A DNA stretch of 64,000 nt from Desulfuromonadales bacterium (GTDB taxonomy: Bacteria; Desulfobacterota; Desulfuromonadia; Desulfuromonadales; Syntrophotaleaceae). This document shows, in pieces, positions 1-64,000 of this stretch (positions within the stretch are counted from its first letter, which is position 1; each line of letters begins with the position of its first letter). Where the stretch lies: the NCBI GenBank assembly GCA_013619105.1, contig JABXKU010000007.1, positions 1-64,000 of the forward strand. The letters are read 5' to 3'. The notes below the pieces were generated by a model. That model worked only from the letters and a program-made list of their open reading frames with translations, did not search any database and was not told where the DNA came from. The position numbers were made by a program, and so were the translations under genes.

Positions 1-1
1 T

Positions 2-22
2 GTTTACCTGCGGCTATCATGA
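2..22 (+). CDS. C-terminal tail of an upstream gene, probably mshD (partial)
   Basis: The first bases read in one frame as a six-residue tail (VYLRLS) followed by a TGA stop at 20-22, which lies just before the ribosome binding site of the next gene. In MSHA loci the gene before mshO is usually mshD, a minor prepilin, so this may be its end. Only a few codons are visible, and the call rests on position alone. Confidence 0.3.
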   Translation, partial: VYLRLS

Positions 23-28
23 GGTCCC

Positions 29-1174
29 ATGCAGTATTCGTTTCCCTTTCATAGAAAACCCGGCGGTTTTACCCTGGTGGAAATGATCGTTGTGCTGGTG
101 ATAACCGGCATTATGGCGGCTTTGGGCGGCATGTTTATCGTTCAGCCGATTCAGGGTTTTCTTGATCTGTCCCGCCGCGCCGGTTTGGTAGATGGGGCGG
201 AAACCGCTCTGCGGCGTATGCAGCGCGATGTTCGTCAAGCTTTGCCCAACAGTGTGCGGATTGACCCTGGCGGTCAGGTCCTGGAACTGCTGCATACCGT
301 CGATGGCGGTCGTTATCGGTCTTATGGCCCTGGTAATGGTCTCGATTTCACCCGTATCGATACGGATGGCTTCGAGGTGCTCGGTAGTCTCGATACCGCG
401 CCCACCATTGGCCAGAGCATTGTGGTCTATAATCTCAGTGCAACCGGCGCCAGCGGTAATGCCTATATGGGCGATAATCGTACCGGAGTCGGGGCCGGCA
501 GCGCTGTCAATTTAGTTAACCTTAATCCGCCCATTCAGTTTCCCCGTTCCTCCCCCTTTCAACGGTTTTTCATTGTGGATCAGCCGGTCAGTTACGTTTG
601 CAATCTGACGGCCAACACCCTGACGCGCTATGCCGGCTACGGTATTTCAGCAACCCAGTCCAACACTCCCGGAGGCTCCTCCGCCCTCATGGCCAGCAAC
701 GTCAGCGCCTGCAATTTCACCTATCAGCCCGGCATCTCTCAGCGCGCCGGGTTGGTGACACTGCAGTTGCAGCTCTCTGAGGCTGGTGAAACAGTGACTC
801 TGTTGCAGCAGATCGCACTCTTTATTCTGGTGGTTCTGTCCGCCATCGGCGGTTACATGGTGCTGGTCGCCGGGGTGCAGAGCCAAACCACGGTCATGGC
901 CCTGCAAGGGGGCCGTGCTTACCATGCGGCGCGCAGCGGTCTGGAGTGGGGTATCTTTCGTGATCTGGCTAGTGGCAATTGTACTACCGGCACCGGCAGT
1001 TTTGATGTTGGTGATTTCAGTGTTGCTGTCGATTGTCGCGAAACACCCTTTACCGAGGGGGGGCAGAGCTATAAGGTTTTCCGCATCAGCTCCTTGGCCG
1101 AGTGGGGCAGTTACGGTGACGAAAACTATGTTTCTCGCCAGCTCACCGTTCGAGTGACCGATGCCCAGCCCTGA
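29..1174 (+). CDS. MSHA pilus biogenesis protein, in-frame MshO-MshP fusion
   Basis: The N-terminus carries a class III prepilin motif (GFTLVEM at residues 13-19, cleavage after Gly13) and a hydrophobic helix, followed by an MshO-like minor pilin body to about residue 258. The reading frame then enters a second hydrophobic helix (IALFILVVLSAIGGYMVLVAG) and a C-terminal part resembling MshP (SQTTVMALQGGRAYHAARSGLEWGIF). In known MSHA loci mshO and mshP are adjacent separate genes. Here the end of MshO and the first residues of MshP, including its own prepilin peptidase site, are missing and the two are joined near 806-815. The start has GAGGT five bases upstream. The product should sit in the inner membrane or periplasm as a pseudopilin. 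An assembly deletion cannot be excluded. Confidence 0.8.
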   Translation: MQYSFPFHRKPGGFTLVEMIVVLVITGIMAALGGMFIVQPIQGFLDLSRRAGLVDGAETALRRMQRDVRQALPNSVRIDPGGQVLELLHTVDGGRYRSYGPGNGLDFTRIDTDGFEVLGSLDTAPTIGQSIVVYNLSATGASGNAYMGDNRTGVGAGSAVNLVNLNPPIQFPRSSPFQRFFIVDQPVSYVCNLTANTLTRYAGYGISATQSNTPGGSSALMASNVSACNFTYQPGISQRAGLVTLQLQLSEAGETVTLLQQIALFILVVLSAIGGYMVLVAGVQSQTTVMALQGGRAYHAARSGLEWGIFRDLASGNCTTGTGSFDVGDFSVAVDCRETPFTEGGQSYKVFRISSLAEWGSYGDENYVSRQLTVRVTDAQP

Positions 1175-1324
1175 TCAGTTCCGATGATCTATGCGGATCA
1201 ATGCACGGCGACCTTCGGCCACTACGGTTCGCCCGATGACATCTCACGCCGGGCCCTTGTGAAGGTTGGGGCTCCATGAGGTTTAAAATAATTTGTCTGA
1301 GACATGATTGTTAGAGGGACTGTT

Positions 1325-4210
1325 ATGAATGCATTAAAAAGATACTCTGTTTTACGCCGATTCATTTGCTTGTTTCTCTTGCTCTTTGTTTCTTTTAATA
1401 CTGCTCAAAACAGTTTCGGTGTAGTAGAAGAAGGACATTGCGACGATATAAACGAATTGGTTGGCTACGGCGTTATCGGGGAGACTTCTTTTCAGTATGG
1501 TAATAACAGTGAAATAAATAGTAATACGATCACTTACAGCGGAAATACTCCGACCCCTGACGGGAATTGTGAGACCATTGACTTCGATTTCCCGCCGATC
1601 GATCCTGAAATATTCCCAGAAACGGGAAGCACGGATCTGAAACCACCCAATAACCCGGTTGCAGCCGGGAAATATGGCACCATTGAGTTTGAGGCTAAGG
1701 GTAAAAACGATACGGTCACTTTCAGCGGCGGTGACTACTACATTAAGGAACTCATCGCCAAAAAAGGAGCAACGGTTCAACTTGCACCGGGGGATTATTT
1801 CATTGAAAAGATTTCTTTTGAAAATAAAAGCGAAATAACGATTGTACCATCCGGCCAGGTCAACCTTTATATCAAGGAATCTTTGCAGGGGGGCAATCAG
1901 TCTAAATTTAATTCGTTGGGCGATACGGGTGACTTTATTGTTTTTTTGTATGATTCTGCGTCGTTTCAGATAGGGAACGCAGACCAGGGTAGCTCTAATG
2001 CCGACTTTAACGGAATTATCTATTCACCCGGCGCTTCTTCCAGTATTCAATTCGGGAATAATACTAATATCACCGGCGCTATTTTGAGTGCGGGAAGCGT
2101 AGAGGTTGGCAATAACACGGAGTTCGACTACGCTACCGATGTACAGTCGGAGATCCTGGATGCGCTCGGTTGCGAAGTAATTGCCGGCCCGGATCATATC
2201 CGCATCGAACATACCGGAAGCGGACTGACCTGTCAGCGTTCTGATGTCGCTCTGCGGGCCTGTGCCGATGCCGATTGCACCAGTGAAACGACCTACTCGG
2301 TTACCCTGAGCATGACTCCTGCGTCCTCAAATTCGTTAACTTGGATCGGTGGTGATATCTACACCTTTACCGGCAATCGGACGATACAACTGCGGCAAAC
2401 GGTTTTCGGGCCCGTGACCCTGGGGCTGACCAATGCGAATCCTGCGCCGACCAACGGTTATCGTTGTTACAATAGCGGCGTCGAGGGGGATTGCGGCATC
2501 GACTTTTACGATTCCGGTTTTTTGGTCAGCGTTCCGGATCTGACCTCTTGTCAGAGTTCAGAATTACCGTCTATTCAGGCGGTACGCAAGGGGGAAGTTG
2601 GCGAGGATGCCGAGGCTTGCGTTGCCGACGGCGGCTTTACCGGTCAACTCAAAACCGTCGGATTCTGGTTCGATTATTTGCAGCCGGACACTGGCTCCGA
2701 AGTTCCACGTCTCAACGGCACCGCGCTGGAGACCGCTACTCCCGGCACCGATGTTGAGCTGCGTTTCAACGACAAGGCACGCAGCACCTTTGCCTTGACC
2801 TACGATGACGCCGGTCAACTGCAGCTCAACGCCCGTTACCAAGGTAGCGGTGAGGAAGTGGGGCTGATCATGATCGGCAACGACTCTTTTGTAGTCGCAC
2901 CCCATTCGCTGCGGGTGCAGGCCACCAGCGATGGCGCTACCCCCTTGGACAATACCACTTCTAGCGGTACCTCTCACTGGCCGGCCGGGAAGGACTTTGC
3001 CCTGGAGGTCGCCGGGGTGTGCAGCGACGGCACGGTGACCACGAACTTCGCCGCCGACACGAAACTGAGTGCTGTTGCTCCTTTTGCTCCCGTTAGCGGG
3101 GTTCTCGGCACTTTAAGTGACGGTTTGTTGGTAGCGGCTGATTACAGTTCCGGGGTGGCGCAGGATAGCAGCGTGTTCTATAGCGAGGTCGGCACTGTTA
3201 CCGTCTCTGCATTGGCGACGGACTACCTTGACAGCGGGATTGATGTGATCGGCAGTAGCGTTCCCGTCGGTCGTTTCACCCCCCATCACTTTGCCGTCAG
3301 TCTTACTACGCCGCAGTTCGCCGCCGGTTGTGCCACCGGAAGCTTCAGCTATCTCGGCCAGCCTTTCGATTATGCTGTGGCTCCGGTCGTTACTGTCTTT
3401 GCTCAAAATAAGCAGAACGTCACCACCGTCAACTATAGCGGCGACTGGTGGAAAATCACCAGCGGTGCTGCCGGCAGCCTCACAGGGAAACTATATAGTG
3501 CCGCAGCAGGTACCGTTGAAATCTCCAACGTTTCTCTAGGCGATCCGGCGGTCAGTGTATTGGGGGGCGGGATAGGATTGTTGACTTTCGACGTTGGCGA
3601 TGGCCTATTTTTTGAACGTAGCGATCCGCAGGCGCCCTTCGACGCCGAGATCAGTCTGGCAATCAATGTGCTGGACAGCGACGGTATTGCCTACACGGCC
3701 AATCCCGTACATTTCGGGGAGGCGACGGCCGGCAACGGCATGGCCTTTGATGCCGGCAAGGAGATGCGCTGGGGGCGGCTGATTATAAACAATGCCTTTG
3801 GCTCGGAACTGCTCGCCCTGGACATGCCCATGCGGGCCGAATACTTTGATGGTACCGCCTTTATCCCCAACAATGGAGACACTTGCACCAGCTTGCCTCT
3901 GACTCAATTAATTCTGAATAACGGCAGCACTGAGGTTGCAGGCAATATCTCTGTTGTTGTCGGTAGCGGTAGCGATACCACCAGCGTCTCGCTGTCCAAT
4001 CCCTTTAGTGGGGGTGATGCCAACCTGAGGTTTAGTCCACCGGGTGCCGATGGCTTTGTCGATGTAACGGCCAACCTGAGCCTGCTCAACTGGCTTCGCT
4101 ACGATTGGGATGGAGATGGAAACCACGATGACAATCCGCTGGGACGGGCCACCTTTGGTCTCTACAAGGGGCGGCCAGGCCTCATCTATCTGCGGGAAAC
4201 CTACCGCTGA
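1325..4210 (+). CDS. MshQ-like MSHA-associated adhesin (DUF6701 family)
   Basis: This is a very large secreted protein of about 961 residues. I chose the ATG at 1325, not the in-frame ATG at 1304, because GAGGGA lies six bases before it and a signal peptide (KRYSVLRRF then a hydrophobic stretch) follows. Residues of roughly 110-280 form short beta-rich repeats (GGDYYIKEL, GDYFIEKI, NNTNITGAILSAG) like those of polymer-forming or adhesin-like shells. The C-terminal two thirds, including the ending YKGRPGLIYLRETY, match the MshQ/DUF6701 pattern. It probably forms a surface or pilus-tip component of the MSHA pilus. The first 800 bases are visibly richer in A and T than the rest, which suggests a mosaic origin of the N-terminal module. 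Confidence 0.8.
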   Translation: MNALKRYSVLRRFICLFLLLFVSFNTAQNSFGVVEEGHCDDINELVGYGVIGETSFQYGNNSEINSNTITYSGNTPTPDGNCETIDFDFPPIDPEIFPETGSTDLKPPNNPVAAGKYGTIEFEAKGKNDTVTFSGGDYYIKELIAKKGATVQLAPGDYFIEKISFENKSEITIVPSGQVNLYIKESLQGGNQSKFNSLGDTGDFIVFLYDSASFQIGNADQGSSNADFNGIIYSPGASSSIQFGNNTNITGAILSAGSVEVGNNTEFDYATDVQSEILDALGCEVIAGPDHIRIEHTGSGLTCQRSDVALRACADADCTSETTYSVTLSMTPASSNSLTWIGGDIYTFTGNRTIQLRQTVFGPVTLGLTNANPAPTNGYRCYNSGVEGDCGIDFYDSGFLVSVPDLTSCQSSELPSIQAVRKGEVGEDAEACVADGGFTGQLKTVGFWFDYLQPDTGSEVPRLNGTALETATPGTDVELRFNDKARSTFALTYDDAGQLQLNARYQGSGEEVGLIMIGNDSFVVAPHSLRVQATSDGATPLDNTTSSGTSHWPAGKDFALEVAGVCSDGTVTTNFAADTKLSAVAPFAPVSGVLGTLSDGLLVAADYSSGVAQDSSVFYSEVGTVTVSALATDYLDSGIDVIGSSVPVGRFTPHHFAVSLTTPQFAAGCATGSFSYLGQPFDYAVAPVVTVFAQNKQNVTTVNYSGDWWKITSGAAGSLTGKLYSAAAGTVEISNVSLGDPAVSVLGGGIGLLTFDVGDGLFFERSDPQAPFDAEISLAINVLDSDGIAYTANPVHFGEATAGNGMAFDAGKEMRWGRLIINNAFGSELLALDMPMRAEYFDGTAFIPNNGDTCTSLPLTQLILNNGSTEVAGNISVVVGSGSDTTSVSLSNPFSGGDANLRFSPPGADGFVDVTANLSLLNWLRYDWDGDGNHDDNPLGRATFGLYKGRPGLIYLRETYR

Positions 4211-4390
4211 ACCTTGTCCCGATTCAGAGCCTCTCTGTGAAAAATCTTTCCAGAAGGATGTTTAGTACCGTACACGTCGGGGATCAAATGCAGCTCGCTG
4301 CGATTTTGAATTTCTGAAATCGCACCATTTGGCAGTATCTACCGGAAACTCTGGACGGCCATAGTGTAGTTTCTGGATGAAAACTAGGTA

Positions 4391-4440
4391 GCAATAAAAA
4401 AGAGGCGAAGCCCGCGGGGCTTCGCCTCTTTTTATTGCTT
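4391..4440. terminator. Bidirectional intrinsic terminator between mshQ and speA
   Basis: A long near-perfect hairpin has arms reading GAGGCGAAGCCC and GGGGCTTCGCCTC, flanked by an A-run on the left and a T-run on the right. It lies between the convergent mshQ and speA genes and can stop transcription from both sides. Confidence 0.92.
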
Positions 4441-4483
4441 ATGCATTGAACAGAAGTCTGGCAGCCCAGGGTCGAAGGGCAGA

Positions 4484-6400
4484 TTATTTTCCGAGGTAGG
4501 TGTAGGAAACCAGTGTCTTATCCAGTAGGGCCAGAAACTGACTGGTCTCTTCGAAGCTGATCTTGCCCGAGGCAACGCCTTTTTCCAGGGTGTCGCGGAC
4601 ATGTTTGAGGATCTCCGGACCCTTGTATTGCACGTATTTGAGGCTTTCCCAGGTGGCGTCGCCGTTGATCACCGTATCGATTTTGTAGTTGGTCTTGCGG
4701 TTGAAGCTGACATGGACGGCATTGGTGTCGCCGAAGAGGTTGTGCATGTCACCGAGAATCTCCTGGTAGGCACCGATTAGAAAAAAGCCGATATAGTAAT
4801 CTTCGTCCGCTTCGATCTTGTGAATAGGCAGGTGTTCGGTGCGACCCTGCTCACCGACAAAGCTGGTAATCTCGCCGTCTGAATCGCAGGTTATGTCAGC
4901 GATGGAGGCCATGATCTCCGGCTTTTCGTTCAGGCGCTGAATCGGCACGATGGGAAACAGCTGATCGATAGCCCAGGAGTCGGGTAGCGACTGAAACAGG
5001 GAGAAGTTAGCGAAATAGGTCTGCCGCAGGCTCTGCTGAAACTCTTGCAGTTCGTCGGGTACCGTCTTCAGGCGTTCAACGATGCTGTTGATCTTGATGA
5101 AGATCTTACTGTGCAGCCATTCGGCCAGGGCACGGTCGTGCAGGTTCAGGTAGCCGAGATTAAACAGGCTGACCGCCTCTTGAATCAGTTGAATCGTGTC
5201 GTGATAATCGACTCGCAGGGAGTGACGGTCCAGACTTTTGTAGATGTCGACTAGCTTCTTGACCGTTGGTGACAGCTTCTCGGCATTCTCCAGAATTTCG
5301 TCGAAATCGGGTAAAGCATTCTGAGTATTGGTATTAAGGATGTTGGTGACCAGCACCGAATAGTGGGCCACGGTAGCCCGGCCCGACTCGGAGATGATAT
5401 TCGGACAGGTGACGCCGGCCTCATCACAGATGTTCTTTACCTGATAGACGACGTCATTGGCGTATTCTTCAATGGTGTAATTGGCGCTGGAAAAGTCGCT
5501 AGATTTGGAACCGTCGTAATCGACACCCATGCCGCCGCCGATATCCAGGTACTCCAGGCCAACACCCATCTTGCGCATCTCGACATAAATCCGGCTGCCT
5601 TCGATCAGGGCGTTTTTGATCTTGTCAATTTTGGTGATCTGGCTGCCGATATGGAAATGCAGCAGCTTAACCGTATCGAGTAGTTCGTGCTCACGCAGGA
5701 GTTCCACGGCTGCCAGCAGTTCCGAAATCTTCAAACCGAACTTGGCGTCGTCACCGCCGGAAGTTGCCCATTTCCCGGTGCCCCGGGAGGAGAGCTTGAC
5801 CCGAATCCCTAGTTTAGGGACGATGCCGGATTTTTTCGACAGTTCAAGGATCTTTTCCAGCTCAAAGAGTTTTTCTACCACGATGGTGATGTCGTAACCG
5901 ATGCGTGTGGCATACAGGACCATCTCGATAAAATCGGTGTCCTTGTAGCCGTTGCAGATGATCGGTAATTTTTCCCCGGCAGCAAAGAAAAGGGCCGCGA
6001 CCAGTTCTGGCTTGGAACCGACCTCCAGGCCCATGTTGTGCTTTTTGCCAAAGTGGGCGATGGCCTCAACTACTTGGCGCTGTTGATTGACCTTGATGGG
6101 AAAGAAGGTCTGGTAACCGGCCGGATAATCGTATTCGGTAATCGCGCTTTTAAAGGCTCGATTGATGGCAGCAATGCGTCCCTGCAGTACGTCCATGAAG
6201 CGCAGCAGAATCGGCGGCTGAATATTGCGCTTGATAAGATCGTCGACCAGGGAACGTAAGTCGATGGAGTACTTGGAACTCGGCGAGGGATGGACGCAGA
6301 TGTGGCCCTTCTTGTTGATGGAGAAGAAGTCGTCCCCCCAGTTGGGCAGGTTGTAGATTTTTGCAGAGTCCCTGATCGACCAGCGTTTCATAAGCATCAC
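4484..6400 (-). CDS. speA: Biosynthetic arginine decarboxylase
   Basis: SpeA converts arginine to agmatine and CO2 with pyridoxal phosphate, the first step of putrescine synthesis. The 638-residue length is usual for the family. The PLP lysine lies in FFPIKVNQQ near residue 103. HFHIGSQ, LDIGGGMGVDYDG, ESGRA and FPIVPIQRL are all typical of SpeA, and the conserved cysteine occurs in ITCDSDG. The start is uncertain: GTG at 6400, ATG at 6397 and ATG at 6391 are all in frame, with only a weak ribosome binding site. It is the last gene of a minus-strand operon with nspC and a carboxynorspermidine dehydrogenase. Agmatine-to-putrescine enzymes are not in the window. Confidence 0.95.
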   Translation of the reverse strand: MMLMKRWSIRDSAKIYNLPNWGDDFFSINKKGHICVHPSPSSKYSIDLRSLVDDLIKRNIQPPILLRFMDVLQGRIAAINRAFKSAITEYDYPAGYQTFFPIKVNQQRQVVEAIAHFGKKHNMGLEVGSKPELVAALFFAAGEKLPIICNGYKDTDFIEMVLYATRIGYDITIVVEKLFELEKILELSKKSGIVPKLGIRVKLSSRGTGKWATSGGDDAKFGLKISELLAAVELLREHELLDTVKLLHFHIGSQITKIDKIKNALIEGSRIYVEMRKMGVGLEYLDIGGGMGVDYDGSKSSDFSSANYTIEEYANDVVYQVKNICDEAGVTCPNIISESGRATVAHYSVLVTNILNTNTQNALPDFDEILENAEKLSPTVKKLVDIYKSLDRHSLRVDYHDTIQLIQEAVSLFNLGYLNLHDRALAEWLHSKIFIKINSIVERLKTVPDELQEFQQSLRQTYFANFSLFQSLPDSWAIDQLFPIVPIQRLNEKPEIMASIADITCDSDGEITSFVGEQGRTEHLPIHKIEADEDYYIGFFLIGAYQEILGDMHNLFGDTNAVHVSFNRKTNYKIDTVINGDATWESLKYVQYKGPEILKHVRDTLEKGVASGKISFEETSQFLALLDKTLVSYTYLGK

Positions 6401-6477
6401 TCGTTGAGTTGTTGTTAGGCAATTCGGCGGGCCCTTAAGCCCTGCGTAAACTAAATTGTCAATTCATGCCACGGGCG

Positions 6478-7632
6478 TCAGCCCAGTCGGCTTTTGAAAT
6501 CCTGATAGTCAAAACTGCGCAAGGTCTTTAGCTCGCCGGTCTTTGGTTCGAAGGTGCAGATATGCGGGTGCTGAATGCCGTTGAAGGTGGTGGTCTTGAC
6601 CATAGTGTAATGGGCCATGTCGAGAAAGGCTAACCGGTCACCGGGAGCCAGAGGCTGTTCAAAAGACCAGTCGCCGATTACATCTCCGGCCAGGCAGGAT
6701 GGTCCGCCGAGTCGATAGGTGAAAGCCTTTTGGCCGGCATCCGATCCTTGATAAATCTCTGGCCGGTAGGGCATTTCCAGCACGTCCGGCATGTGGCAGG
6801 TACCCGAGATATCCAGAATAGCCGTGTCGACTTGATTATGTACCACATCCAAGACCTCGCTGACCAGCAGGCCGGTCCCGATGGCAATGGCTTCGCCCGG
6901 TTCGAGGTAGACCTGTAGGTCGTATTTGTCCTGAAAGTAGCGGATAAGCTCCACCAGGCCGTCTATGTCGTAGCCTTCACTGGTGATGTGGTGGCCACCG
7001 CCGAAGTTGAGCCATTTCATTTGTGGCAGGAATTCACCGAATTGTTCTTCAATGACCTTGGCCGTTCGAGCCAGCGGTTCAAACAGGTGTTCACAGAGAG
7101 TATGGAAATGCAGTCCCTCGACACCTTGCAACGATCGGTTGTCGAACTCGGCCCGGCAAATACCCAATCGGGAACCCGGCGCGCAAGGATCGTACAGGGC
7201 GGTATGGCCTTCGGAATGTTCCGGGTTGATTCGCAGTCCCACCGAAACCCGCCCTTGTTCCTTTTGCCACAGGGGCCGAAATCGCTCCAGCTGATTAAAG
7301 GAGTTGAATACCAGGTGGTTGGAGATTCCCAGCAGTTCGGCAATGTCCGTTTCTTTGAAAGCAGCGGCAAAACTGTGTACTTCGCGGTCGAACTCTTCGC
7401 GGCCTAGGCGGGCTTCCCAAGGGGAGCTGGCGCAGACCCCGTGTAGTGTTTCACGGATCAGGGGAAAGAGAGGCCATAGGGCAAAGGCTTTGAGGGCCAG
7501 CAGGATCTTCGCTCCGCTGCGTTGTTGTACCTGGTCGAGGATGGCAAGATTATGGCGTAGGCGACCGAGGTCGATGACGTAGGCCGGGGAGGGGGCGAGT
7601 TCAAGAATTTTCGAAATGTCGATGCCGGTCAC
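6478..7632 (-). CDS. nspC: Carboxynorspermidine/carboxyspermidine decarboxylase
   Basis: NspC is a PLP enzyme of the alanine racemase-like fold III family. It decarboxylates carboxyspermidine or carboxynorspermidine as the last step of the aspartate-semialdehyde route to spermidine. The N-terminus SPAYVIDLGRL, the PLP lysine in LLALKAF, the phosphate-binding LNFGGGHHIT and the dimer-interface cysteine region SGTCHMPD support the call. The length of 384 residues is normal. It stands between speA (78 bases downstream) and the dehydrogenase, separated from the latter by an intergenic repeat. The context with speA suggests that the physiological product is spermidine. Confidence 0.94.
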   Translation of the reverse strand: MTGIDISKILELAPSPAYVIDLGRLRHNLAILDQVQQRSGAKILLALKAFALWPLFPLIRETLHGVCASSPWEARLGREEFDREVHSFAAAFKETDIAELLGISNHLVFNSFNQLERFRPLWQKEQGRVSVGLRINPEHSEGHTALYDPCAPGSRLGICRAEFDNRSLQGVEGLHFHTLCEHLFEPLARTAKVIEEQFGEFLPQMKWLNFGGGHHITSEGYDIDGLVELIRYFQDKYDLQVYLEPGEAIAIGTGLLVSEVLDVVHNQVDTAILDISGTCHMPDVLEMPYRPEIYQGSDAGQKAFTYRLGGPSCLAGDVIGDWSFEQPLAPGDRLAFLDMAHYTMVKTTTFNGIQHPHICTFEPKTGELKTLRSFDYQDFKSRLG

Positions 7633-7669
7633 TTATTGCCTCTGTTTAAGGTTTTGTCTAATCTGAAAA

Positions 7670-7897
7670 CCTCACACCGCGGGGTTGCGCCCCCGCACGA
7701 CGCCTTACTCTTTTTCTGCGCGGCAAAAGAGTAAGCAGAAAAACGCGCCCCACCTCCTTGCCCTTCGGGTACCCTGCGCAGCGCAGACGTTTTGCGGGCG
7801 GGAAAAAACTCGCTTCGCTCAAACAGTTTCCCCGCCTGTTTCGCAAAACGTCCACCCCGCTTCGGCGGCGTCACAGGGGGAGGGGAACAAAAACCTA
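7670..7897. repeat. Hairpin-rich intergenic repeat inside the polyamine operon
   Basis: This stretch between nspC and the dehydrogenase gene holds several nested inverted repeats. There is a GCGGGG/CCCCGC pair near 7680-7696, a perfect 11-bp stem at 7704-7735 (CTTACTCTTTT and its complement), and a long imperfect hairpin at 7786-7852 whose ends are GACGTTTTGCG and CGCAAAACGTC. All six frames give low-complexity peptides that look like the spurious ORFs often predicted from interspersed repeats in proteobacteria. I read it as a non-coding repeat element, possibly acting on mRNA stability. A genome search for copies would settle it. Confidence 0.6.
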
Positions 7898-9097
7898 TTA
7901 CAGCTCCGGCCAGTCGCCGCCGTCGATGACCTGGGTCTGTAGGCCCATGGTGGCGAGGGTGTCGAGGAACAGTTCGGGGTCGAACTGCTCCATGTTGAAG
8001 ACCCCTTCGCCGCGCCATTTGCCGGTGAGCATCATCATGGCACCGACCGCCGCTGGTACGCCGGTCGTGTAGCTAATAGCTTGGGAGTTGACTTCTTGGT
8101 AGCAGGCTTCATGGTCACAGGTGTTGTAAACATAAACCTGTTTGCGTTTTCCATCCTTGATGCCACGGGCGATAACGCCAATGCACGTGCGGCCCTTGGT
8201 CAATGCTCCCAGGCTGCCGGGATCGGGAAGTACCGCTTTGAGAAACTGCAGCGGAACAATTTTTTGCCCTTGGAACTCCACTTCGTCAATACGGGTCATA
8301 CCGATGTTCTGCATTACTTGCAGGTGGTTGAGGTAGTTGTCGGAAAAGGTCATCCAGAACTGAGCCTTTTTGATGGTCGGAATGTGTTTGACCAGCGACT
8401 CCATCTCCTCGTGGTACATGCGGTAGATGTTCATCGGCCCGATGCCCTCGGGGAAATCGAAGCTGTGTTTGGTGCTAAGAGGCGCTGTTTCGATCCAGTG
8501 ACCATCTTGCCAATGGCGACAGGGGGCCGTCACCTCGCGGATATTGATCTCCGGGTTGAAATTGGTGGCAAAGGCCTGACCGTGATCGCCGGCGTTGGCG
8601 TCGATGATGTCGATCTCGTGGATCTCGTCGAGGTACTTCTTAGCTGCCAGGGCAGTATAGACGTTGGTCACGCCGGGGTCGAAACCGCTACCGAGTAGAG
8701 CCATCAGGCCCTGTTCCTTGAAGCGCTCGTGATAGGCCCACTGCCAGCTGTATTCGAACTTTGCGGTATCGAGAGGCTCGTAGTTGGCGGTGTCAAGGTA
8801 GTCGACGCCCGTCTCTAGGCAGGCATCCATGATGGTCAGGTCCTGGTAGGGCAGGGCAACGTTGAGTACCAGTTGGGGCTGCTCCTGCTTGATCAGGGCC
8901 ACCAGCTCGGGGACATTGTCCGCATCGACTTGAGCCGTCTTTATAGGAAAATGGGGGATCTCCGCTGCAATAGCGTCGCATTTAGACTTGGTTCTGGAAG
9001 CCAGGGTGATCCCAGTAAAGACCTCTTTAGCCTGGGCGCATTTGTGGACCACCACCCGGCCAACGCCACCTGCACCGATAATCAGCACTTTGCTCAT
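7898..9097 (-). CDS. Carboxy(nor)spermidine dehydrogenase, saccharopine dehydrogenase family
   Basis: This 399-residue NAD(P)H-dependent enzyme condenses aspartate semialdehyde with putrescine (or diaminopropane) to carboxyspermidine (or carboxynorspermidine). The Rossmann motif VLIIGAGGVGRVVV starts four residues in, and the C-terminal half has the saccharopine dehydrogenase-type substrate domain. I chose the ATG at 9097, not an upstream extension to 9142, because AGAGGAAC precedes it by a normal distance and the Rossmann fold begins there. It lies upstream of nspC and speA and 90 bases downstream of the regulator, completing the alternative spermidine pathway. Confidence 0.92.
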   Translation of the reverse strand: MSKVLIIGAGGVGRVVVHKCAQAKEVFTGITLASRTKSKCDAIAAEIPHFPIKTAQVDADNVPELVALIKQEQPQLVLNVALPYQDLTIMDACLETGVDYLDTANYEPLDTAKFEYSWQWAYHERFKEQGLMALLGSGFDPGVTNVYTALAAKKYLDEIHEIDIIDANAGDHGQAFATNFNPEINIREVTAPCRHWQDGHWIETAPLSTKHSFDFPEGIGPMNIYRMYHEEMESLVKHIPTIKKAQFWMTFSDNYLNHLQVMQNIGMTRIDEVEFQGQKIVPLQFLKAVLPDPGSLGALTKGRTCIGVIARGIKDGKRKQVYVYNTCDHEACYQEVNSQAISYTTGVPAAVGAMMMLTGKWRGEGVFNMEQFDPELFLDTLATMGLQTQVIDGGDWPEL

Positions 9098-9187
9098 GGT
9101 TCTGTTCCTCTTTGTAGTGTGTCTGAAAGGTCGTACTAGCAATGTTTTCCCGCAACGGCAATGGTTGCCGAAAGAGCAAACAGCACG

Positions 9188-9754
9188 TTATTTGCCTTTG
9201 TAATCAAAGGTGGGTGGAGTCACCACCCACAAAATTTTTGCCGGGTCGTTGCCAATGTTTTTAACGGCATGGCGCTGGTCCGAGGGGAAAAAAAAGCATT
9301 CGTTCTTTTTCACCACATAAGTTTTGTCGTCTAGGGTGAGTTCGATGCGGCCCCTGAGTAAATAGCCAAACTCTTCGCCTTCGTGAAGGGACTGTTCGTC
9401 CATGGCTTCGCCGGCTTGAAGTGTCATCAGGGCTGGGTCCATGGTGCGGTTCTGTGCCCCGGGAACCAGCAGCTCGACACGAATGCCGTCTTCATCTGTA
9501 GCGATGACTGTGGCTTCTTTGCCAAATACCACCTGGTTTTCTTGGGGCTCATCGAAGAATTCGGAGATCGATACGCCGAAAACATCAAGGATGTCTTTAA
9601 GGGTACTGATTGCCGGTGAAGTGGCGTCGTTTTCCAGTTGCGAAATATAGCCCTTGGTCAGATCGGAGCGGCTGGCTAATTCTTCCTGAGTCAGGGAGTC
9701 GGCCATGCGCAATTTTTTGAGTTTTTGTCCGATCTTCACGAAAATCTCCAACAT
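9188..9754 (-). CDS. XRE-family transcription regulator with C-terminal cupin sensor
   Basis: The N-terminal 60 residues form a helix-turn-helix (KIGQKLKKLRMADSLTQEEL, then LTKGYISQLENDATSP). A cupin domain follows (HEGEEFGYLLRGRIELTLD, then FFFPSDQRHAVKN), the arrangement seen in PuuR-like regulators of polyamine genes. It is the first gene of the polyamine operon and probably senses a polyamine or intermediate. The ATG at 9754 is a reasonable start. A GTG at 9739 has a better GGAG six bases upstream and may be the true one, and a TTG at 9790 would overlap the operator. The palindrome just upstream suggests autoregulation. Confidence 0.88.
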   Translation of the reverse strand: MLEIFVKIGQKLKKLRMADSLTQEELASRSDLTKGYISQLENDATSPAISTLKDILDVFGVSISEFFDEPQENQVVFGKEATVIATDEDGIRVELLVPGAQNRTMDPALMTLQAGEAMDEQSLHEGEEFGYLLRGRIELTLDDKTYVVKKNECFFFPSDQRHAVKNIGNDPAKILWVVTPPTFDYKGK

Positions 9755-9781
9755 GATTGCAGCCAGGGAAGGGTGTTCAAA

Positions 9782-9798
9782 GTTTACCAATGGTAAAC
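9782..9798. promoter_or_regulatory. 17-bp perfect palindrome, probable operator of the XRE-cupin regulator
   Basis: The sequence GTTTACCA-A-TGGTAAAC is a perfect inverted repeat with a one-base centre. It lies between the regulator's promoter and its start codon, within the predicted 5' untranslated region, where a bound dimer would block transcription. Binding by this regulator is an inference. Confidence 0.65.
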
Positions 9799-9830
9799 AG
9801 TCTGTTTAGTAGCTCTTGTGTCGAGGTTGC

Positions 9831-9860
9831 TATATACTCTTCAAAGGCTAAGGGTGTCAA
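9831..9860 (-). promoter_or_regulatory. Sigma-70 promoter of the polyamine operon
   Basis: On the minus strand TTGACA (9860-9855) is followed after 18 bases by TATATA (9836-9831). This is a near-consensus vegetative promoter pointing at the XRE-cupin gene. Transcription would start near 9824, upstream of the palindromic operator. Confidence 0.65.
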
Positions 9861-9945
9861 CAAAAAAAGCATCGACGAAATAACTTCCTTAGAAAAGGCT
9901 TATTCTCGTAAAAGGAACTCTGTATCCCTCTGAAGGAGGGTCTTC

Positions 9946-9974
9946 TTGACATGGGCCGAATAATTATATTTACT
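9946..9974 (+). promoter_or_regulatory. Possible sigma-70 promoter of proC
   Basis: TTGACA at 9946-9951 is followed 17 bases later by TTTACT (four of six matches to TATAAT). It faces proC and would give a leader of about 55 bases. The -10 element is weak. Confidence 0.4.
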
Positions 9975-10037
9975 TGCCTGCAGTAGAAGTCTCAAATAAC
10001 TGTTTTCAGCAGCCTTTTAGGAAAGGATTCACGCGTT

Positions 10038-10850
10038 ATGATATCCATCGAAAAAATCGGTTTCATTGGCGGTGGCAACATGGGGGAAGCCGTGATTAAG
10101 GGCCTTATCAAGGGAGCTTTTCCGGCCGCCAATATCTTGGTTGCCGAACCTGTCGAAGCCCGCCGGGTACAGTTGGTCGAGTGCTATGGTATCGACGCGA
10201 GAGCCGACGTTGCCGAGGTGGTGGCTGCCAGCGAAGTTGTAGTGCTCGCGATTAAGCCGCAGCTTGTACCGCTGGTAATGCCTGGAATTGCCGCAGCCTT
10301 TGATCCGAGCAAATTGCTGGTCTCTATTGCTGCCGGCGTGACCAGCCAGACCTTGGAGGGTTACTTAAGTGGCGAACCTCGGGTTATTCGGGTGATGCCC
10401 AACACGCCGGCCCTGGTCAGCGCTGCCGCCACGGCGATCTGTCGTGGGACTCACGCCAGCGAAGACGATCTGTTGACGGCTCGACAGTTGTTTGAGGCGG
10501 TAGGAATGGTACGGGTAGTCAGCGAAGGGCAGATGGACGCGGTGACCGGTGTTTCCGGTTCGGGACCAGCCTATATCTACACCGTGATTGAAGCTATGGC
10601 GGCGGGTGGCGTGCAGCAGGGGCTGACCATGGATGTGGCCCTGGACCTGGCAGCTCAGACCGTGTTTGGCGCCGCCAAGTTGGTAATGGAGAGCGGCGAA
10701 CATCCGGCAATTCTTAGGGATAAGGTCTGTTCTCCGGGGGGCACGACTATCGAGGCGGTCAAGACCTTGGAGAAAAAAGGCTTGCGAGCGGCTCTAATGG
10801 AGGCAGTGAGCCGAGCGGCGCAACGCTCTCAGGAGTTAGGCCGCAAATAG
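10038..10850 (+). CDS. proC: Pyrroline-5-carboxylate reductase
   Basis: ProC reduces 1-pyrroline-5-carboxylate to proline with NAD(P)H, the last step of proline synthesis, in the cytoplasm. The N-terminal Rossmann motif GFIGGGNMGEAVIKGL, the AIKPQ element and the C-terminal signature (DKVCSPGGTTIEAVKTLE) are all present, and 270 residues is the family length. AGGAAAGG lies about ten bases before the ATG. It is divergent from the polyamine operon and stands alone, followed by a terminator. Arginine, proline and polyamine metabolism share precursors, but a functional link with the neighbours is not shown. Confidence 0.97.
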   Translation: MISIEKIGFIGGGNMGEAVIKGLIKGAFPAANILVAEPVEARRVQLVECYGIDARADVAEVVAASEVVVLAIKPQLVPLVMPGIAAAFDPSKLLVSIAAGVTSQTLEGYLSGEPRVIRVMPNTPALVSAAATAICRGTHASEDDLLTARQLFEAVGMVRVVSEGQMDAVTGVSGSGPAYIYTVIEAMAAGGVQQGLTMDVALDLAAQTVFGAAKLVMESGEHPAILRDKVCSPGGTTIEAVKTLEKKGLRAALMEAVSRAAQRSQELGRK

Positions 10851-10893
10851 TTTTCATCCGGAATCGACCCTTTTCCCATATGAAAACTGCACT

Positions 10894-10922
10894 GTGTCCA
10901 TTCATAGTTTCCGAATGGACAC
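10894..10922. repeat. Copy of a short hairpin repeat (GTGTCCAT...ATGGACAC)
   Basis: A 29-base element has complementary ends TGTCCATTC and GAATGGACA around a loop that contains GTTTCC. A closely similar element occurs at 35432-35459, and a diverged pair near 4341-4385. It sits just upstream of the proC terminator. Confidence 0.6.
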
Positions 10923-10927
10923 GAACT

Positions 10928-10962
10928 AAAAAACGCCACCCTTCCTGGGTGGCGTTTTTTTT
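10928..10962. terminator. Bidirectional terminator after proC
   Basis: The hairpin AACGCCACCC / GGGTGGCGTT is flanked by an A-run and a T-run. It lies between the convergent proC and the small membrane protein gene. Confidence 0.92.
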
Positions 10963-10974
10963 GCGCAGAGTCGT

Positions 10975-11355
10975 TTAGTAGCTCAGGTAGAGGTCCGCGG
11001 CGATCGCCAGGCCCGAAAGGACAAAAATAATCAAATAATTGAGCCCCTCCTTACTGTGATCGATGGAGGAGAGGATATAGCTGACGGCCTTCTGATCTTC
11101 CGCTTTAAGGTTGTTTTGATTCACCTTGGAGATCAGGTCCATGCCGCGGATGGCGTTCTTGCGCTTGCGGGTGATGCGATAGCGGTGCAGAAAGAATCCG
11201 CAATAGCCCAGCACTCCTGCATACCAGATGGGGCGAAACAGGGGGGGGTAGAGGGAGTCGGCGATGAGCAGTACGCGGAAGCAGATGGAGGAAAAAAGGC
11301 CAAGAACAAAAATAGCGTTAATGATGGACGCGGGTAATTCCTTAGGAGCATTCAT
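10975..11355 (-). CDS. Small membrane protein of unknown function
   Basis: I do not recognise a family. The 126-residue product has three likely membrane segments: residues about 11-32 (INAIFVLGLFSSICFRVLLIA), 40-58 (RPIWYAGVLGYCGFFLHRY) and 104-124 (NYLIIFVLSGLAIAADLYL). A charged central stretch between the second and third segments (RKRKN, then helical with many Lys and Gln) is probably cytoplasmic. No strong ribosome binding site is visible before the ATG. It is convergent with proC and separated by about 95 bases from the downstream end of the ArsC-like gene. The steady reading frame and the membrane pattern argue that it is a real gene. Confidence 0.7.
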   Translation of the reverse strand: MNAPKELPASIINAIFVLGLFSSICFRVLLIADSLYPPLFRPIWYAGVLGYCGFFLHRYRITRKRKNAIRGMDLISKVNQNNLKAEDQKAVSYILSSIDHSKEGLNYLIIFVLSGLAIAADLYLSY

Positions 11356-11450
11356 GATGGAGGTCGTTACCGAAGTTGAGGCTGCCTGTCCGGTTTGAAG
11401 CCGCTGCCAAAGGGGCGCTTTTGAAAACCGTAACGTTTAAGGCTGCCGGG

Positions 11451-12053
11451 TTATTGGTGGGCCATTCGTTGGCGGAAGAACTCACTCAGCTGCTGACGGA
11501 GGCTGTCTCGGGTCTTACGGAAGTCTGTCATGATCTCTTCTGCACTGCCTTGAGTCTGACTCGGATCGGTAAAACCCATAGAGTGTCGTCTAACGCCGCC
11601 GAAATAGAGGGGACAATTCTTTTCCGCCTCGGCGCTCAAGGTGATGACGTAATCGAAGGGCTCCCGTTCATAGTGGCTGAGGCCGTTGGAAGCCTGAGAG
11701 CCGAGGTCGATCCCCAGTTCGGCCATAACCGCTATGGCCTGCGGATTAAGGCTCTGGGTTGTCAATCCTGCGGAAACGGCTTCTAGGCAGTCGCCAAAGT
11801 CAAAACTCACCAGGGCTGCAGCCATAGGGCTAAGGCAGGAGTTGTCGGTGCAAAGAAACAGGGCGCGCTGTTTCATGCGGCCCTCCATTTTTTGCTGTTG
11901 GTGAGCGCGGTTGATACTTTCGTAAAGGGCGATCTGTTCCGCCTGGGAAAGTTTACGCTGACAGGGTTTCGACTCACGCAGGCAGACGGAACAGCGGGTG
12001 TCAGTGCACCACAGGCAATGCCGACAGTCGGGACAAGGATGTTTTTTTGGCAT
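11451..12053 (-). CDS. Cys-rich domain fused to a degenerate ArsC/LMW-phosphatase-like domain
   Basis: Residues 7-31 hold seven cysteines spaced CxxCxxCxxC...CxxC......C, a likely zinc-binding module. From residue 60 the protein resembles thioredoxin-type arsenate reductase or low-molecular-weight phosphatase (ALFLCTDNSC, AVSAGL, LSAEAEKNCP, GFTDPS). The catalytic Cys68 and the general-acid Asp of the TDPS loop remain. The arginine of the Cys-x5-Arg loop is Leu here, and the first cysteine of the arsenate-reductase redox pair is Ser, so canonical activity is doubtful. The start at 12053 has AGGAG. An internal ATG at 11876 has its own GGAGG, so a short second product beginning at the phosphatase-like domain is possible. 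Confidence 0.75.
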   Translation of the reverse strand: MPKKHPCPDCRHCLWCTDTRCSVCLRESKPCQRKLSQAEQIALYESINRAHQQQKMEGRMKQRALFLCTDNSCLSPMAAALVSFDFGDCLEAVSAGLTTQSLNPQAIAVMAELGIDLGSQASNGLSHYEREPFDYVITLSAEAEKNCPLYFGGVRRHSMGFTDPSQTQGSAEEIMTDFRKTRDSLRQQLSEFFRQRMAHQ

Positions 12054-12090
12054 GGCTTACTCCTGCGATATTGTAGGCAGACACAAATTG

Positions 12091-13368
12091 TTATGCAAGA
12101 AATTTTAAACGGCTACGCAGATACCAGGCCTCGCATAGCTCACAGGACAGGAGTAGAAAGATCGCCAGGGCAACACCGGGAATAGTCGGTGTTTTGAACA
12201 TCAGAAATAGCCAGCAGGTGCATAGATAGGTGACTTTGCAGAGGGTGGCCCAGCTGAGAAAGGCAGTGCGGTGTTTGGCAGAATAGGCGCCGCGGTATAG
12301 ATAGATGACTCCTGAAATCGCAGGATAGAGGGCACAGATAGCCAGAGGCAGTGCGATGTAGTGACGTAGCTCGACGTTCAGGCCCATTGCCTGACCCAAC
12401 ACCATGCGATTGAAAGGGTAGGCAATGGCCAGGGTGATCAGCCCCATACCAAGGGCGACCCGCCGGTAAAATATCGTCAAGGTTTGAAAATCCTCCCGAC
12501 CCTTGATCAAAGTTAAATAGGCCTGCTGCAGATTACGCATCGGGCCGGCTAGTAAAAAGATAAAACCGCGAATAATGCCAAATGCAGCCAAAGCTGAAGC
12601 GCTGTCGGGCAGGCGGCTGATGATGGCACTGATCATAAGCGGTACGGTCTGCTGCATAGCCGAAGAAAAGGACAGGGGGAAGGCATAACGAAAGATAGCC
12701 CCCAGACTTTTTTCAACCTCCGCCGCACAGGGGATATAGGTTTTCCAGGCAAACCAGACCATGAAGATCGTTTCCACAACGATACAACCCAGCAGGCCAA
12801 AGGCGCCGATGGCGGCTCCATTGAACCACTGTTGGCCAAGCAGTAGAAAGCCAAGCAGTGACAGGATTCGGATCAAGGTGGCTAAAGAAACCAAGCCGGT
12901 ACGTCGGGCGCGAATCACGATGCCTTGGCACAGGCCCCGCAGTCCGGTGAAGAAGGGCAGAAAGGTCAAAATGGCTAGAGCCGAAAGGGCTTCATCAGCA
13001 ATGGCCGGACTGACTCCAATCCATTGTTCAAATACTAACTTGCCGAAGGGAGTATAGGCGACTAGGGCCAGCAGCACAGAAACATAAAGAGCCACAGCCA
13101 CAACGTAGAGGCCGACCCCCAGCAGGGAACGCCGCCCGCGAATCAAAGCGATGGCAATGGTGTGGTTCTGGTACGCCGGGGAGGCCAGGCACAGGTGCAA
13201 CACGATCGCGACGGAAAAACCGGCCAGGGTGAGGACCGGTTGGGCGAGACGGGCCAGGGCGGCATTGATGAGGGAATGGGATAGGCTCATCAACTGTACG
13301 TTGAGTAGCAGCGGAAAGAAAAAGAAGGCGATCTCCCGCTGGGAGAGACGATGATCGGAATTTACCAA
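12091..13368 (-). CDS. MATE/ANKH-like multispanning membrane protein (MOP flippase superfamily)
   Basis: The 425-residue product is almost entirely hydrophobic, with about 12 membrane helices. Its organisation is that of the multidrug/oligosaccharide-lipid/polysaccharide exporter superfamily: an N-terminal bundle from FFFFPLLLNVQ, then a second bundle from IFRYAFPLSFSSAMQQTVPLMISAIISRL, the repeat typical of MATE-like folds. I cannot assign a substrate. Similarity to the ANKH branch is suggested by overall appearance only. Its start overlaps the end of the downstream-numbered phosphatase gene gph by seven bases, so the two are probably co-transcribed, gph first. Confidence 0.7.
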   Translation of the reverse strand: MVNSDHRLSQREIAFFFFPLLLNVQLMSLSHSLINAALARLAQPVLTLAGFSVAIVLHLCLASPAYQNHTIAIALIRGRRSLLGVGLYVVAVALYVSVLLALVAYTPFGKLVFEQWIGVSPAIADEALSALAILTFLPFFTGLRGLCQGIVIRARRTGLVSLATLIRILSLLGFLLLGQQWFNGAAIGAFGLLGCIVVETIFMVWFAWKTYIPCAAEVEKSLGAIFRYAFPLSFSSAMQQTVPLMISAIISRLPDSASALAAFGIIRGFIFLLAGPMRNLQQAYLTLIKGREDFQTLTIFYRRVALGMGLITLAIAYPFNRMVLGQAMGLNVELRHYIALPLAICALYPAISGVIYLYRGAYSAKHRTAFLSWATLCKVTYLCTCWLFLMFKTPTIPGVALAIFLLLSCELCEAWYLRSRLKFLA

Positions 13369-14003
13369 GGGTTCTCCGCAGGGAACAGGCGTAGCAAGTC
13401 GTCGGTTGTCTCTGCCAAATAATCATACGTTAAACCATCATCGTTGCCGTAGCCGAAGGCGCAGAAACAGGTTTTGACGCCGGCGGCCTGCCCGGCTCGT
13501 AAATCGGTATGGTGGTCGCCGATCATCACCGCGGTTTCTGGAGTACTCTCCAGTTCACGCAGGGCCTGTAATACCGGTTGTGGATCGGGCTTTTTGGGCA
13601 GTCTTCCGTTGCTGGCGATGATGGCGCAGAAAAAGGCATCGAGGCCAAGTTCGCAGAGGAGGGCCAAGGTGAGGTCGTAGGGTTTATTGGTTACTATCGC
13701 CATTTTTTCGCCCTGATGCTTCATGAGAAAATTATCGACGCCGGGCATAATACGGGTTTCATCCAACAGGTGGGTTCGATAAAGAACCAAAAAACGCTGC
13801 ACCTGTTGAGCTGAAAAGGCCTTTTTGGGCAATGTTCGGCGGACCAGCATGGTGGCACCGTCCCCGACCTGTTGGGAAATTGTCTTGTGCGGTAATGGGG
13901 GCAGGGACAATTCACTACGCAATAGATTGACAGCCGTCGCTAGATCGGGCAGGGAATCGATCAGTGTGCCATCGAGGTCAAACAGAAACGTGTCGGTCTT
14001 CAT
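13362..14003 (-). CDS. gph: HAD-family phosphoglycolate phosphatase-like hydrolase
   Basis: The protein has all four HAD motifs: FLFDLDGTLIDS (nucleophile Asp and general-acid Asp), VTNKP (Thr), KKPDP (Lys) and MIGDHHTDLRAG (Asp pair). The helical cap follows motif I, as in Gph and PpaX enzymes, which hydrolyse 2-phosphoglycolate or pyrophosphate. The ATG at 14003 is chosen because CAGGAGGGAG precedes it closely; an in-frame TTG at 14024 has no such support. It sits between an SNF transporter gene (22 bases upstream) and the MATE-like gene, in a minus-strand run. The exact substrate cannot be fixed from sequence. Confidence 0.85.
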   Translation of the reverse strand: MKTDTFLFDLDGTLIDSLPDLATAVNLLRSELSLPPLPHKTISQQVGDGATMLVRRTLPKKAFSAQQVQRFLVLYRTHLLDETRIMPGVDNFLMKHQGEKMAIVTNKPYDLTLALLCELGLDAFFCAIIASNGRLPKKPDPQPVLQALRELESTPETAVMIGDHHTDLRAGQAAGVKTCFCAFGYGNDDGLTYDYLAETTDDLLRLFPAENPW

Positions 14004-14024
14004 GGCTCCCTCCTGCGTTTGCAA

Positions 14025-15413
14025 TTATCCTTTGAACCACGATCCCAGCCAGGCGAAAACGCCGGTCTCTTCTATCTTGTAATAAAGAATAACCGCTACG
14101 GCCAAGGGCGCCAGATAGCGAATCAAGAAATGCCAGATCGGATAGACCCAGCCGGCGCCGCCGGCAAGAAGTTCTTTTTTCTCCTCGGAACCCTTCCAGA
14201 ACCAGCCGACATAGACGGCGATGAGCAGGCCGCTGATGGGCAGCAGGTAGTTGGAGGCGATAAGGTCGACGGAGTCAAAGAAATTGCGCTCGCCGATCAG
14301 GTGCCAGTCGGACAAGGTATTGTAGGAAAGGGCGGTAGGAATACCGACCACAAAGGCCAATCCCGCCAGAAAACTGGTGGCTTTTTTGCGCCCCCAGTCC
14401 CGCTCGTCGATGAGATAAGCAACTTGGGATTCGAGGAGAGAGATGGCGCTGGTCAGAGCGGCAAAAGACAACAGCAGGAAAAACAAAATGGCTAGTAGGT
14501 AGCCGCCCGGCAGTTGGGAAAAAACCACCGGAATAGTTTTGAAAATAAGACCCGGACCGGCGGCCGGTTCCAGGCCGACGGCAAAGACTATTGGGAAAAT
14601 CGCCAGGCCGGCCATTAGAGCGATGCCCGTGTCGAGCAGGGCCACTCGCAGGCTGGCTGCAAAAAGGTTCTCCTGTTGGCTCAGATAGGAGCCGTAGGTG
14701 ATCATGGCTGCCATGCCCAAGGAGAGGGTGAAGAAGGCATGTCCCAAAGCCTCTAATACGGAGCCGGGGGTCAACTTGGCAAAGTCAGGGCGAAACATGA
14801 AGGCCAGACCGGCGCGGGCCCCTTCGCTGAGCAGACCGTTAATAAACAGCAGCAATAGCAGGACGAACAGCAGGGGCATGAGGATCTTGCTCCAGCGTTC
14901 AATGCCTTTTTGTACTCCGCCAATGACGATTCCCAGACATAAGACGATAAACAACAGATGCCAGGCGATCTGCCGTGGTCCGTTAGCAATCAGGCCGCTG
15001 AACAGCCCTTCGACCACCTCTGGGGATTGGCCGCTGAAACTGCCGGCCAAGGCCCGATAAACATAATCGAGGGTCCAGCCTGCAACCACCGAATAGTAGG
15101 AAAGAATAATAAAGGCCGCACCGACACTGACCCAGCCGGCGCTTAGCCAGAAGGAGCGCCGGCCTTCCAGTTTGATGAAGGCGCCGACTGCATCGCGCCG
15201 GGTATGGCGACCGATCATCAGCTCGGCCATCATGATCGGCAGCCCGACCAAGGCAATGCAGATCAGGTAAACGAGGACGAAGGCGCCGCCGCCGTTGAGG
15301 CCGGTGATGTAGGGGAATTTCCAGATATTGCCGAGGCCGACGGCACTGCCGGCGGCGGCCAAAATAAATCCAAGACGGGAAGCCCACAGGGCCCGGGGTT
15401 GCTGATCGCTCAT
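14025..15413 (-). CDS. Sodium-dependent transporter, SNF/NSS family
   Basis: The 462-residue product has the LeuT-type fold of about 11-12 helices. The N-terminal signature WASRLGFILAAAGSAVGLGNIWKFPYITGLNGGGAF contains the unwound first helix that binds sodium and substrate. Members import amino acids or related compounds with sodium into the cytoplasm. The ATG at 15413 has GGAAAG upstream. It is followed after 21 bases by gph, suggesting one transcript. The substrate cannot be inferred, although the N-terminal motif and C-terminal helices appear intact. Confidence 0.93.
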   Translation of the reverse strand: MSDQQPRALWASRLGFILAAAGSAVGLGNIWKFPYITGLNGGGAFVLVYLICIALVGLPIMMAELMIGRHTRRDAVGAFIKLEGRRSFWLSAGWVSVGAAFIILSYYSVVAGWTLDYVYRALAGSFSGQSPEVVEGLFSGLIANGPRQIAWHLLFIVLCLGIVIGGVQKGIERWSKILMPLLFVLLLLLFINGLLSEGARAGLAFMFRPDFAKLTPGSVLEALGHAFFTLSLGMAAMITYGSYLSQQENLFAASLRVALLDTGIALMAGLAIFPIVFAVGLEPAAGPGLIFKTIPVVFSQLPGGYLLAILFFLLLSFAALTSAISLLESQVAYLIDERDWGRKKATSFLAGLAFVVGIPTALSYNTLSDWHLIGERNFFDSVDLIASNYLLPISGLLIAVYVGWFWKGSEEKKELLAGGAGWVYPIWHFLIRYLAPLAVAVILYYKIEETGVFAWLGSWFKG

Positions 15414-15587
15414 GGTTTACTTTCCAGGAGGGTGTCGGACTTAGCGGGCCGAAACGAAAAATTGGCTGTTCGAGTTCAGGTTTCCGAGAATTTGAGAGCG
15501 AATAGCAGGGCTATTTGTCGAGAATTGTCGGAAGCTTGGACCGGTCAGATAATTTTGCAGTCGGTTCATGGCAAGTTCGATAGCCTC

Positions 15588-16274
15588 CTAAATGCGGGTA
15601 CCGAAGATCGCTGAGCCGACACGAACCAGGGTCGCACCCTCTTCAATGGCCACCTCAAAGTCATGACTCATGCCCATGGAAAGTTCCTGCAGTTCGACGC
15701 CCGGAATCTGGCGGCTTTTCATGATTTCGGCCAGTTGCCGAAGTCGTCGGAAATAGGGCCGGACCTCTTCAGGATCGTCAAGATAGGGGGGCAGAGCCAT
15801 CAAACCGCGAATATGCAGGTTGGGAAGCTCCGCCACCTGTCTTAGCAGTTGCTCTAGTTCCGCCTCGCCGGCACCCGACTTAGTCGACTCAGCGCCGAGG
15901 TTGAGCTGAATGAGAATATTGGCAACCTGGTCGATCTTGGCCCACTGTCGATTGATCTCTTGGGCGAGTGACAGCCGGTCGACGGAGTGGATCAGGTTGA
16001 CCTTGCCCCGCAGGTATTTGACCTTGTTGGTCTGCAATCCGCCGATGAAATGCCAATCGACAGAAGTGCCGAGTTGGTCGACTTTGGCGCTGAATTCCTG
16101 GGCGTAACTTTCGCCAAACAGTTGCTGTCCCACCGCGGCTGCTTCCTCGATCATGGTCGCTGGTTTGGTTTTAGACACCGCCACCAGACGAACCTCCGTG
16201 GGGTCACGATCGACCCGTTGGCAGGCTTGCAGGATTCGTCCATTGATGGCGGCAAGATTGTCCTGAATGCTCAT
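15588..16274 (-). CDS. YggS-family PLP homeostasis protein
   Basis: PLP-binding proteins of this family keep pyridoxal phosphate in balance and lack a known catalytic reaction. The 228 residues form one alanine-racemase-like barrel. The PLP lysine is in LVAVSKTKP near residue 35, DWHFIGGLQTNKVK is the family signature, and LSMGMSHDFEVAIEEGATLVRVGSAIFG closes the phosphate site. It is encoded upstream of the SNF gene with a 174-base gap, and downstream of maf by about 60 bases. Confidence 0.95.
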   Translation of the reverse strand: MSIQDNLAAINGRILQACQRVDRDPTEVRLVAVSKTKPATMIEEAAAVGQQLFGESYAQEFSAKVDQLGTSVDWHFIGGLQTNKVKYLRGKVNLIHSVDRLSLAQEINRQWAKIDQVANILIQLNLGAESTKSGAGEAELEQLLRQVAELPNLHIRGLMALPPYLDDPEEVRPYFRRLRQLAEIMKSRQIPGVELQELSMGMSHDFEVAIEEGATLVRVGSAIFGTRI

Positions 16275-16332
16275 AGTCTATTCCGGGTCTGTGAAGCAAA
16301 AGATGGGGTCGTTCTGGCGAAGTCTGGTTTGT

Positions 16333-16980
16333 TCATTCTGCTTCCGCCGTTGTCTCGGCAAACAGGCGCAGGGCGCCGAGGCGTTCCAAGGCGCCCACCA
16401 CTTCGCACAAAGGGAGACCGACGACGTTGCTGTAGCTGCCCTCAATGGCCGGTATCATAAATGCGCCAATGCCCTGAATCGCGTAGGAACCGGCCTTGCC
16501 AAAGGGCTCGCCGGTGGCAATGTACCCCGCTATCTCTTGGTCTGTCAACTCCTTGAACCGGACCCGGGTGGTTACCGCTTCGACCTCCATCGTCTCGCTG
16601 CTGCGGTCATAGATGGCGTAGCCTGACAGCACCTGATGGCTGCGTCCCGAAAGGGAGTGGAGCATGGCCGAGGCATCGGCGTCGTCGGTCGGTTTGCCGA
16701 GGATCGTCTCATCCCGTAGCACCACGGTGTCGCTGCCGAGAAACCAGCGTCCTGTTACTTCCTTGCGCCGGGCAACTTCCAGGGCCTTTTCTCGGCTTAA
16801 ACGCATCACGTGCTGCCGGGGCGATTCGTTGGGCAACAAAATTTCTGCGGCCTGGCTGGGCACAACCTGAAAGTCGATTCCGAGGGAGGCCAAGAGTTCT
16901 TTCCGTCGCGGCGAGGCCGAGGCCAGGACCAGCAGGGAGGTTTCAGGGCAATGAAGAGACGGTTCGTTAACAGAGGACAT
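16333..16980 (-). CDS. Maf-family nucleoside triphosphate pyrophosphatase
   Basis: Maf proteins hydrolyse non-canonical or specific nucleotides (dTTP/UTP or m7GTP type) to monophosphates. The signature LVLASASPRRKELLASLG with its SxSPRR loop, the VARRKEVTGRWFLGSDTVV stretch with the catalytic Asp, and KPTDDADASAML are all visible. The ATG at 16980 is preferred over an upstream TTG because the family starts just before this motif. The ribosome binding site there is weak (AGAAAGA). A closely spaced yggS gene follows. The subfamily and so the substrate are not decided here. Confidence 0.93.
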   Translation of the reverse strand: MSSVNEPSLHCPETSLLVLASASPRRKELLASLGIDFQVVPSQAAEILLPNESPRQHVMRLSREKALEVARRKEVTGRWFLGSDTVVLRDETILGKPTDDADASAMLHSLSGRSHQVLSGYAIYDRSSETMEVEAVTTRVRFKELTDQEIAGYIATGEPFGKAGSYAIQGIGAFMIPAIEGSYSNVVGLPLCEVVGALERLGALRLFAETTAEAE

Positions 16981-17155
16981 GGTGATCTTTCTGAAAAAGC
17001 ACAAAAGAGAGTTGGTAGGCTATCACTGTCGGCCATTGAAGGCCTTTATAGCAGAGGCAATTCTGCAAGAAAAAGGGGGGCGATTGCGATGGGCAGAAGT
17101 TAGTTACAGGGAGGGCTGGAGGTTGATGTAGGCTATTTTAAAGAATCTTTTTTTG

Positions 17156-19090
17156 TTAGAGAAAAACTATCTTGTCGTTTCTGGCCGAGCCTTGACAGAG
17201 CGTTGCCCTGTTGCCGCCCTGTTGGTGGGCTTTTGTCAGAGCGGTTTTTGCGGATTTCAGCAGTGGGTCGAAAGACACGCCGTTGCAGGGATAGAGGGCG
17301 ATACCACAGGAAACGCTCGGTAGGTCATTTCCTGCATCGTCCTGTTGATTATGCAGGCGGTTAGCAATGGTTAGTGCCACCTCGCTGGCGGTGTCGGGCA
17401 GTAGTACTGCAAATAGATTTTTGTCGAGACGGCCGACGGCATCCATTTTGCGAACCAAGTCTTTCAAACGAGTAGCCAGATTAATGGCTTGCTGGTGACT
17501 TGCTTCGTCAGGCTGGTCGGTCTTAAACAGCAAGAGTGCCAGGCCTTGTTGCAGGCGGGTAGCGCGACTGGCTTCTTCGGTAAAGCGGCGTTTGAACATA
17601 CTTGCGCTGTAGACCTCTGTTGCCGGATCAAGGGCGGCTTGCCCGAGCAATTTACTGACCTGTTGACGATTACATAATCGTTCGATGAGCAGAGCGCTCG
17701 GTCCGGTCAGCTTGGTCAGCAGGTCCAAGTCCTGTTGATTGAAAGGTTGACCATCTTGGCGATCGGCCAGGCTGATGACGCCGTGATGTTTATCCCCTGT
17801 TGTTAGAGGCAAACACAGGAAAGTTTTTGATTCAAAGCGGGGGCGTGGCACGCTGCTGATACGGGGGTCCTGTTCCAGGTCTTCGACCAAAAGGGCCTGA
17901 CCGCTTTGCAGCACCTGCCCGGCGATTCCCTGATCGGAAGGGATGCACAGATCAGCGGCCATAGCCTGGTTCATGCCGATGTTGGCCAGCAGATGGAGTT
18001 TGCTGCCGTTGCTGTTGAGCAACATAAGCGAAGCCTTGCTCGCAGGGACCTGGGCGACGGCATCCTCAAGAATGCGTTGGCAGAGTTCCTGCGGTGTGGT
18101 CAAGGTTAGTAAGTGGTTAAAATCACAATCAGGTGGCGTAGAATTTTTTGGGGCAGTTTGGAGATTTCTCAGTTGTTGCAGTCGGCAGGTGATGCGTTCA
18201 GAAATCATGTTCAGTAATAGCATGTCCCGGGATGATAGCGCCGGGCTATTGCAAAGCAGGCTGCCGAGAAATTCTTTGTCTCCCTGTAAGGGCAAGCAGG
18301 TCATTTGTGCGTCGCAGGTCTGTGGCGTTTTGTTGCTGCCTACTCCTGACGATAAAAACTCCGGGTTCTCTGCAGGAGAAGCAGAATCTCTGCCGAGACA
18401 AAGCAGGTCGGGGTCGCTCTCTCCTGGCGCCATAAAGGAAATTGAACGGGGGCCAAAGGCCGGTTCCATGAGCGTATTTATCGCTTCTCTCAGGGTTTGC
18501 TGATCCGTTGCAGAGGCCAGTACGGTATCTGCCTGAAGCAGGGCGTCGATCAATGCTTCGCTTAGGGCAGAGGAGTCATTACGGGGCTTGGGAGATGGGG
18601 CCGAAAAGGAGAGGAACAGTGATTGGGCTGTTCGGCCGGCCTCTAGTAGCTCCGAGGCCTTGAACTGTTGCAACTGATTCCATTGTTTCAACAGGGGAAA
18701 AGCCTCCACCTGATTGAGACAGGCCAATTCCTCAAGGTAGGGAAGATTGTTCTGCGGTTCCCGGCCGCCGCCGATGAGCAGATAGATGCGTTGGCCGTTT
18801 GTGTTCCGGCACGGTACCAAGCAGTGCTGAAGGCTGCCAGGGCATTGAATCAGACGTGCTTCGTTATCTGCTTCAACTATTGCCATCTTTGCTGCCCTTC
18901 GGGCGTGGCAGGCGGGATTGCAAAAGGGACTAGTCGGGTTGCCGCACAAGGCTGCCTTGGATGAGCTAATGGCCAATAACAGAAATTGACGGTCATAGAG
19001 CGCCAGCTCAAAAGGCTCAAGTTCCGGTGCGGCGGCGAACCGTTTCAGTAGCGTCTCTGGGGACTCTGATGTGGCCAAAGGGGTAGACAT
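17156..19090 (-). CDS. PocR-like / GAF / degenerate GGDEF sensor protein
   Basis: The 644-residue soluble protein begins with a cysteine-bearing sensor region (CGNPTSPFCNPACHARRA, then CPGSLQHCLVPC) resembling PocR-type ligand domains. A weakly conserved GAF-like segment follows (about 170-310), then a clear GAF domain (about 330-480: ASLMLLNSNGSKLHLLANIGM, FLCLPLTTGDKHHGVISLAD). The C-terminus has a diguanylate-cyclase fold (DPATEVYSASMFKRRFTEE, then FAVLLPDTASEVAL, SVSCGIALYP). The expected GG(D/E)EF active-site loop reads GRLDKNLF, so cyclase activity is unlikely. It may act as a sensory scaffold or bind c-di-GMP or GTP. It stands alone, with trmFO beginning upstream. Confidence 0.8.
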   Translation of the reverse strand: MSTPLATSESPETLLKRFAAAPELEPFELALYDRQFLLLAISSSKAALCGNPTSPFCNPACHARRAAKMAIVEADNEARLIQCPGSLQHCLVPCRNTNGQRIYLLIGGGREPQNNLPYLEELACLNQVEAFPLLKQWNQLQQFKASELLEAGRTAQSLFLSFSAPSPKPRNDSSALSEALIDALLQADTVLASATDQQTLREAINTLMEPAFGPRSISFMAPGESDPDLLCLGRDSASPAENPEFLSSGVGSNKTPQTCDAQMTCLPLQGDKEFLGSLLCNSPALSSRDMLLLNMISERITCRLQQLRNLQTAPKNSTPPDCDFNHLLTLTTPQELCQRILEDAVAQVPASKASLMLLNSNGSKLHLLANIGMNQAMAADLCIPSDQGIAGQVLQSGQALLVEDLEQDPRISSVPRPRFESKTFLCLPLTTGDKHHGVISLADRQDGQPFNQQDLDLLTKLTGPSALLIERLCNRQQVSKLLGQAALDPATEVYSASMFKRRFTEEASRATRLQQGLALLLFKTDQPDEASHQQAINLATRLKDLVRKMDAVGRLDKNLFAVLLPDTASEVALTIANRLHNQQDDAGNDLPSVSCGIALYPCNGVSFDPLLKSAKTALTKAHQQGGNRATLCQGSARNDKIVFL

Positions 19091-19278
19091 TTAATCCCTA
19101 ATTAAAATACAGGGGACCAGGCGGCATCCCATCTAAAGGGAGTTCAGCCGGGCAGCCAAAACTGCTGGCTAGTATAGAGCCTTCTCCAACGATAGTGAAG
19201 GTATCCGAGAATACCAGAGCGCTGCAAAAAAAACAAACCGCTTTAGAATCGGCCATTTTAAGTAGTCTACTGTGGGGC

Positions 19279-20607
19279 TCAGGGTAAAACTACCGACATC
19301 TTTTGCCACCAGGGGGTAATAGCTGCCAGCGCTCGCTCGGCCATGGCCAGCCTCCGTTCACTGCGTTTCATCCGCCCTCCCTCAAGGGGGGGGAATAGTC
19401 CGTAGTTGACATTCATGGGCTGGAAACCTTCTGGGCTGGAGGCATCCAGATGGTGCAGCAGTGCACCGAGGGCGGTCGTGGCTGGTGGCTGCGGAAGGGT
19501 TTGGTCCTTGAGCTGTGCCGCAGCATAAAGACCAGCCAGCAGTCCGGTGGCTGCTGATTCTACGTAGCCTTCAACGCCGGTGATCTGACCGGCAAAAAAC
19601 AGCCTTGAGTCGTCTTTGAATTGCAATCCGTTGTGTAGACAGCGGGGGGCGTTGATAAAGGTGTTGCGATGCATGCTGCCAAGACGGGCGAAACGGGCCT
19701 GTTCCAGGCCCGGTATGGTGCGGAAGATGCGCCGCTGCTCTGGATAGGTCAGCTTGGTTTGAAATCCGACCATATTGTACAGGGAGGCGTGCAAATTATC
19801 TTGGCGCAATTGAACCACGGCAAAGGGGTCGCGGCCGGTGCGAGGATCGGGCAGACCCACCGGTTTCATCGGGCCAAAGGCCAGGGTCAGGTCCCCCCGA
19901 GCGGCCATCTCTTCGACAGGCATACAGCCTTCGAAGTGGACAATTTTCTCAAAATCCCGGCCCGGCACTTTGTCAGCCTCTTTAAGAGCGGCTACAAACG
20001 CCATGTATTGGTCCCGATTGAGAGGGCAGTTGAGGTAATCAGCGCCGCCTCGACCGTAGCGGGAGGCCCGCCAGGCAATCGAAGAATCGATGGAATCGGC
20101 CTCGATAATGGGCGCAATGGCATCGTAAAAGTAAAGATGCTCGCTGCCGGTCAGGCGCGCGATTTCGCTAGAGAGCCCAGCAGAGGTCAGGGGGCCCGAG
20201 GCGATAATAACCAAACCCTCAGCAGGAACCTCGCTCAGCTCTTGGCGCTGTACGTTGATTAGGGGGTGGCTTGCGATACGCTCGGTAATATAGGCGGAAA
20301 AGCCTTCCCGGTCGACGGCCAGAGCACCGCCGGCAGGCACTGCTGTGGCATCCGCCGCTTCCATAAACAGGGTATTGCAACGGCGCAGTTCTTCTTTCAG
20401 ACAACCGACTGCGTTATTCATGCCGGCACCACGAAAGCTGTTGGAGCAGACTAGCTCCGCCAAATCGGCGGACTGGTGAGCTTCGGAAAAGCGCTGGGGT
20501 TTCATTTCAAACAGGGTGACAGAACAGCCGGCACGGGCGGCTTGCCAGGCTGCTTCACAGCCGGCCAGACCGGCGCCGATAACGGTAATCTTTGGAGTGC
20601 TGGACAC
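19279..20607 (-). CDS. trmFO: Methylenetetrahydrofolate-tRNA (uracil-5-)-methyltransferase
   Basis: TrmFO is a flavoprotein that makes ribothymidine at position 54 of tRNA with methylenetetrahydrofolate as the carbon donor. The N-terminal FAD motif [21 protein letters not shown], the FEMKP and LVCSNSFRG elements and the C-terminal [15 protein letters not shown] are characteristic. I choose the GTG at 20607 because AAGGAT lies seven bases before it, while the longer frame to 20637 has no such site. The length is then 442 residues, as usual. It is 86 bases downstream of topA on the same strand and commonly clusters with it. Confidence 0.96.
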
Positions 20608-20692
20608 GGTGGAATCCTTATGCCGGCGCCAACGCATGGTGCCGGTCCGTAAAGCAAAACCGACCGGACTTTGCAGTCCGGTCGGTTGGAAG

Positions 20693-23182
20693 TTAGTCCT
20701 CTTTGGTTTTAGTCGCCGCCGTTTTTTTTGTCTTGCTGGCGGCTGGCTTTTTCTTGGGTGGAGCCTTTTCCGCTGCGACCTTTGTGTCGGAGGCCTTTTT
20801 TGGGGCCGCCTTCTTGGCCGCTGGCTTCTTAGCCGCTGGCTTCTTAGCCGCTGGCTTCTTAGCCGCTGGCTTCTTAGCCGCTGGCTTCTTGGCCGCTGGC
20901 TTCTTGGCGGGTTTTTTCTCCGGTGGCACCAGCACCAACTTCCAGTCGCACTCTTCTTGCGGGCATTTGCGATAGGTTCCGTCCCGCTTGGTCACTTTTT
21001 CCACAATCAACGGAAAGTCACATTTTGGGCAGGCCTCTTCAATGGGCAGATCCCACAGGGCGTACTTGCATTTGGGGTAGAGATTGCAGGAGTAGAAGAT
21101 CTTGCCGTAGCGGCTCTTTTTCTCCTGGAGCTCACCCTCTTTGCAGCCCGGGCAGGTGATGCCTAGAGCCTTGGGCTTGACCAGCGGCTGAATGTTTTTG
21201 CAGGCCGGATAGGCCGAGCAAGCGTAAAACTTGCCGTAACGGCCTTCCTTGATGAGCATCGGCGCGTCGCATTTTTCGCACTTTTGGTCCGAAATCACCG
21301 GCTCTTCCTTGGCGTCGCCGTTCAAGGCCTCGGTATAGCGGCACTCGGGAAAACCGCTGCAGGCTAGAAAACGACCGGCGCGACCGAGTTTAATAACCAG
21401 CGGTTTCTTGCATTCAGGGCATTCCCGATCGGTCTTTTCAGTGGTGACATCCTGTTTGGAGATTTCGGTTTCTTTTTGTTTTAGTAGGGTAATGAAGGGT
21501 TCCCAGAATTCTTTGAGTAGTGGTCTCCACTGGGCTTCGCCGCGAGAAATGGCATCGAGGTTCTCTTCGAGTTGCGCGGTGAAGTTGTAGTCTACGTACT
21601 GTGCAAAATGATTGGACAACAGATCGCTAACCACCATGCCGACGTCTTCCGGGTAGAAGACCCGTTTTTCCAAACGCACATATTTACGGGCAGTCAGGGT
21701 GTTGATAATGGAGGCGTAGGTAGATGGCCGGCCGATACCGAATTCTTCTAGGGTTTTGACCAGGCGCGCTTCGCTGAAGCGTGGCGGCGGCTGGGTAAAG
21801 TGCTGCTCCGGTAGCAACTCCTGGCAACTGACGATCTCTTCTTGCTGGAGCTGAGGCAGGGTGGCTTCATCCTTCTCCTCGGCATCGTCGCTGCTTTCGA
21901 TATACAGCTTCATGAAACCGGCGAAACGGATCACCTGGCCGGAGGCACGCAGCATAAATCGGTCGCCGGCACTAAGGTCGACGCTGGTGGCATCGAGCTG
22001 GGCTGCGGCCATCTGTGATGCGACGGTACGCATCCAGATCAATCGGTAGAGCCGGTATTGGTCGGAGCTGACGTGGGGCTTAACCTTATCCGGGGTATTG
22101 GCGATGATGGTCGGCCGCACTGCTTCGTGAGCTTCCTGGGCGTTTTTTGATTTATTCTTAAAGGTGCGCGGCTTTTCCAGAGCGTAGTCCGGACCGTACA
22201 GGCTGGTGATAACCTCTTTGGCCTCTTGCAGGGCAACATCCGCCAAGGCCACCGAGTCGGTACGCATATAGGTGATCAGGCCTTCGGCACCGTCGCCAAG
22301 GTCGATTCCCTCGTAGAGCTTCTGTGCCAGGCTCATGGTCTTGCGGGCAGAAAATCCCAGCTTGCGGCTGGCTTCCTGTTGCAGGGTGCTGGTCGTAAAC
22401 GGGGCCGACGGTTGGCGCTTTTTTTCTGTACGTTTGATGCTCGCAACTTGGATGGTCTGATCGGTCAGGGCTTGGACGAGAGCTGCGGCATCGGATTCGC
22501 TGGCGATGTCGAATTTTTTCAACGACTGCCCGTCGACGCTCTGGAGTCGGGCGCGAAAGTTCGTGCCTGTCTCGGTCTGCAGGTCGGCTTCGATGGTCCA
22601 GTACTCTTCGGGTTTAAAGGCCTGGACCTCTTTTTCCCGTTCGCAGATCATGCGCAGAGCGACGGATTGCACGCGGCCGGCAGAGAGGCCGTAGCGAATC
22701 TTTTTCCATAAAAATGGCGACAGATTAAAACCGACCAGATAGTCGAGGATGGAGCGGGCCTGCTGGGCATCGACCATATCCCGTGCGATGTGTCCCGGGT
22801 TGGCCACTGCTTCTTGAACCGCAACTTTGGTGATTTCTTGAAAGGTCACCCTCTTAACCGTAGGGGATTTACTGTTTTCGTCGATGCCTAGAGCTTCTAG
22901 CAAATGCCAGGCAATCGCTTCACCTTCACGGTCGGGGTCAGTGGCGAGGATTATTTCATCGCTCTTGTCGGCTTCCTTTTTCAGCAGTGCAATTTGCTTT
23001 TCGCTTTCCGGCAACACGTGATACAGCGGCTGGAAGTCGGCCTCAATATCGACGGAACCCTGTTTGCTCGGCAGCGCCCGCACGTGACCATAGGAAGCCA
23101 GTACCTTGTAGTTCGGGCCAAGGAATTTTTCGATGGTTTTGGCTTTTGCGGGAGACTCGACGATCACCAATGATTTAGCCAT
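20693..23182 (-). CDS. topA: DNA topoisomerase I with four zinc fingers and a KKPAA-repeat tail
   Basis: TopA relaxes negatively supercoiled DNA through a 5'-phosphotyrosine. The ATG at 23182 (GAGGCG upstream) opens the TOPRIM domain ([32 protein letters not shown]), and the catalytic Tyr is in [10 protein letters not shown]. Four Cys4 zinc ribbons follow (CPECKKP..., CEKCDAP..., CPGCKEG..., CPKCDFP...). The final 75 or so residues are a lysine/alanine/proline tail with six KKPAA units, resembling eukaryotic-H1-like tails and adding DNA binding. The tail is encoded by tandem 15-bp DNA repeats. It is followed by trmFO and preceded by smg. Confidence 0.97.
20817..20906 (-). repeat. Tandem 15-bp repeat inside topA (KKPAA units)
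   Basis: Six almost identical copies of the unit GCCGCTGGCTTCTTA (plus-strand reading, last base A or G) lie head to tail. On the minus strand they encode the KKPAA tail of TopA. The near identity at the DNA level means that copy number can change by slippage or recombination without breaking the frame. Confidence 0.95.
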
Positions 23183-23287
23183 GAACGCCTCAATTGGTTG
23201 TTGGCAATTAATTGCCAGGCCATAAGAAGATTGCGAGCAAGGCTCTAATCGAAACGGGCCACGGAGTCCGCAGCCCATCTGTCGATG

Positions 23288-23770
23288 TCAATGGTAGAGC
23301 CGCGTCCAGTCGTCGTCCATGAAGCAATCGACCTCTCGCAACCATTCGTTGTGAGACCTGGTCAGCAGGGTCAGGGCGGTCAAATTCTTCATGTCGGCGA
23401 GGGTTACTTCGTCCTCGTCCAACTGAACGGCTTTTTGTATGATGTCCTCCTGGGAGGCATCATCGAGAATACCCAGTCCGCGTATCTGCGTCAAAAAGCC
23501 CCGTCCTTCGCAGGAAATGGCTTGGCACTCTTCAGCAGTAAAAATACGTTGGCTGGGAATGGTCAGTTCGGTGTGTGAAGAAGTGCCACCCTGGTAGGAA
23601 AAGCTTTCCATCCAGAGAAATGCGGCATCAATTTCTTCGGCGTTGAAACCTGAAGCCAGTAATTCTTCAACAATGTCGCTACTGGAGGGGAGCCGATTCT
23701 CTTCGGCGACATACTGGGCGATGATGCTGACAATGGCCAGCACTCGTTCTTTTGGTGGGTTCCCGGTCAT
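23288..23770 (-). CDS. Smg/DUF494 family protein
   Basis: The 160-residue product matches the Smg (DUF494) pattern: an N-terminal helical part (RVLAIVSIIAQYVAEENRLPSSSDIVEELLASGF), then IFTAEECQAISCEGRGFLTQIRGLGILD, and an acidic C-terminus. The function is not known. The gene lies in the dprA-smg-topA cluster that occurs in many proteobacteria, overlapping the dprA stop by four bases (23767-23770), which indicates translational coupling with dprA. It is 105 bases upstream of topA. Confidence 0.92.
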   Translation of the reverse strand: MTGNPPKERVLAIVSIIAQYVAEENRLPSSSDIVEELLASGFNAEEIDAAFLWMESFSYQGGTSSHTELTIPSQRIFTAEECQAISCEGRGFLTQIRGLGILDDASQEDIIQKAVQLDEDEVTLADMKNLTALTLLTRSHNEWLREVDCFMDDDWTRLYH

Positions 23771-24879
23771 AAACCTCCGTGTTGCTTGGGGGGTCTTTTA
23801 CGGATGTATCGCATTCCGGGGAGCTGTTCTGCTCCGCCTTCGAGTTCTAGGTGCAGTAAAATAGCCGAAAGCTCCATGGCTGTCAAGGAGCATTTCCTGG
23901 ACAGTTGGTCGACATGGAGAGGTTCCTCGCCGAGGTTTCGATAGACCCTCAACTGTTCATTGTTTAGCTGCTCCGGTAGCGGGTCGTTGGTCAGAATCGA
24001 CAAGTTGGCAGAGGTTCCGGGCCAGAGTACTTCGAGGATGTCTCGCGCTTCGGTTACCAAATGGGCACCATCTTTGAGCAGGCGATTGACCCCGCTACCC
24101 GTTTGCGAGTAGACCGGGCCGGGCACGGCAAAGACCTCCCGTCCTTGTTCAAGGGCGAATTCAGCCGTAAGTAGAGAACCGCTTTTCTCCGCAGCTTCAA
24201 CGATTAGCACCCCTTTGCTCAAGCCACTGATGATGCGGTTGCGGCCCGGAAAATGTCCGGCCAGCGGCGGTGTGCCGGGCGGGTATTCGGAGAGGATGGC
24301 ACCCTGTGCGATAATGTCCTGGGCCAGGCACGAGTTCTCCGGCGGATAGACCACGTCGATGCCGCAACCAAGCACCGCGACGGTGTGACCTGTCTCCAGG
24401 GCGCCCTTGTGAGCTGCACTGTCGATACCTCGTGCCAAGCCGCTGACCACTGTAACATTGTGAGCTGCCAGTTCGGCGCAGATTTCCGTCGTTAGTTGCC
24501 GACCGGAACGAGATGCTCGGCGAGCGCCGACAACGGCAAACGCCTGCTGTTTGGGTAGGGAGCCAAGGATATAGAGCAGGGCTGGGGGATCGTAGATGGT
24601 ACGCAGTGCTGCGGGGTATTGCTGCTGATCCCAGAGGGTGACGATAGTAACGCCCAACTCATCAAGGAGCTGTGTGGTCTTCAGCAGTTGTGGGTCTTGC
24701 GGGCCTGGCAGTGCTGCAGCTACCGCCGGCCGAATGTGGGCCTTTTGCCGCCAAGCGTTCGCGTTGGCAGCAAGAACCGCCGATACCGAGCCGAAGGCTT
24801 CCATCAGGCGGATCAATCCAACGCGGCCGAGACCGCTGGTCAGATGCAGGCGTAGCCAATCCTGTTGTTCTCTGGTCAT
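23767..24879 (-). CDS. dprA: DNA processing protein DprA
   Basis: DprA binds incoming single-stranded DNA during transformation and loads RecA. The Rossmann-like core is clear: FAVVGARRASRSGRQ, VVSGLARGIDSAAHKGAL, VAVLGCGIDVVYPPEN, FPGRNRIISGLSKGVLIVEAAEKSGSL and GREVFAVPGPV. A C-terminal winged-helix part follows (LRVYRNLGEEPLHVDQLSRKCSL). I prefer the ATG at 24879 (MTREQQDW) because family proteins begin near there. The frame is open to an ATG at 24918, and neither has a strong ribosome binding site. It overlaps smg by four bases. Confidence 0.94.
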   Translation of the reverse strand: MTREQQDWLRLHLTSGLGRVGLIRLMEAFGSVSAVLAANANAWRQKAHIRPAVAAALPGPQDPQLLKTTQLLDELGVTIVTLWDQQQYPAALRTIYDPPALLYILGSLPKQQAFAVVGARRASRSGRQLTTEICAELAAHNVTVVSGLARGIDSAAHKGALETGHTVAVLGCGIDVVYPPENSCLAQDIIAQGAILSEYPPGTPPLAGHFPGRNRIISGLSKGVLIVEAAEKSGSLLTAEFALEQGREVFAVPGPVYSQTGSGVNRLLKDGAHLVTEARDILEVLWPGTSANLSILTNDPLPEQLNNEQLRVYRNLGEEPLHVDQLSRKCSLTAMELSAILLHLELEGGAEQLPGMRYIRKRPPKQHGGL

Positions 24880-24956
24880 GATAGTTGGTTTCCGTCCGGA
24901 AACTCGCCTGGTGTTCATTCGGAGTTCCCGGATAAACAGTCGTCGCCTGTGAGTAA

Positions 24957-24994
24957 AACAAAAGGGATTGAACGGCTATTCAATCCCTTTTGCG
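24957..24994. terminator. Terminator between the LysM-protein and dprA genes
   Basis: A 14-bp stem (CAAAAGGGATTGAA with its complement) around a six-base loop ends in TTTTG on one strand and in TTTTGTTTTAC on the other. It ends the LysM-protein transcript, which runs in the same direction as dprA. Confidence 0.85.
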
Positions 24995-25041
24995 GTAATA
25001 GATCTTTTTGCACCCTGGGGTGCGTAGTCGTCGCTGGCCGC

Positions 25042-26049
25042 CTATTCAGGTGGAGTGATAACGCGGTCACCGGCGTAGATAGCATCGGTCGACTTAAGAA
25101 CCAGGGCGGCTGCCGTCTCGGCATGGGTGCTCACTACCACGGCGGCCCCAAGCAGAACGTCCGGCAGGGGCAAGTGGTGACCCTGCAGGGCCGCTTTGGT
25201 TTTCTTGCGGGGGCGGGTGATATAGAGCATGTTGCCTTCCTGCAAGCCATCTTCATGGCCGATATCGATGAAGATGATATCGTGCTGGCTGAGAGCCAGT
25301 TTCTCGTTTTCGCCGCTGATTATGTAGCCGCTCAAAGGCTGTTCAGCCCTGTGCAAGGTAATCTCCTGCTGCGGCAGTTGGCTAGGAATGAGTCGCGCGC
25401 CGCGGAGGATTTCCTTGTCGCTGCGCACGATAACGGCAGTGGCTATTGGCGGCGTGCTCTGCAAAATGCGAACCTGCCCCACCACAGAGGTCTGGTGGCC
25501 GAGGGCTTTGCCTGTTACCGGGTGCTCGATCTTCTTGCCGACCTGGATCAATGTATAAAGGTCGCCCGGCTGCAGGCCCTTGGGGGCTTCGATTTCAACA
25601 AACACCAGATCCTCTGCGACCATCAGCAGGCGGTTGTCGGTGGCGTCGACTAAGGTGCCGGCAGTCTCCAGCTGGCCGAGGCTAATGAAGCCTTCTGTGC
25701 TGCTGAAAGCTTTAACGGTGAGTTCTGGTTGCGGTTCGGGTAGGGCCGTCTCTGCTACGGTTTCGGGTTGTTCACCTTCGCCTGGCTCAACGAACTCCGG
25801 CAGAAAAACGATGCGACCGTCGTAAATGGCTACTTTCTGGCCTGGGTAGATCAGGTGAGGATTGGTCACGAAGGGGTTGTGAGACCAGAGGTTGGGCCAA
25901 TAATAGGGGTCCTTGATGAAGCGCTGTGAAATGCCCCACAGGGTGTCCCCTTGCTTTATCGTGTAGATTTGCGGTTTAGTCTGAGCTGCAGCAGAAAGGG
26001 GCAGCAATAGCAGGCAGCAGAGCAACAGTGCTTTTTGAAAGATGGACAT
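25042..26049 (-). CDS. LysM-domain secreted protein
   Basis: The N-terminus is a signal peptide (KALLLCCLLLLPLSAAAQ). Residues about 29-76 are a LysM peptidoglycan-binding domain (YTIKQGDTLWGISQRFIKDPYYWPNLW, then LIYPGQKVAIYDG). The remaining 250 residues have repeated beta-strand patterns with LVFVEIEAPKGLQPGDLYTL and a similar later unit (DIIFIDIGHEDGLQEGNMLYI), an internal duplication. It is exported and probably cell-wall attached. A CpoB-like lipoprotein gene lies 71 bases upstream, giving an envelope gene pair. No enzyme motif is visible. Confidence 0.88.
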   Translation of the reverse strand: MSIFQKALLLCCLLLLPLSAAAQTKPQIYTIKQGDTLWGISQRFIKDPYYWPNLWSHNPFVTNPHLIYPGQKVAIYDGRIVFLPEFVEPGEGEQPETVAETALPEPQPELTVKAFSSTEGFISLGQLETAGTLVDATDNRLLMVAEDLVFVEIEAPKGLQPGDLYTLIQVGKKIEHPVTGKALGHQTSVVGQVRILQSTPPIATAVIVRSDKEILRGARLIPSQLPQQEITLHRAEQPLSGYIISGENEKLALSQHDIIFIDIGHEDGLQEGNMLYITRPRKKTKAALQGHHLPLPDVLLGAAVVVSTHAETAAALVLKSTDAIYAGDRVITPPE

Positions 26050-26120
26050 GGGGACCCCCTATATTATTAACAAATGTAAGATGTCTCTGGTAAGCGGATG
26101 GCTGCGGGTTTGGAGTCGTT

Positions 26121-26789
26121 TCAGTTGCCAGACTTTGCCCTAGCCGCCGCCGGACTGTTCGGGTAGCGCCGCAGCAGTAGCTGCTGTGCCTCCCGAGCCT
26201 GCTCGAACTGATTGACCCGGCGCAGTGCCGGAACCATTTTCAGCAAGGCCTCGGGGGCTTTGCCGCTATCGGGATACTGAGAGGCCGCTTTTTCAAATTC
26301 GACCACCGCTTGTTGGTAGTCTGCAAGAGCGTAATAGCATTCTCCGAGCCAATATTGGGCATTCCCTGCATAGTCGTTGCCGGAATAGTTGTCGATAAAG
26401 GTGTTAAAGCCTTTAATGGCCGGCTGGTAGCGGCCGGCAGCGTAATCGGCAAAGGCTCGCAGATAAAGTTCCGTTGGGGAGCTTTGGGGGGTCGTTGAGG
26501 GGTAAGTTGGGAGGGTTGATTCGGTCTTTTGCCAGCCCGTGGTGCCCTTTTCCGCAGCTCTCTGCTGTAACTGGTCGGTTACGGCCTGTTGTTTGTCCAG
26601 CCGGGTTTCTAGCAACAGCAACTGTTCTTGCATCTGGTCGATGCGTTGATCCAGTTGCTGTTGAGTGCTGTTCAATCGGGCCATATCCTTCAGCGCCTTG
26701 GAGCTGTTTGGATTCTGAGCCGGGACAGCGCAACCGCCGAGAAAAGAGCCTGCAAGTAGCATCACTATGAAGTGTAGTTCAAAGCGCAT
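26121..26789 (-). CDS. CpoB/YbgF-like TPR lipoprotein
   Basis: A signal peptide with the lipobox LGGC (Cys20) predicts a lipid anchor. An alanine- and glutamine-rich coiled coil at residues about 35-85 (QQLDQRIDQMQEQLLLLETRLDKQQ) precedes a TPR array from about 105: LYLRAFADYAAGRYQPAI, AQYWLGECYYALADYQQAV and ALLKMVPALRRVNQFEQA. This is the layout of the Tol-Pal-associated factor CpoB (YbgF), which links outer membrane constriction with peptidoglycan synthesis. The tol-pal genes themselves are not in the window. Transcription continues to the LysM gene 71 bases away. Confidence 0.9.
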   Translation of the reverse strand: MRFELHFIVMLLAGSFLGGCAVPAQNPNSSKALKDMARLNSTQQQLDQRIDQMQEQLLLLETRLDKQQAVTDQLQQRAAEKGTTGWQKTESTLPTYPSTTPQSSPTELYLRAFADYAAGRYQPAIKGFNTFIDNYSGNDYAGNAQYWLGECYYALADYQQAVVEFEKAASQYPDSGKAPEALLKMVPALRRVNQFEQAREAQQLLLRRYPNSPAAARAKSGN

Positions 26790-27032
26790 TGTAATCCTGT
26801 TCGGGCTGCCAGTTCATCGCCTGGGCCTAAAGGGTGGGTAACTGGTTAGAAAATTATAGGCTTTTTAGACACTTGTCAAGGGGCAATGGGGTTGCGAAGG
26901 GTATCCGTCACCTTTTCCCAGAGGCTGTTTTTATGTTACCTTGCATGACAATGACAAGTCTTTCTCGAAAAGGATAAAGCCGCCTGGGAAAGCGTTGGTT
27001 CCTCAATGGTTTTTGAAGGAGAAGTACAGCAT

Positions 27033-28253
27033 ATGCGTCAACCTGAATTACTGGCCCCGGCAGGGGACTTGGAAAAACTGGAAGCGGCTCTGGCTTACGG
27101 GGCCGATGCGGTGTATCTAGGCGGGGATCACTTTGGCCTGCGAGCCTTGGCCAGCAACTTCAGCCTGCCCCAGTTGAAGCAAGCCAAGGATTTGGTACAT
27201 GCTGCCGGCAAAAAAATCTACCTGACTTTAAATGCCTCTCTTCGCCCGGCAGAACTCGCTGCGTTGAACGGCTATCTGGAAGAGTTGCGACCCCTTGAGC
27301 TTGATGCCTATATTGTGGCGGATCCCGGGGTGTTTGCGACGGTTCGGCGTGTGGATCCCGCCCGCGAGATACATCTGTCGACCCAGGTCAACACAACCAA
27401 TGGCGCTTCCGCTGAGTTTTGGCGGGCGGCGGGGGGCAAGCGCGTTAACCTGGCTCGGGAGTTATCGCTGGAAGAAATCAGGGCGGTCCGTGCGACGACC
27501 ACCGCAGAGATTGAGGTATTTGTCCACGGCGCCCAATGTGTGGCTTATTCCGGGCGCTGCCTACTGTCGGCGGCTCTGGTTGATCGTAGCGCCAACAGTG
27601 GTCTGTGTGCTCAATCCTGTCGTTGGCGATATGCCTTGATGGAGGAAAAACGCCCTGGTCAGTACTTGTCCATCGAAGAGGATTCCCGGGGTAGCTATAT
27701 AATGAATAGTCGCGATCTCTGTTTGGTCGACTATCTGCCCCAGCTAGTTGAAGCCGGAGTTGACAGTTTTAAAATCGAAGGACGGATGAAGGGGCGCTAC
27801 TATGTGGCGGCCGTTACCCGCGTCTATCGGGCCGCCCTCGATTGCTACCTGGCCGATCCTGAGGGTTACCGTTGTGACCCTGTGTGGCGGCAGGAACTGG
27901 AAAAGATCAGTCATCGGCCCTATGGCAACGGGTTTTTGACCGAGGCCCAGGACGCTCAGGTCCATAGCGGCGATTCTATCTATCGCCGCAGTTACGATTT
28001 TGTTGGCGTTGTATTGTCGCTCGGTGAAAATGGGCGAGGGCTTGTCGAGGGACGCAATCGTTTTTTCCCAGGCGAGGATCTGGAGTTGATCGGTCCGGGA
28101 ATGCGTCAGGTGACTTTTCCCGTCGGTTCTATGGCGTCCGAAAAAGAGCAGCCTTTGACTGTCGCGCAACCCAATGCTCGCATTCTTATGCAGTTGCCGC
28201 CTGGCAGCCAGCCTGGTGACTTGCTGCGTCGGCAGGTGGCATCGCCGGACTGA
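27033..28253 (+). CDS. U32-family peptidase / rRNA or tRNA hydroxylation protein
   Basis: The 406-residue protein has the U32 barrel from its start (PELLAPAGDLEKLEAALAYGADAVYLGG). The signature VFVHGAQCVAYSGRCLLSA with NSGLCAQSC supplies four cysteines that hold a [4Fe-4S] cluster in family members, and SFKIEGRMKGRYYVAAVTRVYR is also typical. U32 proteins such as TrhP/RlhA act in hydroxylation of RNA bases rather than as proteases. I choose the ATG at 27033 because the fold begins there; AGGAG precedes it by 11 bases. An in-frame ATG at 27006 is possible. No close partner gene is visible. Confidence 0.9.
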   Translation: MRQPELLAPAGDLEKLEAALAYGADAVYLGGDHFGLRALASNFSLPQLKQAKDLVHAAGKKIYLTLNASLRPAELAALNGYLEELRPLELDAYIVADPGVFATVRRVDPAREIHLSTQVNTTNGASAEFWRAAGGKRVNLARELSLEEIRAVRATTTAEIEVFVHGAQCVAYSGRCLLSAALVDRSANSGLCAQSCRWRYALMEEKRPGQYLSIEEDSRGSYIMNSRDLCLVDYLPQLVEAGVDSFKIEGRMKGRYYVAAVTRVYRAALDCYLADPEGYRCDPVWRQELEKISHRPYGNGFLTEAQDAQVHSGDSIYRRSYDFVGVVLSLGENGRGLVEGRNRFFPGEDLELIGPGMRQVTFPVGSMASEKEQPLTVAQPNARILMQLPPGSQPGDLLRRQVASPD

Positions 28254-28581
28254 TGCTTGGCTGAGTGGCTTATTTAATAGGGCGGTGTTGTTTCTCTCCT
28301 GGGGGCGCCGCTCTTAGTCAAGATTTGTCAGAAATGGCCGTGCTTTGACCTGGCAGCAGCTTTGGTTGGGCGCGGCTGTGGTTTAAATGCCACACTTTTT
28401 GTGAGTGGTCGGGGCGGGACATTGACGATTTTTTGTCCGTAACCTCGCCATATAAAAGGCCTGCAGTTGTTTTTCCCTTGAGCACTGCTTGTGTTGGCAT
28501 CTTTGTTGAATAAAACAACGGCAAAGAAGCAATGCAGCCGCTGTAAGTAATTAGTGTGGCTCGGCGGGAAAGGAAAGATCG
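28254..28581. other. Intergenic stretch without a recognised gene
   Basis: About 330 bases lie between the U32 gene and a small secreted protein gene. No ORF on either strand looks coding. TGGCATCTTTGTTGA at 28495-28509 has a loose sigma-54-like spacing but lacks the -12 GC, so I do not call it. Several short inverted pairs occur around 28490-28530. I see no riboswitch consensus. Confidence 0.5.
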
Positions 28582-28944
28582 ATGAGGCAAATTGTAATAA
28601 TGATCCAGGTAATGTTGCTGCTGGTTATGGCTGCTGGTATTGTCTCAGCGACCGAACTGAGCCTCTCTGCAGCGGATGGCCGCCACTCGGCTTTCGCAGC
28701 GGCCAAGAAGGTTGAGTTGACTCTTGTTGCCGTGCCTGCCGCTGTGGGAAGTCACACACCGGATACCCAAAACGAACTACCTCCCGAGTTGGAACCGGCT
28801 CTTCTTAGGGAGCGAGCCTTTACCGAGGCGAATGCTTTTGCCGGTGTGCAAATTGCTTTGCCGACCAGTCCTTTGAGTATCGTTTTGGCGGCTGACGAGT
28901 TGTTGAATCCGACCTGTGGTCTCAAACTGCATCTGGTCTGGTAA
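28582..28944 (+). CDS. Small secreted protein of unknown function
   Basis: The 120-residue product begins with a signal peptide (RQIVIMIQVMLLLVMAAGIVSA). The mature part is short, with a proline/glutamate-rich segment (NELPPELEPALLRERAF) and no motif I recognise. AGGAAAG lies eight bases before the ATG, so the start is well supported. It stands alone, followed by a terminator 65 bases downstream. Its function and homologues are unknown. Confidence 0.62.
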   Translation: MRQIVIMIQVMLLLVMAAGIVSATELSLSAADGRHSAFAAAKKVELTLVAVPAAVGSHTPDTQNELPPELEPALLRERAFTEANAFAGVQIALPTSPLSIVLAADELLNPTCGLKLHLVW

Positions 28945-29008
28945 CCCCCGCCAGTCTCGGATGCTGTCGTTCCTTTCTGTTGAAAATAGCTAAGAATCTG
29001 ATAGGTTG

Positions 29009-29041
29009 AATCGCCCATTTAAATAATGAGGCGATTTTTTT
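29009..29041 (+). terminator. Intrinsic terminator after the small secreted protein gene
   Basis: AATCGCC pairs with GGCGATT around a 14-base loop and is followed by seven T residues. The loop is long but the arms and T-run fit a rho-independent terminator. No other gene is seen between here and 29240. Confidence 0.75.
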
Positions 29042-29240
29042 GTTTGATGCCCTTGGTTCCCATGCTTTTGAGTCGTATTAGATTCACCTCGGCAGATTGT
29101 TGTAAGGTCGAGGTTCTCTGGGGAATAGGTCACGTTAGATTGGTATTCTAAAAGTAAAACGAGCTTTTCGATTGGCTCCAGCCTGTCCTCTGACAATAAG
29201 TGAGAAGCGTTAGTCTGGGCTTAGAGAGCTGTTGCGAGCT

Positions 29241-29357
29241 ATGGAAAAGCTCTTGCAGGCCTATGTCGAAACCGGCATATTGGATTTGCTGGTCAGCCTC
29301 TTCGGTTTCCAGTGGGTCCATAACTGCTGTACCTTGCTTGCGGTTTGGGGAGAGTAA
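29241..29357 (+). CDS. Possible 38-residue small protein coupled to the lipid kinase gene
   Basis: An ATG at 29241 opens a 38-codon frame that ends in TAA overlapping the ATG of the next gene (TAATG at 29355-29359). The peptide begins MEKLLQAYVETGILDLLVSL and continues amphipathically to the end, possibly membrane-associated. The overlap suggests translational coupling. There is no strong ribosome binding site (GAG near -9). Whether it is translated is uncertain. Confidence 0.4.
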   Translation: MEKLLQAYVETGILDLLVSLFGFQWVHNCCTLLAVWGE

Positions 29358-30226
29358 TGAAAATTAAACTGATTGCCAACCCGGTGGCCGGTGGTGATGC
29401 TCGAAGCAAAATAGATAGAGCTGTGGCCTGGCTGCAAGCTGCCGGTGCCACTGTTGACTTAACCATAACCAAAAAGCGCGGCGACGCCATGCAGGCGGCC
29501 GCTGCTTCCAAGCAGGACGATTTCGACCGCATTATTGCCGCCGGTGGCGACGGTACTCTCAATGAAGTGATCAACGGCCTGGCGCCGTCGGCCATTCCCC
29601 TGGCATTCATTCCCTTTGGGACCACCAACGTATTCGCCCTCGAGGTGGGCATCCCTTTCGATGTGGAGCAGGCCTGTGCCGTGGCGCTGCAAGGTCGGCC
29701 TTGTTCGGTTTGTCTCGGCCTGGCGGGAGATACCCGCTTTTTGCTCATGGCCGGTATCGGCTTTGACGCTGAGGTGGTGGCCGGGGTTAGTCTGCCGTTG
29801 AAGCGTCGACTTGGTAAGTTGGCCTATCTGGTGAGTTCCTTGCGGGTTTTGCTGTGTTCTGTTCCTGATATCGTCGAGGTGGTCGATGAGCAGGGCCGCC
29901 GCTATCAGGGCTATTCTGCCATTATCGGTAACGGCCGTTATTATGGTGGTCGTTTTTCCATTACCCCGAAAGCCTCGCTGCAAGACGATACCTTAGAGGT
30001 CTGTCTGTTTCGTCGCCGGGGGCGCATTGGGTTTTTGTGCAGCATGGTCAAGGTGGCTCTTGGCCGGCCTCTGGCCGAAAGCGAGGCCTGGCGATTTAAG
30101 GGGCGGAAGCTCACGGTCAGTGGATCAAAGGCAGCGGTTCAGCTCGATGGCGACTATCAGGGCCGTCTACCTGAGACGTTTTGTGCTGTTTTCGGCGAGC
30201 TGACTCTAGTGTATCCGAAGGAGTAA
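29357..30226 (+). CDS. Diacylglycerol/lipid kinase of the YegS family
   Basis: The 289-residue protein has the diacylglycerol-kinase catalytic fold. The start KIKLIANPVAGG, the nucleotide-binding RIIAAGGDGTLNEVINGL, the IPFGTTNVFA element and a C-terminal beta domain (GRPLAESEAWRFKGRKLTVSG, then VQLDGDYQG) are all present. Such enzymes phosphorylate diacylglycerol or related lipids with ATP. I take the ATG at 29357, with GGGGAG just upstream; a TTG at 29345 is in frame. It is the second gene after the small coupled ORF. The lipid substrate is not known from sequence. Confidence 0.9.
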   Translation: MKIKLIANPVAGGDARSKIDRAVAWLQAAGATVDLTITKKRGDAMQAAAASKQDDFDRIIAAGGDGTLNEVINGLAPSAIPLAFIPFGTTNVFALEVGIPFDVEQACAVALQGRPCSVCLGLAGDTRFLLMAGIGFDAEVVAGVSLPLKRRLGKLAYLVSSLRVLLCSVPDIVEVVDEQGRRYQGYSAIIGNGRYYGGRFSITPKASLQDDTLEVCLFRRRGRIGFLCSMVKVALGRPLAESEAWRFKGRKLTVSGSKAAVQLDGDYQGRLPETFCAVFGELTLVYPKE

Positions 30227-30327
30227 TAGTTAAGAAATTACATGCTTGGACTCCTAATTTATGGGGTTCCCACTCGAAGTCGCGTCTCTCCCGATTTTAT
30301 TGCCATTGAAAAGGAAGGCATATTGTA

Positions 30328-31200
30328 ATGACTCTGTTGCCCGATTCTTATCTGTCGCCCTTACATCTCCCCTTTAACACCGCTTGTCTGCAGCAGCGTT
30401 TTGAACTGCAGTCCCCCGATTCTGACCCCGGCGGTGAGCAGGGCGTCTGGTTATTACTGTCCAATGGCGAATTGTGGATGCAGGGTTCAGTGGAACACCC
30501 GGTTTTACCCGACTACCTGCCGAGCGGTATTCTGCGTAAAGGGTGTGAGCCGTTGTATATTGGGACCTGGGACGGGCAACCCTGCCGTTTGCTGGAACTG
30601 GAGGAGACGGCAGTCTTGCCGGATGAGTGGATTGCCGTGGAGCTGTCGGACTGGTATGGCCAGATCCCCATCGAGCCCCTGTCCCTCGGTGGGGCCGCAT
30701 TGCAGATTCTGCATTGGGAGAAAAGCAGTCGCTGCTGCCCCCAGTGTGGTGGCAACGTGCAGCGGTTGTCCGGCGAGTGGGGCAAGCGTTGTCCCCAGTG
30801 CGGTTGGGTGTTTTTCCCTAATGTGCATCCCTGCGCTATTATTCTGGTCAAGCGGCCGGGCGAAGTGTTGCTGACCCGCAAGGCCGAGTGGCCTGCCGGG
30901 CATTACAGTCTCATTTCGGGTTTCGTGCATTTTGGCGAGTGTCTGGAGGAGGCCGCTGCACGGGAGGTTCGGGAAGAGACGGGAGTTGAAATCGCCAACC
31001 TGCGCTACGTTGGCAGCCAGTGCTGGCCCTTTCCTAGCCAATTGATGGCCGGATTCGTAGCCGATTATGCCGGTGGTGAACTGCAGGTAGACTATCAGGA
31101 ATTGGAGGATGCACGCTGGTTTCCAGTCGATGCCTTGCCGGCGATGCCGCCGATGCGGAGCATCTCTCGATTTATCCTGGATAATTGCCTGTTTGCTTGA
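30328..31200 (+). CDS. nudC: NAD(H) pyrophosphatase / decapping Nudix hydrolase NudC
   Basis: NudC hydrolyses NADH to NMNH and AMP and removes NAD caps from RNA. The zinc ribbon CCPQCGGNVQ...RCPQCGWVFFPNVHP comes first, then the Nudix box GECLEEAAAREVREETGVE, and the NudC-specific SQCWPFPSQLMAGFVADY. The 290-residue length and N-terminal domain are normal. A 419-base gap with a decayed frame follows. A separate degraded copy of the C-terminal end is found near 40461-40663, so the family has at least one remnant in the window. Confidence 0.96.
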   Translation: MTLLPDSYLSPLHLPFNTACLQQRFELQSPDSDPGGEQGVWLLLSNGELWMQGSVEHPVLPDYLPSGILRKGCEPLYIGTWDGQPCRLLELEETAVLPDEWIAVELSDWYGQIPIEPLSLGGAALQILHWEKSSRCCPQCGGNVQRLSGEWGKRCPQCGWVFFPNVHPCAIILVKRPGEVLLTRKAEWPAGHYSLISGFVHFGECLEEAAAREVREETGVEIANLRYVGSQCWPFPSQLMAGFVADYAGGELQVDYQELEDARWFPVDALPAMPPMRSISRFILDNCLFA

Positions 31201-31619
31201 GGCCTGGTTTTCGGATCTGCGGCATCTCGATCGGTCGTTCGGCAGTATCCATCGTCTACCCTGTTCCCCAGTGCATTGTTTGTATTAAATTTCACTGGAG
31301 AAGTTGTGTTACAACTCCGGACTGATTACTTGCTTCCAACAGTGATTCAAAGTATAAGGTGCTGTTGCAGAAATAGCTGATCTGGTTTCCTGTTCCAAGC
31401 TGCAACATTGCGCGGAGCAGAGTATCGATCTGATCGAGGAATATGCGAAACGCATCCAGCTTCTGAATTCGATGCAAACCTGAGATGTTGACTTGAACAG
31501 TGAGCAAAATCGCCAATACGTGCAGCCCCTGAAACAGGTTCATGCCGGTCTCGAAAACATAAAACTGTAAACACATTATATCCAAGGCCTTGAAATAGCT
31601 CGAATAGCGGAGGTTTGCT
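31201..31619. other. Intergenic stretch with a possible decayed gene
   Basis: These 419 bases separate nudC from the acyl-carrier cluster. A possible disrupted frame inside is listed separately. Immediately before the next gene, GGAGG lies six bases ahead of a TTG start. No terminator hairpin was clear. Confidence 0.5.
31345..31572 (+). pseudogene. Decayed open reading frame of unknown origin
   Basis: One plus-strand frame reads VAEIADLVSCSKLQHCAEQS, continues to an amphipathic helix-like stretch (IDLIEEYAKRIQLLNSMQT), meets a TGA, then goes on as DVDLNSEQNRQYVQPLKQ with helical character until TAA near 31570. The helical, charged composition across the stop looks like a former coding region. 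I cannot name the family. It could also be chance. Confidence 0.3.
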
Positions 31620-32057
31620 TTGAAAAGTGAAGATGTACCTCAGGATAAGGCCCTTTTCGGCGAGTGGCACGAGATCTGTTACGCCCTAGACCGGGACGGG
31701 AATTATATGCTGGCTCCCAGTGCCGGCTGGGACCCCGCCAATGTAGCCAATCTGCAGGCTTGGGAGACGATTTCAGAAGATATCAGCCGGGCGATGAAGG
31801 CCGTGTGGGCCGGTGAGGCCAGTCCCTTGGCCTTTCACCTAGCCCGCTGCCAGATGGATGTCGGCCTGCTGGCTAGCTACGTGCAACTGGCGCGCTGGCG
31901 GGTGAAGCGCCACCTGCGCCCTAAAGTCTACGCCCGGCTCAAACCAGATTTGCGCGAACGCTATGCGCGGGTCTTCGATGTGACCGCCGAAACACTCGAT
32001 TCTCTTCCCGACAAGCCGGAAATCCCTGTGCCTCTGGAAGACAACGATAAGGACTGA
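31620..32057 (+). CDS. Unknown protein, first gene of the acyl-carrier/export cluster
   Basis: The 145-residue product is mostly helical and soluble, with tryptophans and charged residues (GEWHEICYALDRDG, ASPLAFHLARCQMDVGLL, RWRVKRHLRPKVYARL) and an acidic tail. I do not recognise a family. The start is TTG at 31620, with GGAGG six bases before it. It ends five bases ahead of the BtrH-like gene, so the two are surely co-transcribed and may act together, perhaps as a partner or substrate adapter of that enzyme. Confidence 0.75.
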   Translation: MKSEDVPQDKALFGEWHEICYALDRDGNYMLAPSAGWDPANVANLQAWETISEDISRAMKAVWAGEASPLAFHLARCQMDVGLLASYVQLARWRVKRHLRPKVYARLKPDLRERYARVFDVTAETLDSLPDKPEIPVPLEDNDKD

Positions 32058-32062
32058 AACCT

Positions 32063-33061
32063 GTGAATATCGATTTTGCCCATCGCCAGTCGGCCCATTG
32101 CGAAAGCGGGGTTACGGCAAACCTGTTTATGCACCACGGTATTGAAATGTCCGAAGCGATGGCCTTTGGCCTCGGGGCGGGGCTGTTTTTTGGGTATCTG
32201 CCCTTTGTGCGGATCAACCACCTGCCACTGGTGACTTATCGCTGCGCCCCGGGCGCGATTTTCAAGAAAGTGACCAAGCGTCTTGGTGTGGAGGTTGTTC
32301 GGCGCAAATTTCGCGATCCTGAGCAGTCAATGAAGGCGCTTGATGCAGCCCTAGAGCAGCAGATACCGGTGGGGCTGCAGACCGGAGTTTTCTGGTTGCC
32401 CTATTTTCCGCCGGCTTTGCGTTTTCATTTTAATGCCCACAATCTGGTGGTTTGCGGTCGCGAAGGAGATCATTACCGCATCAGCGATCCGGTTCTCGAT
32501 CAGCCGGTTCTCTGCCCCAGCGAAGACCTGATGCGGGCACGTTTCGCCAAAGGTGCCTTGGCGCCGAAGGGGGCGATGTATTACCTCAAAAACGTGCCGG
32601 CGCAGATCGATCTGCGGCCGGCTATCAGAAGCGGAATCCGTGATGTGGGGCGGAGCATGGTCAAGGCGCCAGTGCCGATAATCGGCGTTCGCGGCATGCG
32701 TTTTCTGGCCCGGCAGGTCGAAGGATGGCCGCAAAAGCTCGGTCAGAAACGGGCCATACAGTATCTTGGACACCTTATCCGCATGCAGGAAGAAATTGGC
32801 ACCGGAGGCGGAGGGTTTCGCTTCATTTACGCGGCCTTCTTGCAGGAGGCGGCCGAGTTGCTGGAACTGCCGCGATTGGCTGAACTCTCCCGTGAGCTGA
32901 CCGAAATCGGCGATCGCTGGCGAGAGTTGGCCCTGTTCGCTGCCCGTCGCTGCAAGGGGCGGGGTGAAGAAGAGACCTCCTTTCCTGCTTTGGCCGCTAT
33001 TCTGCGTGATTGTGCCGACCGCGAGGAAAAATTGTTCCGCTGTCTGCTGGCCGAAATATGA
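32063..33061 (+). CDS. BtrH_N/DUF4872-type protein, possible acyl carrier-dependent acyltransferase
   Basis: The N-terminal domain reads RQSAHCESGVTANLFMHHGIEMSEAMAFGLGAGLFFGYLP, the BtrH-type pattern with Cys13. It is followed by a His in HFNAHNLVVCGREGDHYRISDP, together a Cys-His-Asp arrangement of a papain-like fold. In butirosin biosynthesis BtrH moves an acyl chain from an acyl carrier protein to an aminoglycoside. The C-terminal half, with RAIQYLGHLIRMQEEIGTGGGGFRFIYAAFL, fits DUF4872. The start is GTG at 32063, with AAGGA nine bases upstream. A carrier protein gene lies in the same cluster. The acceptor is unknown. Confidence 0.82.
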   Translation: MNIDFAHRQSAHCESGVTANLFMHHGIEMSEAMAFGLGAGLFFGYLPFVRINHLPLVTYRCAPGAIFKKVTKRLGVEVVRRKFRDPEQSMKALDAALEQQIPVGLQTGVFWLPYFPPALRFHFNAHNLVVCGREGDHYRISDPVLDQPVLCPSEDLMRARFAKGALAPKGAMYYLKNVPAQIDLRPAIRSGIRDVGRSMVKAPVPIIGVRGMRFLARQVEGWPQKLGQKRAIQYLGHLIRMQEEIGTGGGGFRFIYAAFLQEAAELLELPRLAELSRELTEIGDRWRELALFAARRCKGRGEEETSFPALAAILRDCADREEKLFRCLLAEI

Positions 33062-33095
33062 TCGTTTTTATGCCTGGTTTTTACGGTGAGACAAG

Positions 33096-33878
33096 ATGAC
33101 CGTCAGGCCACCGGGGGGGCAGGGTGAGTCTGCTTCGGAGATCGTTGCGGCGACGGGTCTAGTATATCGATATCCGGGCAGTGCGCAGCCGGCTGTGGTC
33201 GATTTGTCTCTGTCGGTCCCTGAAGGAGAGGTGTTCGGTCTGCTCGGGCCCAACGGCGCGGGTAAAACCACCACCATCGCCATGCTGACAACTCTGCTGC
33301 GTCCCGCCGGGGGTAGCTTGCGGGTATGCGGTGTCGACCTCTTGCGCAAACCGCACCAGGTACGGCGGCTGATCGGCCTGGTTCCCCAGGACGTCGCTCT
33401 TTATCCGACCTTGACCGTCAGGGAAAACCTGCGCTATTTCGGGCGTTTGTTCGGCATGGGGGGTAAGGACTTAAATCGGCGGGTAGAGGAATGTCTCGAT
33501 TTGGTCGGATTGCGGGACCACGGCGCGCTGCGCATCGAAACCTGTTCCGGTGGCATGAAACGTCGCGCCAACCTGGCGGCGGGGATTGTCCATCGCCCGC
33601 GGCTGCTATTTCTCGACGAGCCGACCGTGGGCATTGACCCCCAGTCTCGCAACACCATTCTGGAAAACCTGGCCCGTCTGAGACAACAGGGGATGACCCT
33701 GATTTATACCACCCATCATATGGAAGAAGCGCAGCAACTGTGCTCCCGGCTGGCAATTATCGACGGCGGTAGAGTGATCGCCGCAGGCCTTCCCGAGGAA
33801 CTGATAGCCGCCGGTGAAGGCTGCCGGAATCTGGAAGATCTTTTCTTGCAATTGACCGGACGCCAGTTGCGGGATTAG
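33096..33878 (+). CDS. ABC transporter ATP-binding protein
   Basis: The 260-residue ATPase has Walker A GPNGAGKTTT, the Q-loop VPQD, the signature CSGGMKRR, Walker B LLFLDEPTVG and the switch His in YTTHHMEEA. It resembles the exporter-type DrrA/NatA group that pairs with ABC-2 permeases. The ATG at 33096 has GGTGAG before it. It lies between the BtrH-like gene and the permease (37 bases apart), so it supplies the power for export in this cluster. Confidence 0.94.
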   Translation: MTVRPPGGQGESASEIVAATGLVYRYPGSAQPAVVDLSLSVPEGEVFGLLGPNGAGKTTTIAMLTTLLRPAGGSLRVCGVDLLRKPHQVRRLIGLVPQDVALYPTLTVRENLRYFGRLFGMGGKDLNRRVEECLDLVGLRDHGALRIETCSGGMKRRANLAAGIVHRPRLLFLDEPTVGIDPQSRNTILENLARLRQQGMTLIYTTHHMEEAQQLCSRLAIIDGGRVIAAGLPEELIAAGEGCRNLEDLFLQLTGRQLRD

Positions 33879-33915
33879 CCCGGATCGGACCGGGCAGGGA
33901 AGGCACCTTTTAGCG

Positions 33916-35247
33916 ATGAAACAATTCTGGGCGACATTCTGCAAAGATCTGCTAGTTCTGAGCCGTGACCGTACCGGCCTGCTGGTTCTGTTCTTCATGC
34001 CTGCGGTACTGGTGCTGGTGGTCTCTTTGGTGCAGAACAATATCCTTGAAACCACCGGTGCGAGCGGCATGCGTGTCCTTTTTGTCGACGAAGACGGGGA
34101 TATGGTCGCAGCAAAGGTGCGGGAACGCCTCGGTGCGGTGGATTCGTTGAAGTTGGTGGAGCGGGTAGGCGACGCTCCGCTGACCGAGGCGACAGCCCGT
34201 CGGCTGGTGGCCAAAGGGGATTATCAATTTGGCATCGTCATCCCCGCCGGGGCGAGTCGGATTTTTCGAGTACGGTCCCGGCAGCAGGCTAGAAATGCTT
34301 TCGGCAAAAAGCAAAGGAATGCATCGCAGGTCGCGACAGAGCCTATGCCGCAGCTATTGGTCTTTTTTGACCCGACGGTGCAGGGTATTTTTCGCACCGC
34401 TGTGACCGGTTCTCTTAGCCAGGTGTTGTTGGGAATCGAAACCGAAGAAAAAGGCCAGGAATTGAGTCGGGCTCTTAATACTGTTCTTGCCGCCCGAAGC
34501 CGTGGCTTCCTGATGGGCGGGACGATCCTCGGCGAGAAAGAATTGCACCGTTTGCTGGTTGTGGACAGCCTGCTTTCCGTGCGAGAACAACCTGCCTCCG
34601 ATAGACCCGATCGGCCGATGCCCAATGCCGTGCAGCAGAATGTTCCGGCCTGGGCGCTGTTCGGCATGTTTTTCATCGTCGTGCCCCTTTCGGGAGCCCT
34701 GCTCCGTGAACGACAAGAAGGGACTCTGCTGCGGTTGCGTACCCTGCCGGTTTCCTACGGCGTCATTCTGCTTGGCAAGATCGCTGCTTTTGCCTTAGTG
34801 TGCATGGTGCAATTTGGCCTTATGTTGGCAGTTGGTAAGTTCTTGTTGCCGCTCTTTGGCACCCCGGTCCTCGACCTTCATGGCCGACTTCCGTCTCTCT
34901 GCCTGCTTGCTCTGTGCGCTGCCTTGGCTGCTACCGGTTTCGGTCTGTTGGTTGGAACCGCTGCCCGCAGTTTTGAGCAGGCCTCCATGTTTGGCGCGGT
35001 TTCGGTGGTGGTGGCTGCCGCCCTGGGAGGGGTCATGGTGCCGGTTTACGTGATGCCCCGTGAGATGCAGGCGATTAGTGCCTTTTCTCCTTTGTCCTGG
35101 GGGCTCGACGGATTTTTAGAAATTTTTGTGCGCGGCGAGGGCCTGTCGGCGGTGGCGGATAATATCTTTTTTCTGCTGGCCTTTTTTGTCGTAACCTTGG
35201 GGTTGTCTTGGTGGGTATTCCACCGCCAGGGACGAACCGGCTGTTAA
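33916..35247 (+). CDS. ABC-2 type permease
   Basis: The 443-residue protein has one N-terminal membrane segment (TGLLVLFFMPAVLVLVVSLVQNNI), a roughly 200-residue periplasmic part, and about five C-terminal membrane helices (ALFGMFFIVVPLSGALLRERQEGTLLRLRTLP, KIAAFALVCMVQFGLMLAVG, LCLLALCAALAATGFGLLVG, and others). This is the ABC-2 permease design of lipid, polysaccharide and drug exporters. It follows the ATPase gene at 37 bases and precedes the acyl carrier protein. The substrate is not known; the acyl carrier context suggests an acylated metabolite or lipid. Confidence 0.92.
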   Translation: MKQFWATFCKDLLVLSRDRTGLLVLFFMPAVLVLVVSLVQNNILETTGASGMRVLFVDEDGDMVAAKVRERLGAVDSLKLVERVGDAPLTEATARRLVAKGDYQFGIVIPAGASRIFRVRSRQQARNAFGKKQRNASQVATEPMPQLLVFFDPTVQGIFRTAVTGSLSQVLLGIETEEKGQELSRALNTVLAARSRGFLMGGTILGEKELHRLLVVDSLLSVREQPASDRPDRPMPNAVQQNVPAWALFGMFFIVVPLSGALLRERQEGTLLRLRTLPVSYGVILLGKIAAFALVCMVQFGLMLAVGKFLLPLFGTPVLDLHGRLPSLCLLALCAALAATGFGLLVGTAARSFEQASMFGAVSVVVAAALGGVMVPVYVMPREMQAISAFSPLSWGLDGFLEIFVRGEGLSAVADNIFFLLAFFVVTLGLSWWVFHRQGRTGC

Positions 35248-35431
35248 TCCCTGGGTATCTGCAATCCGATTTTGCCTGTTATTATCGTTTCTCCGGAAAC
35301 GGCCATTTCTCTCAATCCTGGCGTTAATCTGTCCACTTGTTTCGATGGCGTAGGCGTCTTCGTTTCCGCGCAAGCGCTCGACGTCCTTAACCCAGGGAAA
35401 AGTGGTTCGTTGCCCATATAGGTGCTACGCT

Positions 35432-35459
35432 GTGTCCATCTGGGGTTCCGGATAGACAC
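35432..35459. repeat. Second copy of the hairpin repeat (GTGTCCAT...AGACAC)
   Basis: GTGTCCATCTGGGGTTCC is followed by GGATAGACAC, an imperfect inverted repeat nearly the same as the element at 10894-10922. It lies in the 258-base gap between the permease and carrier protein genes. The arms and the central GTTTCCG-like core are shared. Confidence 0.55.
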
Positions 35460-35505
35460 TGTTTAATAGTTTGAATTGTAAATAGCTATCAGGAGTGGAT
35501 AAGTA

Positions 35506-35778
35506 ATGGTTCAGACACTTGAATTGACATTGGAAAAAGAGCTAAAAGAGTTGATTATTGATGCCTGCAACGTGCCCGACGCACCGGAGGATTTTCCGGA
35601 TACTGCGCCGCTGATCGGACCGGATTCCCCCTTGGGACTCGATTCTCTTGATGCTGTGGAGCTGGTAGTAGCGGTGCAGAAACGCTTCGGTGTTCGTATC
35701 GGTGGGGAAGACAGCAGTCGGGAAGTGCTTGAGTCGATCGAAACTCTGGCGGCTTTCATCCGTACAGAGAAGTCATAA
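35506..35778 (+). CDS. Acyl carrier protein
   Basis: The 90-residue acidic protein has the phosphopantetheine site LGLDSLDAVEL, with the attachment serine at Ser47, and helices typical of an ACP. It is separate from the usual fab cluster, so it is probably dedicated to this pathway. The start has GGAGTGG upstream. A 258-base gap after the permease suggests its own promoter or a link through the hairpin repeat. A convergent KAS III-like gene and a radical SAM gene lie on the other strand. Confidence 0.93.
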   Translation: MVQTLELTLEKELKELIIDACNVPDAPEDFPDTAPLIGPDSPLGLDSLDAVELVVAVQKRFGVRIGGEDSSREVLESIETLAAFIRTEKS

Positions 35779-36020
35779 GAGTAGCTGGAGCTTGAAGCAA
35801 CAGAAAGTGGTTGTTCGACTGGTCTTGCTGGTCGGGGCTCTTTAGGCATAAGCCTATGTTCAATATCTTGCCGAGCCAGTGGTACGCCTATTCTTGCCCC
35901 GGGCCGAAAACGGATCGCACGTTACGTCCCCCCGTGGATGGAGTAGGTCAGGGGGGGCGGAAAAGTTGTTAACGGCAAGGTCACGTATAAAAATCCTGTG
36001 TAGGAAAAATGACCGCATGA

Positions 36021-36066
36021 AATAAAAAAGGGAGCGACGCCTAACGGGTCGCTCCCTTTTTTTATT
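36021..36066. terminator. Bidirectional terminator between the carrier protein and ketosynthase genes
   Basis: GGGAGCGAC and GTCGCTCCC form the stem, flanked by A-run and T-run. It separates the convergent ACP and KAS III-like genes. In the 240 bases after the carrier gene I see no other gene. Confidence 0.92.
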
Positions 36067-36091
36067 CGTATCGATGGAACAATGGCTCGGA

Positions 36092-37240
36092 TTATACAGC
36101 TGTCAACAGCATGTAACACATTGAAAAGCGACCGCTTTCTGGGATGAAACAGAGAATCTTCTGTCCCTTTTTGATTTTGCCAGAGCGAAAGAACTCCTCG
36201 AGGATAATGAAGATAGAGGCGGCGCCGGTGTTGCCTTTTTCGCTCAGGTTGGTGAACCATCGTTCCAGAGGAATTTCGAACCCCATATCCTTCATTCTTT
36301 CGAACAGTTGCAGGCGGAAATAGTCCGATGAGTAGTGGGGCAGAAACCAGTCGATTTCATCCGCCTTGAGGCCGTATCGGTCCATCAAGCGAGGCAAGGT
36401 GCGGTCGGCGGCGGTGATGACGATCTCTCGGTTGAGTAGTTTGACGTCTTGTTTGATCAGGAAGGCGCCCTTTTTTTCGGCCTCAGACTGAGAAGGCTGG
36501 TCCCGCCAGCCGGTCAAGGAGCCGTCTTCATTTTTTGTCGCCCCGGCATACATGCAGGTTTCCAGTTCGTTGGCGAAGGAAACCAGATCGATCCAGTCGA
36601 TGCGCAAGGACAGCCGATCTGCTGCCGGTTGATCTGTGAGGAAAGCGGCCCCGGCGCCGTCAGAGAGCATCCAGCGCAGAAAGTCGGCCTCAAAGGCCAA
36701 TACTGGTTGGGTTTCCAGGGCTTCGGCCTTGCGCGTATCCACCTGGTCACACAGTTCCGAGCGTAGAAAGGTAGAGGCCAGTTCCGATCCGGTCGCTACA
36801 GCATTACGGGTCAGGCCGAGGGCGACATTCATGTAGGCATACTTCATTGCCGCCATGCCCGACATGCAGATCCCCGCAGCGCTTACCACTTCACAGGGAG
36901 ATCCGCCGATTTCTCCATGAACCATCTGCCCGTGCCCGGGCATGACTTGATCGGGGGAGGATGTTCCACAACCGAGACATTCGATGTCTTTTGCGGAAAA
37001 ACCGGGAAAAGGCTGCAGCTGGCGAATTGCCTCGGCGGTCATCCCGGCATTGGTGTGAGTGGTTTTTCCCGATTGCGGATCGATAGCATAGTGGCGGGTC
37101 TTTATCCGGTTGTTGCGCAGGATGATCCGCCTGGTTCGTGAGGGAACCTGGTTTACCATACCCAGGACCTGTTCCATCTGATCGTTGGAAACCGGGGCGT
37201 TTGGCAAAAAGGTTGCCAGGTCGGTGATATAAACGGCCAT
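36092..37240 (-). CDS. KAS III-like beta-ketoacyl-ACP synthase
   Basis: The 382-residue thiolase-fold enzyme has the catalytic Cys125 (SAAGICMSGMA), the His in LPHYSSDYF and the Asn in GNTGAAS, so the triad is intact. KAS III enzymes condense an acyl-CoA with malonyl-ACP to begin a chain. The protein is longer than FabH (about 317), which is usual for secondary-pathway KAS III such as DarB-type. The ATG at 37240 has AAAGGAA seven bases upstream. It is 16 bases after the radical SAM gene. The dedicated acyl carrier protein is 300 bases away on the opposite strand. Confidence 0.9.
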   Translation of the reverse strand: MAVYITDLATFLPNAPVSNDQMEQVLGMVNQVPSRTRRIILRNNRIKTRHYAIDPQSGKTTHTNAGMTAEAIRQLQPFPGFSAKDIECLGCGTSSPDQVMPGHGQMVHGEIGGSPCEVVSAAGICMSGMAAMKYAYMNVALGLTRNAVATGSELASTFLRSELCDQVDTRKAEALETQPVLAFEADFLRWMLSDGAGAAFLTDQPAADRLSLRIDWIDLVSFANELETCMYAGATKNEDGSLTGWRDQPSQSEAEKKGAFLIKQDVKLLNREIVITAADRTLPRLMDRYGLKADEIDWFLPHYSSDYFRLQLFERMKDMGFEIPLERWFTNLSEKGNTGAASIFIILEEFFRSGKIKKGQKILCFIPESGRFSMCYMLLTAV

Positions 37241-37256
37241 TTCAGTATTCCTTTTA

Positions 37257-38552
37257 CTACAGTCTGGCACCGTCGTGACCAGTTTTGATCAGGGCGGCGA
37301 ACTTCTCGTAAAACGTCCTCTCCTCAAGGAAGGTCGGGACGACGGCATTGGTCAGGGTATAGTAATCGAGGTCGTGGTTGGAGATCTGGTCCTTCATGGT
37401 TGCATACAGGGCGGTGCCAGGCAAAGGGGTTAGAACCGTGTACATGGGCAGGTCGATAGGGTTCTCTTCGGTCCAGGCGGCCAGGGTGTCGAACCGGCGT
37501 TCGTCGTAATCTGGCGAAATGATGAAGTCGCCGACGATGGTCAAGCCGATCTGGCGCAAAATCCGGATGGCCTCCCGGTTGACGGCGGCGTTGCACGCCT
37601 TGTTCATCCCTTCGAGAGCCGAGTCGCTTACCTCTTCCAGACCGATAATCACAGCCCGCAGACCGATTCCCTTCCATAGCTGCAGCAATTCGGGGTAGCG
37701 CACAACGGTATCGGAGCGGACGTCGGCCACGAAATGCTTGCGGATGCCTTCATCCCGGATCGCCTCCGCCAAAAGCCGTGCGTGTTCGGGGTCACCGAAG
37801 GTGTTGGCGTCGACTAGACGGATAACCGGGGTGTGCTCCAGACAGCGGATATCACGCAGCACAGTTTTGACGCTGCAGGTCAGGTAACGCCCGCCGGTTA
37901 TCGGGGCGATGCAACAGAAGGAACAGTTGAAGGGGCAGCCGCAGGCTGAGGCGACAAAGCCCATCTCCAGGCCCAGGGCCCGCAGAGTGTAATCGGGGCG
38001 GTATTTTTCAACCAGGTCGTAGCGGGGGGCCTGTTCCTCTACCAGGTCTTCTGGACCGTAGCTTCTGACCCGCCAGTTTAGCGGTCGGTTGGGGTTGGTG
38101 GCCGCGATTCCTGCGATATCAGCCACTTCTGCGCCTTTTCCCAAACGATCTACCAGTTCACGTAGGGATTTTTTTCCCAAGCCGACGACCACGAAGTCAA
38201 TTTCCGGCCGGTTGAAGAATTCTGGGTCATTGGAAGCGTGTACCCCCCCAACGACCACCCTGGCGCTGCAACTTTCCCTGACTTCTTGCGCCATGCGCAG
38301 TACCGTGTTGGCTTCGCAGGTCATGGCAGTAAAGCCGACCAGGTCGGGGGCAAAGCCGGCCAGTTCGGCAGCCAGGGCGCCCGGTTCCACCTTTAGGTCG
38401 AGGATGCGCACCTCATGCCCCGTCAGGTTTCCGGCCAGTACCTCTAGGGCGAGGGGTTCTCCGCGGAAAATTTGTTTCAGCGAATCGATGCCGTAGCGTT
38501 CTTCTGGGATGCTACGGCCGCAGTTGGGGGGATTGATCAGAAGAATTCGCAT
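37257..38552 (-). CDS. B12-binding radical SAM protein
   Basis: Residues 1-130 form a cobalamin-binding domain beginning MRILLINPPN, with GFTAMTCEANTV and VVVGGVHASNDPEFF. The radical SAM cluster motif CPFNCSFC (CxxxCxxC) follows near residue 205, then the barrel. Such proteins methylate or rearrange unreactive carbons in lipids, antibiotics and cofactors. The ATG at 38552 has AGGA before it; the longer frame lacks support. It is directly upstream of the KAS III-like gene and was probably made in one transcript with it. Its substrate is not known. Confidence 0.9.
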   Translation of the reverse strand: MRILLINPPNCGRSIPEERYGIDSLKQIFRGEPLALEVLAGNLTGHEVRILDLKVEPGALAAELAGFAPDLVGFTAMTCEANTVLRMAQEVRESCSARVVVGGVHASNDPEFFNRPEIDFVVVGLGKKSLRELVDRLGKGAEVADIAGIAATNPNRPLNWRVRSYGPEDLVEEQAPRYDLVEKYRPDYTLRALGLEMGFVASACGCPFNCSFCCIAPITGGRYLTCSVKTVLRDIRCLEHTPVIRLVDANTFGDPEHARLLAEAIRDEGIRKHFVADVRSDTVVRYPELLQLWKGIGLRAVIIGLEEVSDSALEGMNKACNAAVNREAIRILRQIGLTIVGDFIISPDYDERRFDTLAAWTEENPIDLPMYTVLTPLPGTALYATMKDQISNHDLDYYTLTNAVVPTFLEERTFYEKFAALIKTGHDGARL

Positions 38553-38744
38553 TATTCCTGAAGTGGTTGTCTGCTGGTGGCCGAGGTTGATGGTTTTACT
38601 GATAAAAAACAAAAAGACAGAGCATTAGAACGACCTTGGATAGTAGCGATATGCGCTGGCGATGTCAATTTTAGGAGACGGAAAAATGAAAAGAAGATGC
38701 TGAAGCAACGGGAACAGGACATGCGAGTGCCAGCTGGGAAGGAA

Positions 38745-39344
38745 TTACCTTTGGCGTTTGCCTAGTTCGGCCAGGGGACGTACCTCTGAGATGCGGCAGA
38801 TGGCCAGTTGGCGGATGGAACGGGCAGCGAACCGGCCAGCCGTGGTCCTGATACGTTCGACCATCTGGTCGAAACGCTCTCCCTGGGTTTCCATGGCCGT
38901 CAGTTCTAGGGTAAGACGCCCCCCCTTCCAGTCCAGCACCGTGCTTCCCGGTCGGCAGGCCAGTAGCATCGCCTTGGGATTGGTCGCCAGGTTGGCCCCG
39001 GTTCGGTTGTCGGCCAGGCCGATCCAGATGTGGTCTTCGTCAGCCATGAAAGCCGAGCCGATGACTGCGGAATTGGGGGTGCCATCAGAGCCGGCGGTGC
39101 TGAGGGTGGTAATCCGGTCCGGGGAATTGATTAATTCAGCAAGGTCTTGATGATTCACAAAGCTAACCTCCAGGTCAGTGTGCCTTTTGTTGTTCGGCCA
39201 TAGGATTAGGACCTGTTGCCCATTCTGCCAGCAATCCATGTCGCCGATGCACGACAGCCTATTATGCCTGTCTTTGGGCATGAAGTGCAAGGTTTCCGGT
39301 TCTGGATCCAGGTGTAGAGGGTGTGTTTCAATAAAGTCGGACAT
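38745..39344 (-). CDS. Pyridoxamine 5'-phosphate oxidase-fold flavoprotein
   Basis: The C-terminal two thirds (DLAELINSPDRITTLSTAGSDGTPNSAVIGSAFMADEDHIWIGLADNRTGANLATNPKA) fit the FMN-binding split-barrel family. An N-terminal extension of some 60 residues has conserved-looking aromatic and cysteine residues (LSCIGDMDCWQNGQQVLILWP). Family members include oxidases, reductases and heme-degrading proteins; the function is not fixed here. The gene runs in the same direction as the radical SAM gene, 190 bases upstream of it. It may belong to the same pathway, but the spacing does not prove this. Confidence 0.75.
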   Translation of the reverse strand: MSDFIETHPLHLDPEPETLHFMPKDRHNRLSCIGDMDCWQNGQQVLILWPNNKRHTDLEVSFVNHQDLAELINSPDRITTLSTAGSDGTPNSAVIGSAFMADEDHIWIGLADNRTGANLATNPKAMLLACRPGSTVLDWKGGRLTLELTAMETQGERFDQMVERIRTTAGRFAARSIRQLAICRISEVRPLAELGKRQR

Positions 39345-39569
39345 AGTTGGATTTGGGGGTTGTGGGCAGTAGGCCGAGCCCGGACATGAGGGCTTTTTCG
39401 TTGACCGGTCTAATGAAGGGGTGATAGCTTAATCCGCCCAAGGAAAGGTTATGGGTTGGCAGAAACGTGTGTGGGTGCCACAGGACCTCGATTGAAGGTG
39501 TCTGCGGCGGCGACCCTGGAAAACATCTTCTCACCATCTCACCGATATCACCCCCACAAGGAGAGAGTC

Positions 39570-40085
39570 TTGCTAAACAAATCATTACTGTTCGGCCTTT
39601 TGGTCCTGTTTATTACTTTGGCCTCTGGTTGCGTAACCACAAAGGCTCCCAATCAATCAACTGAGGCAGTAACGTCGGATGGAATGATTTCGGTTCTGTC
39701 TCTCCGTGGTGACACCAGCAGTATGACTGAGGATCAAGTTGTTGAGTTGCAACGGGTAGGAACCTGGATGGATCGCGACATAATCAAGCAATTGAAGCGA
39801 GCCGGTTATTCAGCAAAACTACTCAAGTCCCGAGGGGATTTCAGTCGTGCCGGTCATCTGCTAGTCATTAGCGTTGATAATTTTAATCCCGGTAACCGGG
39901 CGGCCAGAGTTTTCGTCGGTTTTGGTGCTGGTGCCGCTTCTCTGGATTTGGATTACCAACTTATCAATAGTCGGAACAAAAGAGTGGCACGGTGGAAAGA
40001 TGGAGTAGGGTCAAGCAAAGGGGGCACCTATTGCGCTCAAACCCTCAATCGCAATACCATCAAGCAGCTAAAAGAAAAATTATAA
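39570..40085 (+). CDS. Lipoprotein of the DUF4410-like type
   Basis: The start is TTG at 39570, with AAGGAG just before it; the longer frame to 39456 lacks support. The signal peptide NKSLLFGLLVLFITLASGC ends in a lipobox (LASGC). The mature part (VISVDNFNPGNRAARVFVGFGAGAASLDLDYQLINSRNKRVARW) resembles small outer-membrane or periplasmic lipoproteins of the DUF4410 group with unknown function. A terminator follows. It diverges from the flavoprotein gene. Confidence 0.78.
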   Translation: MLNKSLLFGLLVLFITLASGCVTTKAPNQSTEAVTSDGMISVLSLRGDTSSMTEDQVVELQRVGTWMDRDIIKQLKRAGYSAKLLKSRGDFSRAGHLLVISVDNFNPGNRAARVFVGFGAGAASLDLDYQLINSRNKRVARWKDGVGSSKGGTYCAQTLNRNTIKQLKEKL

Positions 40086-40123
40086 GAGAAGCCGTAAAAA
40101 AGTATTGTTTTAATGTATGTTGC

Positions 40124-40157
40124 AGAATCCCCGTTTTTACGGGGATTTTGTCTTTTT
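40124..40157 (+). terminator. Intrinsic terminator after the lipoprotein gene
   Basis: AATCCCCG pairs with CGGGGATT around a loop of TTTTTA and is followed by TTTTGTCTTTTT. Its position 38 bases after the stop codon fits a rho-independent terminator. Confidence 0.88.
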
Positions 40158-40460
40158 AGGCCATTTCCCCGGCGCCTGATCCTTTTCGCAGACCGGGTCC
40201 GTTATTGCCTCTATATTTTCTGTATTAGACCGTTGAAGGGTTCCACGGTCGCATCCACGGTTTCTTCCTGATGAACTATCATATTCATCTCATCCAGTGA
40301 GGGCAGGAATAAGCTCAGCTCCGGAGGAGCATCTCTGGAGCGAGCATCTCTGGAGCGAGCATCGGGCCTCTGTCGGCATGGAACATCTTCCCTGGCTTAC
40401 ATCCGATGGGGTTCTGGCCTTTTTTTCAGGAAAGGCAGAAGCGGCCGAAAGAAGAATCAG

Positions 40461-40663
40461 GCTTTTGTGGTGGAGGTATTGGGAGCGGCAGGAGAGTCGA
40501 ATACCATAATGGAGATTGCGAAGTTCTGGTGCTCGATGATGGCAGTTTCGCCCGCGGCGCTTTGAAGTGGGCCACTTGCGCCGACAGCCCGAATTTACCC
40601 TAGCCGATGCCGCAGTTAGGGAGTATCTCCCGTTATGTTCTGGATAATTATTTGTTCGATTAA
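40461..40663 (+). pseudogene. Decayed C-terminal remnant of a NudC-like gene
   Basis: Two frames give pieces like the intact NudC of this window. In one, AFVVEVLGAAGESN then MEIAKFW resembles the GFVADYAGGELQ...ELEDARWF segment. In another, after a TAG codon, PMPQLGSISRYVLDNYLFD followed by TAA matches MPPMRSISRFILDNCLFA at the intact C-terminus. The frame interruptions argue for a broken gene. A 15-bp tandem duplication (CATCTCTGGAGCGAG) lies just upstream near 40326-40362. The rest of the gene is not found. Confidence 0.5.
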
Positions 40664-40689
40664 GCCGCTTGCAGAAGGGGGGAAGGCGC

Positions 40690-41811
40690 TCAGCTAGCGG
40701 CCAGTCGGTCGAGAAAGGCGCTGATCAGGGGAGTGAATTTTTCTGGTTCGATCAAGAAAGAGTCGTGACCGTAGTCCGAATCGATCAGGTGATATTCCAC
40801 CGGCTTGTCGAGCTTTTTAAGAAGGGCCACCATCTCTTCGCTCTGGTTCGGCGGATAGAGCCAGTCGGAGCTGAAGGCGAACCACAGGGACGGGCACGTG
40901 ATGCGGGACAGAGCCTCTTGGCGATTGGCGAAATTCCAGGAGACATCGTAGAGGTCGAGGGCCTTGGCCAGGTAGAGAAAGGCGTTGGTGTCAAAGCGGT
41001 CGATAAAGTTCTGGCCGTTGTATTCAAGGTAACGTTCTACCTCGAATTGGCCGAAAAAGTCGAACATGCCATCCCGCGCCGAAAAGCGCCGGCCAAACTT
41101 GAGGTTCATCGAGGCGTCGGACAAAAACGAAATGTGACCGATGGCTCGGCCCAGAGCCAGCCCGTCCGCCGGTGGATGTCCTGGCTTGTAATTGCCCTTT
41201 TTCCAGAGAGGGTCGTTATAGATGGCCTGTCGGGCCAGGGCGTTGAGGGAGATGGCCATGGGCGAGGTGCGGCCAGTGCCGGCAATGGGGATGATGGAGC
41301 GCACCCGTTGGGGATAGAGCACGCCCCATTCCAGGGCTTGCATGGCCCCCATACTGCCGCCGATGACGGTCAGCAGGGAGTCGATGCCCAGATAGTCGAT
41401 GAGCAGTTTCTGGGCGCGCACCATGTCGCGAACCATGATGACCGGAAACGATAAATTGTAGGGGCGGTCGGTGCGGGGATTGATGCTGGTTGGCCCCGTT
41501 GAACCACCACAGGAACCGATGACGTTGCTGCAGATGACGAAATAGCGGTCGGTATCGAGGACCTTGCCCGGCCCGATCATGTCGTCCCACCAGCCCGGCT
41601 TGCGATCGTCCGGCGTATGACGGCCGGCCGCGTGGGCATCGCCTGTCCAGGCATGGGTGACCAGGATGGCGTTAGAGCGGTCCGGGTTGAGACGGCCATA
41701 GGTTTCGTAGGCGAGTTTCAGCGGTGAGGCGAGCAGGCGACCACTTTCCAGGGGCAGCTCGACATCGAAGCTTGCGTATTCGGTTGTGACGATTCCTACC
41801 GATTGATTCAA
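40690..41811 (-). CDS. metX: Homoserine O-acetyltransferase
   Basis: MetX acetylates homoserine with acetyl-CoA for methionine synthesis. The alpha/beta-hydrolase nucleophile is in GGSMGAMQ, with the catalytic Asp and His later ([10 protein letters not shown], and DYGHDSFL). The frame is open to 41832, but that TTG lies in the terminator T-run. I choose the TTG at 41811 ([16 protein letters not shown], a usual start) with GGAGG eleven bases upstream. The gene is controlled by a SAM riboswitch with a terminator directly before it, as its product is needed when methionine is low. Confidence 0.95.
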
Positions 41812-41830
41812 GGCTTTGTCGGCCTCCAAC

Positions 41831-41866
41831 AAAAAAAGGCCCCTTTGCGGATTGCAGGAAGGGGCC
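41831..41866 (-). terminator. Riboswitch-controlled terminator before metX
   Basis: On the minus strand GGCCCCTT and AAGGGGCC form the stem, followed by a run of T residues ending immediately before the metX start region. It lies about 40 bases after the SAM aptamer, as expected for the expression platform. Confidence 0.85.
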
Positions 41867-41905
41867 GTTTTTGTCGTGCATGATATCTATGCAAGATCTC
41901 GGCTC

Positions 41906-42017
41906 CATCCTCATCTCTCCCCATGCGGGGCAGGAATTAGCACCTGACATTCGCCGGCGGCGAATCGGTTGCTGTGGTTTCACAGGGCCTTCCCCTCCAC
42001 CACTCGCGATAAAGATG
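41906..42017 (-). promoter_or_regulatory. SAM-I (S-box) riboswitch aptamer upstream of metX
   Basis: Read on the minus strand, the leader has P1 arms CATCTTTATC and GATGAGGATG that pair fully (10 bp, with three GU pairs). It contains the S-box core GTGGTGGAGGG, a TGAAACCACAGCAACC-like stretch, and the hallmark GGTGCTAATTCCTGC. This is the SAM-I aptamer, which closes a terminator when S-adenosylmethionine is plentiful and so turns metX off. The match is clear from consensus alone. Confidence 0.93.
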
Positions 42018-42113
42018 TTGCTTGATATTAAATTGTTTGGTGCGTAACTTTAAAGGAGCACTGGCAGAAAGTCAATCTCCTTTCCCGTAGCTCCATAGCA
42101 GGCTGATTCTACG

Positions 42114-42545
42114 TCAGGGCAGGGGTAGGGGCTGTCCCTGACCGTTCATTTTAGCCAAGCGGGCAAATGTGTAGTTGTCCAGGGTTTCCACCAGGCCGTC
42201 GCGGGCTTCTTGCCAAACCTTCTGCACCGAGCAGTAGGCTTCTCGTTGGCAGGAACCGGCTTCTTCGAGGCAGAGATTGAGGTGTATATCCCCTTCTTCA
42301 GCCTTGATTACGTCAAGTAGGGTGATGCTGTCGGCGCTTTTGCTCAGGTAGAATCCGCCTCGAACTCCCCGGTGCGAGCCTACAATGCCGCTCTTGATCA
42401 AGGGTTGTAGAATCTTGGTAAGAAAGGCCGGGGTGATTTCCTGCTCCCGGCAGATGTCTTTTTTCAGTACTGTCGTGCCAGATGGCTGCATCGCCATATA
42501 CAGCACTGCACGGATGGCATATTCCGTCGCCCTTGTGATAACCAC
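42114..42545 (-). CDS. Rrf2-family transcription regulator with Fe-S type cysteines
   Basis: The 143-residue protein has the Rrf2 winged helix (VITRATEYAIRAVLYMAMQP, EITPAFLTKILQPLIKSGIVGSHRGVRGGF). A three-cysteine cluster-ligand segment follows (CLEEAGSCQREAYC), as in IscR/NsrR relatives that sense Fe-S status or nitric oxide. A GTG start at 42545 with GGAGG four bases before it fits best; the longer frame to 42593 lacks support. It lies upstream of the metX leader on the same strand. Control of metX by it, or independent expression, is not resolved. Confidence 0.85.
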   Translation of the reverse strand: MVITRATEYAIRAVLYMAMQPSGTTVLKKDICREQEITPAFLTKILQPLIKSGIVGSHRGVRGGFYLSKSADSITLLDVIKAEEGDIHLNLCLEEAGSCQREAYCSVQKVWQEARDGLVETLDNYTFARLAKMNGQGQPLPLP

Positions 42546-42590
42546 GCATCCTCCGTAACGGTTTGTTGAATAAGAGACTTTCGTGGTAAG

Positions 42591-42619
42591 CAATAACCTG
42601 GCGGGGCGATCCTTGTCAA
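42591..42619 (-). promoter_or_regulatory. Possible promoter of the Rrf2 gene
   Basis: On the minus strand TTGACA (42619-42614) is followed after 16-17 bases by TTATTG/TATTGC. The -35 is perfect and the -10 is weak, as in activator- or Fe-S-regulated promoters. Confidence 0.4.
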
Positions 42620-42926
42620 GGCAAAGAGGGCCGTGAGCCGATTTGTGGTCCGATAAGACCTGGCCCAGCAGTGCCTTTTGAAGCCGCTTGGGGGGAGTTT
42701 GCTCACGGCTTATGCTTGATGGCGTCGCAAAGGTCCGCCCTGCTGTGTTTCGGCTTTTTTCAGGAACCCGACATGCTTGAGATATGCCTTCGTTCCTGAA
42801 ACGCCACCAGGTCTTACAGGACGAAATCTTTGCTTAGCCAACCTGGAAGGTTTTTGCGAAGCATCAAGCTTGGCAGTGAGGACGTAAGGACGACATATTT
42901 CGAAAACTTGTCAAGAAAGGAAGCGG
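42620..42926. other. Intergenic stretch without a recognised gene
   Basis: About 300 bases between the Rrf2 promoter and gluQRS hold no convincing ORF. GAAAGGAAGCGG near 42915 is the ribosome binding region of the next gene. I see no tRNA or riboswitch. Confidence 0.5.
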
Positions 42927-43853
42927 TTGCGATTGATGTTTTATGTACAGAAAAATTCCTTGGTGGTCGGGCGCTTCGCGCCGAGTCCCAGTGGGCCCCT
43001 GCATTTTGGTTCATTGGTTGCGGCGGTCGGCAGTTACTGTCTGGCGCGTCAGAGCGGTGGGGCCTGGCTGGTGCGCATCGAGGATCTTGATACTCCACGG
43101 GTAGTGTCGGGCGCAGCAGACGCTATTTTGCAGACCCTCGAGTCTTGCGGCCTGGAGTGGGATGGGCCGGTACTTTACCAGAGCCGTCGGACCGACCGTT
43201 ATCAGGCTGCATTGGACCGATTACAGCGGGGCGGTCTGCTCTTTGATTGCGGTTGTTCCCGCAAAGAAGTATTGGCCAGCGCTCCCCATGTCAGTGAGGA
43301 AGGCCCAATCTATGCGGGTGTCTGCCGAGCCGGCCTGGCTCAAGGCCGCCGACCGCGTTCTGTACGGATTCGCGTGCCGCAGCAGCAGGTCTGTTTTGCC
43401 GATGGCGTATTCGGGGCCCGGGAGCAACGTTTGGATAGTGTGGTGGGGGATTTTGTCTTGCGCCGAGCGGACGGTTTGTTCGCCTATCAGCTGGCGGTGG
43501 TGGTGGACGATGCCGAATCTGGGGTCAACCAGGTGGTGCGAGGGGCCGACCTGCTGAGTTCAACCCCGCGCCAGATCTTTTTGCAGAGTTGCCTCGGCTA
43601 TTCTCCACCGGATTATATTCATTTGCCGCTGGCGTTGGCGCAGGACGGTGAAAAGATCAGCAAGCGTCATGGCGCGGTAGCCATCGCCACAGGCCCTGGA
43701 AGGGCGCCGGACCTGTGGCGGGCTTTGCGTTTTCTTGGTCAGTCTGTGCCGGAAGAATTACAAAACGGCCCAGTGGCCGAGGTAGTGGCCTGGGGGGTAA
43801 AGCATTTTGACTTGCAACAGGTTCCGAGCCTCTCCCAGGTGGCCGATGGTTAA
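42927..43853 (+). CDS. gluQRS: Glutamyl-Q tRNA(Asp) synthetase
   Basis: GluQ-RS is a truncated glutamyl-tRNA synthetase paralogue that charges glutamate onto the queuosine base of tRNA(Asp). The class I HIGH-like motif is GPLHFGSL and the KMSKS-like motif is EKISKRHGA. RFAPSPSGPLH, VRIEDLDTPR and the zinc-binding CGCSRKEV are typical, and there is no anticodon-binding domain at about 308 residues. The start may be TTG at 42927 (AAGGA five bases upstream) or ATG at 42936. It converges on the beta-barrel gene, whose stop is two bases away. Confidence 0.93.
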   Translation: MRLMFYVQKNSLVVGRFAPSPSGPLHFGSLVAAVGSYCLARQSGGAWLVRIEDLDTPRVVSGAADAILQTLESCGLEWDGPVLYQSRRTDRYQAALDRLQRGGLLFDCGCSRKEVLASAPHVSEEGPIYAGVCRAGLAQGRRPRSVRIRVPQQQVCFADGVFGAREQRLDSVVGDFVLRRADGLFAYQLAVVVDDAESGVNQVVRGADLLSSTPRQIFLQSCLGYSPPDYIHLPLALAQDGEKISKRHGAVAIATGPGRAPDLWRALRFLGQSVPEELQNGPVAEVVAWGVKHFDLQQVPSLSQVADG

Positions 43854-43855
43854 GA

Positions 43856-44668
43856 TTACCAGTTGGCAGAGAGATTAAAGGGGATGGTCAGGCCGCTACG
43901 CAGGCTCCAATCCTCGCTTTTGCTGGTGAGTCCAACGCTGCCGCCTAAGTCCCATAGCCAGTCGCCAACGGGTATTTGTATCCCGGCGCGCATCGCACTG
44001 CGCCTGTTGATGGAATCGTCTCCCTCCATGCCTTCGATAGAGAGCAGGCCGACCAGGCTATTGTCCATCAACGGCGCCTTAATGCCGAGGGCATAGCGGA
44101 AGGCGTCGTCCTGGCTATCGGCGTACGACCGTGGGTCGCCAAGAATGGCTAGACCAAGATTGAGGTAAGTTGAAAAGAGCGGGAAGTTTCGGGAGGCCAG
44201 CAGGTCGATGAAGACGTCGGCTTCGTCGGTGCCAAAATCGTCTTTGTTGTCGGCGTTGGGTAGTTTGGTGGCGAGACGTAGAGCCAGGGCCGGAATGCGA
44301 AGCGATTCTTGCCATAGTCGCACCTTGAGGCCAATCGTAAGGTCACCGCTGCCCCACTGGTCGCCTTGACCATTTTCTCGCAGATGCAGGTAGCTGTAGA
44401 GTAGTTGGCATTCAACGCGTTCACCAAGTCCGAGATTGAGGGTCAAGCTTGGTAGTTCGGCCAAGCGACGGTCTTTGTCCTGTTCTTGGAACAGGTTGTG
44501 CAGTCCGTCGTAGTATGCTAGGCCGATGCGGAATTCAGCATGGTTTTTCGGTAATAATTGAGCGTCCTGCAGGCCAAGGGGTTCAAGGTTTTCGGCCAAA
44601 ACCGGAGAGGTCAAAAACAACAAAAGCAAAATGGCCATAACGGTGTGAACTGAAGAAGAAAATCGCAA
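43856..44668 (-). CDS. Putative outer-membrane beta-barrel protein
   Basis: A signal peptide (TVMAILLLLFLTSPVLA) is followed by alternating beta-strand patterns, rich in aromatic and polar residues, ending in a final strand SGLTIPFNLSANW, with an aromatic C-terminal residue as in outer-membrane barrels. The 270-residue length fits a 12-strand or similar barrel, perhaps of the DUF3187 type. No transport substrate is known. The TTG start at 44668 has a strong AGGAGG six bases upstream. Confidence 0.72.
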   Translation of the reverse strand: MRFSSSVHTVMAILLLLFLTSPVLAENLEPLGLQDAQLLPKNHAEFRIGLAYYDGLHNLFQEQDKDRRLAELPSLTLNLGLGERVECQLLYSYLHLRENGQGDQWGSGDLTIGLKVRLWQESLRIPALALRLATKLPNADNKDDFGTDEADVFIDLLASRNFPLFSTYLNLGLAILGDPRSYADSQDDAFRYALGIKAPLMDNSLVGLLSIEGMEGDDSINRRSAMRAGIQIPVGDWLWDLGGSVGLTSKSEDWSLRSGLTIPFNLSANW

Positions 44669-44860
44669 GGGCTACCTCCTGAGGGCGTATTGATAGGATT
44701 CCATTGTAGGATGTTGTAATCTTTGCAAATTTATACCCCATGTAAGTTGTCTGTCAACAGGGTGGACCTTAATCGAGCAATTTGATGCTTGGAGAGTCAC
44801 GGCCTATTGCAGGGGCTATGGTATAATAATTTCCAGTTTAAAAAAGGGGAGGGATGGTTC

Positions 44861-45655
44861 ATGCTCAAGACTCTATGTTTGGTGGTTTTGACCGTTGCTT
44901 TGACAGCCTGTGGTGCTGGCAGCTTCAAGGTGGACAAAGAAGAATATCGGCAGCGAGTTCGCACCTTGGGTGTTGTTCCTCTGCTGGTTGACGGTAGTTC
45001 GCACTTGAACCATCCACGGTCTCAGGAGATCACAGCCTTGCTGCGGCGGAGCAGCGCCAGCCAGCATAAACAGCTGGTCGAAATGCTTAAAGAGAAAAAA
45101 GGTTACTTTGATGTTCGCCCGGTGGTTGGTGATACGGGTGCCTTATTCGGCCGCCTGGTCCAGGGTCGCGTTTGGCAGGAGGGGGAACGCGGTCCTCATC
45201 ATAGCTATAGCTTCAATGCTCAAGCGATCGCTGAATTGACTCAGCAGAGCAGCACGGATGCCTTACTTGTGATTGTCCTCAATGGAGCGGTGCGTAATGC
45301 TAAACGCTGGGATAGGACACGTTTGAGCTACCTGGAGGCACCATTCAACAGTATTTTGGCTTCGGCTTCTGTGGTCTTGCCCTCCGGGGAGGTCCTGTGG
45401 GAATACCAGCCTTCGGAGTCGTTTCTTGATCTTCAGTACCCGGCATTCGATGAGGCCTATTACAACCATGAAGATGAGGTTGCGATTCGTTTCATTACTC
45501 TGGCGGGCCTAGAGAGGCATATTCAGGAGCCCGGGCGCAAATGGCTGCAGGATACGGTATTGGCAAGTCCCTATCGGGATCTTTTTGACAGGTTGAACGC
45601 AGAATTGAAGCCCGGACTGTTGAATCCCTTTACGAGTAATGGTGCCAGTCAGTGA
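44861..45655 (+). CDS. Lipoprotein of unknown function
   Basis: The start is ATG at 44861, with GGGGAGGGATGG just before it, giving a signal peptide KTLCLVVLTVALTAC and lipobox LTAC. The remaining 248 residues (RTLGVVPLLVDGSS, SYSFNAQAIAELTQQSSTDALLVIVLNG, ILASASVVLPSGEVLWEYQPSESF) have alternating strands and helices resembling envelope lipoproteins of unknown role. I do not recognise a family with confidence. It diverges from the beta-barrel gene, sharing a 192-base intergenic region, so the two may be linked. Confidence 0.75.
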   Translation: MLKTLCLVVLTVALTACGAGSFKVDKEEYRQRVRTLGVVPLLVDGSSHLNHPRSQEITALLRRSSASQHKQLVEMLKEKKGYFDVRPVVGDTGALFGRLVQGRVWQEGERGPHHSYSFNAQAIAELTQQSSTDALLVIVLNGAVRNAKRWDRTRLSYLEAPFNSILASASVVLPSGEVLWEYQPSESFLDLQYPAFDEAYYNHEDEVAIRFITLAGLERHIQEPGRKWLQDTVLASPYRDLFDRLNAELKPGLLNPFTSNGASQ

Positions 45656-46080
45656 TCCTGCCCTGAACCAAATTGCAGAGGTTGTGGCGGCCCCGCGCTG
45701 CAAATAATTCATTGACATGAGCTCTTGAACTGGGGTAGATAGGGGGCAGTATCGGATTGCCGCTCAGCCTTTCGCGGCCCTTGCCTTAGCCCCCTCAAAG
45801 AATTTATTCCAGACAATCCAATTATTCATAAGTAGTTTTATACATAGAGACTGAGTATTCTGAACGCCGATATCGGCAGCACCTCTGGGTGCCGACCGAG
45901 ATTGGCAAGGAATAATCTCCCTCCCTTTAGCATCAAGAATTCCATTATCGATAGCCAATTGACAATCAAGACCGAGAACTCCATGTTGCCGAAAAAGGGT
46001 GGCCGGAAATGCAGCGCGGTACGCACCGCGACAAAATCGGTTTCCCGCTCGCTACACCCCATGTCGGGTGAGGAGAACGT
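45656..46080. other. Long leader and intergenic stretch before rho
   Basis: These 425 bases have no convincing gene. The minus-strand frame 45838-46062 looks spurious. A perfect 12-bp palindrome GCCGATATCGGC (45866-45877) and a GCACC/GGTGC hairpin (45879-45892) stand next to each other. An inverted GCGGT/ACCGC pair lies near 46014-46030. The rho gene is often autoregulated through its leader, but I see no defined element. Confidence 0.5.
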
Positions 46081-47328
46081 ATGAACCTGAAAGAACTGAA
46101 AGAAAAGAAAATCGCTGATCTGGTCCAGATTGGCAAGGACCTGAAGCTGGAGGGAGCTTCAGGGATGCGCAAACAGGATCTTGTTTTCGCTATTCTCAAT
46201 GCTACGGCGGAGAAAAACGGTGCCATTTACGGCGAAGGTGTGTTGGAAATCCTGCCTGATGGTTTCGGTTTTCTGCGAGCCCCTGACGCTAATTATCTCC
46301 CCGGCCCCGACGATATTTATGTATCGCCCTCGCAGATTCGCCGTTTCAATCTGCGTACCGGCGATACGGTAGCAGGTCAGATTCGACCACCCAAGGAAGG
46401 GGAACGTTACTTTGCGTTGCTCAAGGTGGCGGAAGTCAACTTCGAGAACCCGGCGGTGGCTCGGGACAAGACCCTGTTCGACAACCTGACACCTCTGTAT
46501 CCGGAAGAGCGTATTATGCTGGAGACCGAGCCGGACAATCTCTCCATGCGAGTGATGGACCTGGCGGCTCCGATTGGCAAGGGCCAGCGCGGTTTAATCG
46601 TGGCTCCGCCCCGTACCGGCAAGACCATGTTGCTGCAGAATATCGCCAACTCCATCACCACCAACCATCCGGAAGTCTACCTTATCGTGCTGCTCATCGA
46701 TGAGCGTCCAGAAGAGGTGACCGACATGCAGCGTTCGGTCAACGGCGAAGTCATCTCCTCGACCTTCGATGAGCCAGCGACCCGCCACGTCCAAGTGGCA
46801 GAGATGGTTATTGAAAAGGCCCGTCGATTGGTGGAGCACAAGCGGGATGTGGTTATTCTGCTCGATTCCATAACCCGTCTGGCCCGCGCCTATAATACCG
46901 TGGTGCCGCCAAGTGGCAAGATACTCTCCGGCGGTGTCGATTCCAATGCCTTGCACAAACCGAAGCGCTTCTTCGGCGCGGCGCGCAACATCGAGGAAGG
47001 CGGCAGTCTGACCATTATTGCCACCGCCCTGATCGACACGGGCAGCAAGATGGACGAGGTTATCTTTGAAGAATTCAAAGGTACCGGCAATATGGAGTTG
47101 CAGCTTGACCGGCGTCTGGTCGAAAAGCGGACCTTTCCGGCCATCGACATCAATAAATCGGGTACCCGTCGCGAAGAATTGCTGCTCGATACGACTACCC
47201 TGCAGCGCACGTGGCTGCTGCGTAAGGTGCTGTCCAATATGAATGTGGTCGATGGCATGGACTTTATGCTGGAAAAACTTTCGGCCTGCAAGGGGAATCA
47301 GGAGTTTCTCGATTCCATGAATCAGTAA
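46081..47328 (+). CDS. rho: Transcription termination factor Rho
   Basis: Rho is a hexameric RNA helicase that ends transcription. The N-terminal helical part ([21 protein letters not shown]) and cold-shock-like RNA-binding domain ([30 protein letters not shown]) precede the ATPase with P-loop [10 protein letters not shown], Walker [15 protein letters not shown], the Q-loop ([13 protein letters not shown]) and the R-loop GTGNMEL. The 415-residue length is normal. It is followed by rpmE after 126 bases, an arrangement seen in many bacteria. Confidence 0.98.
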
Positions 47329-47454
47329 CCGTTCAGGCAAGAAAGTGCTTGCAGGATTTGTGCGAAGATGGTAACAAGTAGGCTTCGCTTTTTAGCCCTT
47401 TGGAACAATGATTAGCCCTGTACAAAGCCAGGGCATCAAGGAGAACAAATAGTT

Positions 47455-47658
47455 ATGAAAGACGGAATTCATCCTGCCTACGATAAAGTCACCGTCAAGT
47501 GTCACTGCGGATTTACCTTTGAGACTTGCTCTACCAAAAAAGACGAAATCACCACGGAGGTCTGCTCCGCTTGCCATCCCTTCTATACCGGCAAGCAGAA
47601 GCTGATGGACACCGCGGGTCGCATTGAGCGGTTCCGTAAAAAATACGGCACGAAATAG
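47455..47658 (+). CDS. rpmE: 50S ribosomal protein L31, zinc-binding type
   Basis: The 67-residue protein has the L31 pattern ([22 protein letters not shown], then [31 protein letters not shown]). CHC and CSAC supply the zinc-binding cysteines of the C+ form. The ATG has AAGGAG just upstream. A terminator follows immediately, and rho lies upstream. Confidence 0.97.
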
Positions 47659-47670
47659 TAACTGCTGGGG

Positions 47671-47697
47671 ACGGCCCTTCAGGGCCGTTTCTTTTTT
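47671..47697 (+). terminator. Intrinsic terminator after rpmE
   Basis: ACGGCCC and GGGCCGT pair around a small loop and are followed by TTTCTTTTTT, twelve bases after the rpmE stop. Confidence 0.9.
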
Positions 47698-47702
47698 ATT
47701 GA

Positions 47703-47726
47703 GCCGCAGCGCCTAGGCGCTGCGGC
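47703..47726. repeat. Perfect 24-bp palindrome before thyX
   Basis: GCCGCAGCGCCT is followed directly by its exact complement AGGCGCTGCGGC with no loop. It lies between the rpmE terminator and thyX. It may be a protein-binding site or a stable cruciform. It lacks a T-run, so a terminator is unlikely. Confidence 0.85.
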
Positions 47727-47810
47727 TTGTCCAGTTTTTTCGCCGCATCAGCTATTTACCTGTTGCGGAGTGACTCCGGCCCATTAGGCCGGGAATTGAG
47801 CGAGGGGGCC

Positions 47811-48497
47811 ATGTTCGTTCAGCTATTGCAGCATACTCCCGAACCCGAACGTGTGGTCGCCGCCGCGGCTCGTCTTTGTTATTCGGCCTCTTCTGTTGAG
47901 AAGTTGCTGGAACAGGGGCCGCAGGAACGTGCTCGGCTGCTGGAAAAGATCCTCTCCCTGGGGCATCTGTCGGTACTAGAGCATGCCTCTTTTTCCTTTG
48001 CTGTCGAAGGAATCAGCCGCGCTTGTTCCCATCAACTGGTTCGTCATCGCCTGGCCTCCTTTTCTCAACAGAGCCAACGTTATGTTTCACATCAGGAGCG
48101 CTTCGCTGCCGTGGTGCCGCCGACTATTGCTGGTCGCCCCGAGTTGCTGCAGCGATATGAACAGCTCTTCGATGAGGTGCATGTCCTGTATCGTGAACTT
48201 CTGGAGGCTGGTGTTCCAGCTGAAGACGCTCGTTTTGTGCTGCCAAATGCCGCTGAAACCAAATTGGTTCTAACTATGAACGCGCGGGAGTTGCTGCACT
48301 TTTTCGGTTTGCGCTGTTGCCGTCGCGCCCAGTGGGAGATCCGTGCCCTGGCTATCGAAATGCTGCGTTTGGCACGGGGGGCTGCCCCCCTGCTCTTTGC
48401 CGGCGCCGGTCCCGGTTGTCTGGCTGGTCCCTGTCCCGAAGGCTCTATGGCCTGTGGCGCCGTCGACCAAGTGCGGCGTGAATTTTCTGAGCTTTGA
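47811..48497 (+). CDS. thyX: Flavin-dependent thymidylate synthase
   Basis: ThyX makes dTMP from dUMP with FAD and methylenetetrahydrofolate. The signature RHRLASFSQQSQRY (RHRxxSxxxxSxR) is present, along with GHLSVLEHASFSF. The 228-residue product begins MFVQLLQHTPEPE at 47811, with GAGGGGG before it; the longer frame to 47727 is an artefact. It lies between rpmE and prfA. A thyA-type enzyme is not seen in the window. Confidence 0.96.
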   Translation: MFVQLLQHTPEPERVVAAAARLCYSASSVEKLLEQGPQERARLLEKILSLGHLSVLEHASFSFAVEGISRACSHQLVRHRLASFSQQSQRYVSHQERFAAVVPPTIAGRPELLQRYEQLFDEVHVLYRELLEAGVPAEDARFVLPNAAETKLVLTMNARELLHFFGLRCCRRAQWEIRALAIEMLRLARGAAPLLFAGAGPGCLAGPCPEGSMACGAVDQVRREFSEL

Positions 48498-48533
48498 ACA
48501 GGTCTTTAGGCGGTAGGTAAGGAGTAGTAACTA

Positions 48534-49610
48534 GTGGATCCCATCTTTAATAAGCTGGAAGAGGTCGTCGATCGTTTGCGTGAGGTCGAGGGTTTGCTTT
48601 CCGATCCGCAGGTGGCCTCCAATCAGGATCGCTTTCGGGGCCTGACCAAGGAACATGCCGAATTGTCTCCCGTGGTGGAGGCTTTCAATAGTTATCGACA
48701 GCTGTGCGAGGAAATTGCCGGACATCGGGAACTGCTGCAGGACAGCGACGCTGAACTTAAAGAGATGGCGAAGGCGGAATTGCCGGCGTTAGAAGAGCGG
48801 CGCGGCGAGATGGAGCAGGGACTCAAACTGCTGCTCTTGCCCAAGGATCCCAACGACGAAAAGAACGTTATTCTGGAGATTCGCGCTGGTACCGGCGGCG
48901 ACGAAGCGGCCCTGTTTGCTGGAAATTTGTTTCGCATGTACGGTCGGTATGCCGAACGCCAGGGATGGCGGGTCGAGATACTGAGTTGTTCCGATTCCGA
49001 TGCTGGCGGTATGAAGGAAGTGATCGCCATGGTCAGCGGCCAGCGAGTCTATTCCCGTCTCAAGTACGAGAGCGGTACTCACCGGGTACAGCGGGTTCCG
49101 GAAACGGAAACCCAGGGCCGCATCCATACTTCGGCCTGTACCGTGGCGGTGCTGCCAGAGGCTGAAGACGTCGATGTCGACATTGATCCGACCGATCTGC
49201 GCATAGATGTCTACCGCGCTTCCGGGGCTGGTGGCCAGCACGTCAACAAGACCGAATCGGCGGTGCGTATCACCCATCTACCGACCGGAGTGGTGGTCTC
49301 CTGCCAGGACGAAAAGTCGCAGCATAAAAACAAGGCCAAGGCTATGAAGGTGCTCAAGTCCCGCATCCTCGACAGTCTGATGGCCGAGCAGCATGCGCAG
49401 ATGGCTGCCGATCGCAAGACCCAGGTCGGTAGTGGCGATCGCTCCCAGCGGATTCGCACCTATAACTTTCCTCAGGGGCGTTGCACCGATCATCGCATTG
49501 GCCTGACCCTCTACCGTTTGGATAGTATTATGCAGGGTGATCTCGACGAGCTGGTCAATGCTATCAGTACCTATTTCCAGAGTGAGGCTCTGGCCGGTCA
49601 GGAAACCTGA
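48534..49610 (+). CDS. prfA: Peptide chain release factor 1
   Basis: RF1 reads UAA and UAG stop codons and frees the peptide. The GGQ motif ([22 protein letters not shown]) and a RF1-type PxT region precede a C-terminal helix bundle, and the 358-residue length is standard. The start is GTG at 48534, with AAGGAG nine bases upstream. The prmC gene, whose product methylates this protein's GGQ glutamine, follows after two bases. Confidence 0.97.
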
Positions 49611-49612
49611 TC

Positions 49613-50470
49613 TTGGCCGAGTCGTGGACGGTGCTCAAGGTTTTACAATGGACGGCCGCTTATCTGCAAGAACAGGGTATCGAAGGGGCACGGCTCGATG
49701 CCGAACTGTTGCTCACCGAGGTGCTGCAGCTTGATCGGGTCGGACTGTATGTCAATTACGACCGGCCCCTTGAGACGACAGAATTAGCAACCTATCGGCA
49801 ACTCGTTGGGCGGCGTGCCCGCCGGGAACCAGTCGCTTATATTCTCGGCCGTAGTGAGTTTTGGTCCTTGCCCCTGTTGGTGCGGCCCGATGTGTTGATA
49901 CCTCGCCCAGATACCGAGGTGCTGGTCGAAGAGGCTTTGCAGAGGGCTGGCGACGAGTGCCGTATCCTCGACGTCGGTACCGGCAGTGGCGCGATAGCCA
50001 TTGCCCTCGCCCATGAGTTGCCCAACGCTCAGCTGGTCGCTATCGATATTTCCGAGGCGGCTCTGATGGTGGCGAAAGAAAATGCCTGCAGCAACGGCGT
50101 GGCCGAGCGGATTGCCTTTCAGGCGGGGGACCTGCAGCAATTGCCAACGGGCCCCTTTGAGCTGATCGTGGCTAACCCCCCCTATATTCCTCAGGGGGAT
50201 CTGGCTGCCTTGCAGCCCGAAGTGCGCGAATACGAACCGCAGCTCGCCCTGGCCGGTGGTAAGGATGGCCTTGACTGTTATCGAGCCTTGGCTGCTCAGT
50301 CGCCACAGTGCTTGTCCTCTGGTGGGTGGATGCTGCTGGAGGTTGGTATTGGTCAGGCCGAGTTTGTACAACAATTGTTGACAGAGGTGGGACTAGTTGA
50401 AGTCTTCTGCCGTAACGATTATGCCGGCGTGGCACGGGTAGTCGGGGGCCGCCGCGCGGTTGCCGCTTAA
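49613..50470 (+). CDS. prmC: Release factor glutamine methyltransferase
   Basis: PrmC (HemK) methylates the glutamine of the GGQ motif in RF1 and RF2. The Rossmann methyltransferase has ILDVGTGSGAIAIALA and the catalytic NPPY (VANPPYIPQGD), with an N-terminal helical release-factor binding part. The start is TTG at 49613, with AGGAAA about eight bases upstream. The gene abuts prfA (two bases) and is followed by murA. Confidence 0.96.
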   Translation: MAESWTVLKVLQWTAAYLQEQGIEGARLDAELLLTEVLQLDRVGLYVNYDRPLETTELATYRQLVGRRARREPVAYILGRSEFWSLPLLVRPDVLIPRPDTEVLVEEALQRAGDECRILDVGTGSGAIAIALAHELPNAQLVAIDISEAALMVAKENACSNGVAERIAFQAGDLQQLPTGPFELIVANPPYIPQGDLAALQPEVREYEPQLALAGGKDGLDCYRALAAQSPQCLSSGGWMLLEVGIGQAEFVQQLLTEVGLVEVFCRNDYAGVARVVGGRRAVAA

Positions 50471-50503
50471 GCATAAACCTCCTTTACGACAGGTAAGTAA
50501 GCT

Positions 50504-51763
50504 TTGGAAAAAATCATTATTCATGGTGGCCGGAAACTATCGGGAAGTGTTCAGGTCAGTGGCGCAAAGAATTCCGCTCTGCCCCTACTTTTTGCTACCT
50601 TACTTGCTCCTGGAGTTCATCGTCTTGGCAATGTGCCGAACCTGAGGGACATTACCACCACCGAGCGCCTGTTGGGGGTTTTTGGTGCGCAGGTTGAACG
50701 CCAAGATCATTTATGTACCATCGATGCGACGGCGATTCAGAGCGTTGAAGCACCTTATGAACTGGTTCGTACCATGCGCGCATCGGTCCTGGCTCTGGGA
50801 CCCTTGCTGACTCGACTTGGACACGCCCGGGTTAGCTTGCCCGGAGGCTGTGCCATTGGCGCCCGGCCGATCAATCTGCACCTCAAGGGGCTAGAGGCCA
50901 TGGGCGCGCGGATCGAACTCGACCACGGCTATGTCGAAGCTCGCGCTAAGCGCCTTAAGGGCGCACACATCTATCTCGATTTTCCCACTGTGGGCGGTAC
51001 CGAAAACCTGATGATGGCGGCGGTGCTGGCCAAGGGCACCACGGTCTTAGAAAACGCGGCTTGTGAGCCTGAAATCGTAGATCTGGCCAATGCTCTGATT
51101 ACCATGGGCGCCCAGATCCATGGTGCTGGCAGTGATCGAATCACCATCGAAGGGGTGGATGAACTTCAGCCCATGGATTTTTCGGTCATGGGCGACCGTA
51201 TCGAAGCCGGCACCTTCATGGTCGCTTCCGCTCTGACTCGGGGCAATGTTCTGGTTGCTGGTGCTCGGATCGAGCATCTTGAAGCACTGGTTTGCAAATT
51301 ACGCGAAGCCGGCGTTGAGGTTCTCGAAGAAGCCGATGGCTTGCGGGTCAAAGGGCCGCGTCGTCTTGCCCCCGTTGATATCAAAACCCAGCCCCATCCG
51401 GGCTTTCCCACCGACATGCAGGCTCAGTTTATGGCGCTGATGGTCTTGGCCAATGGCACCAGCATGATCAGTGAAAATGTTTTTGAGAATCGCTTTATGC
51501 ATGTCTCCGAATTGCAGCGTATGGGGGCCGATATCTCCATCGAAGGCGGCCAGGCGACTGTCAAGGGAGTCAAAGAATTACTCGGCGCGCCGGTTATGGC
51601 CACCGATCTGCGGGCCAGCGCTTGTCTGATATTGGCCGGACTGGCGGCGGACAACACCACCGAGGTGCGACGTATTTATCATCTCGACCGGGGTTACGAG
51701 TGTATCGAAGAGAAGTTTCGTCAGCTTGGTGCCCGTATCGAGCGGGTCAAGGAAGAGTCCTAA
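50504..51763 (+). CDS. murA: UDP-N-acetylglucosamine 1-carboxyvinyltransferase
   Basis: MurA adds phosphoenolpyruvate to UDP-GlcNAc, the first committed step of peptidoglycan synthesis. The active-site Cys is in [16 protein letters not shown] near residue 118, and the start [27 protein letters not shown] is typical, as is [15 protein letters not shown]. The length of 419 residues is normal. The start is TTG, with AGGTAAG upstream. It links the translation genes and the his operon, and hisG follows after 95 bases. Confidence 0.97.
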
Positions 51764-51858
51764 GCGAATAGTCTGTGTCGGCGAAGAAGTCATCAGAAGC
51801 TTCGCGCTGATTGGTGCTTTGTTCTTATTACTGTCCACGATTCACCAGGGGTCAACCT

Positions 51859-52521
51859 ATGAGTGATTTTATTACCTTTGCCTTGCCTAAAGGGCGCATC
51901 ATGCAGGATTCGATGGAGCTCTTCGGCAAAATCGGCATCACCTGCCCGGAAATGGCTGGAGATAGCCGCAAGCTGGTTTTTGAAAATCGCGAAAGCAAAT
52001 TTCGCTTTATGGCGGTACGGGCTACCGACGTGCCGACCTATGTAGAGTATGGTTGCGCCGATATTGGCGTGGTCGGCAAGGACACCCTGCTTGAGCAGGG
52101 TAAAGATTTGTACGAGCCCCTCGATCTCAAGTTTGGCTATTGTCGGCTGATGGTTGCCGAGCCCAAAGCCCTGCGCGAGGAAGAGGATCCGAGCAGTTGG
52201 TCCAATATTCGCGTGGCCACCAAATATCCCAACATCACCGAACGCTACTTTGCAGCCCGTGGTGTGCAGGTGGAACTCATCAAGTTGTATGGCTCCATCG
52301 AGTTGGCACCGTTAGTGGGTCTGTCCGAGCGCATCGTTGACCTGGTTTCCACCGGCGCCACCCTGCGTGATAACGGCATGGTCGAAGTCGAAACCATCGC
52401 CGAAATTACCAGTCGCTTGATCGTTAATCGGGCCAGCCTGAAGACCAAACATCAGCGGATCAGCCGTATTCTCGCCGACTTAGAAGAGGTGATCGGCAGC
52501 GAGCCGACCATCTCCGGTTAA
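51859..52521 (+). CDS. hisG: ATP phosphoribosyltransferase, short form
   Basis: HisG joins ATP and PRPP in the first step of histidine synthesis. The 220-residue protein (MSDFITFALPKGRIMQDSMELF, then GCADIGVVGKDTLLE, and LVSTGATLRDNGM) lacks the C-terminal regulatory domain of the long form. The short form needs HisZ for feedback control, and no hisZ is in the window. The ATG at 51859 has AGGGG upstream. It opens the his operon. Confidence 0.97.
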   Translation: MSDFITFALPKGRIMQDSMELFGKIGITCPEMAGDSRKLVFENRESKFRFMAVRATDVPTYVEYGCADIGVVGKDTLLEQGKDLYEPLDLKFGYCRLMVAEPKALREEEDPSSWSNIRVATKYPNITERYFAARGVQVELIKLYGSIELAPLVGLSERIVDLVSTGATLRDNGMVEVETIAEITSRLIVNRASLKTKHQRISRILADLEEVIGSEPTISG

Positions 52522-52560
52522 TGGTTTTGAGCATGGCACTGTATCGTCTGGAGAAAAAGC

Positions 52561-53853
52561 ATGATTGAATTTCTGCGTTTTGACGATGCCGGTTTTGAGG
52601 CCGCCCTGCAGCGCATCGTGGCTCGTGGCGAGGATTCGCCGGCTGGGGTTGAAGACATCGTTGGGGAGATCATCGCGCGGGTACGCAAAGAAGGGGATCA
52701 AGCTCTCTTTGACTACACCGCCCGTTTTGACGCCCTGCAGCTCAGTGCTGCAACGATGGAGGTTACAACGGCCGAAATAGACCAGGCCTTGGCCTCGATC
52801 AGCGCCGAATCCTTGGCCTGCCTGCAACTGGCTGCTGATCGCATTGAATCTTTTCATCGTAAGCAAAAACAGGAATCGTGGCTATCCACCGATGAGCCGG
52901 ACATGCTGCTTGGGCAATTGGTGCGCCCCCTCGACCGGGTCGGTATCTATGTCCCTGGTGGTAAGGCCAGCTATCCCTCGTCAGTGCTGATGAACGCCCT
53001 GCCGGCCAAGGTTGCCGGGGTCGGCGAGGTTATCATGGTGGTGCCCATGCCCGGTGGTGAAATCAACCCCCATGTGCTTGCTGCAGCTCGCCTGGCCGGG
53101 GTTGATCGGATTTTCAAAGTGGGCGGAGCTCAAGCGGTTGCGGCGCTGGCTTTTGGTACTGAAAGCGTGCCACGGGTCGACAAGATTACCGGCCCCGGCA
53201 ACATCTATGTAGCTACGGCCAAGAAGCAGGTCTTTGGTCAGGTCGACATTGACATGATCGCTGGGCCTAGCGAGATTCTGGTGATCAACGACGGCAGCGG
53301 CGACCCGCAACATGTGGCTGCTGACCTGCTGTCCCAAGCGGAACACGACGAGTTGGCCTCCAGTATTTTGGTGACCACCGACGAGTCTTTTGCTGGTGCG
53401 GTTCAGCAGGCCCTTGGTGAACAGTTGACAGCCCTGCCGCGACGGGATATCGCCAGCCGTGCTCTGGCTCGTTACGGTGCCATTATCGTGGCCGGAGACC
53501 TGGACGAGGCCATCGCCTTCAGTAATAGCATTGCTCCGGAGCATCTGGAACTGGCGGTAGCCGATCCTTTCGCTTTGTTGCCGCTGATTCGCCATGCCGG
53601 CGCGATCTTTATGGGGCATAATACCCCGGAAGCCGCTGGTGATTACCTGGCCGGTCCCAACCATACCTTGCCGACGGGGGGCACAGCACGGTTCTTTTCG
53701 CCTCTCGGGGTAGAGGATTTTGTGAAAAAGTCGAGTCTGATTTCTTTGAGTAGCGCCGGTCTGCAACGGGTCGGCGATGCCATCGTCCACCTGGCGGAAC
53801 TAGAGGGCCTTACCGCTCACGGTCGCTCGGTGGCTATTCGTCTCAATAAGTAA
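52561..53853 (+). CDS. hisD: Histidinol dehydrogenase
   Basis: HisD carries out the last two steps, histidinol to histidine, with NAD. The zinc-binding and catalytic pattern is present (GGAQAVAALAFGTESVPRVDKITGPGN, IDMIAGPSEILVI, LSQAEHDE, and PTGGTARFFSPLGVEDF). The length of 430 residues is normal. The ATG follows GGAGAAAAAGC and lies 39 bases after hisG. Confidence 0.97.
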   Translation: MIEFLRFDDAGFEAALQRIVARGEDSPAGVEDIVGEIIARVRKEGDQALFDYTARFDALQLSAATMEVTTAEIDQALASISAESLACLQLAADRIESFHRKQKQESWLSTDEPDMLLGQLVRPLDRVGIYVPGGKASYPSSVLMNALPAKVAGVGEVIMVVPMPGGEINPHVLAAARLAGVDRIFKVGGAQAVAALAFGTESVPRVDKITGPGNIYVATAKKQVFGQVDIDMIAGPSEILVINDGSGDPQHVAADLLSQAEHDELASSILVTTDESFAGAVQQALGEQLTALPRRDIASRALARYGAIIVAGDLDEAIAFSNSIAPEHLELAVADPFALLPLIRHAGAIFMGHNTPEAAGDYLAGPNHTLPTGGTARFFSPLGVEDFVKKSSLISLSSAGLQRVGDAIVHLAELEGLTAHGRSVAIRLNK

Positions 53854-53907
53854 CTCAGCGGCGTCTGCCGTACTCTGGCGGCCACAACCGGAAATAGGGG
53901 GAAGGAT

Positions 53908-54498
53908 ATGCCACGCAGCGCGACGATCGATCGGCACACCGCAGAAACCCAGATTCATCTGACTTTGTCCCTGGACGGCTCCGGCCAAGGAGACATCGCC
54001 ACGTCGGTTCCCTTTCTCGATCACATGCTGGTCCTGTTGACCCGCCATGGCTTTTTCGATCTCACAGTGCAGGCCCAAGGGGATGTGCAGGTTGATGCTC
54101 ATCACACCGTCGAAGATCTCGGCATTTGTCTTGGTGAAGCTTTTAAAAAGGCGATCGGTGATAAACAGGGGATGCGTCGTTATGGTCGCTGTACCATGCC
54201 CATGCACGAAGCTCTGGCCACGGTTGACATCGATTTTTCTGGGCGCCCCTGTTTGGTATTCAATGTCGAGTTGCCCAAGGCCAAGGTCGGCGATTTCGAT
54301 GTAGAACTGACTGAAGAATTTTTCGTTGCCTTTTGCAACCATGCTGGGATTAACCTACATATTAACCTGGCTTACGGAAGCAACCTACATCATATCATCG
54401 AGGCGATCTTCAAGGCCTTTGGCCGCGCTCTCGATGAGGCTACCGGCTGCGACGAGCGCGTCATCGGAGTTATGTCGAGCAAAGGAAAGCTGGAATAA
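53908..54498 (+). CDS. hisB: Imidazoleglycerol-phosphate dehydratase
   Basis: HisB dehydrates imidazole glycerol phosphate. The manganese-binding motifs [17 protein letters not shown] and [18 protein letters not shown] are both present. The 196-residue protein is the single-domain form without histidinol phosphatase, so that step needs another enzyme. The gene is 54 bases after hisD and one base from hisH. Confidence 0.97.
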
Positions 54499-54499
54499 T

Positions 54500-55120
54500 A
54501 TGATCACCATCATTGACTATGGTATGGGCAATCTGCGCAGCGTGCAGAAGGGCTTTGAAAAGGTCGGCTTTAGTGCCGAGGTGACCGATGATCCGCGGGT
54601 GGTAGAGCGGGCCGACCGACTGGTCCTGCCCGGAGTCGGGGCTTTCAAGGATTGTATGGACAATCTGCGTCAGGGAGATTTCATTGACGCCATTCATAAC
54701 CATATCGCCAGCGAGCGGCCCTTTCTCGGTATCTGTCTCGGACTGCAACTGCTGTTTAGCGAAAGCGAAGAGTTCGGCTGCCATCAGGGCCTTGGGATCA
54801 TTCCCGGCAAGGTGCGGCGTTTTGCCGATGACCTGCAGTGGGAGGGAGAGCGCCTCAAGGTTCCCCATATGGGCTGGAACCAGGTCGCCATTGAGCGTCC
54901 CTCGCCGCTGATGCGCGGGATCGACAAAGGCGCGTCGGTTTACTTTGTTCACTCTTACTATGTCGACCCTGTTGATGATTCTGTGGTGGCTACTACCACC
55001 GACTACGGTCAGCCTTTCTGTTCCAGTATCTGGCGCGACAACGTTATGGCTACCCAATTTCATCCGGAAAAGAGTCAGCAGGTGGGTCTGCATATTTTGA
55101 AGAATTTTGGAGAATTGTAA
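54500..55120 (+). CDS. hisH: Imidazole glycerol phosphate synthase, glutamine amidotransferase subunit
   Basis: HisH frees ammonia from glutamine and passes it to HisF. The nucleophile Cys lies in FLGICLGLQLLF, and the catalytic His and Glu in ATQFHPEKSQ. I choose the ATG at 54500 (MITIIDYGMGNL), one base after the hisB stop; the track frame extends further upstream as a shadow. HisA follows immediately. Confidence 0.97.
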   Translation: MITIIDYGMGNLRSVQKGFEKVGFSAEVTDDPRVVERADRLVLPGVGAFKDCMDNLRQGDFIDAIHNHIASERPFLGICLGLQLLFSESEEFGCHQGLGIIPGKVRRFADDLQWEGERLKVPHMGWNQVAIERPSPLMRGIDKGASVYFVHSYYVDPVDDSVVATTTDYGQPFCSSIWRDNVMATQFHPEKSQQVGLHILKNFGEL

Positions 55121-55852
55121 ATGATTGTTATTCCTGCCATCGATTTAAAGGAAGGGCGCTGTGTTCGTCTCGAACAGGGCCTTATGGACAAGGATACTGT
55201 CTATAGCGACGATCCTGCCGGTCAGGCTCTGTCCTGGCAAGAGCAAGGGGGAGAGTTGCTGCATATCGTCGATCTCGACGGCGCTTTTGCCGGTGTGCCC
55301 CGTAATCGCGAGGCGATTCGGGCCATTGTCGAGGCGGTATCCATGCCCACAGAACTGGGCGGTGGTATCCGCGACTTGGCCACCATCGAGGCTTACCTTG
55401 AGCTGGGTGTCAGCCGAGTGATTCTCGGTACCGTAGCCAAGGAAAATCCGGCTTTGGTGGCCGAGGCCTGTCGCCTCTTTCCGGGTCAAATTGTGGTTGG
55501 CATCGATGCCAAAGACGGTCTGGTGGCGGTACGGGGCTGGGCCGATGTGACCGAAAAGTTGGCCACAGAAATGGCTAAAGAGATGGAAGGTTTCGGTGTT
55601 GAGGCCATCATCTACACCGATATCGCCCGCGACGGCATGATGCAGGGGCCGAATATTGAGGCGACCCGTCAGCTAGCCGAAGCCATTAGTGTGCCGGTCA
55701 TCGCTTCCGGAGGGGTTTCGTCTCTCGATGACATCGCCCGCCTGATGACTGTTGAAGCGTCCGGGGTGACCGGGGTGATCACCGGTAAGGCGATTTATAC
55801 CGGTAGCCTCGATCTGCGCGAAGCGGTCACGTTGACGCGTCGCGGACGTTGA
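55121..55852 (+). CDS. hisA: ProFAR isomerase
   Basis: HisA isomerises ProFAR to PRFAR on a TIM barrel. The paired aspartates are Asp8 in [20 protein letters not shown] and the later [17 protein letters not shown]. The length of 243 residues is normal. It starts at the base after the hisH stop and is followed by hisF after a 64-base gap. Confidence 0.97.
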
Positions 55853-55916
55853 TTAAAAAATAAGCTACGCGCCCTTGTAATGGCGAAGAACCATTCTTAT
55901 CTTTGCAGGATAACCA

Positions 55917-56684
55917 ATGCTGAGTAAACGAATCATACCTTGTCTTGACGTTAAGGACGGCCGGGTGGTCAAGGGAGTCCAGTTTGTCGGCTTGCGCGAT
56001 GCTGGCGATCCGGTGGAGGCGGCCGAGATTTATTGCGCCCAAGGCGCTGATGAGTTGACCTTCCTCGATATCACCGCTTCAAGTGACAAGCGTAATATCA
56101 TTCTCGACGTGGTGTCCCGTACCGCTGAGCGGGTATTTATGCCCCTCACTGTGGGCGGCGGCATTCGCGAAATCGCCGATATCCGCAATCTGCTTAATGC
56201 CGGGGCGGATAAGGTCACTATCAACACGGCTGCTGTTTACCGTCCCGAATTTGTTCGCGAAGCTGCCGAGCGGTTTGGCTCTCAATGTATTGTGGTGGCC
56301 ATCGACGCGCGCCGGGTGCCAGGGTCCGATCCTCAACGCTGGGAAGTCTATACCCACGGTGGTCGCACACCGACAGACATCGACGCCATCGACTGGGCAG
56401 AACGCATGCAGGCCTACGGCGCCGGCGAGATCATGCTTACTAGCATGGATTGCGATGGCACCAAGGACGGCTACGACCTGCCGTTGACCCGTGCGGTCAG
56501 TGACCGGGTGCGAATTCCGGTTATCGCCTCTGGTGGTGTCGGCAACCTCGAGCATATCCACGAGGGACTGACCGAAGGCGGGGCCAGTGCCGCATTGGCG
56601 GCGAGTATCTTTCATTTCCGTGAATACACCATCCGCGAGTGCAAAGAATATTTGCTCAAGCGGGGCGTTCCAGCCCGATTATAA
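55917..56684 (+). CDS. hisF: Imidazole glycerol phosphate synthase, cyclase subunit
   Basis: HisF closes the imidazole ring using ammonia from His[21 protein letters not shown] holds the catalytic Asp11, and later [22 protein letters not shown] holds Asp130, both conserved. The length of 255 residues is normal. The ATG has AGGA upstream. Confidence 0.97.
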
Positions 56685-56701
56685 GGGCTCGGGGAGGAAC
56701 C

Positions 56702-57358
56702 ATGGCTCTTGTGGAACAAGTTCAATTCGATAAGGACGGTCTGGTGCCGGCCGTGGTGCGCGATGCCGCCAGCGGCGCGGTGCTGATGCTGTCGCACCTC
56801 AACGCCGAAGCCTTAGCCAAAACTGAATCCAGCGGTGTGCTACATCGGTATTCTCGCTCCAAGGGGACGGTAGTGGCGCCCGATGAGGATGCGCCTGAGG
56901 TGGTTTGTGAAGCACGTATGAGTTGTTCCGGTGACTGTCTGCTGCTGTCCATTAAAGTGCAGGATAAGACTCCCGACTGCTTCTCCACCGTGCTCTGGCA
57001 GGATCAAGAGGGGATGCCCGCTAAGGCGAATATCCTGGATGACGTCTATCGCATTGTGCAGCAACGGCGAAGCCAGCCCGCTGACCAGTCGTATGTCGCC
57101 TCCCTGTTTGCCAAGGGGCTCGACAAGATTCTCGGCAAGATCGGTGAAGAAGCGACAGAAACGGCCGTAGCCGGCAAGGGTGGCGATCCTGAAGAAGTGG
57201 TCTCTGAAACGGCGGACCTGTTTTTTCACGTGTTGGTGCTGCTCGGCTATTACGATCTGCCTCCGCAGCGTGTTTATGATGAACTGAACCGCCGCTTCGG
57301 GGTCTCTGGACTGACCGAAAAGGCGAGTCGCAGCCAGCAGAGTGACGTCACTCAGTAG
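56702..57358 (+). CDS. hisIE: HisIE bifunctional-type protein with a degenerate HisI half
   Basis: The N-terminal half has HisI fold features ([29 protein letters not shown]), the cyclohydrolase. The usual WxKGETSGN loop is replaced by [12 protein letters not shown]. The metal-binding DCDxD reads SCSGD, and one of the two cysteines of the CHxGxxSCF stretch is missing (PDCFSTVLW). The C-terminal half is a good HisE ([27 protein letters not shown]), the pyrophosphohydrolase. The ATG at 56702 has GGGAGG. The cyclohydrolase activity is probably lost, so another HisI is likely elsewhere. Confidence 0.85.
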
Positions 57359-57385
57359 GCTGGATTTCGGTGTTTTATTCATTAC

Positions 57386-57425
57386 GAGGGGACCGGTTGA
57401 CCGGTCGCCTCTTTGTGCTTTTCCT
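57386..57425 (+). terminator. Hairpin after hisIE
   Basis: GAGGGGACCGGT and ACCGGTCGCCTC form a 12-bp stem with a mismatch, followed by TTTGTGCTTTT. It lies between hisIE and yqeY, and may end the his operon or be partial read-through. Confidence 0.6.
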
Positions 57426-57448
57426 ACCCAGTGAGGATTAACGGGCTG

Positions 57449-57895
57449 ATGAGTCTCAAACAACAATTGACCGATGCCATGAAAGAGGCCATGAAGGCCA
57501 AGGCCAGCGAACGCCTAAGCACCATTCGGCTGATTCGCTCTGCTATCAAAAACCGCGAGATCGACACCCGCGAGGAACTCGGCGATCCGGAAGTCATCGC
57601 CATTCTCGGTACCTTGGTTAAGCAACGCAAGGAGTCGGCTCAGATCTATCGCGACAACGAGCGTTTGGATCTGGCCGGAAAAGAAGAATCCGAGCTGTTG
57701 ATACTGCAGGAGTTTCTGCCCGAACCTCTGAATGACGAGGAATTGGTAGCCTTGATCGATGAAATCGTCAGCGAACTTGGAGCCACCTCCATGCGCGATA
57801 TGGGGCCGGTGATGAAGTTAGTTGGCGAGCGAGCCCAAGGCCGCGCTGATGGCAAGAAGGCCAGCGGTTTAGTAAAGGCACGACTGGCCGGTTGA
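57449..57895 (+). CDS. GatB/YqeY-domain protein
   Basis: The 148-residue protein (MSLKQQLTDAMKEAMKAKASERLSTIRLIRSAIKN, ILQEFLPEPLNDEELVALI, GRADGKKASGLVKARL) is the YqeY family, a helical bundle plus a domain like that of the GatB C-terminus, which may bind tRNA. Its exact role is unknown. I take the ATG at 57449, as the extra frame to 57413 has no support. In many bacteria it is found near rpsU and dnaG; rpsU is absent here. cvpA follows after 22 bases. Confidence 0.93.
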   Translation: MSLKQQLTDAMKEAMKAKASERLSTIRLIRSAIKNREIDTREELGDPEVIAILGTLVKQRKESAQIYRDNERLDLAGKEESELLILQEFLPEPLNDEELVALIDEIVSELGATSMRDMGPVMKLVGERAQGRADGKKASGLVKARLAG

Positions 57896-57917
57896 TCGAA
57901 GCACTATTGGCATTATT

Positions 57918-58460
57918 ATGAATCTAATTGATATCGCTATTCTGCTCTTGCTGGCCTGCTTCACTCTCAAGGGATTGTTGCGCGGTCTTTTGCGGGAGCT
58001 ATGCTCCCTCTGCGGACTGTTTGGCGGTCTCTTTTTGGCCGTGCGTTATCATGCTCCATTGGCAGAGCTATTAATAGAACGCGTGACCTGGCCAAGCCAG
58101 TTGTGTGTGGTGATTGCCTTTGTTGCGCTGCTGTTGCTGACGGTGATTTTTTTTGGATTGCTAGGCTTTGTACTGTCCCGTTTCATCAAGTTGCTGTTCC
58201 TCGGCGGTTTCAACCGGGTGGCCGGTGCTTTGTTCGGTTTGGTTCAAGGCGGTCTGTTGCTGACCCTGGTTCTTTACGGCTTGAGTCTCAGTCCTTTGCC
58301 GCCGCAAGTTGGTGATTTGTTTAAACAGTCTCAGTTAGCGCCGCCGCTAGTTCGGTTTGGCGATACCCTGCTACATCAAGGCGGCCAAGTGTTGCAGCAA
58401 CAAACGGCGGCGAAACCCGTAGCTGCCGGTAACACCTTGCAATCGCCAGGGAACCGATGA
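57918..58460 (+). CDS. cvpA: CvpA-family membrane protein
   Basis: The 180-residue protein has about four membrane helices and the CvpA pattern (LIDIAILLLLACFTLKGLLRGLLRELCSLCGLFGGLFLAVRYHAP, and GGFNRVAGALFGLVQGGLLLTLVLYG). CvpA is linked to colicin V secretion and envelope integrity in other bacteria. It ends with a soluble Gln-rich tail and overlaps mutS2 by four bases (ATGA). Confidence 0.9.
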   Translation: MNLIDIAILLLLACFTLKGLLRGLLRELCSLCGLFGGLFLAVRYHAPLAELLIERVTWPSQLCVVIAFVALLLLTVIFFGLLGFVLSRFIKLLFLGGFNRVAGALFGLVQGGLLLTLVLYGLSLSPLPPQVGDLFKQSQLAPPLVRFGDTLLHQGGQVLQQQTAAKPVAAGNTLQSPGNR

Positions 58461-60826
58461 GTATAGAAACTCTGCGGGTACTTGAGTACGATAAGGTTCG
58501 TAGCCTGCTGGCTCGTTTTACCTCTACCGTACCAGGGCGTGAATTGGCTCTGGAACTTCAACCGTTGTCTGAAAAGACAGCAGTTTCCGAGGCCTTGGCT
58601 GAAGTGGGTGAGATGTGTCAGTTGCTGGAGCAGGTCGGCCGGCCGCCCGTAGGGGCTTGTCGCGACCTGGTGCCGGCGCTGCGTCAGCTAAGTACCGAGG
58701 GGGTTTGGCTGCCAGCTGAGCAGTTGCTTGAGGTACAAAGTAGTCTAGATGCGGCTCACGACTGTCGTCGGTATCTGGCCGAACGGCCGCAGTGGCCACT
58801 GCTTTCGAGTCTGGCCCTCGGTCTGCAACCCTGCGCGGCATTGCGGCGTGAAATTGCCGAAAGCATCGGCTCGCGAGGAGAAATTCTCGATAGCGCGTCC
58901 TTTGAGCTGGGAGATTTACGTTATCAGTTGCGCCGTTTGCGGGAACGGATTCGCAAGGTTCTCGAAGAACTGCTGTTGTCCGATCGCTACGAGGGGGTTT
59001 TTCAGGACCGGTTGGTGACTGAGCGCAACGGACGTTATGTGGTGCCTGTAAAGGCAGATCATCGTGGCCGGCTCAAAGGGTTCGTTCACGACGAATCATC
59101 CAGCGGTCAGACCCTGTTCGTTGAACCGACCGCGGTGCTCGACAAAAACAATGAACTGCAGGCCTTGCAGCGAGCTGAACAGCGAGAGCTGGAACGCATT
59201 CTGCGCCGATTGGCAGACGGTGTGCGCCGCCATAGTGAAGCGCTGAGGGACAATCAGCGAATTCTGGCACGTCTTGATTTACGCGCTGCTGCGGCCCGCT
59301 TTTCCCGCTTTAGCGACGGGGCTGCGCCCCAGTTAGTAGACATACCGCTCATCGAACTGAAGGGCGCCCGTCATCCCCTGCTGCTATTTGAGGCTGATGG
59401 CACTCCGGTCCCAGATCAGGCGGTGGCCATCGATGTGCTGTTGTCTGCCGATAAAGATACCCTGGTCATCAGTGGTCCCAATACCGGCGGCAAGAGCGTT
59501 GCGTTAAAAACCGCTGGTCTGTTGGTGTTGATGGTTCGGTCCGGACTGCATGTGCCCTGTCGACCCGAAAGCCGCCTCTTTTTGTTCGAAGAGGTTTTCG
59601 CCGATATCGGTGATGAGCAGAGTATTGAGCAGGGCCTGTCGACTTTTTCTGGCCATTTGAGCCGCATGCGCCAGATTCTGGAGCAGGCTAATCGTTGCTC
59701 GCTGGTACTCCTCGACGAGGCCGGCACCGGCACCGATCCGACTGAAGGCGCGGCTCTGGCCATGGCGGTACTCGACGAATTACGTGGTGTTGGCGCCAAG
59801 ACCTTAGTGACCACCCATCTGAATCTGGTCAAGGGTTATGCTCTACTGGAATCGCGGGTGGAGAATGCTGCCGTCGAGTTTGACGAACAGACCCTGCAGC
59901 CGACCTATCGCTTGCATTACGGTATTCCCGGTGCGAGTAAGGCGTTTACCATCGCCCGCAGGCTCGGTTTGCCCGAGACTTTACTGACCCGTGCCGAAGG
60001 TTATCTTGGCGAGGGCGAAAAGGCAGGGCTGGATCTGATCGAAAAGATCAATCAACAGCAACAGGATCTGTCCCGGCGGCTCGAAGATGCCGAGCAATTG
60101 CAAAAGTTAGCACGTCTTGAACGGGCCAAGCGCAAGCAGTTGCTGGAAGAACTTGAAGGGCAGCGCCAGGCACTGCTCGATAAAGCTCGTCGGCGTGGTG
60201 AAGGACTGGTCCGAGAGGCTGAAGATAATATTAAGCGCCTGTTCAAGGATTTGCGGCAGGAAGCACCCGATGTTGCTGGCCAAGCGCGAGTGACCGGGGA
60301 ACTGCGTCAGGTTCGTGAGGCGATGCGGCCCGCTTCGATAGCTAAACCGCAGTCCACTTCGGCCCCCAAAGAAGTAGCTGTGGGCGAATTACTGCACATA
60401 CCCGCTCTGGCCAGCGAAGGCGAGGTGGTGCGGGTTGCCGGCGGACAGGTCGAACTTTCGGTGCAAGGCAAAAAGCTTCGCTTGTCGCTGAGTTCTTTGG
60501 AACAGTTTCAGCCGCGCCGTTTTGCCCGGCGCAAAAGTGACGGTGGTCAGGTGCGCAACCGAGTAGAACGGGAGGCCGCCCATAGCCGTCTGCTGTTGAT
60601 CGGTAAGCGGGTCGATGAAGCTATGGCGTTACTCGATCGTTTTGTCGATGATGCCCTGCTACAAGGGCTCTCTGAGCTGGAAGTTGTACACGGTTGTGGT
60701 GAAGGCATTCTGCGGCGAGCCGTACGGGAGTTTCTGGCCGGCCATCGCGAGGTGGTTGCTTTTCATGCGGCCGATCTGGCAGGGGGCGGCAACAATGTGA
60801 CCATTGTCCAGTTGAGAAGTGTATGA
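58457..60826 (+). CDS. mutS2: Endonuclease/ATPase MutS2
   Basis: MutS2 is a MutS-like ATPase that suppresses recombination and rescues collided ribosomes. The ATPase has the P-loop GPNTGGKSVALKTAGL, Walker B LVLLDEAGTGTDP and switch TTHLNLVKGYA. It carries a C-terminal Smr domain, but the usual LDLRG motif reads LLLIGKR and the HGxG loop reads HGCGEG, so its nuclease activity may differ. The 789-residue length is standard. It overlaps cvpA and dnaG by four bases each. Confidence 0.95.
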   Translation: MSIETLRVLEYDKVRSLLARFTSTVPGRELALELQPLSEKTAVSEALAEVGEMCQLLEQVGRPPVGACRDLVPALRQLSTEGVWLPAEQLLEVQSSLDAAHDCRRYLAERPQWPLLSSLALGLQPCAALRREIAESIGSRGEILDSASFELGDLRYQLRRLRERIRKVLEELLLSDRYEGVFQDRLVTERNGRYVVPVKADHRGRLKGFVHDESSSGQTLFVEPTAVLDKNNELQALQRAEQRELERILRRLADGVRRHSEALRDNQRILARLDLRAAAARFSRFSDGAAPQLVDIPLIELKGARHPLLLFEADGTPVPDQAVAIDVLLSADKDTLVISGPNTGGKSVALKTAGLLVLMVRSGLHVPCRPESRLFLFEEVFADIGDEQSIEQGLSTFSGHLSRMRQILEQANRCSLVLLDEAGTGTDPTEGAALAMAVLDELRGVGAKTLVTTHLNLVKGYALLESRVENAAVEFDEQTLQPTYRLHYGIPGASKAFTIARRLGLPETLLTRAEGYLGEGEKAGLDLIEKINQQQQDLSRRLEDAEQLQKLARLERAKRKQLLEELEGQRQALLDKARRRGEGLVREAEDNIKRLFKDLRQEAPDVAGQARVTGELRQVREAMRPASIAKPQSTSAPKEVAVGELLHIPALASEGEVVRVAGGQVELSVQGKKLRLSLSSLEQFQPRRFARRKSDGGQVRNRVEREAAHSRLLLIGKRVDEAMALLDRFVDDALLQGLSELEVVHGCGEGILRRAVREFLAGHREVVAFHAADLAGGGNNVTIVQLRSV

Positions 60827-62640
60827 CAGGACTAATTGGTGAAGACAAGATTCAGGAAATCCGCGAGCGCATCGACATTGTCGAGCTGGTCTCCTCTTAT
60901 CTGCCGCTGAAGCGTTCGGGGGCTAACCATTTAGGGTTGTGTCCTTTTCACAGCGAAAAGACCCCGTCCTTTAATGTCAACGCGCCGCGGCAGATATTTC
61001 ACTGTTTCGGCTGCGGAGTCGGCGGCGACGCCTTCTCTTTCGTCATGCGCATGGAAGGGTTAAGTTTTCCCGAAGCGTTACGGCGTCTCGCCGAACGAGC
61101 TGGGGTGGAGATCGAAGAAGAGCAACTGACACCGGCCGAAGAGCAGCAGCGCCAAGAGAAGGAGCGGCTGCTGCGGGTCAGCGAGGTCGCTGCTACCTTC
61201 TATCATCAGCAGCTGCTTGACGGTCCCAAGGGAGCCGAAGGCCGTCACTATTTACGACAGCGCGGGTATGAAGGGGAAACCGTTCGAGAATTTGGCCTGG
61301 GGTATGCCCCCGATGGCTGGCAGGCTCTGACTGAGCATTTGGCCGGCAAGGGTTTTGAGCCAAAATGGGCCCGAGATATACTTGGGCTGGTGCGGGTCGG
61401 TAACGATGGGCGGAGAGATTACGATCTGTTTCGCCGTCGGCTATTGTTTCCTATTCAGGATAGCCGCGGTCGGGTGGTGGCTTTCGGTGGTCGTGTACTT
61501 GACGACAGCTTGCCCAAATATATTAATTCGCCCGAGTCGCCCATCTATCACAAGGGGCAGATTCTCTATGGTCTTTATCAGGCCAAAGAGGCGATGCGAC
61601 ATAGTGAGACAGGAATTGTGGTCGAAGGATACTTCGATCAGCTGGCCCTCTATCGGGCTGGTTTTCAGAATGCCGTGGCGACTTGCGGTACGTCCCTGAC
61701 CGCCGAACATGCGCGGCTGCTCAAGCGTTATTGTAAAAAACTGCTGCTGTTCTTTGACCAAGACAAAGCCGGTCGTAAGGCGACCTTTCGCGCCATGGAA
61801 GTCCTTTTGGCCGAGGGGTTATCCGCATCGGTGGTCGAACTATCAGCCGATGAGGATCCTGATTCTTATTTGGCTGGTCATTCTGCCGAGGACCTACAGG
61901 TTGTTTTCGATCGGGCGCGGCCAGTATTGAAAGTATTTCTCGATCACTGCCTAGAGCTCCATGGTGACAGTATAGAAGGTAAGGTTCGGGCGGCCGAGGA
62001 GATGCTCGGAAAATTGCAACTGCTTCCGAGCGAACTGGAGCGGGATCTATATCTTAAGGAATTGGCCCAGCGTACGGGACTCGATGAAGAATTGCTTAAA
62101 AAGAAAGCGGGTTCTCGGCCAAAGGTGGTCACGTCCAAACCCAAGGTCGCTCAACCGCAGGTTGTTCCGCAGCCACAGAGGCCTCTAATGCGACCGACTG
62201 CCACCAAGGGTGGAGAATATAAGATCCAGGAATGCCTGTTGCATCTAATGAAGGTCAATAAAGAGATCCGCAGCAAGGTGGCAGCGGCGACCCCGGAGGC
62301 ACTGTTTGGCGACGACGACCGGCGAGCCATCGCTGCTGGCCTAATTAATAGCAGCTCTGATGAAGGCAAGTTGGATGAAGACCGGTTGCTGAATGGTTTA
62401 AACCAAGCCCAAAAGGCGATTCTATCGGGTATTATTGTAAAGGACGATGAGGCACTGGCTGAAGAGGGTGCTCGAATTTTTGAAGATTGTAAAAAAGCGA
62501 TGGGCCGTCACCAGCTAAAAGAGCGCTACCGGATCCTGCAAGAACAGATTCAGCAGGCTGAAAAGGCTGGTGATAGCGCGGCGTTGGCGACCTTACAGCG
62601 CGAGTCACTGGATGTATCGAAAAGGATCAAAAAACGGTAA
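60823..62640 (+). CDS. dnaG: DNA primase
   Basis: DnaG makes RNA primers for replication. The N-terminal zinc domain (LCPFHSEKTPSF...FHCFGCGVGGDAF), the catalytic TOPRIM core (GIVVEGYFDQLALYRAGF, LLLFFDQDKAGRKAT) and a C-terminal helicase-binding helical domain are all visible. The 605-residue length is normal. It overlaps mutS2 by four bases and lies 73 bases ahead of rpoD, in the classic macromolecular synthesis arrangement. Confidence 0.97.
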   Translation: MTGLIGEDKIQEIRERIDIVELVSSYLPLKRSGANHLGLCPFHSEKTPSFNVNAPRQIFHCFGCGVGGDAFSFVMRMEGLSFPEALRRLAERAGVEIEEEQLTPAEEQQRQEKERLLRVSEVAATFYHQQLLDGPKGAEGRHYLRQRGYEGETVREFGLGYAPDGWQALTEHLAGKGFEPKWARDILGLVRVGNDGRRDYDLFRRRLLFPIQDSRGRVVAFGGRVLDDSLPKYINSPESPIYHKGQILYGLYQAKEAMRHSETGIVVEGYFDQLALYRAGFQNAVATCGTSLTAEHARLLKRYCKKLLLFFDQDKAGRKATFRAMEVLLAEGLSASVVELSADEDPDSYLAGHSAEDLQVVFDRARPVLKVFLDHCLELHGDSIEGKVRAAEEMLGKLQLLPSELERDLYLKELAQRTGLDEELLKKKAGSRPKVVTSKPKVAQPQVVPQPQRPLMRPTATKGGEYKIQECLLHLMKVNKEIRSKVAAATPEALFGDDDRRAIAAGLINSSSDEGKLDEDRLLNGLNQAQKAILSGIIVKDDEALAEEGARIFEDCKKAMGRHQLKERYRILQEQIQQAEKAGDSAALATLQRESLDVSKRIKKR

Positions 62641-62713
62641 ATAACGACATTTTGTTCAGATATGAAACAACCCTATTTCCGGTCAACGGAAATCGAGAGG
62701 AGAAAAAACGCAC

Positions 62714-64000
62714 ATGTCCAAGAAACCCGGCATGGAAGAGGTCCAGCAACTTATCGACCTCGGTAGAGAAAAGGGTTACCTAACCTACGATGAAGTCAAC
62801 GACATCCTGCCTGAAGGGATGGTGTCCTCTGACCAGCTCGACGACGTGATGAGCATGTTCGGCGAGATGGATATCGAAGTGGTCGACTCGGAAAGCAAAG
62901 CCTCTGTCAGCATCAAAAAAAAGGCTAGCAGTACTAGCGACGATGACGACGATGATGATAGCGAAGACGAAACCGAATATGCGGCGGGTGTGCTCGGGCG
63001 GACCAGCGATCCGGTGCGCATGTATCTGCGGGAGATGGGCCAGGTCTCGTTGCTGACTCGCGAAGGCGAAGTAGAGATCGCCAAGCGGATCGAAGCCGGA
63101 GAAGCTCAGGTGACCCGGGTCATTATGAAGACTCCGATTGCCTTTAAGGACGTGCTGGTTCTCGGCGACAAACTGGCCAAAGACCAGATTGGTGTGGCCG
63201 AGATCACCAAAGAATTTGAAGTTGAAGAGGGCGCTGAGGTCGAAGAGAAGCAACGTAACCGCACCCTTGATCTGATGGCTGGAATTCGCGAGAAAAATGA
63301 GCAGCTCATGGCTTTGCGCGAGCAGCAGGCCGAGGCCACCAAAGAACAGAAGCAGGCTTTGCTGGCTGAGGAGCAGGAACTGAATATTGCCACCGGCGAG
63401 TTGATGCGCGAGATTCGTTTAAAGGATTATCAGGTCGATAAAATCGTCGATCGCCTGAAGGAATTGGCAAAACAGGTCAAAAAGGGCTTGGCTGAAGTCA
63501 GCGCTTGCGAAGAAGAGCTAGGCCGTCCCTACCGTGATATCAAGCGTCTGTTGCGCCGCATGCGCAAAAGCGATGACGATGCCCTGCAGGTCTCCGAGGA
63601 GCTCAATGCCCCCATCGATACACTGCTGGTGGTGGAAAAGAGGCTTAAGAGCGCCCAGCGCAAGTTCAAGCGGGTTGAAGAAGAGTCCGGATTTGCTCCC
63701 GAGGAGTTGCTCGACTCTCTAAAAGAGGTGCAGAAGGGCGAATGGAGAGCCAAGGCTGCCAAGTCCGAACTGGTAGAGGCCAATCTGCGGCTGGTGGTAT
63801 CCATTGCCAAAAAATACACCAACCGTGGTCTGCAGTTTCTTGATCTGATTCAGGAAGGCAACATCGGCCTGATGAAAGCCGTCGATAAATTTGAATATCA
63901 GCGGGGCTACAAGTTTTCCACCTATGCGACTTGGTGGATTCGTCAGGCAATCACCCGTGCTATTGCCGATCAGGCCCGCACCATTCGCATCCCGGTGCAT
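62714..64000 (+). CDS. rpoD: RNA polymerase primary sigma factor RpoD (partial, cut by window end)
   Basis: RpoD is the housekeeping sigma-70 factor. The ATG at 62714 has GAGGAG ten bases before it. Region 1.1 ([26 protein letters not shown]), an acidic linker with seven Asp in a row, region 1.2 ([32 protein letters not shown]) and region 2 ([68 protein letters not shown]) are complete. The window stops at IRIPVH, in region 3, after 429 codons with no stop. Regions 3 and 4 are outside. Confidence 0.96.

Follow-up and report, generated by a model that had tools for sequence, protein, structure and literature searches.

Gene content of the dar locus

The stretch of DNA analysed here, referred to as the window, comprises 64,000 nucleotides. 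Its segment 31620–38552 is a dar (dialkylresorcinol) locus, in which the genes darD, darE, darF, darI and darC follow the order known from Azoarcus and the gene darB converges on them. The following features were assigned to the locus and its flank:

31620–32057, plus strand: DarD of the Azoarcus order (DarG family of NCBIfam), 145 aa; NF053536 (DarG_fam), 141 bits, cut-off 70
32063–33061, plus strand: DarE (DarH of NCBIfam), acyltransferase of the BtrH fold, 332 aa; NF053550, 498 bits, cut-off 300
33096–33878, plus strand: DarF, ATPase of an ABC transporter; PF00005, 109 bits
33916–35247, plus strand: DarI, ABC-2 permease; PF12698, 112 bits
35506–35778, plus strand: DarC, stand-alone acyl carrier protein with a DSL phosphopantetheine site; PF00550, 32 bits
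36030–36064, no strand assigned: hairpin between the converging genes darC and darB with A and T runs on its flanks, read as GGGAGCGACGCCTAACGGGTCGCTCCC followed by TTTTTTT
36092–37240, minus strand: DarB, cyclohexanedione-forming ketosynthase of the StlD/DarB type; NF005293, 595.6 bits, cut-off 450
37257–38552, minus strand: B12-binding radical SAM enzyme in the slot of DarA; PF02310 and PF04055
38745–39344, minus strand: PNPOx_N flavoprotein; PF01243, 33 bits

The positions and domain assignments of all eight genes agree with the preliminary description of this DNA. The first gene is located where it had been placed, but its product, regarded there as an unknown protein, belongs to a family with its own NCBIfam model. 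The open reading frames of darB and of the radical SAM gene extend to 37270 and 38612, respectively; homology favours the ATG codons at 37240 and 38552 as their starts. The hairpin is a probable two-way terminator serving both darC and darB.

In most loci darD precedes darE. The position of darF is the same in relatives, and darI after darF and darC after darI are likewise conserved. This order of five genes, by which a dar locus is recognized, is present in the window. The darE gene was found in 44 of the 136 genomes of the order. The flavoprotein gene was correctly noted in the preliminary description but does not belong to the core. Among the 39 loci of the radical SAM type that are long enough to judge, 9 have it next to the radical SAM gene; it is an optional neighbour.

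The dar genes are part of flexirubin and arcuflavin biosynthesis (PMC3949708, PMC3992019), and NCBIfam already contains models for the DarB, DarD and DarE proteins of the set. The dar locus of Azoarcus sp. BH72, which is linked to arcuflavin, contains darB and darD-E-F-I-C in the same relative order as the window (PMC3949708). Unlike the window, it has darA as the neighbour of darB, and its listed genes include no radical SAM gene; the window has no darA, and its darB converges on darC from the opposite strand. The flexirubin clusters of Chitinophaga and Flavobacterium share DarB, DarD, DarE, DarF, DarI and the acyl carrier protein with the window, but they are of the DarA type, and their DarB has no B12 radical SAM enzyme as its neighbour (PMC3992019).

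The product of darB had been taken for a KAS III that starts acyl chains. The models of FabH, the KAS III of ordinary fatty acid synthesis, give only 82.9 and 66.4 bits against cut-offs of 249 and 292.1, and an identity with FabH was rejected. Judged by its sequence, the protein is a ring-forming ketosynthase of the StlD/DarB type and not a chain starter. The crystal structure of StlD from Photorhabdus (PDB 5gk0) aligns to DarB over the full length with 437 bits. The Cys-His-Asn residues are kept, and Cys135, His312 and Asn347 (numbering of the 392-aa frame) are invariant across 39 homologues. The narrower model NF053539 is not reached (498 of 550 bits). The DarB of the window differs from StlD in having a radical SAM gene alongside.

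These results bear on the reading with which the analysis started, namely an undescribed system for the assembly, transfer and export of an acyl chain that is started by KAS III and accepted by a lipid or polyamine. Its parts list is correct, and the acyl chain on the carrier protein and the membership of the ABC-2 exporter in the set are both supported. The ketosynthase, however, is of the StlD type (595 bits versus 83 and 66 bits for the FabH models), a published pathway is matched in both gene content and gene order, and the partner polyene cluster of this pathway is present in the genome. We regard an undescribed system as highly improbable.

The DarE protein has the papain-like fold and the Cys-His-Asp residues of BtrH-type enzymes, and Cys13, His126 and Asp142 are invariant across 38 homologues. 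A sequence search found no relatives among solved structures; the fold comparison did, matching the DarE model to AziU3, CtaG and CcbD. DarE thus shares its fold and the Cys-His-Asp residues with the carrier-dependent acyltransferases BtrH, CtaG, CcbD and AziU3, although its identity to the solved structures of this fold is only 12–18%. This supports the earlier suggestion that DarE transfers an acyl chain, which it probably does. Neither aminoglycoside genes nor amine acceptor genes were seen among the window's open reading frames at 27000–46000 or at the polyene cluster on contig C160. DarE is predicted to move an aryl-polyene acyl chain from the acyl carrier protein to the phenol of a dialkylresorcinol, which is the likely acceptor in place of a lipid or polyamine.

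The partner gene of darB

According to the literature, DarA is an aromatase and the usual partner of DarB. DarA drew no hit from Pfam or NCBIfam, and the search was therefore made with an alignment model, with the DarA of Chitinophaga pinensis as reference. No match was obtained in the window's own genome at an E value of 0.001. The absence of DarA and the presence of a B12 radical SAM gene in its slot had been overlooked in the preliminary description. A search of plasmid records for the context of DarA returned relatives of DarB, and one of the three records opened contained a DarA-like neighbour (L078).

Within the phylum, DarB was detected in 74 of 522 genomes. The radical SAM gene accompanies it in 57 of these and DarA in 14; the two never occur together, and three of the genomes lack both. 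The two partners occupy the same slot. Immediately upstream of darB, and on its strand, one finds the radical SAM gene in 56 of its 57 genomes (median gap 20 nt) and the DarA gene in 13 of 14 (median gap 48 nt). Together with the distribution of DarE, the adjacency of darB and the radical SAM gene bears out the earlier view that the genes form one conserved system; their arrangement is not due to chance. The radical SAM subfamily occurs apart from DarB only in G087, the DarB of which is broken. Another set, made up of 74 dar loci, shows the same exclusion: 43 contain DarA, 28 the radical SAM gene and none both. The window's locus is regarded as a variant and not a canonical dar locus, because it lacks DarA and has the B12 radical SAM gene in the slot of DarA. 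Going by the genes present, it is the radical SAM gene in this slot that is new, the dar gene set itself being already known.

At least three changes of partner are forced by the DarB tree. In L099 and G098, DarA falls inside the Bacteroidota DarA clade with 100/100 support, while the DarB genes accompanying it are native. In G098 the two genes are located on different contigs, but contamination is an unlikely source of its DarA, as the G+C content of the contig is 62.7%, compared with 62.4% for the contig with DarB. The Bacteroidales locus with the DarA nearest to that of G098 has a G+C content of 44%. Only one genus has both kinds of partner (G485, G504), and there DarB has changed together with its partner. 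Although the phylum is largely anaerobic, 13 of the 395 genomes sampled from it contain DarA. The need for an oxygen-free replacement is therefore not a sufficient reason for the swap.

Proposed function of the radical SAM enzyme

The protein encoded at 37257–38552 combines the B12-binding domain with the radical SAM core and is thus a B12-dependent radical SAM enzyme. Its CX3CX2C motif is invariant in 16 homologues, and, as with DarB and DarE, the active site is intact by sequence. Among named families HpnR, the hopanoid C-3 methylase, comes closest, but the score of 180.5 bits lies far under the equivalog cut-off of 650. The ladderane-type family TIGR04072 was rejected (59.5 bits, cut-off 360), and the score with the BchE model is 108 bits (cut-off 481).

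Methylation is the reaction of most characterised B12 radical SAM enzymes. The main rival reading is accordingly a C-methylase acting on the cyclohexanedione or its alkyl arm, with a methylated cyclohexanedione or resorcinol as the product. With the ring blocked in this way DarA would be dispensable, and this would account for the mutual exclusion of DarA and the radical SAM gene. HpnR as the closest named model and the structural matches to the methylases TsrM, MgmA, CysS and TokK point in the same direction. Yet the non-methylating enzymes OxsB and AprD4 match the structure model about equally well, so the structure comparison does not discriminate methylases from non-methylases. Residues specific to the partner class number none in DarB and one in DarE, and therefore the intermediates before and after the step appear to be the same, substrate and acceptor looking unchanged. 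Moreover, in two lineages the slot next to a native DarB has passed to DarA, which is explained most simply if both enzymes perform the same step. We consider the methylase reading unlikely.

Still less probable is a minor tailoring role for the radical SAM enzyme, with aromatisation carried out by another, unlinked oxidoreductase or omitted, so that the cyclohexanedione is the final product. Cyclohexanediones themselves are signals in Photorhabdus (PMC4414361), and two flavoenzymes might be considered: a phytoene-desaturase-like enzyme encoded in the polyene cluster and the PNPOx protein found at some loci. Both were rejected as the missing aromatase. Clusters of the DarA type contain the desaturase-like gene as well, which is hence no substitute for DarA, and the PNPOx gene is confined to 9 of 39 loci. 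An optional tailoring gene would also not be expected beside darB in 57 of the 60 DarB genomes without DarA.

We propose that the radical SAM enzyme performs the step of DarA, and thus probably acts on the ring product of DarB and not, as first suggested, on the acyl chain. Established or presumed non-methylating members are few among the B12 radical SAM enzymes: BchE, OxsB, HpnJ, PbsB and a proposed ladderane synthase (PMC13142503). BchE, OxsB and HpnJ share the B12 and radical SAM domains with the enzyme of the window but are not orthologous to it; the proposed parallel is oxidative or ring chemistry without oxygen.

The aryl-polyene cluster and the predicted product

An aryl-polyene cluster, the second component of a dar/flexirubin system, is located on another contig of the same genome (G000:C160). 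It encodes an ammonia-lyase, a 4-coumarate-CoA ligase, KS/CLF, LolA, three further B12 radical SAM enzymes and the desaturase-like flavoenzyme considered above. The FlxA-like, FlxB-like and LolA2-like proteins of the genome fall short of the flexirubin equivalog cut-offs. In relatives the polyene cluster is contiguous with the dar genes, lying 7.6–10.4 kb from darE in 28 of them. A polyene cluster with an ammonia-lyase (for tyrosine in the flexirubin clusters) and a coumarate-CoA ligase is common to this genome and to Chitinophaga and Flavobacterium (PMC3992019).

In the proposed pathway, DarB would join two thioesters derived from fatty acids, giving a 1,3-cyclohexanedione, which the radical SAM enzyme would convert by a two-electron oxidation into an aromatic 2,5-dialkylresorcinol. 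The second cluster would build the aryl-polyene chain on an acyl carrier protein from the starter provided by the ammonia-lyase and the 4-coumarate-CoA ligase. DarE would transfer this chain through its Cys-His-Asp residues to the resorcinol phenol, and DarF and DarI may export the resulting ester. The pathway is thus predicted to yield a flexirubin-like aryl-polyene/dialkylresorcinol ester. It seems fairly likely that the locus provides the dialkylresorcinol part of a flexirubin-type pathway in an anaerobe of the Desulfuromonadales type, with the radical SAM enzyme doing the step of DarA. If this is true, a non-radical enzyme and a B12 radical SAM enzyme have been exchanged naturally at one step, which would offer a clean test substrate and question. 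Flexirubin-like pigments have long served as a marker of Bacteroidota; here they are predicted in anaerobic Desulfobacterota.

What the ladderane-like clusters outside the anammox bacteria produce is a question left by earlier studies (PMC2649909, PMC9902471). A TIGR04072 B12 radical SAM protein over the cut-off, the feature shared with the ladderane-type FASII clusters (Rattray 2009, PMC2649909), is encoded in this genome at G000:C160:78709-80037 and occurs in 39 of the order's 44 genomes with DarE. The radical SAM protein of the window, in contrast, is not a member of TIGR04072. The cluster described here differs from the ladderane-type clusters in having an ammonia-lyase, a 4-coumarate-CoA ligase and dar genes, and therefore points to an aryl polyene and not to a ladderane. 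We slightly favour the broader proposal that the B12 radical SAM enzyme is an aromatase converting 1,3-cyclohexanediones into resorcinols, analogous but unrelated to DarA, in an anaerobic flexirubin pathway, and that the "ladderane-like" clusters of Desulfuromonadales are aryl-polyene/dialkylresorcinol clusters. This would be a specific answer to what the non-anammox ladderane-like clusters make.

Identity of the locus

All genes listed in the preliminary description were found in place. NCBIfam models and the gene order in Azoarcus BH72 identify the set as a dar locus, the dialkylresorcinol (DAR) half of the flexirubin-type pathway, so that the system taken for undescribed is already known. 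The Azoarcus names are kept here, with DarD and DarE standing for what NCBIfam calls DarG and DarH.

Genes and features of the dar locus
31620-32057, +, 145-aa protein of the DarG family (DarD); NCBIfam 141 bits, cut-off 70
32063-33061, +, BtrH_N/DUF4872 protein, NCBIfam "DarH" (DarE); 498 bits, cut-off 300
33096-33878, +, ABC ATPase (DarF)
33916-35247, +, ABC-2 permease (DarI)
35506-35778, +, acyl carrier protein (DarC)
36030-36064, hairpin with A and T runs between the converging genes, read from the sequence
36092-37240 (likely start; open frame to 37270), -, KAS III-like synthase, StlD/DarB; NCBIfam 595.6 bits, cut-off 450
37257-38552 (likely start; open frame to 38612), -, B12-binding radical SAM protein
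38745-39344, -, PNPOx_N flavoprotein, next after the radical SAM gene

The two minus-strand genes darB and the radical SAM gene, whose starts were set by aligning relatives, converge on the plus-strand dar genes. The order darD-E-F-I-C with darB is the same as in Azoarcus BH72, where darE is labelled BtrH-like, darB DAR-cyclase and darA DAR-aromatase (PMC3949708). A heterologous host given the darB and darA genes of Chitinophaga pinensis produced the flexirubin DAR (PMC3992019). The first plus-strand gene is present as described, but its product, called unknown, belongs to the DarG family. Nor is the synthase the chain starter that it was thought to be: it scores 83 and 66 bits with the FabH models, far under their cut-offs of 249 and 292. 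Its top relative of solved structure is StlD (PDB 5gk0), matched over the full length, and the Cys-His-Asn triad shows no variation in 39 further homologues.

A DUF4410 lipoprotein-like gene (39456-40085, +) lies nearby; in several relatives it is again a neighbour of the radical SAM gene or of darC (L037, L038, L052, L056, L061 and L066). A SAM (S-box) riboswitch (41908-42015, -; 77.2 bits) precedes an open reading frame (40690-41832, -) that reads like homoserine O-acetyltransferase. This is ordinary methionine control without relation to the dar locus.

The radical SAM gene in the darA position

The place of darA in the window is taken by the radical SAM gene. A search of the genome with a DarA alignment built from the C. 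pinensis locus (L133) over 12 loci gave no match, and the 136 genomes of the order contain a single strong match, in G098. Among 74 dar loci with DarB, a set containing a few loci retrieved twice, DarA adjoins DarB in 43, the radical SAM protein in 28, both in none and neither in 3. DarB is present in 74 of the 522 distinct genomes of the phylum; 57 of these carry the radical SAM gene, 14 DarA, none both and three neither. In the last three, darB lies at a contig end (G056, G086) or has an in-frame stop near one (G181). The radical SAM gene is located immediately upstream of darB on the same strand in 56 of 57 genomes (median gap 20 nt), and darA in 13 of 14 (48 nt); in both exceptions the genes are on different contigs. 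G087, where DarB is broken, is the only genome that has this radical SAM subfamily but no intact DarB. Wherever darB has been relocated from darD-E-F-I-C, as in G034 (about 100 kb off), the radical SAM gene has gone with it.

Two other candidates for the missing aromatase are unfit: the PNPOx protein adjoins the radical SAM gene in just 9 of 39 loci, and the polyene cluster's phytoene-desaturase-like flavoenzyme is found in DarA clusters too.

The literature searched, which did not cover Fuchs 2013 (the original DarB paper, with a list of 89 strains), yielded no report linking a B12 radical SAM protein to DarB. Judging by title, the papers that name dialkylresorcinol as well as radical SAM deal with bartoloside and cylindrocyclophane enzymes; flexirubin was not mentioned together with radical SAM in the literature searched.

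Partner switching and proposed chemistry

The genome counts are not independent of descent, and several genomes are fragmented; the independent evidence is the partner switches seen on the trees. On the DarB tree the radical SAM-type DarBs fall in one clade (100/99) with DarA types on either side, and well-supported branches require at least three partner changes. Two DarA-type DarBs are nested in the radical SAM clade, L099 (beside L109/L111) and G098 (beside G042). On the DarA tree their DarAs fall within the Bacteroidota DarA clade (100/100), whereas the DarBs are native, so that two lineages now have a horizontally acquired DarA in the place expected for the radical SAM gene. The clearer example is L099, where darA immediately precedes darB on a single contig; in G098 the two are on separate contigs of equal G+C, and no radical SAM gene was found upstream of darB. 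Two species (G485 and G504; L201 and L202) of the only genus with both partner types carry DarA-type and radical SAM-type cassettes. Their DarBs share 54.6% identity versus 77-83% for three long neighbours; as DarB changed as well, this pair shows a cassette change.

Partner-specific columns are nearly absent (none in DarB across 39 homologues, one in DarE across 38), so the enzymes before and after the swapped step seem to act on the same compounds. The sequences show the identities, the exclusivity, the slot, the switching and the intact active sites. Homologues indicate that DarB forms the cyclohexanedione and that DarA together with DarB gives the resorcinol. In the proposed radical SAM route, a 5'-deoxyadenosyl radical would abstract a ring hydrogen from the cyclohexanedione; the resulting substrate radical would pass an electron to B12 or to the iron-sulfur cluster, and the dienone would tautomerise to the resorcinol. 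Methylation instead of oxidation is an unlikely but serious alternative, as the nearest named family is the methylase HpnR (180 of 650 bits) and the AlphaFold model (pLDDT 83.6) matches the non-methylating OxsB and AprD4 about as well as the methylases TsrM, MgmA, CysS and TokK, and thus does not choose between the two. An oxygen argument for the swap is weak, since DarA is found elsewhere in the phylum as well (13 of 395 sampled genomes). After the proposed oxidation, DarE, with Cys13, His126, Asp142 and a fold as in CtaG, CcbD and AziU3, would esterify the resorcinol with an ACP-borne polyene, and DarF and DarI, judging by gene content, would export the product.

The aryl-polyene cluster and related loci

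A polyene cluster is located on another contig of the same genome (C160, about 64.4-88.1 kb; loci L091 and L093). It encodes an aromatic amino acid lyase, which scores 458 bits with FlxA against a cut-off of 700, and a 4-coumarate-CoA ligase-like protein at 259 bits. An FlxB-like reductase and a LolA2-like protein score 307 and 92 bits, under their cut-offs of 340 and 125. Also present are an MMPL exporter, thioesterase, dehydratase, KS, KS-like chain-length factor (CLF), ACP, acyltransferase, glycosyltransferase (GT) and PagL. Three consecutive B12 radical SAM genes, kept in relatives of the order, encode a TIGR04072-type, an HpnJ-like and an unnamed protein. The cut-off of TIGR04072, a model named for ladderane lipids, is exceeded in 39 of the 44 DarE genomes of the order versus 9 of the 92 others; in 28 of the 39 the match is on the DarE contig, at a distance of 7.6-10.4 kb. 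In relatives such as G106 and G135 the genes are uninterrupted (KS, ammonia-lyase, dehydratase, LolA, MMPL, thioesterase, three radical SAM, GT, acyltransferase, ACP, KS, CLF, PagL, darD-E-F-I-C, then converging darB and radical SAM), which in the window's genome is broken across two contigs.

FASII clusters of a similar kind with radical SAM genes were reported from Desulfotalea, Geobacter and Pelobacter, and no ladderanes were detected in Desulfotalea (Rattray 2009, PMC2649909). Desulfobacterota ladderane clusters were still entered as of unknown function in a 2023 survey (PMC9902471). Our data suggest that those listed from this order are aryl-polyene/dialkylresorcinol clusters.

Three Bacteroidales loci (L140, L150, L169) are dar-like: they have DarD-E-F-I but lack both DarB and DarA. 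Upstream of darD they carry another radical SAM gene, of weak match, and about 9 kb off lie an ACP and a second, divergent DarE. A Streptomyces linear plasmid (L078, NZ_CP108315.1) encodes ACP, DarB and a DarA-like protein, then monooxygenase, fabF, P450 and fabG, possibly a resorcinol pathway of actinomycetes without DarD-I. Plasmids of Pseudoalteromonas (L076) and Prevotella (L077) carry a divergent DarB without adjoining DarA or radical SAM gene and possibly belong to cyclohexanedione-only producers.
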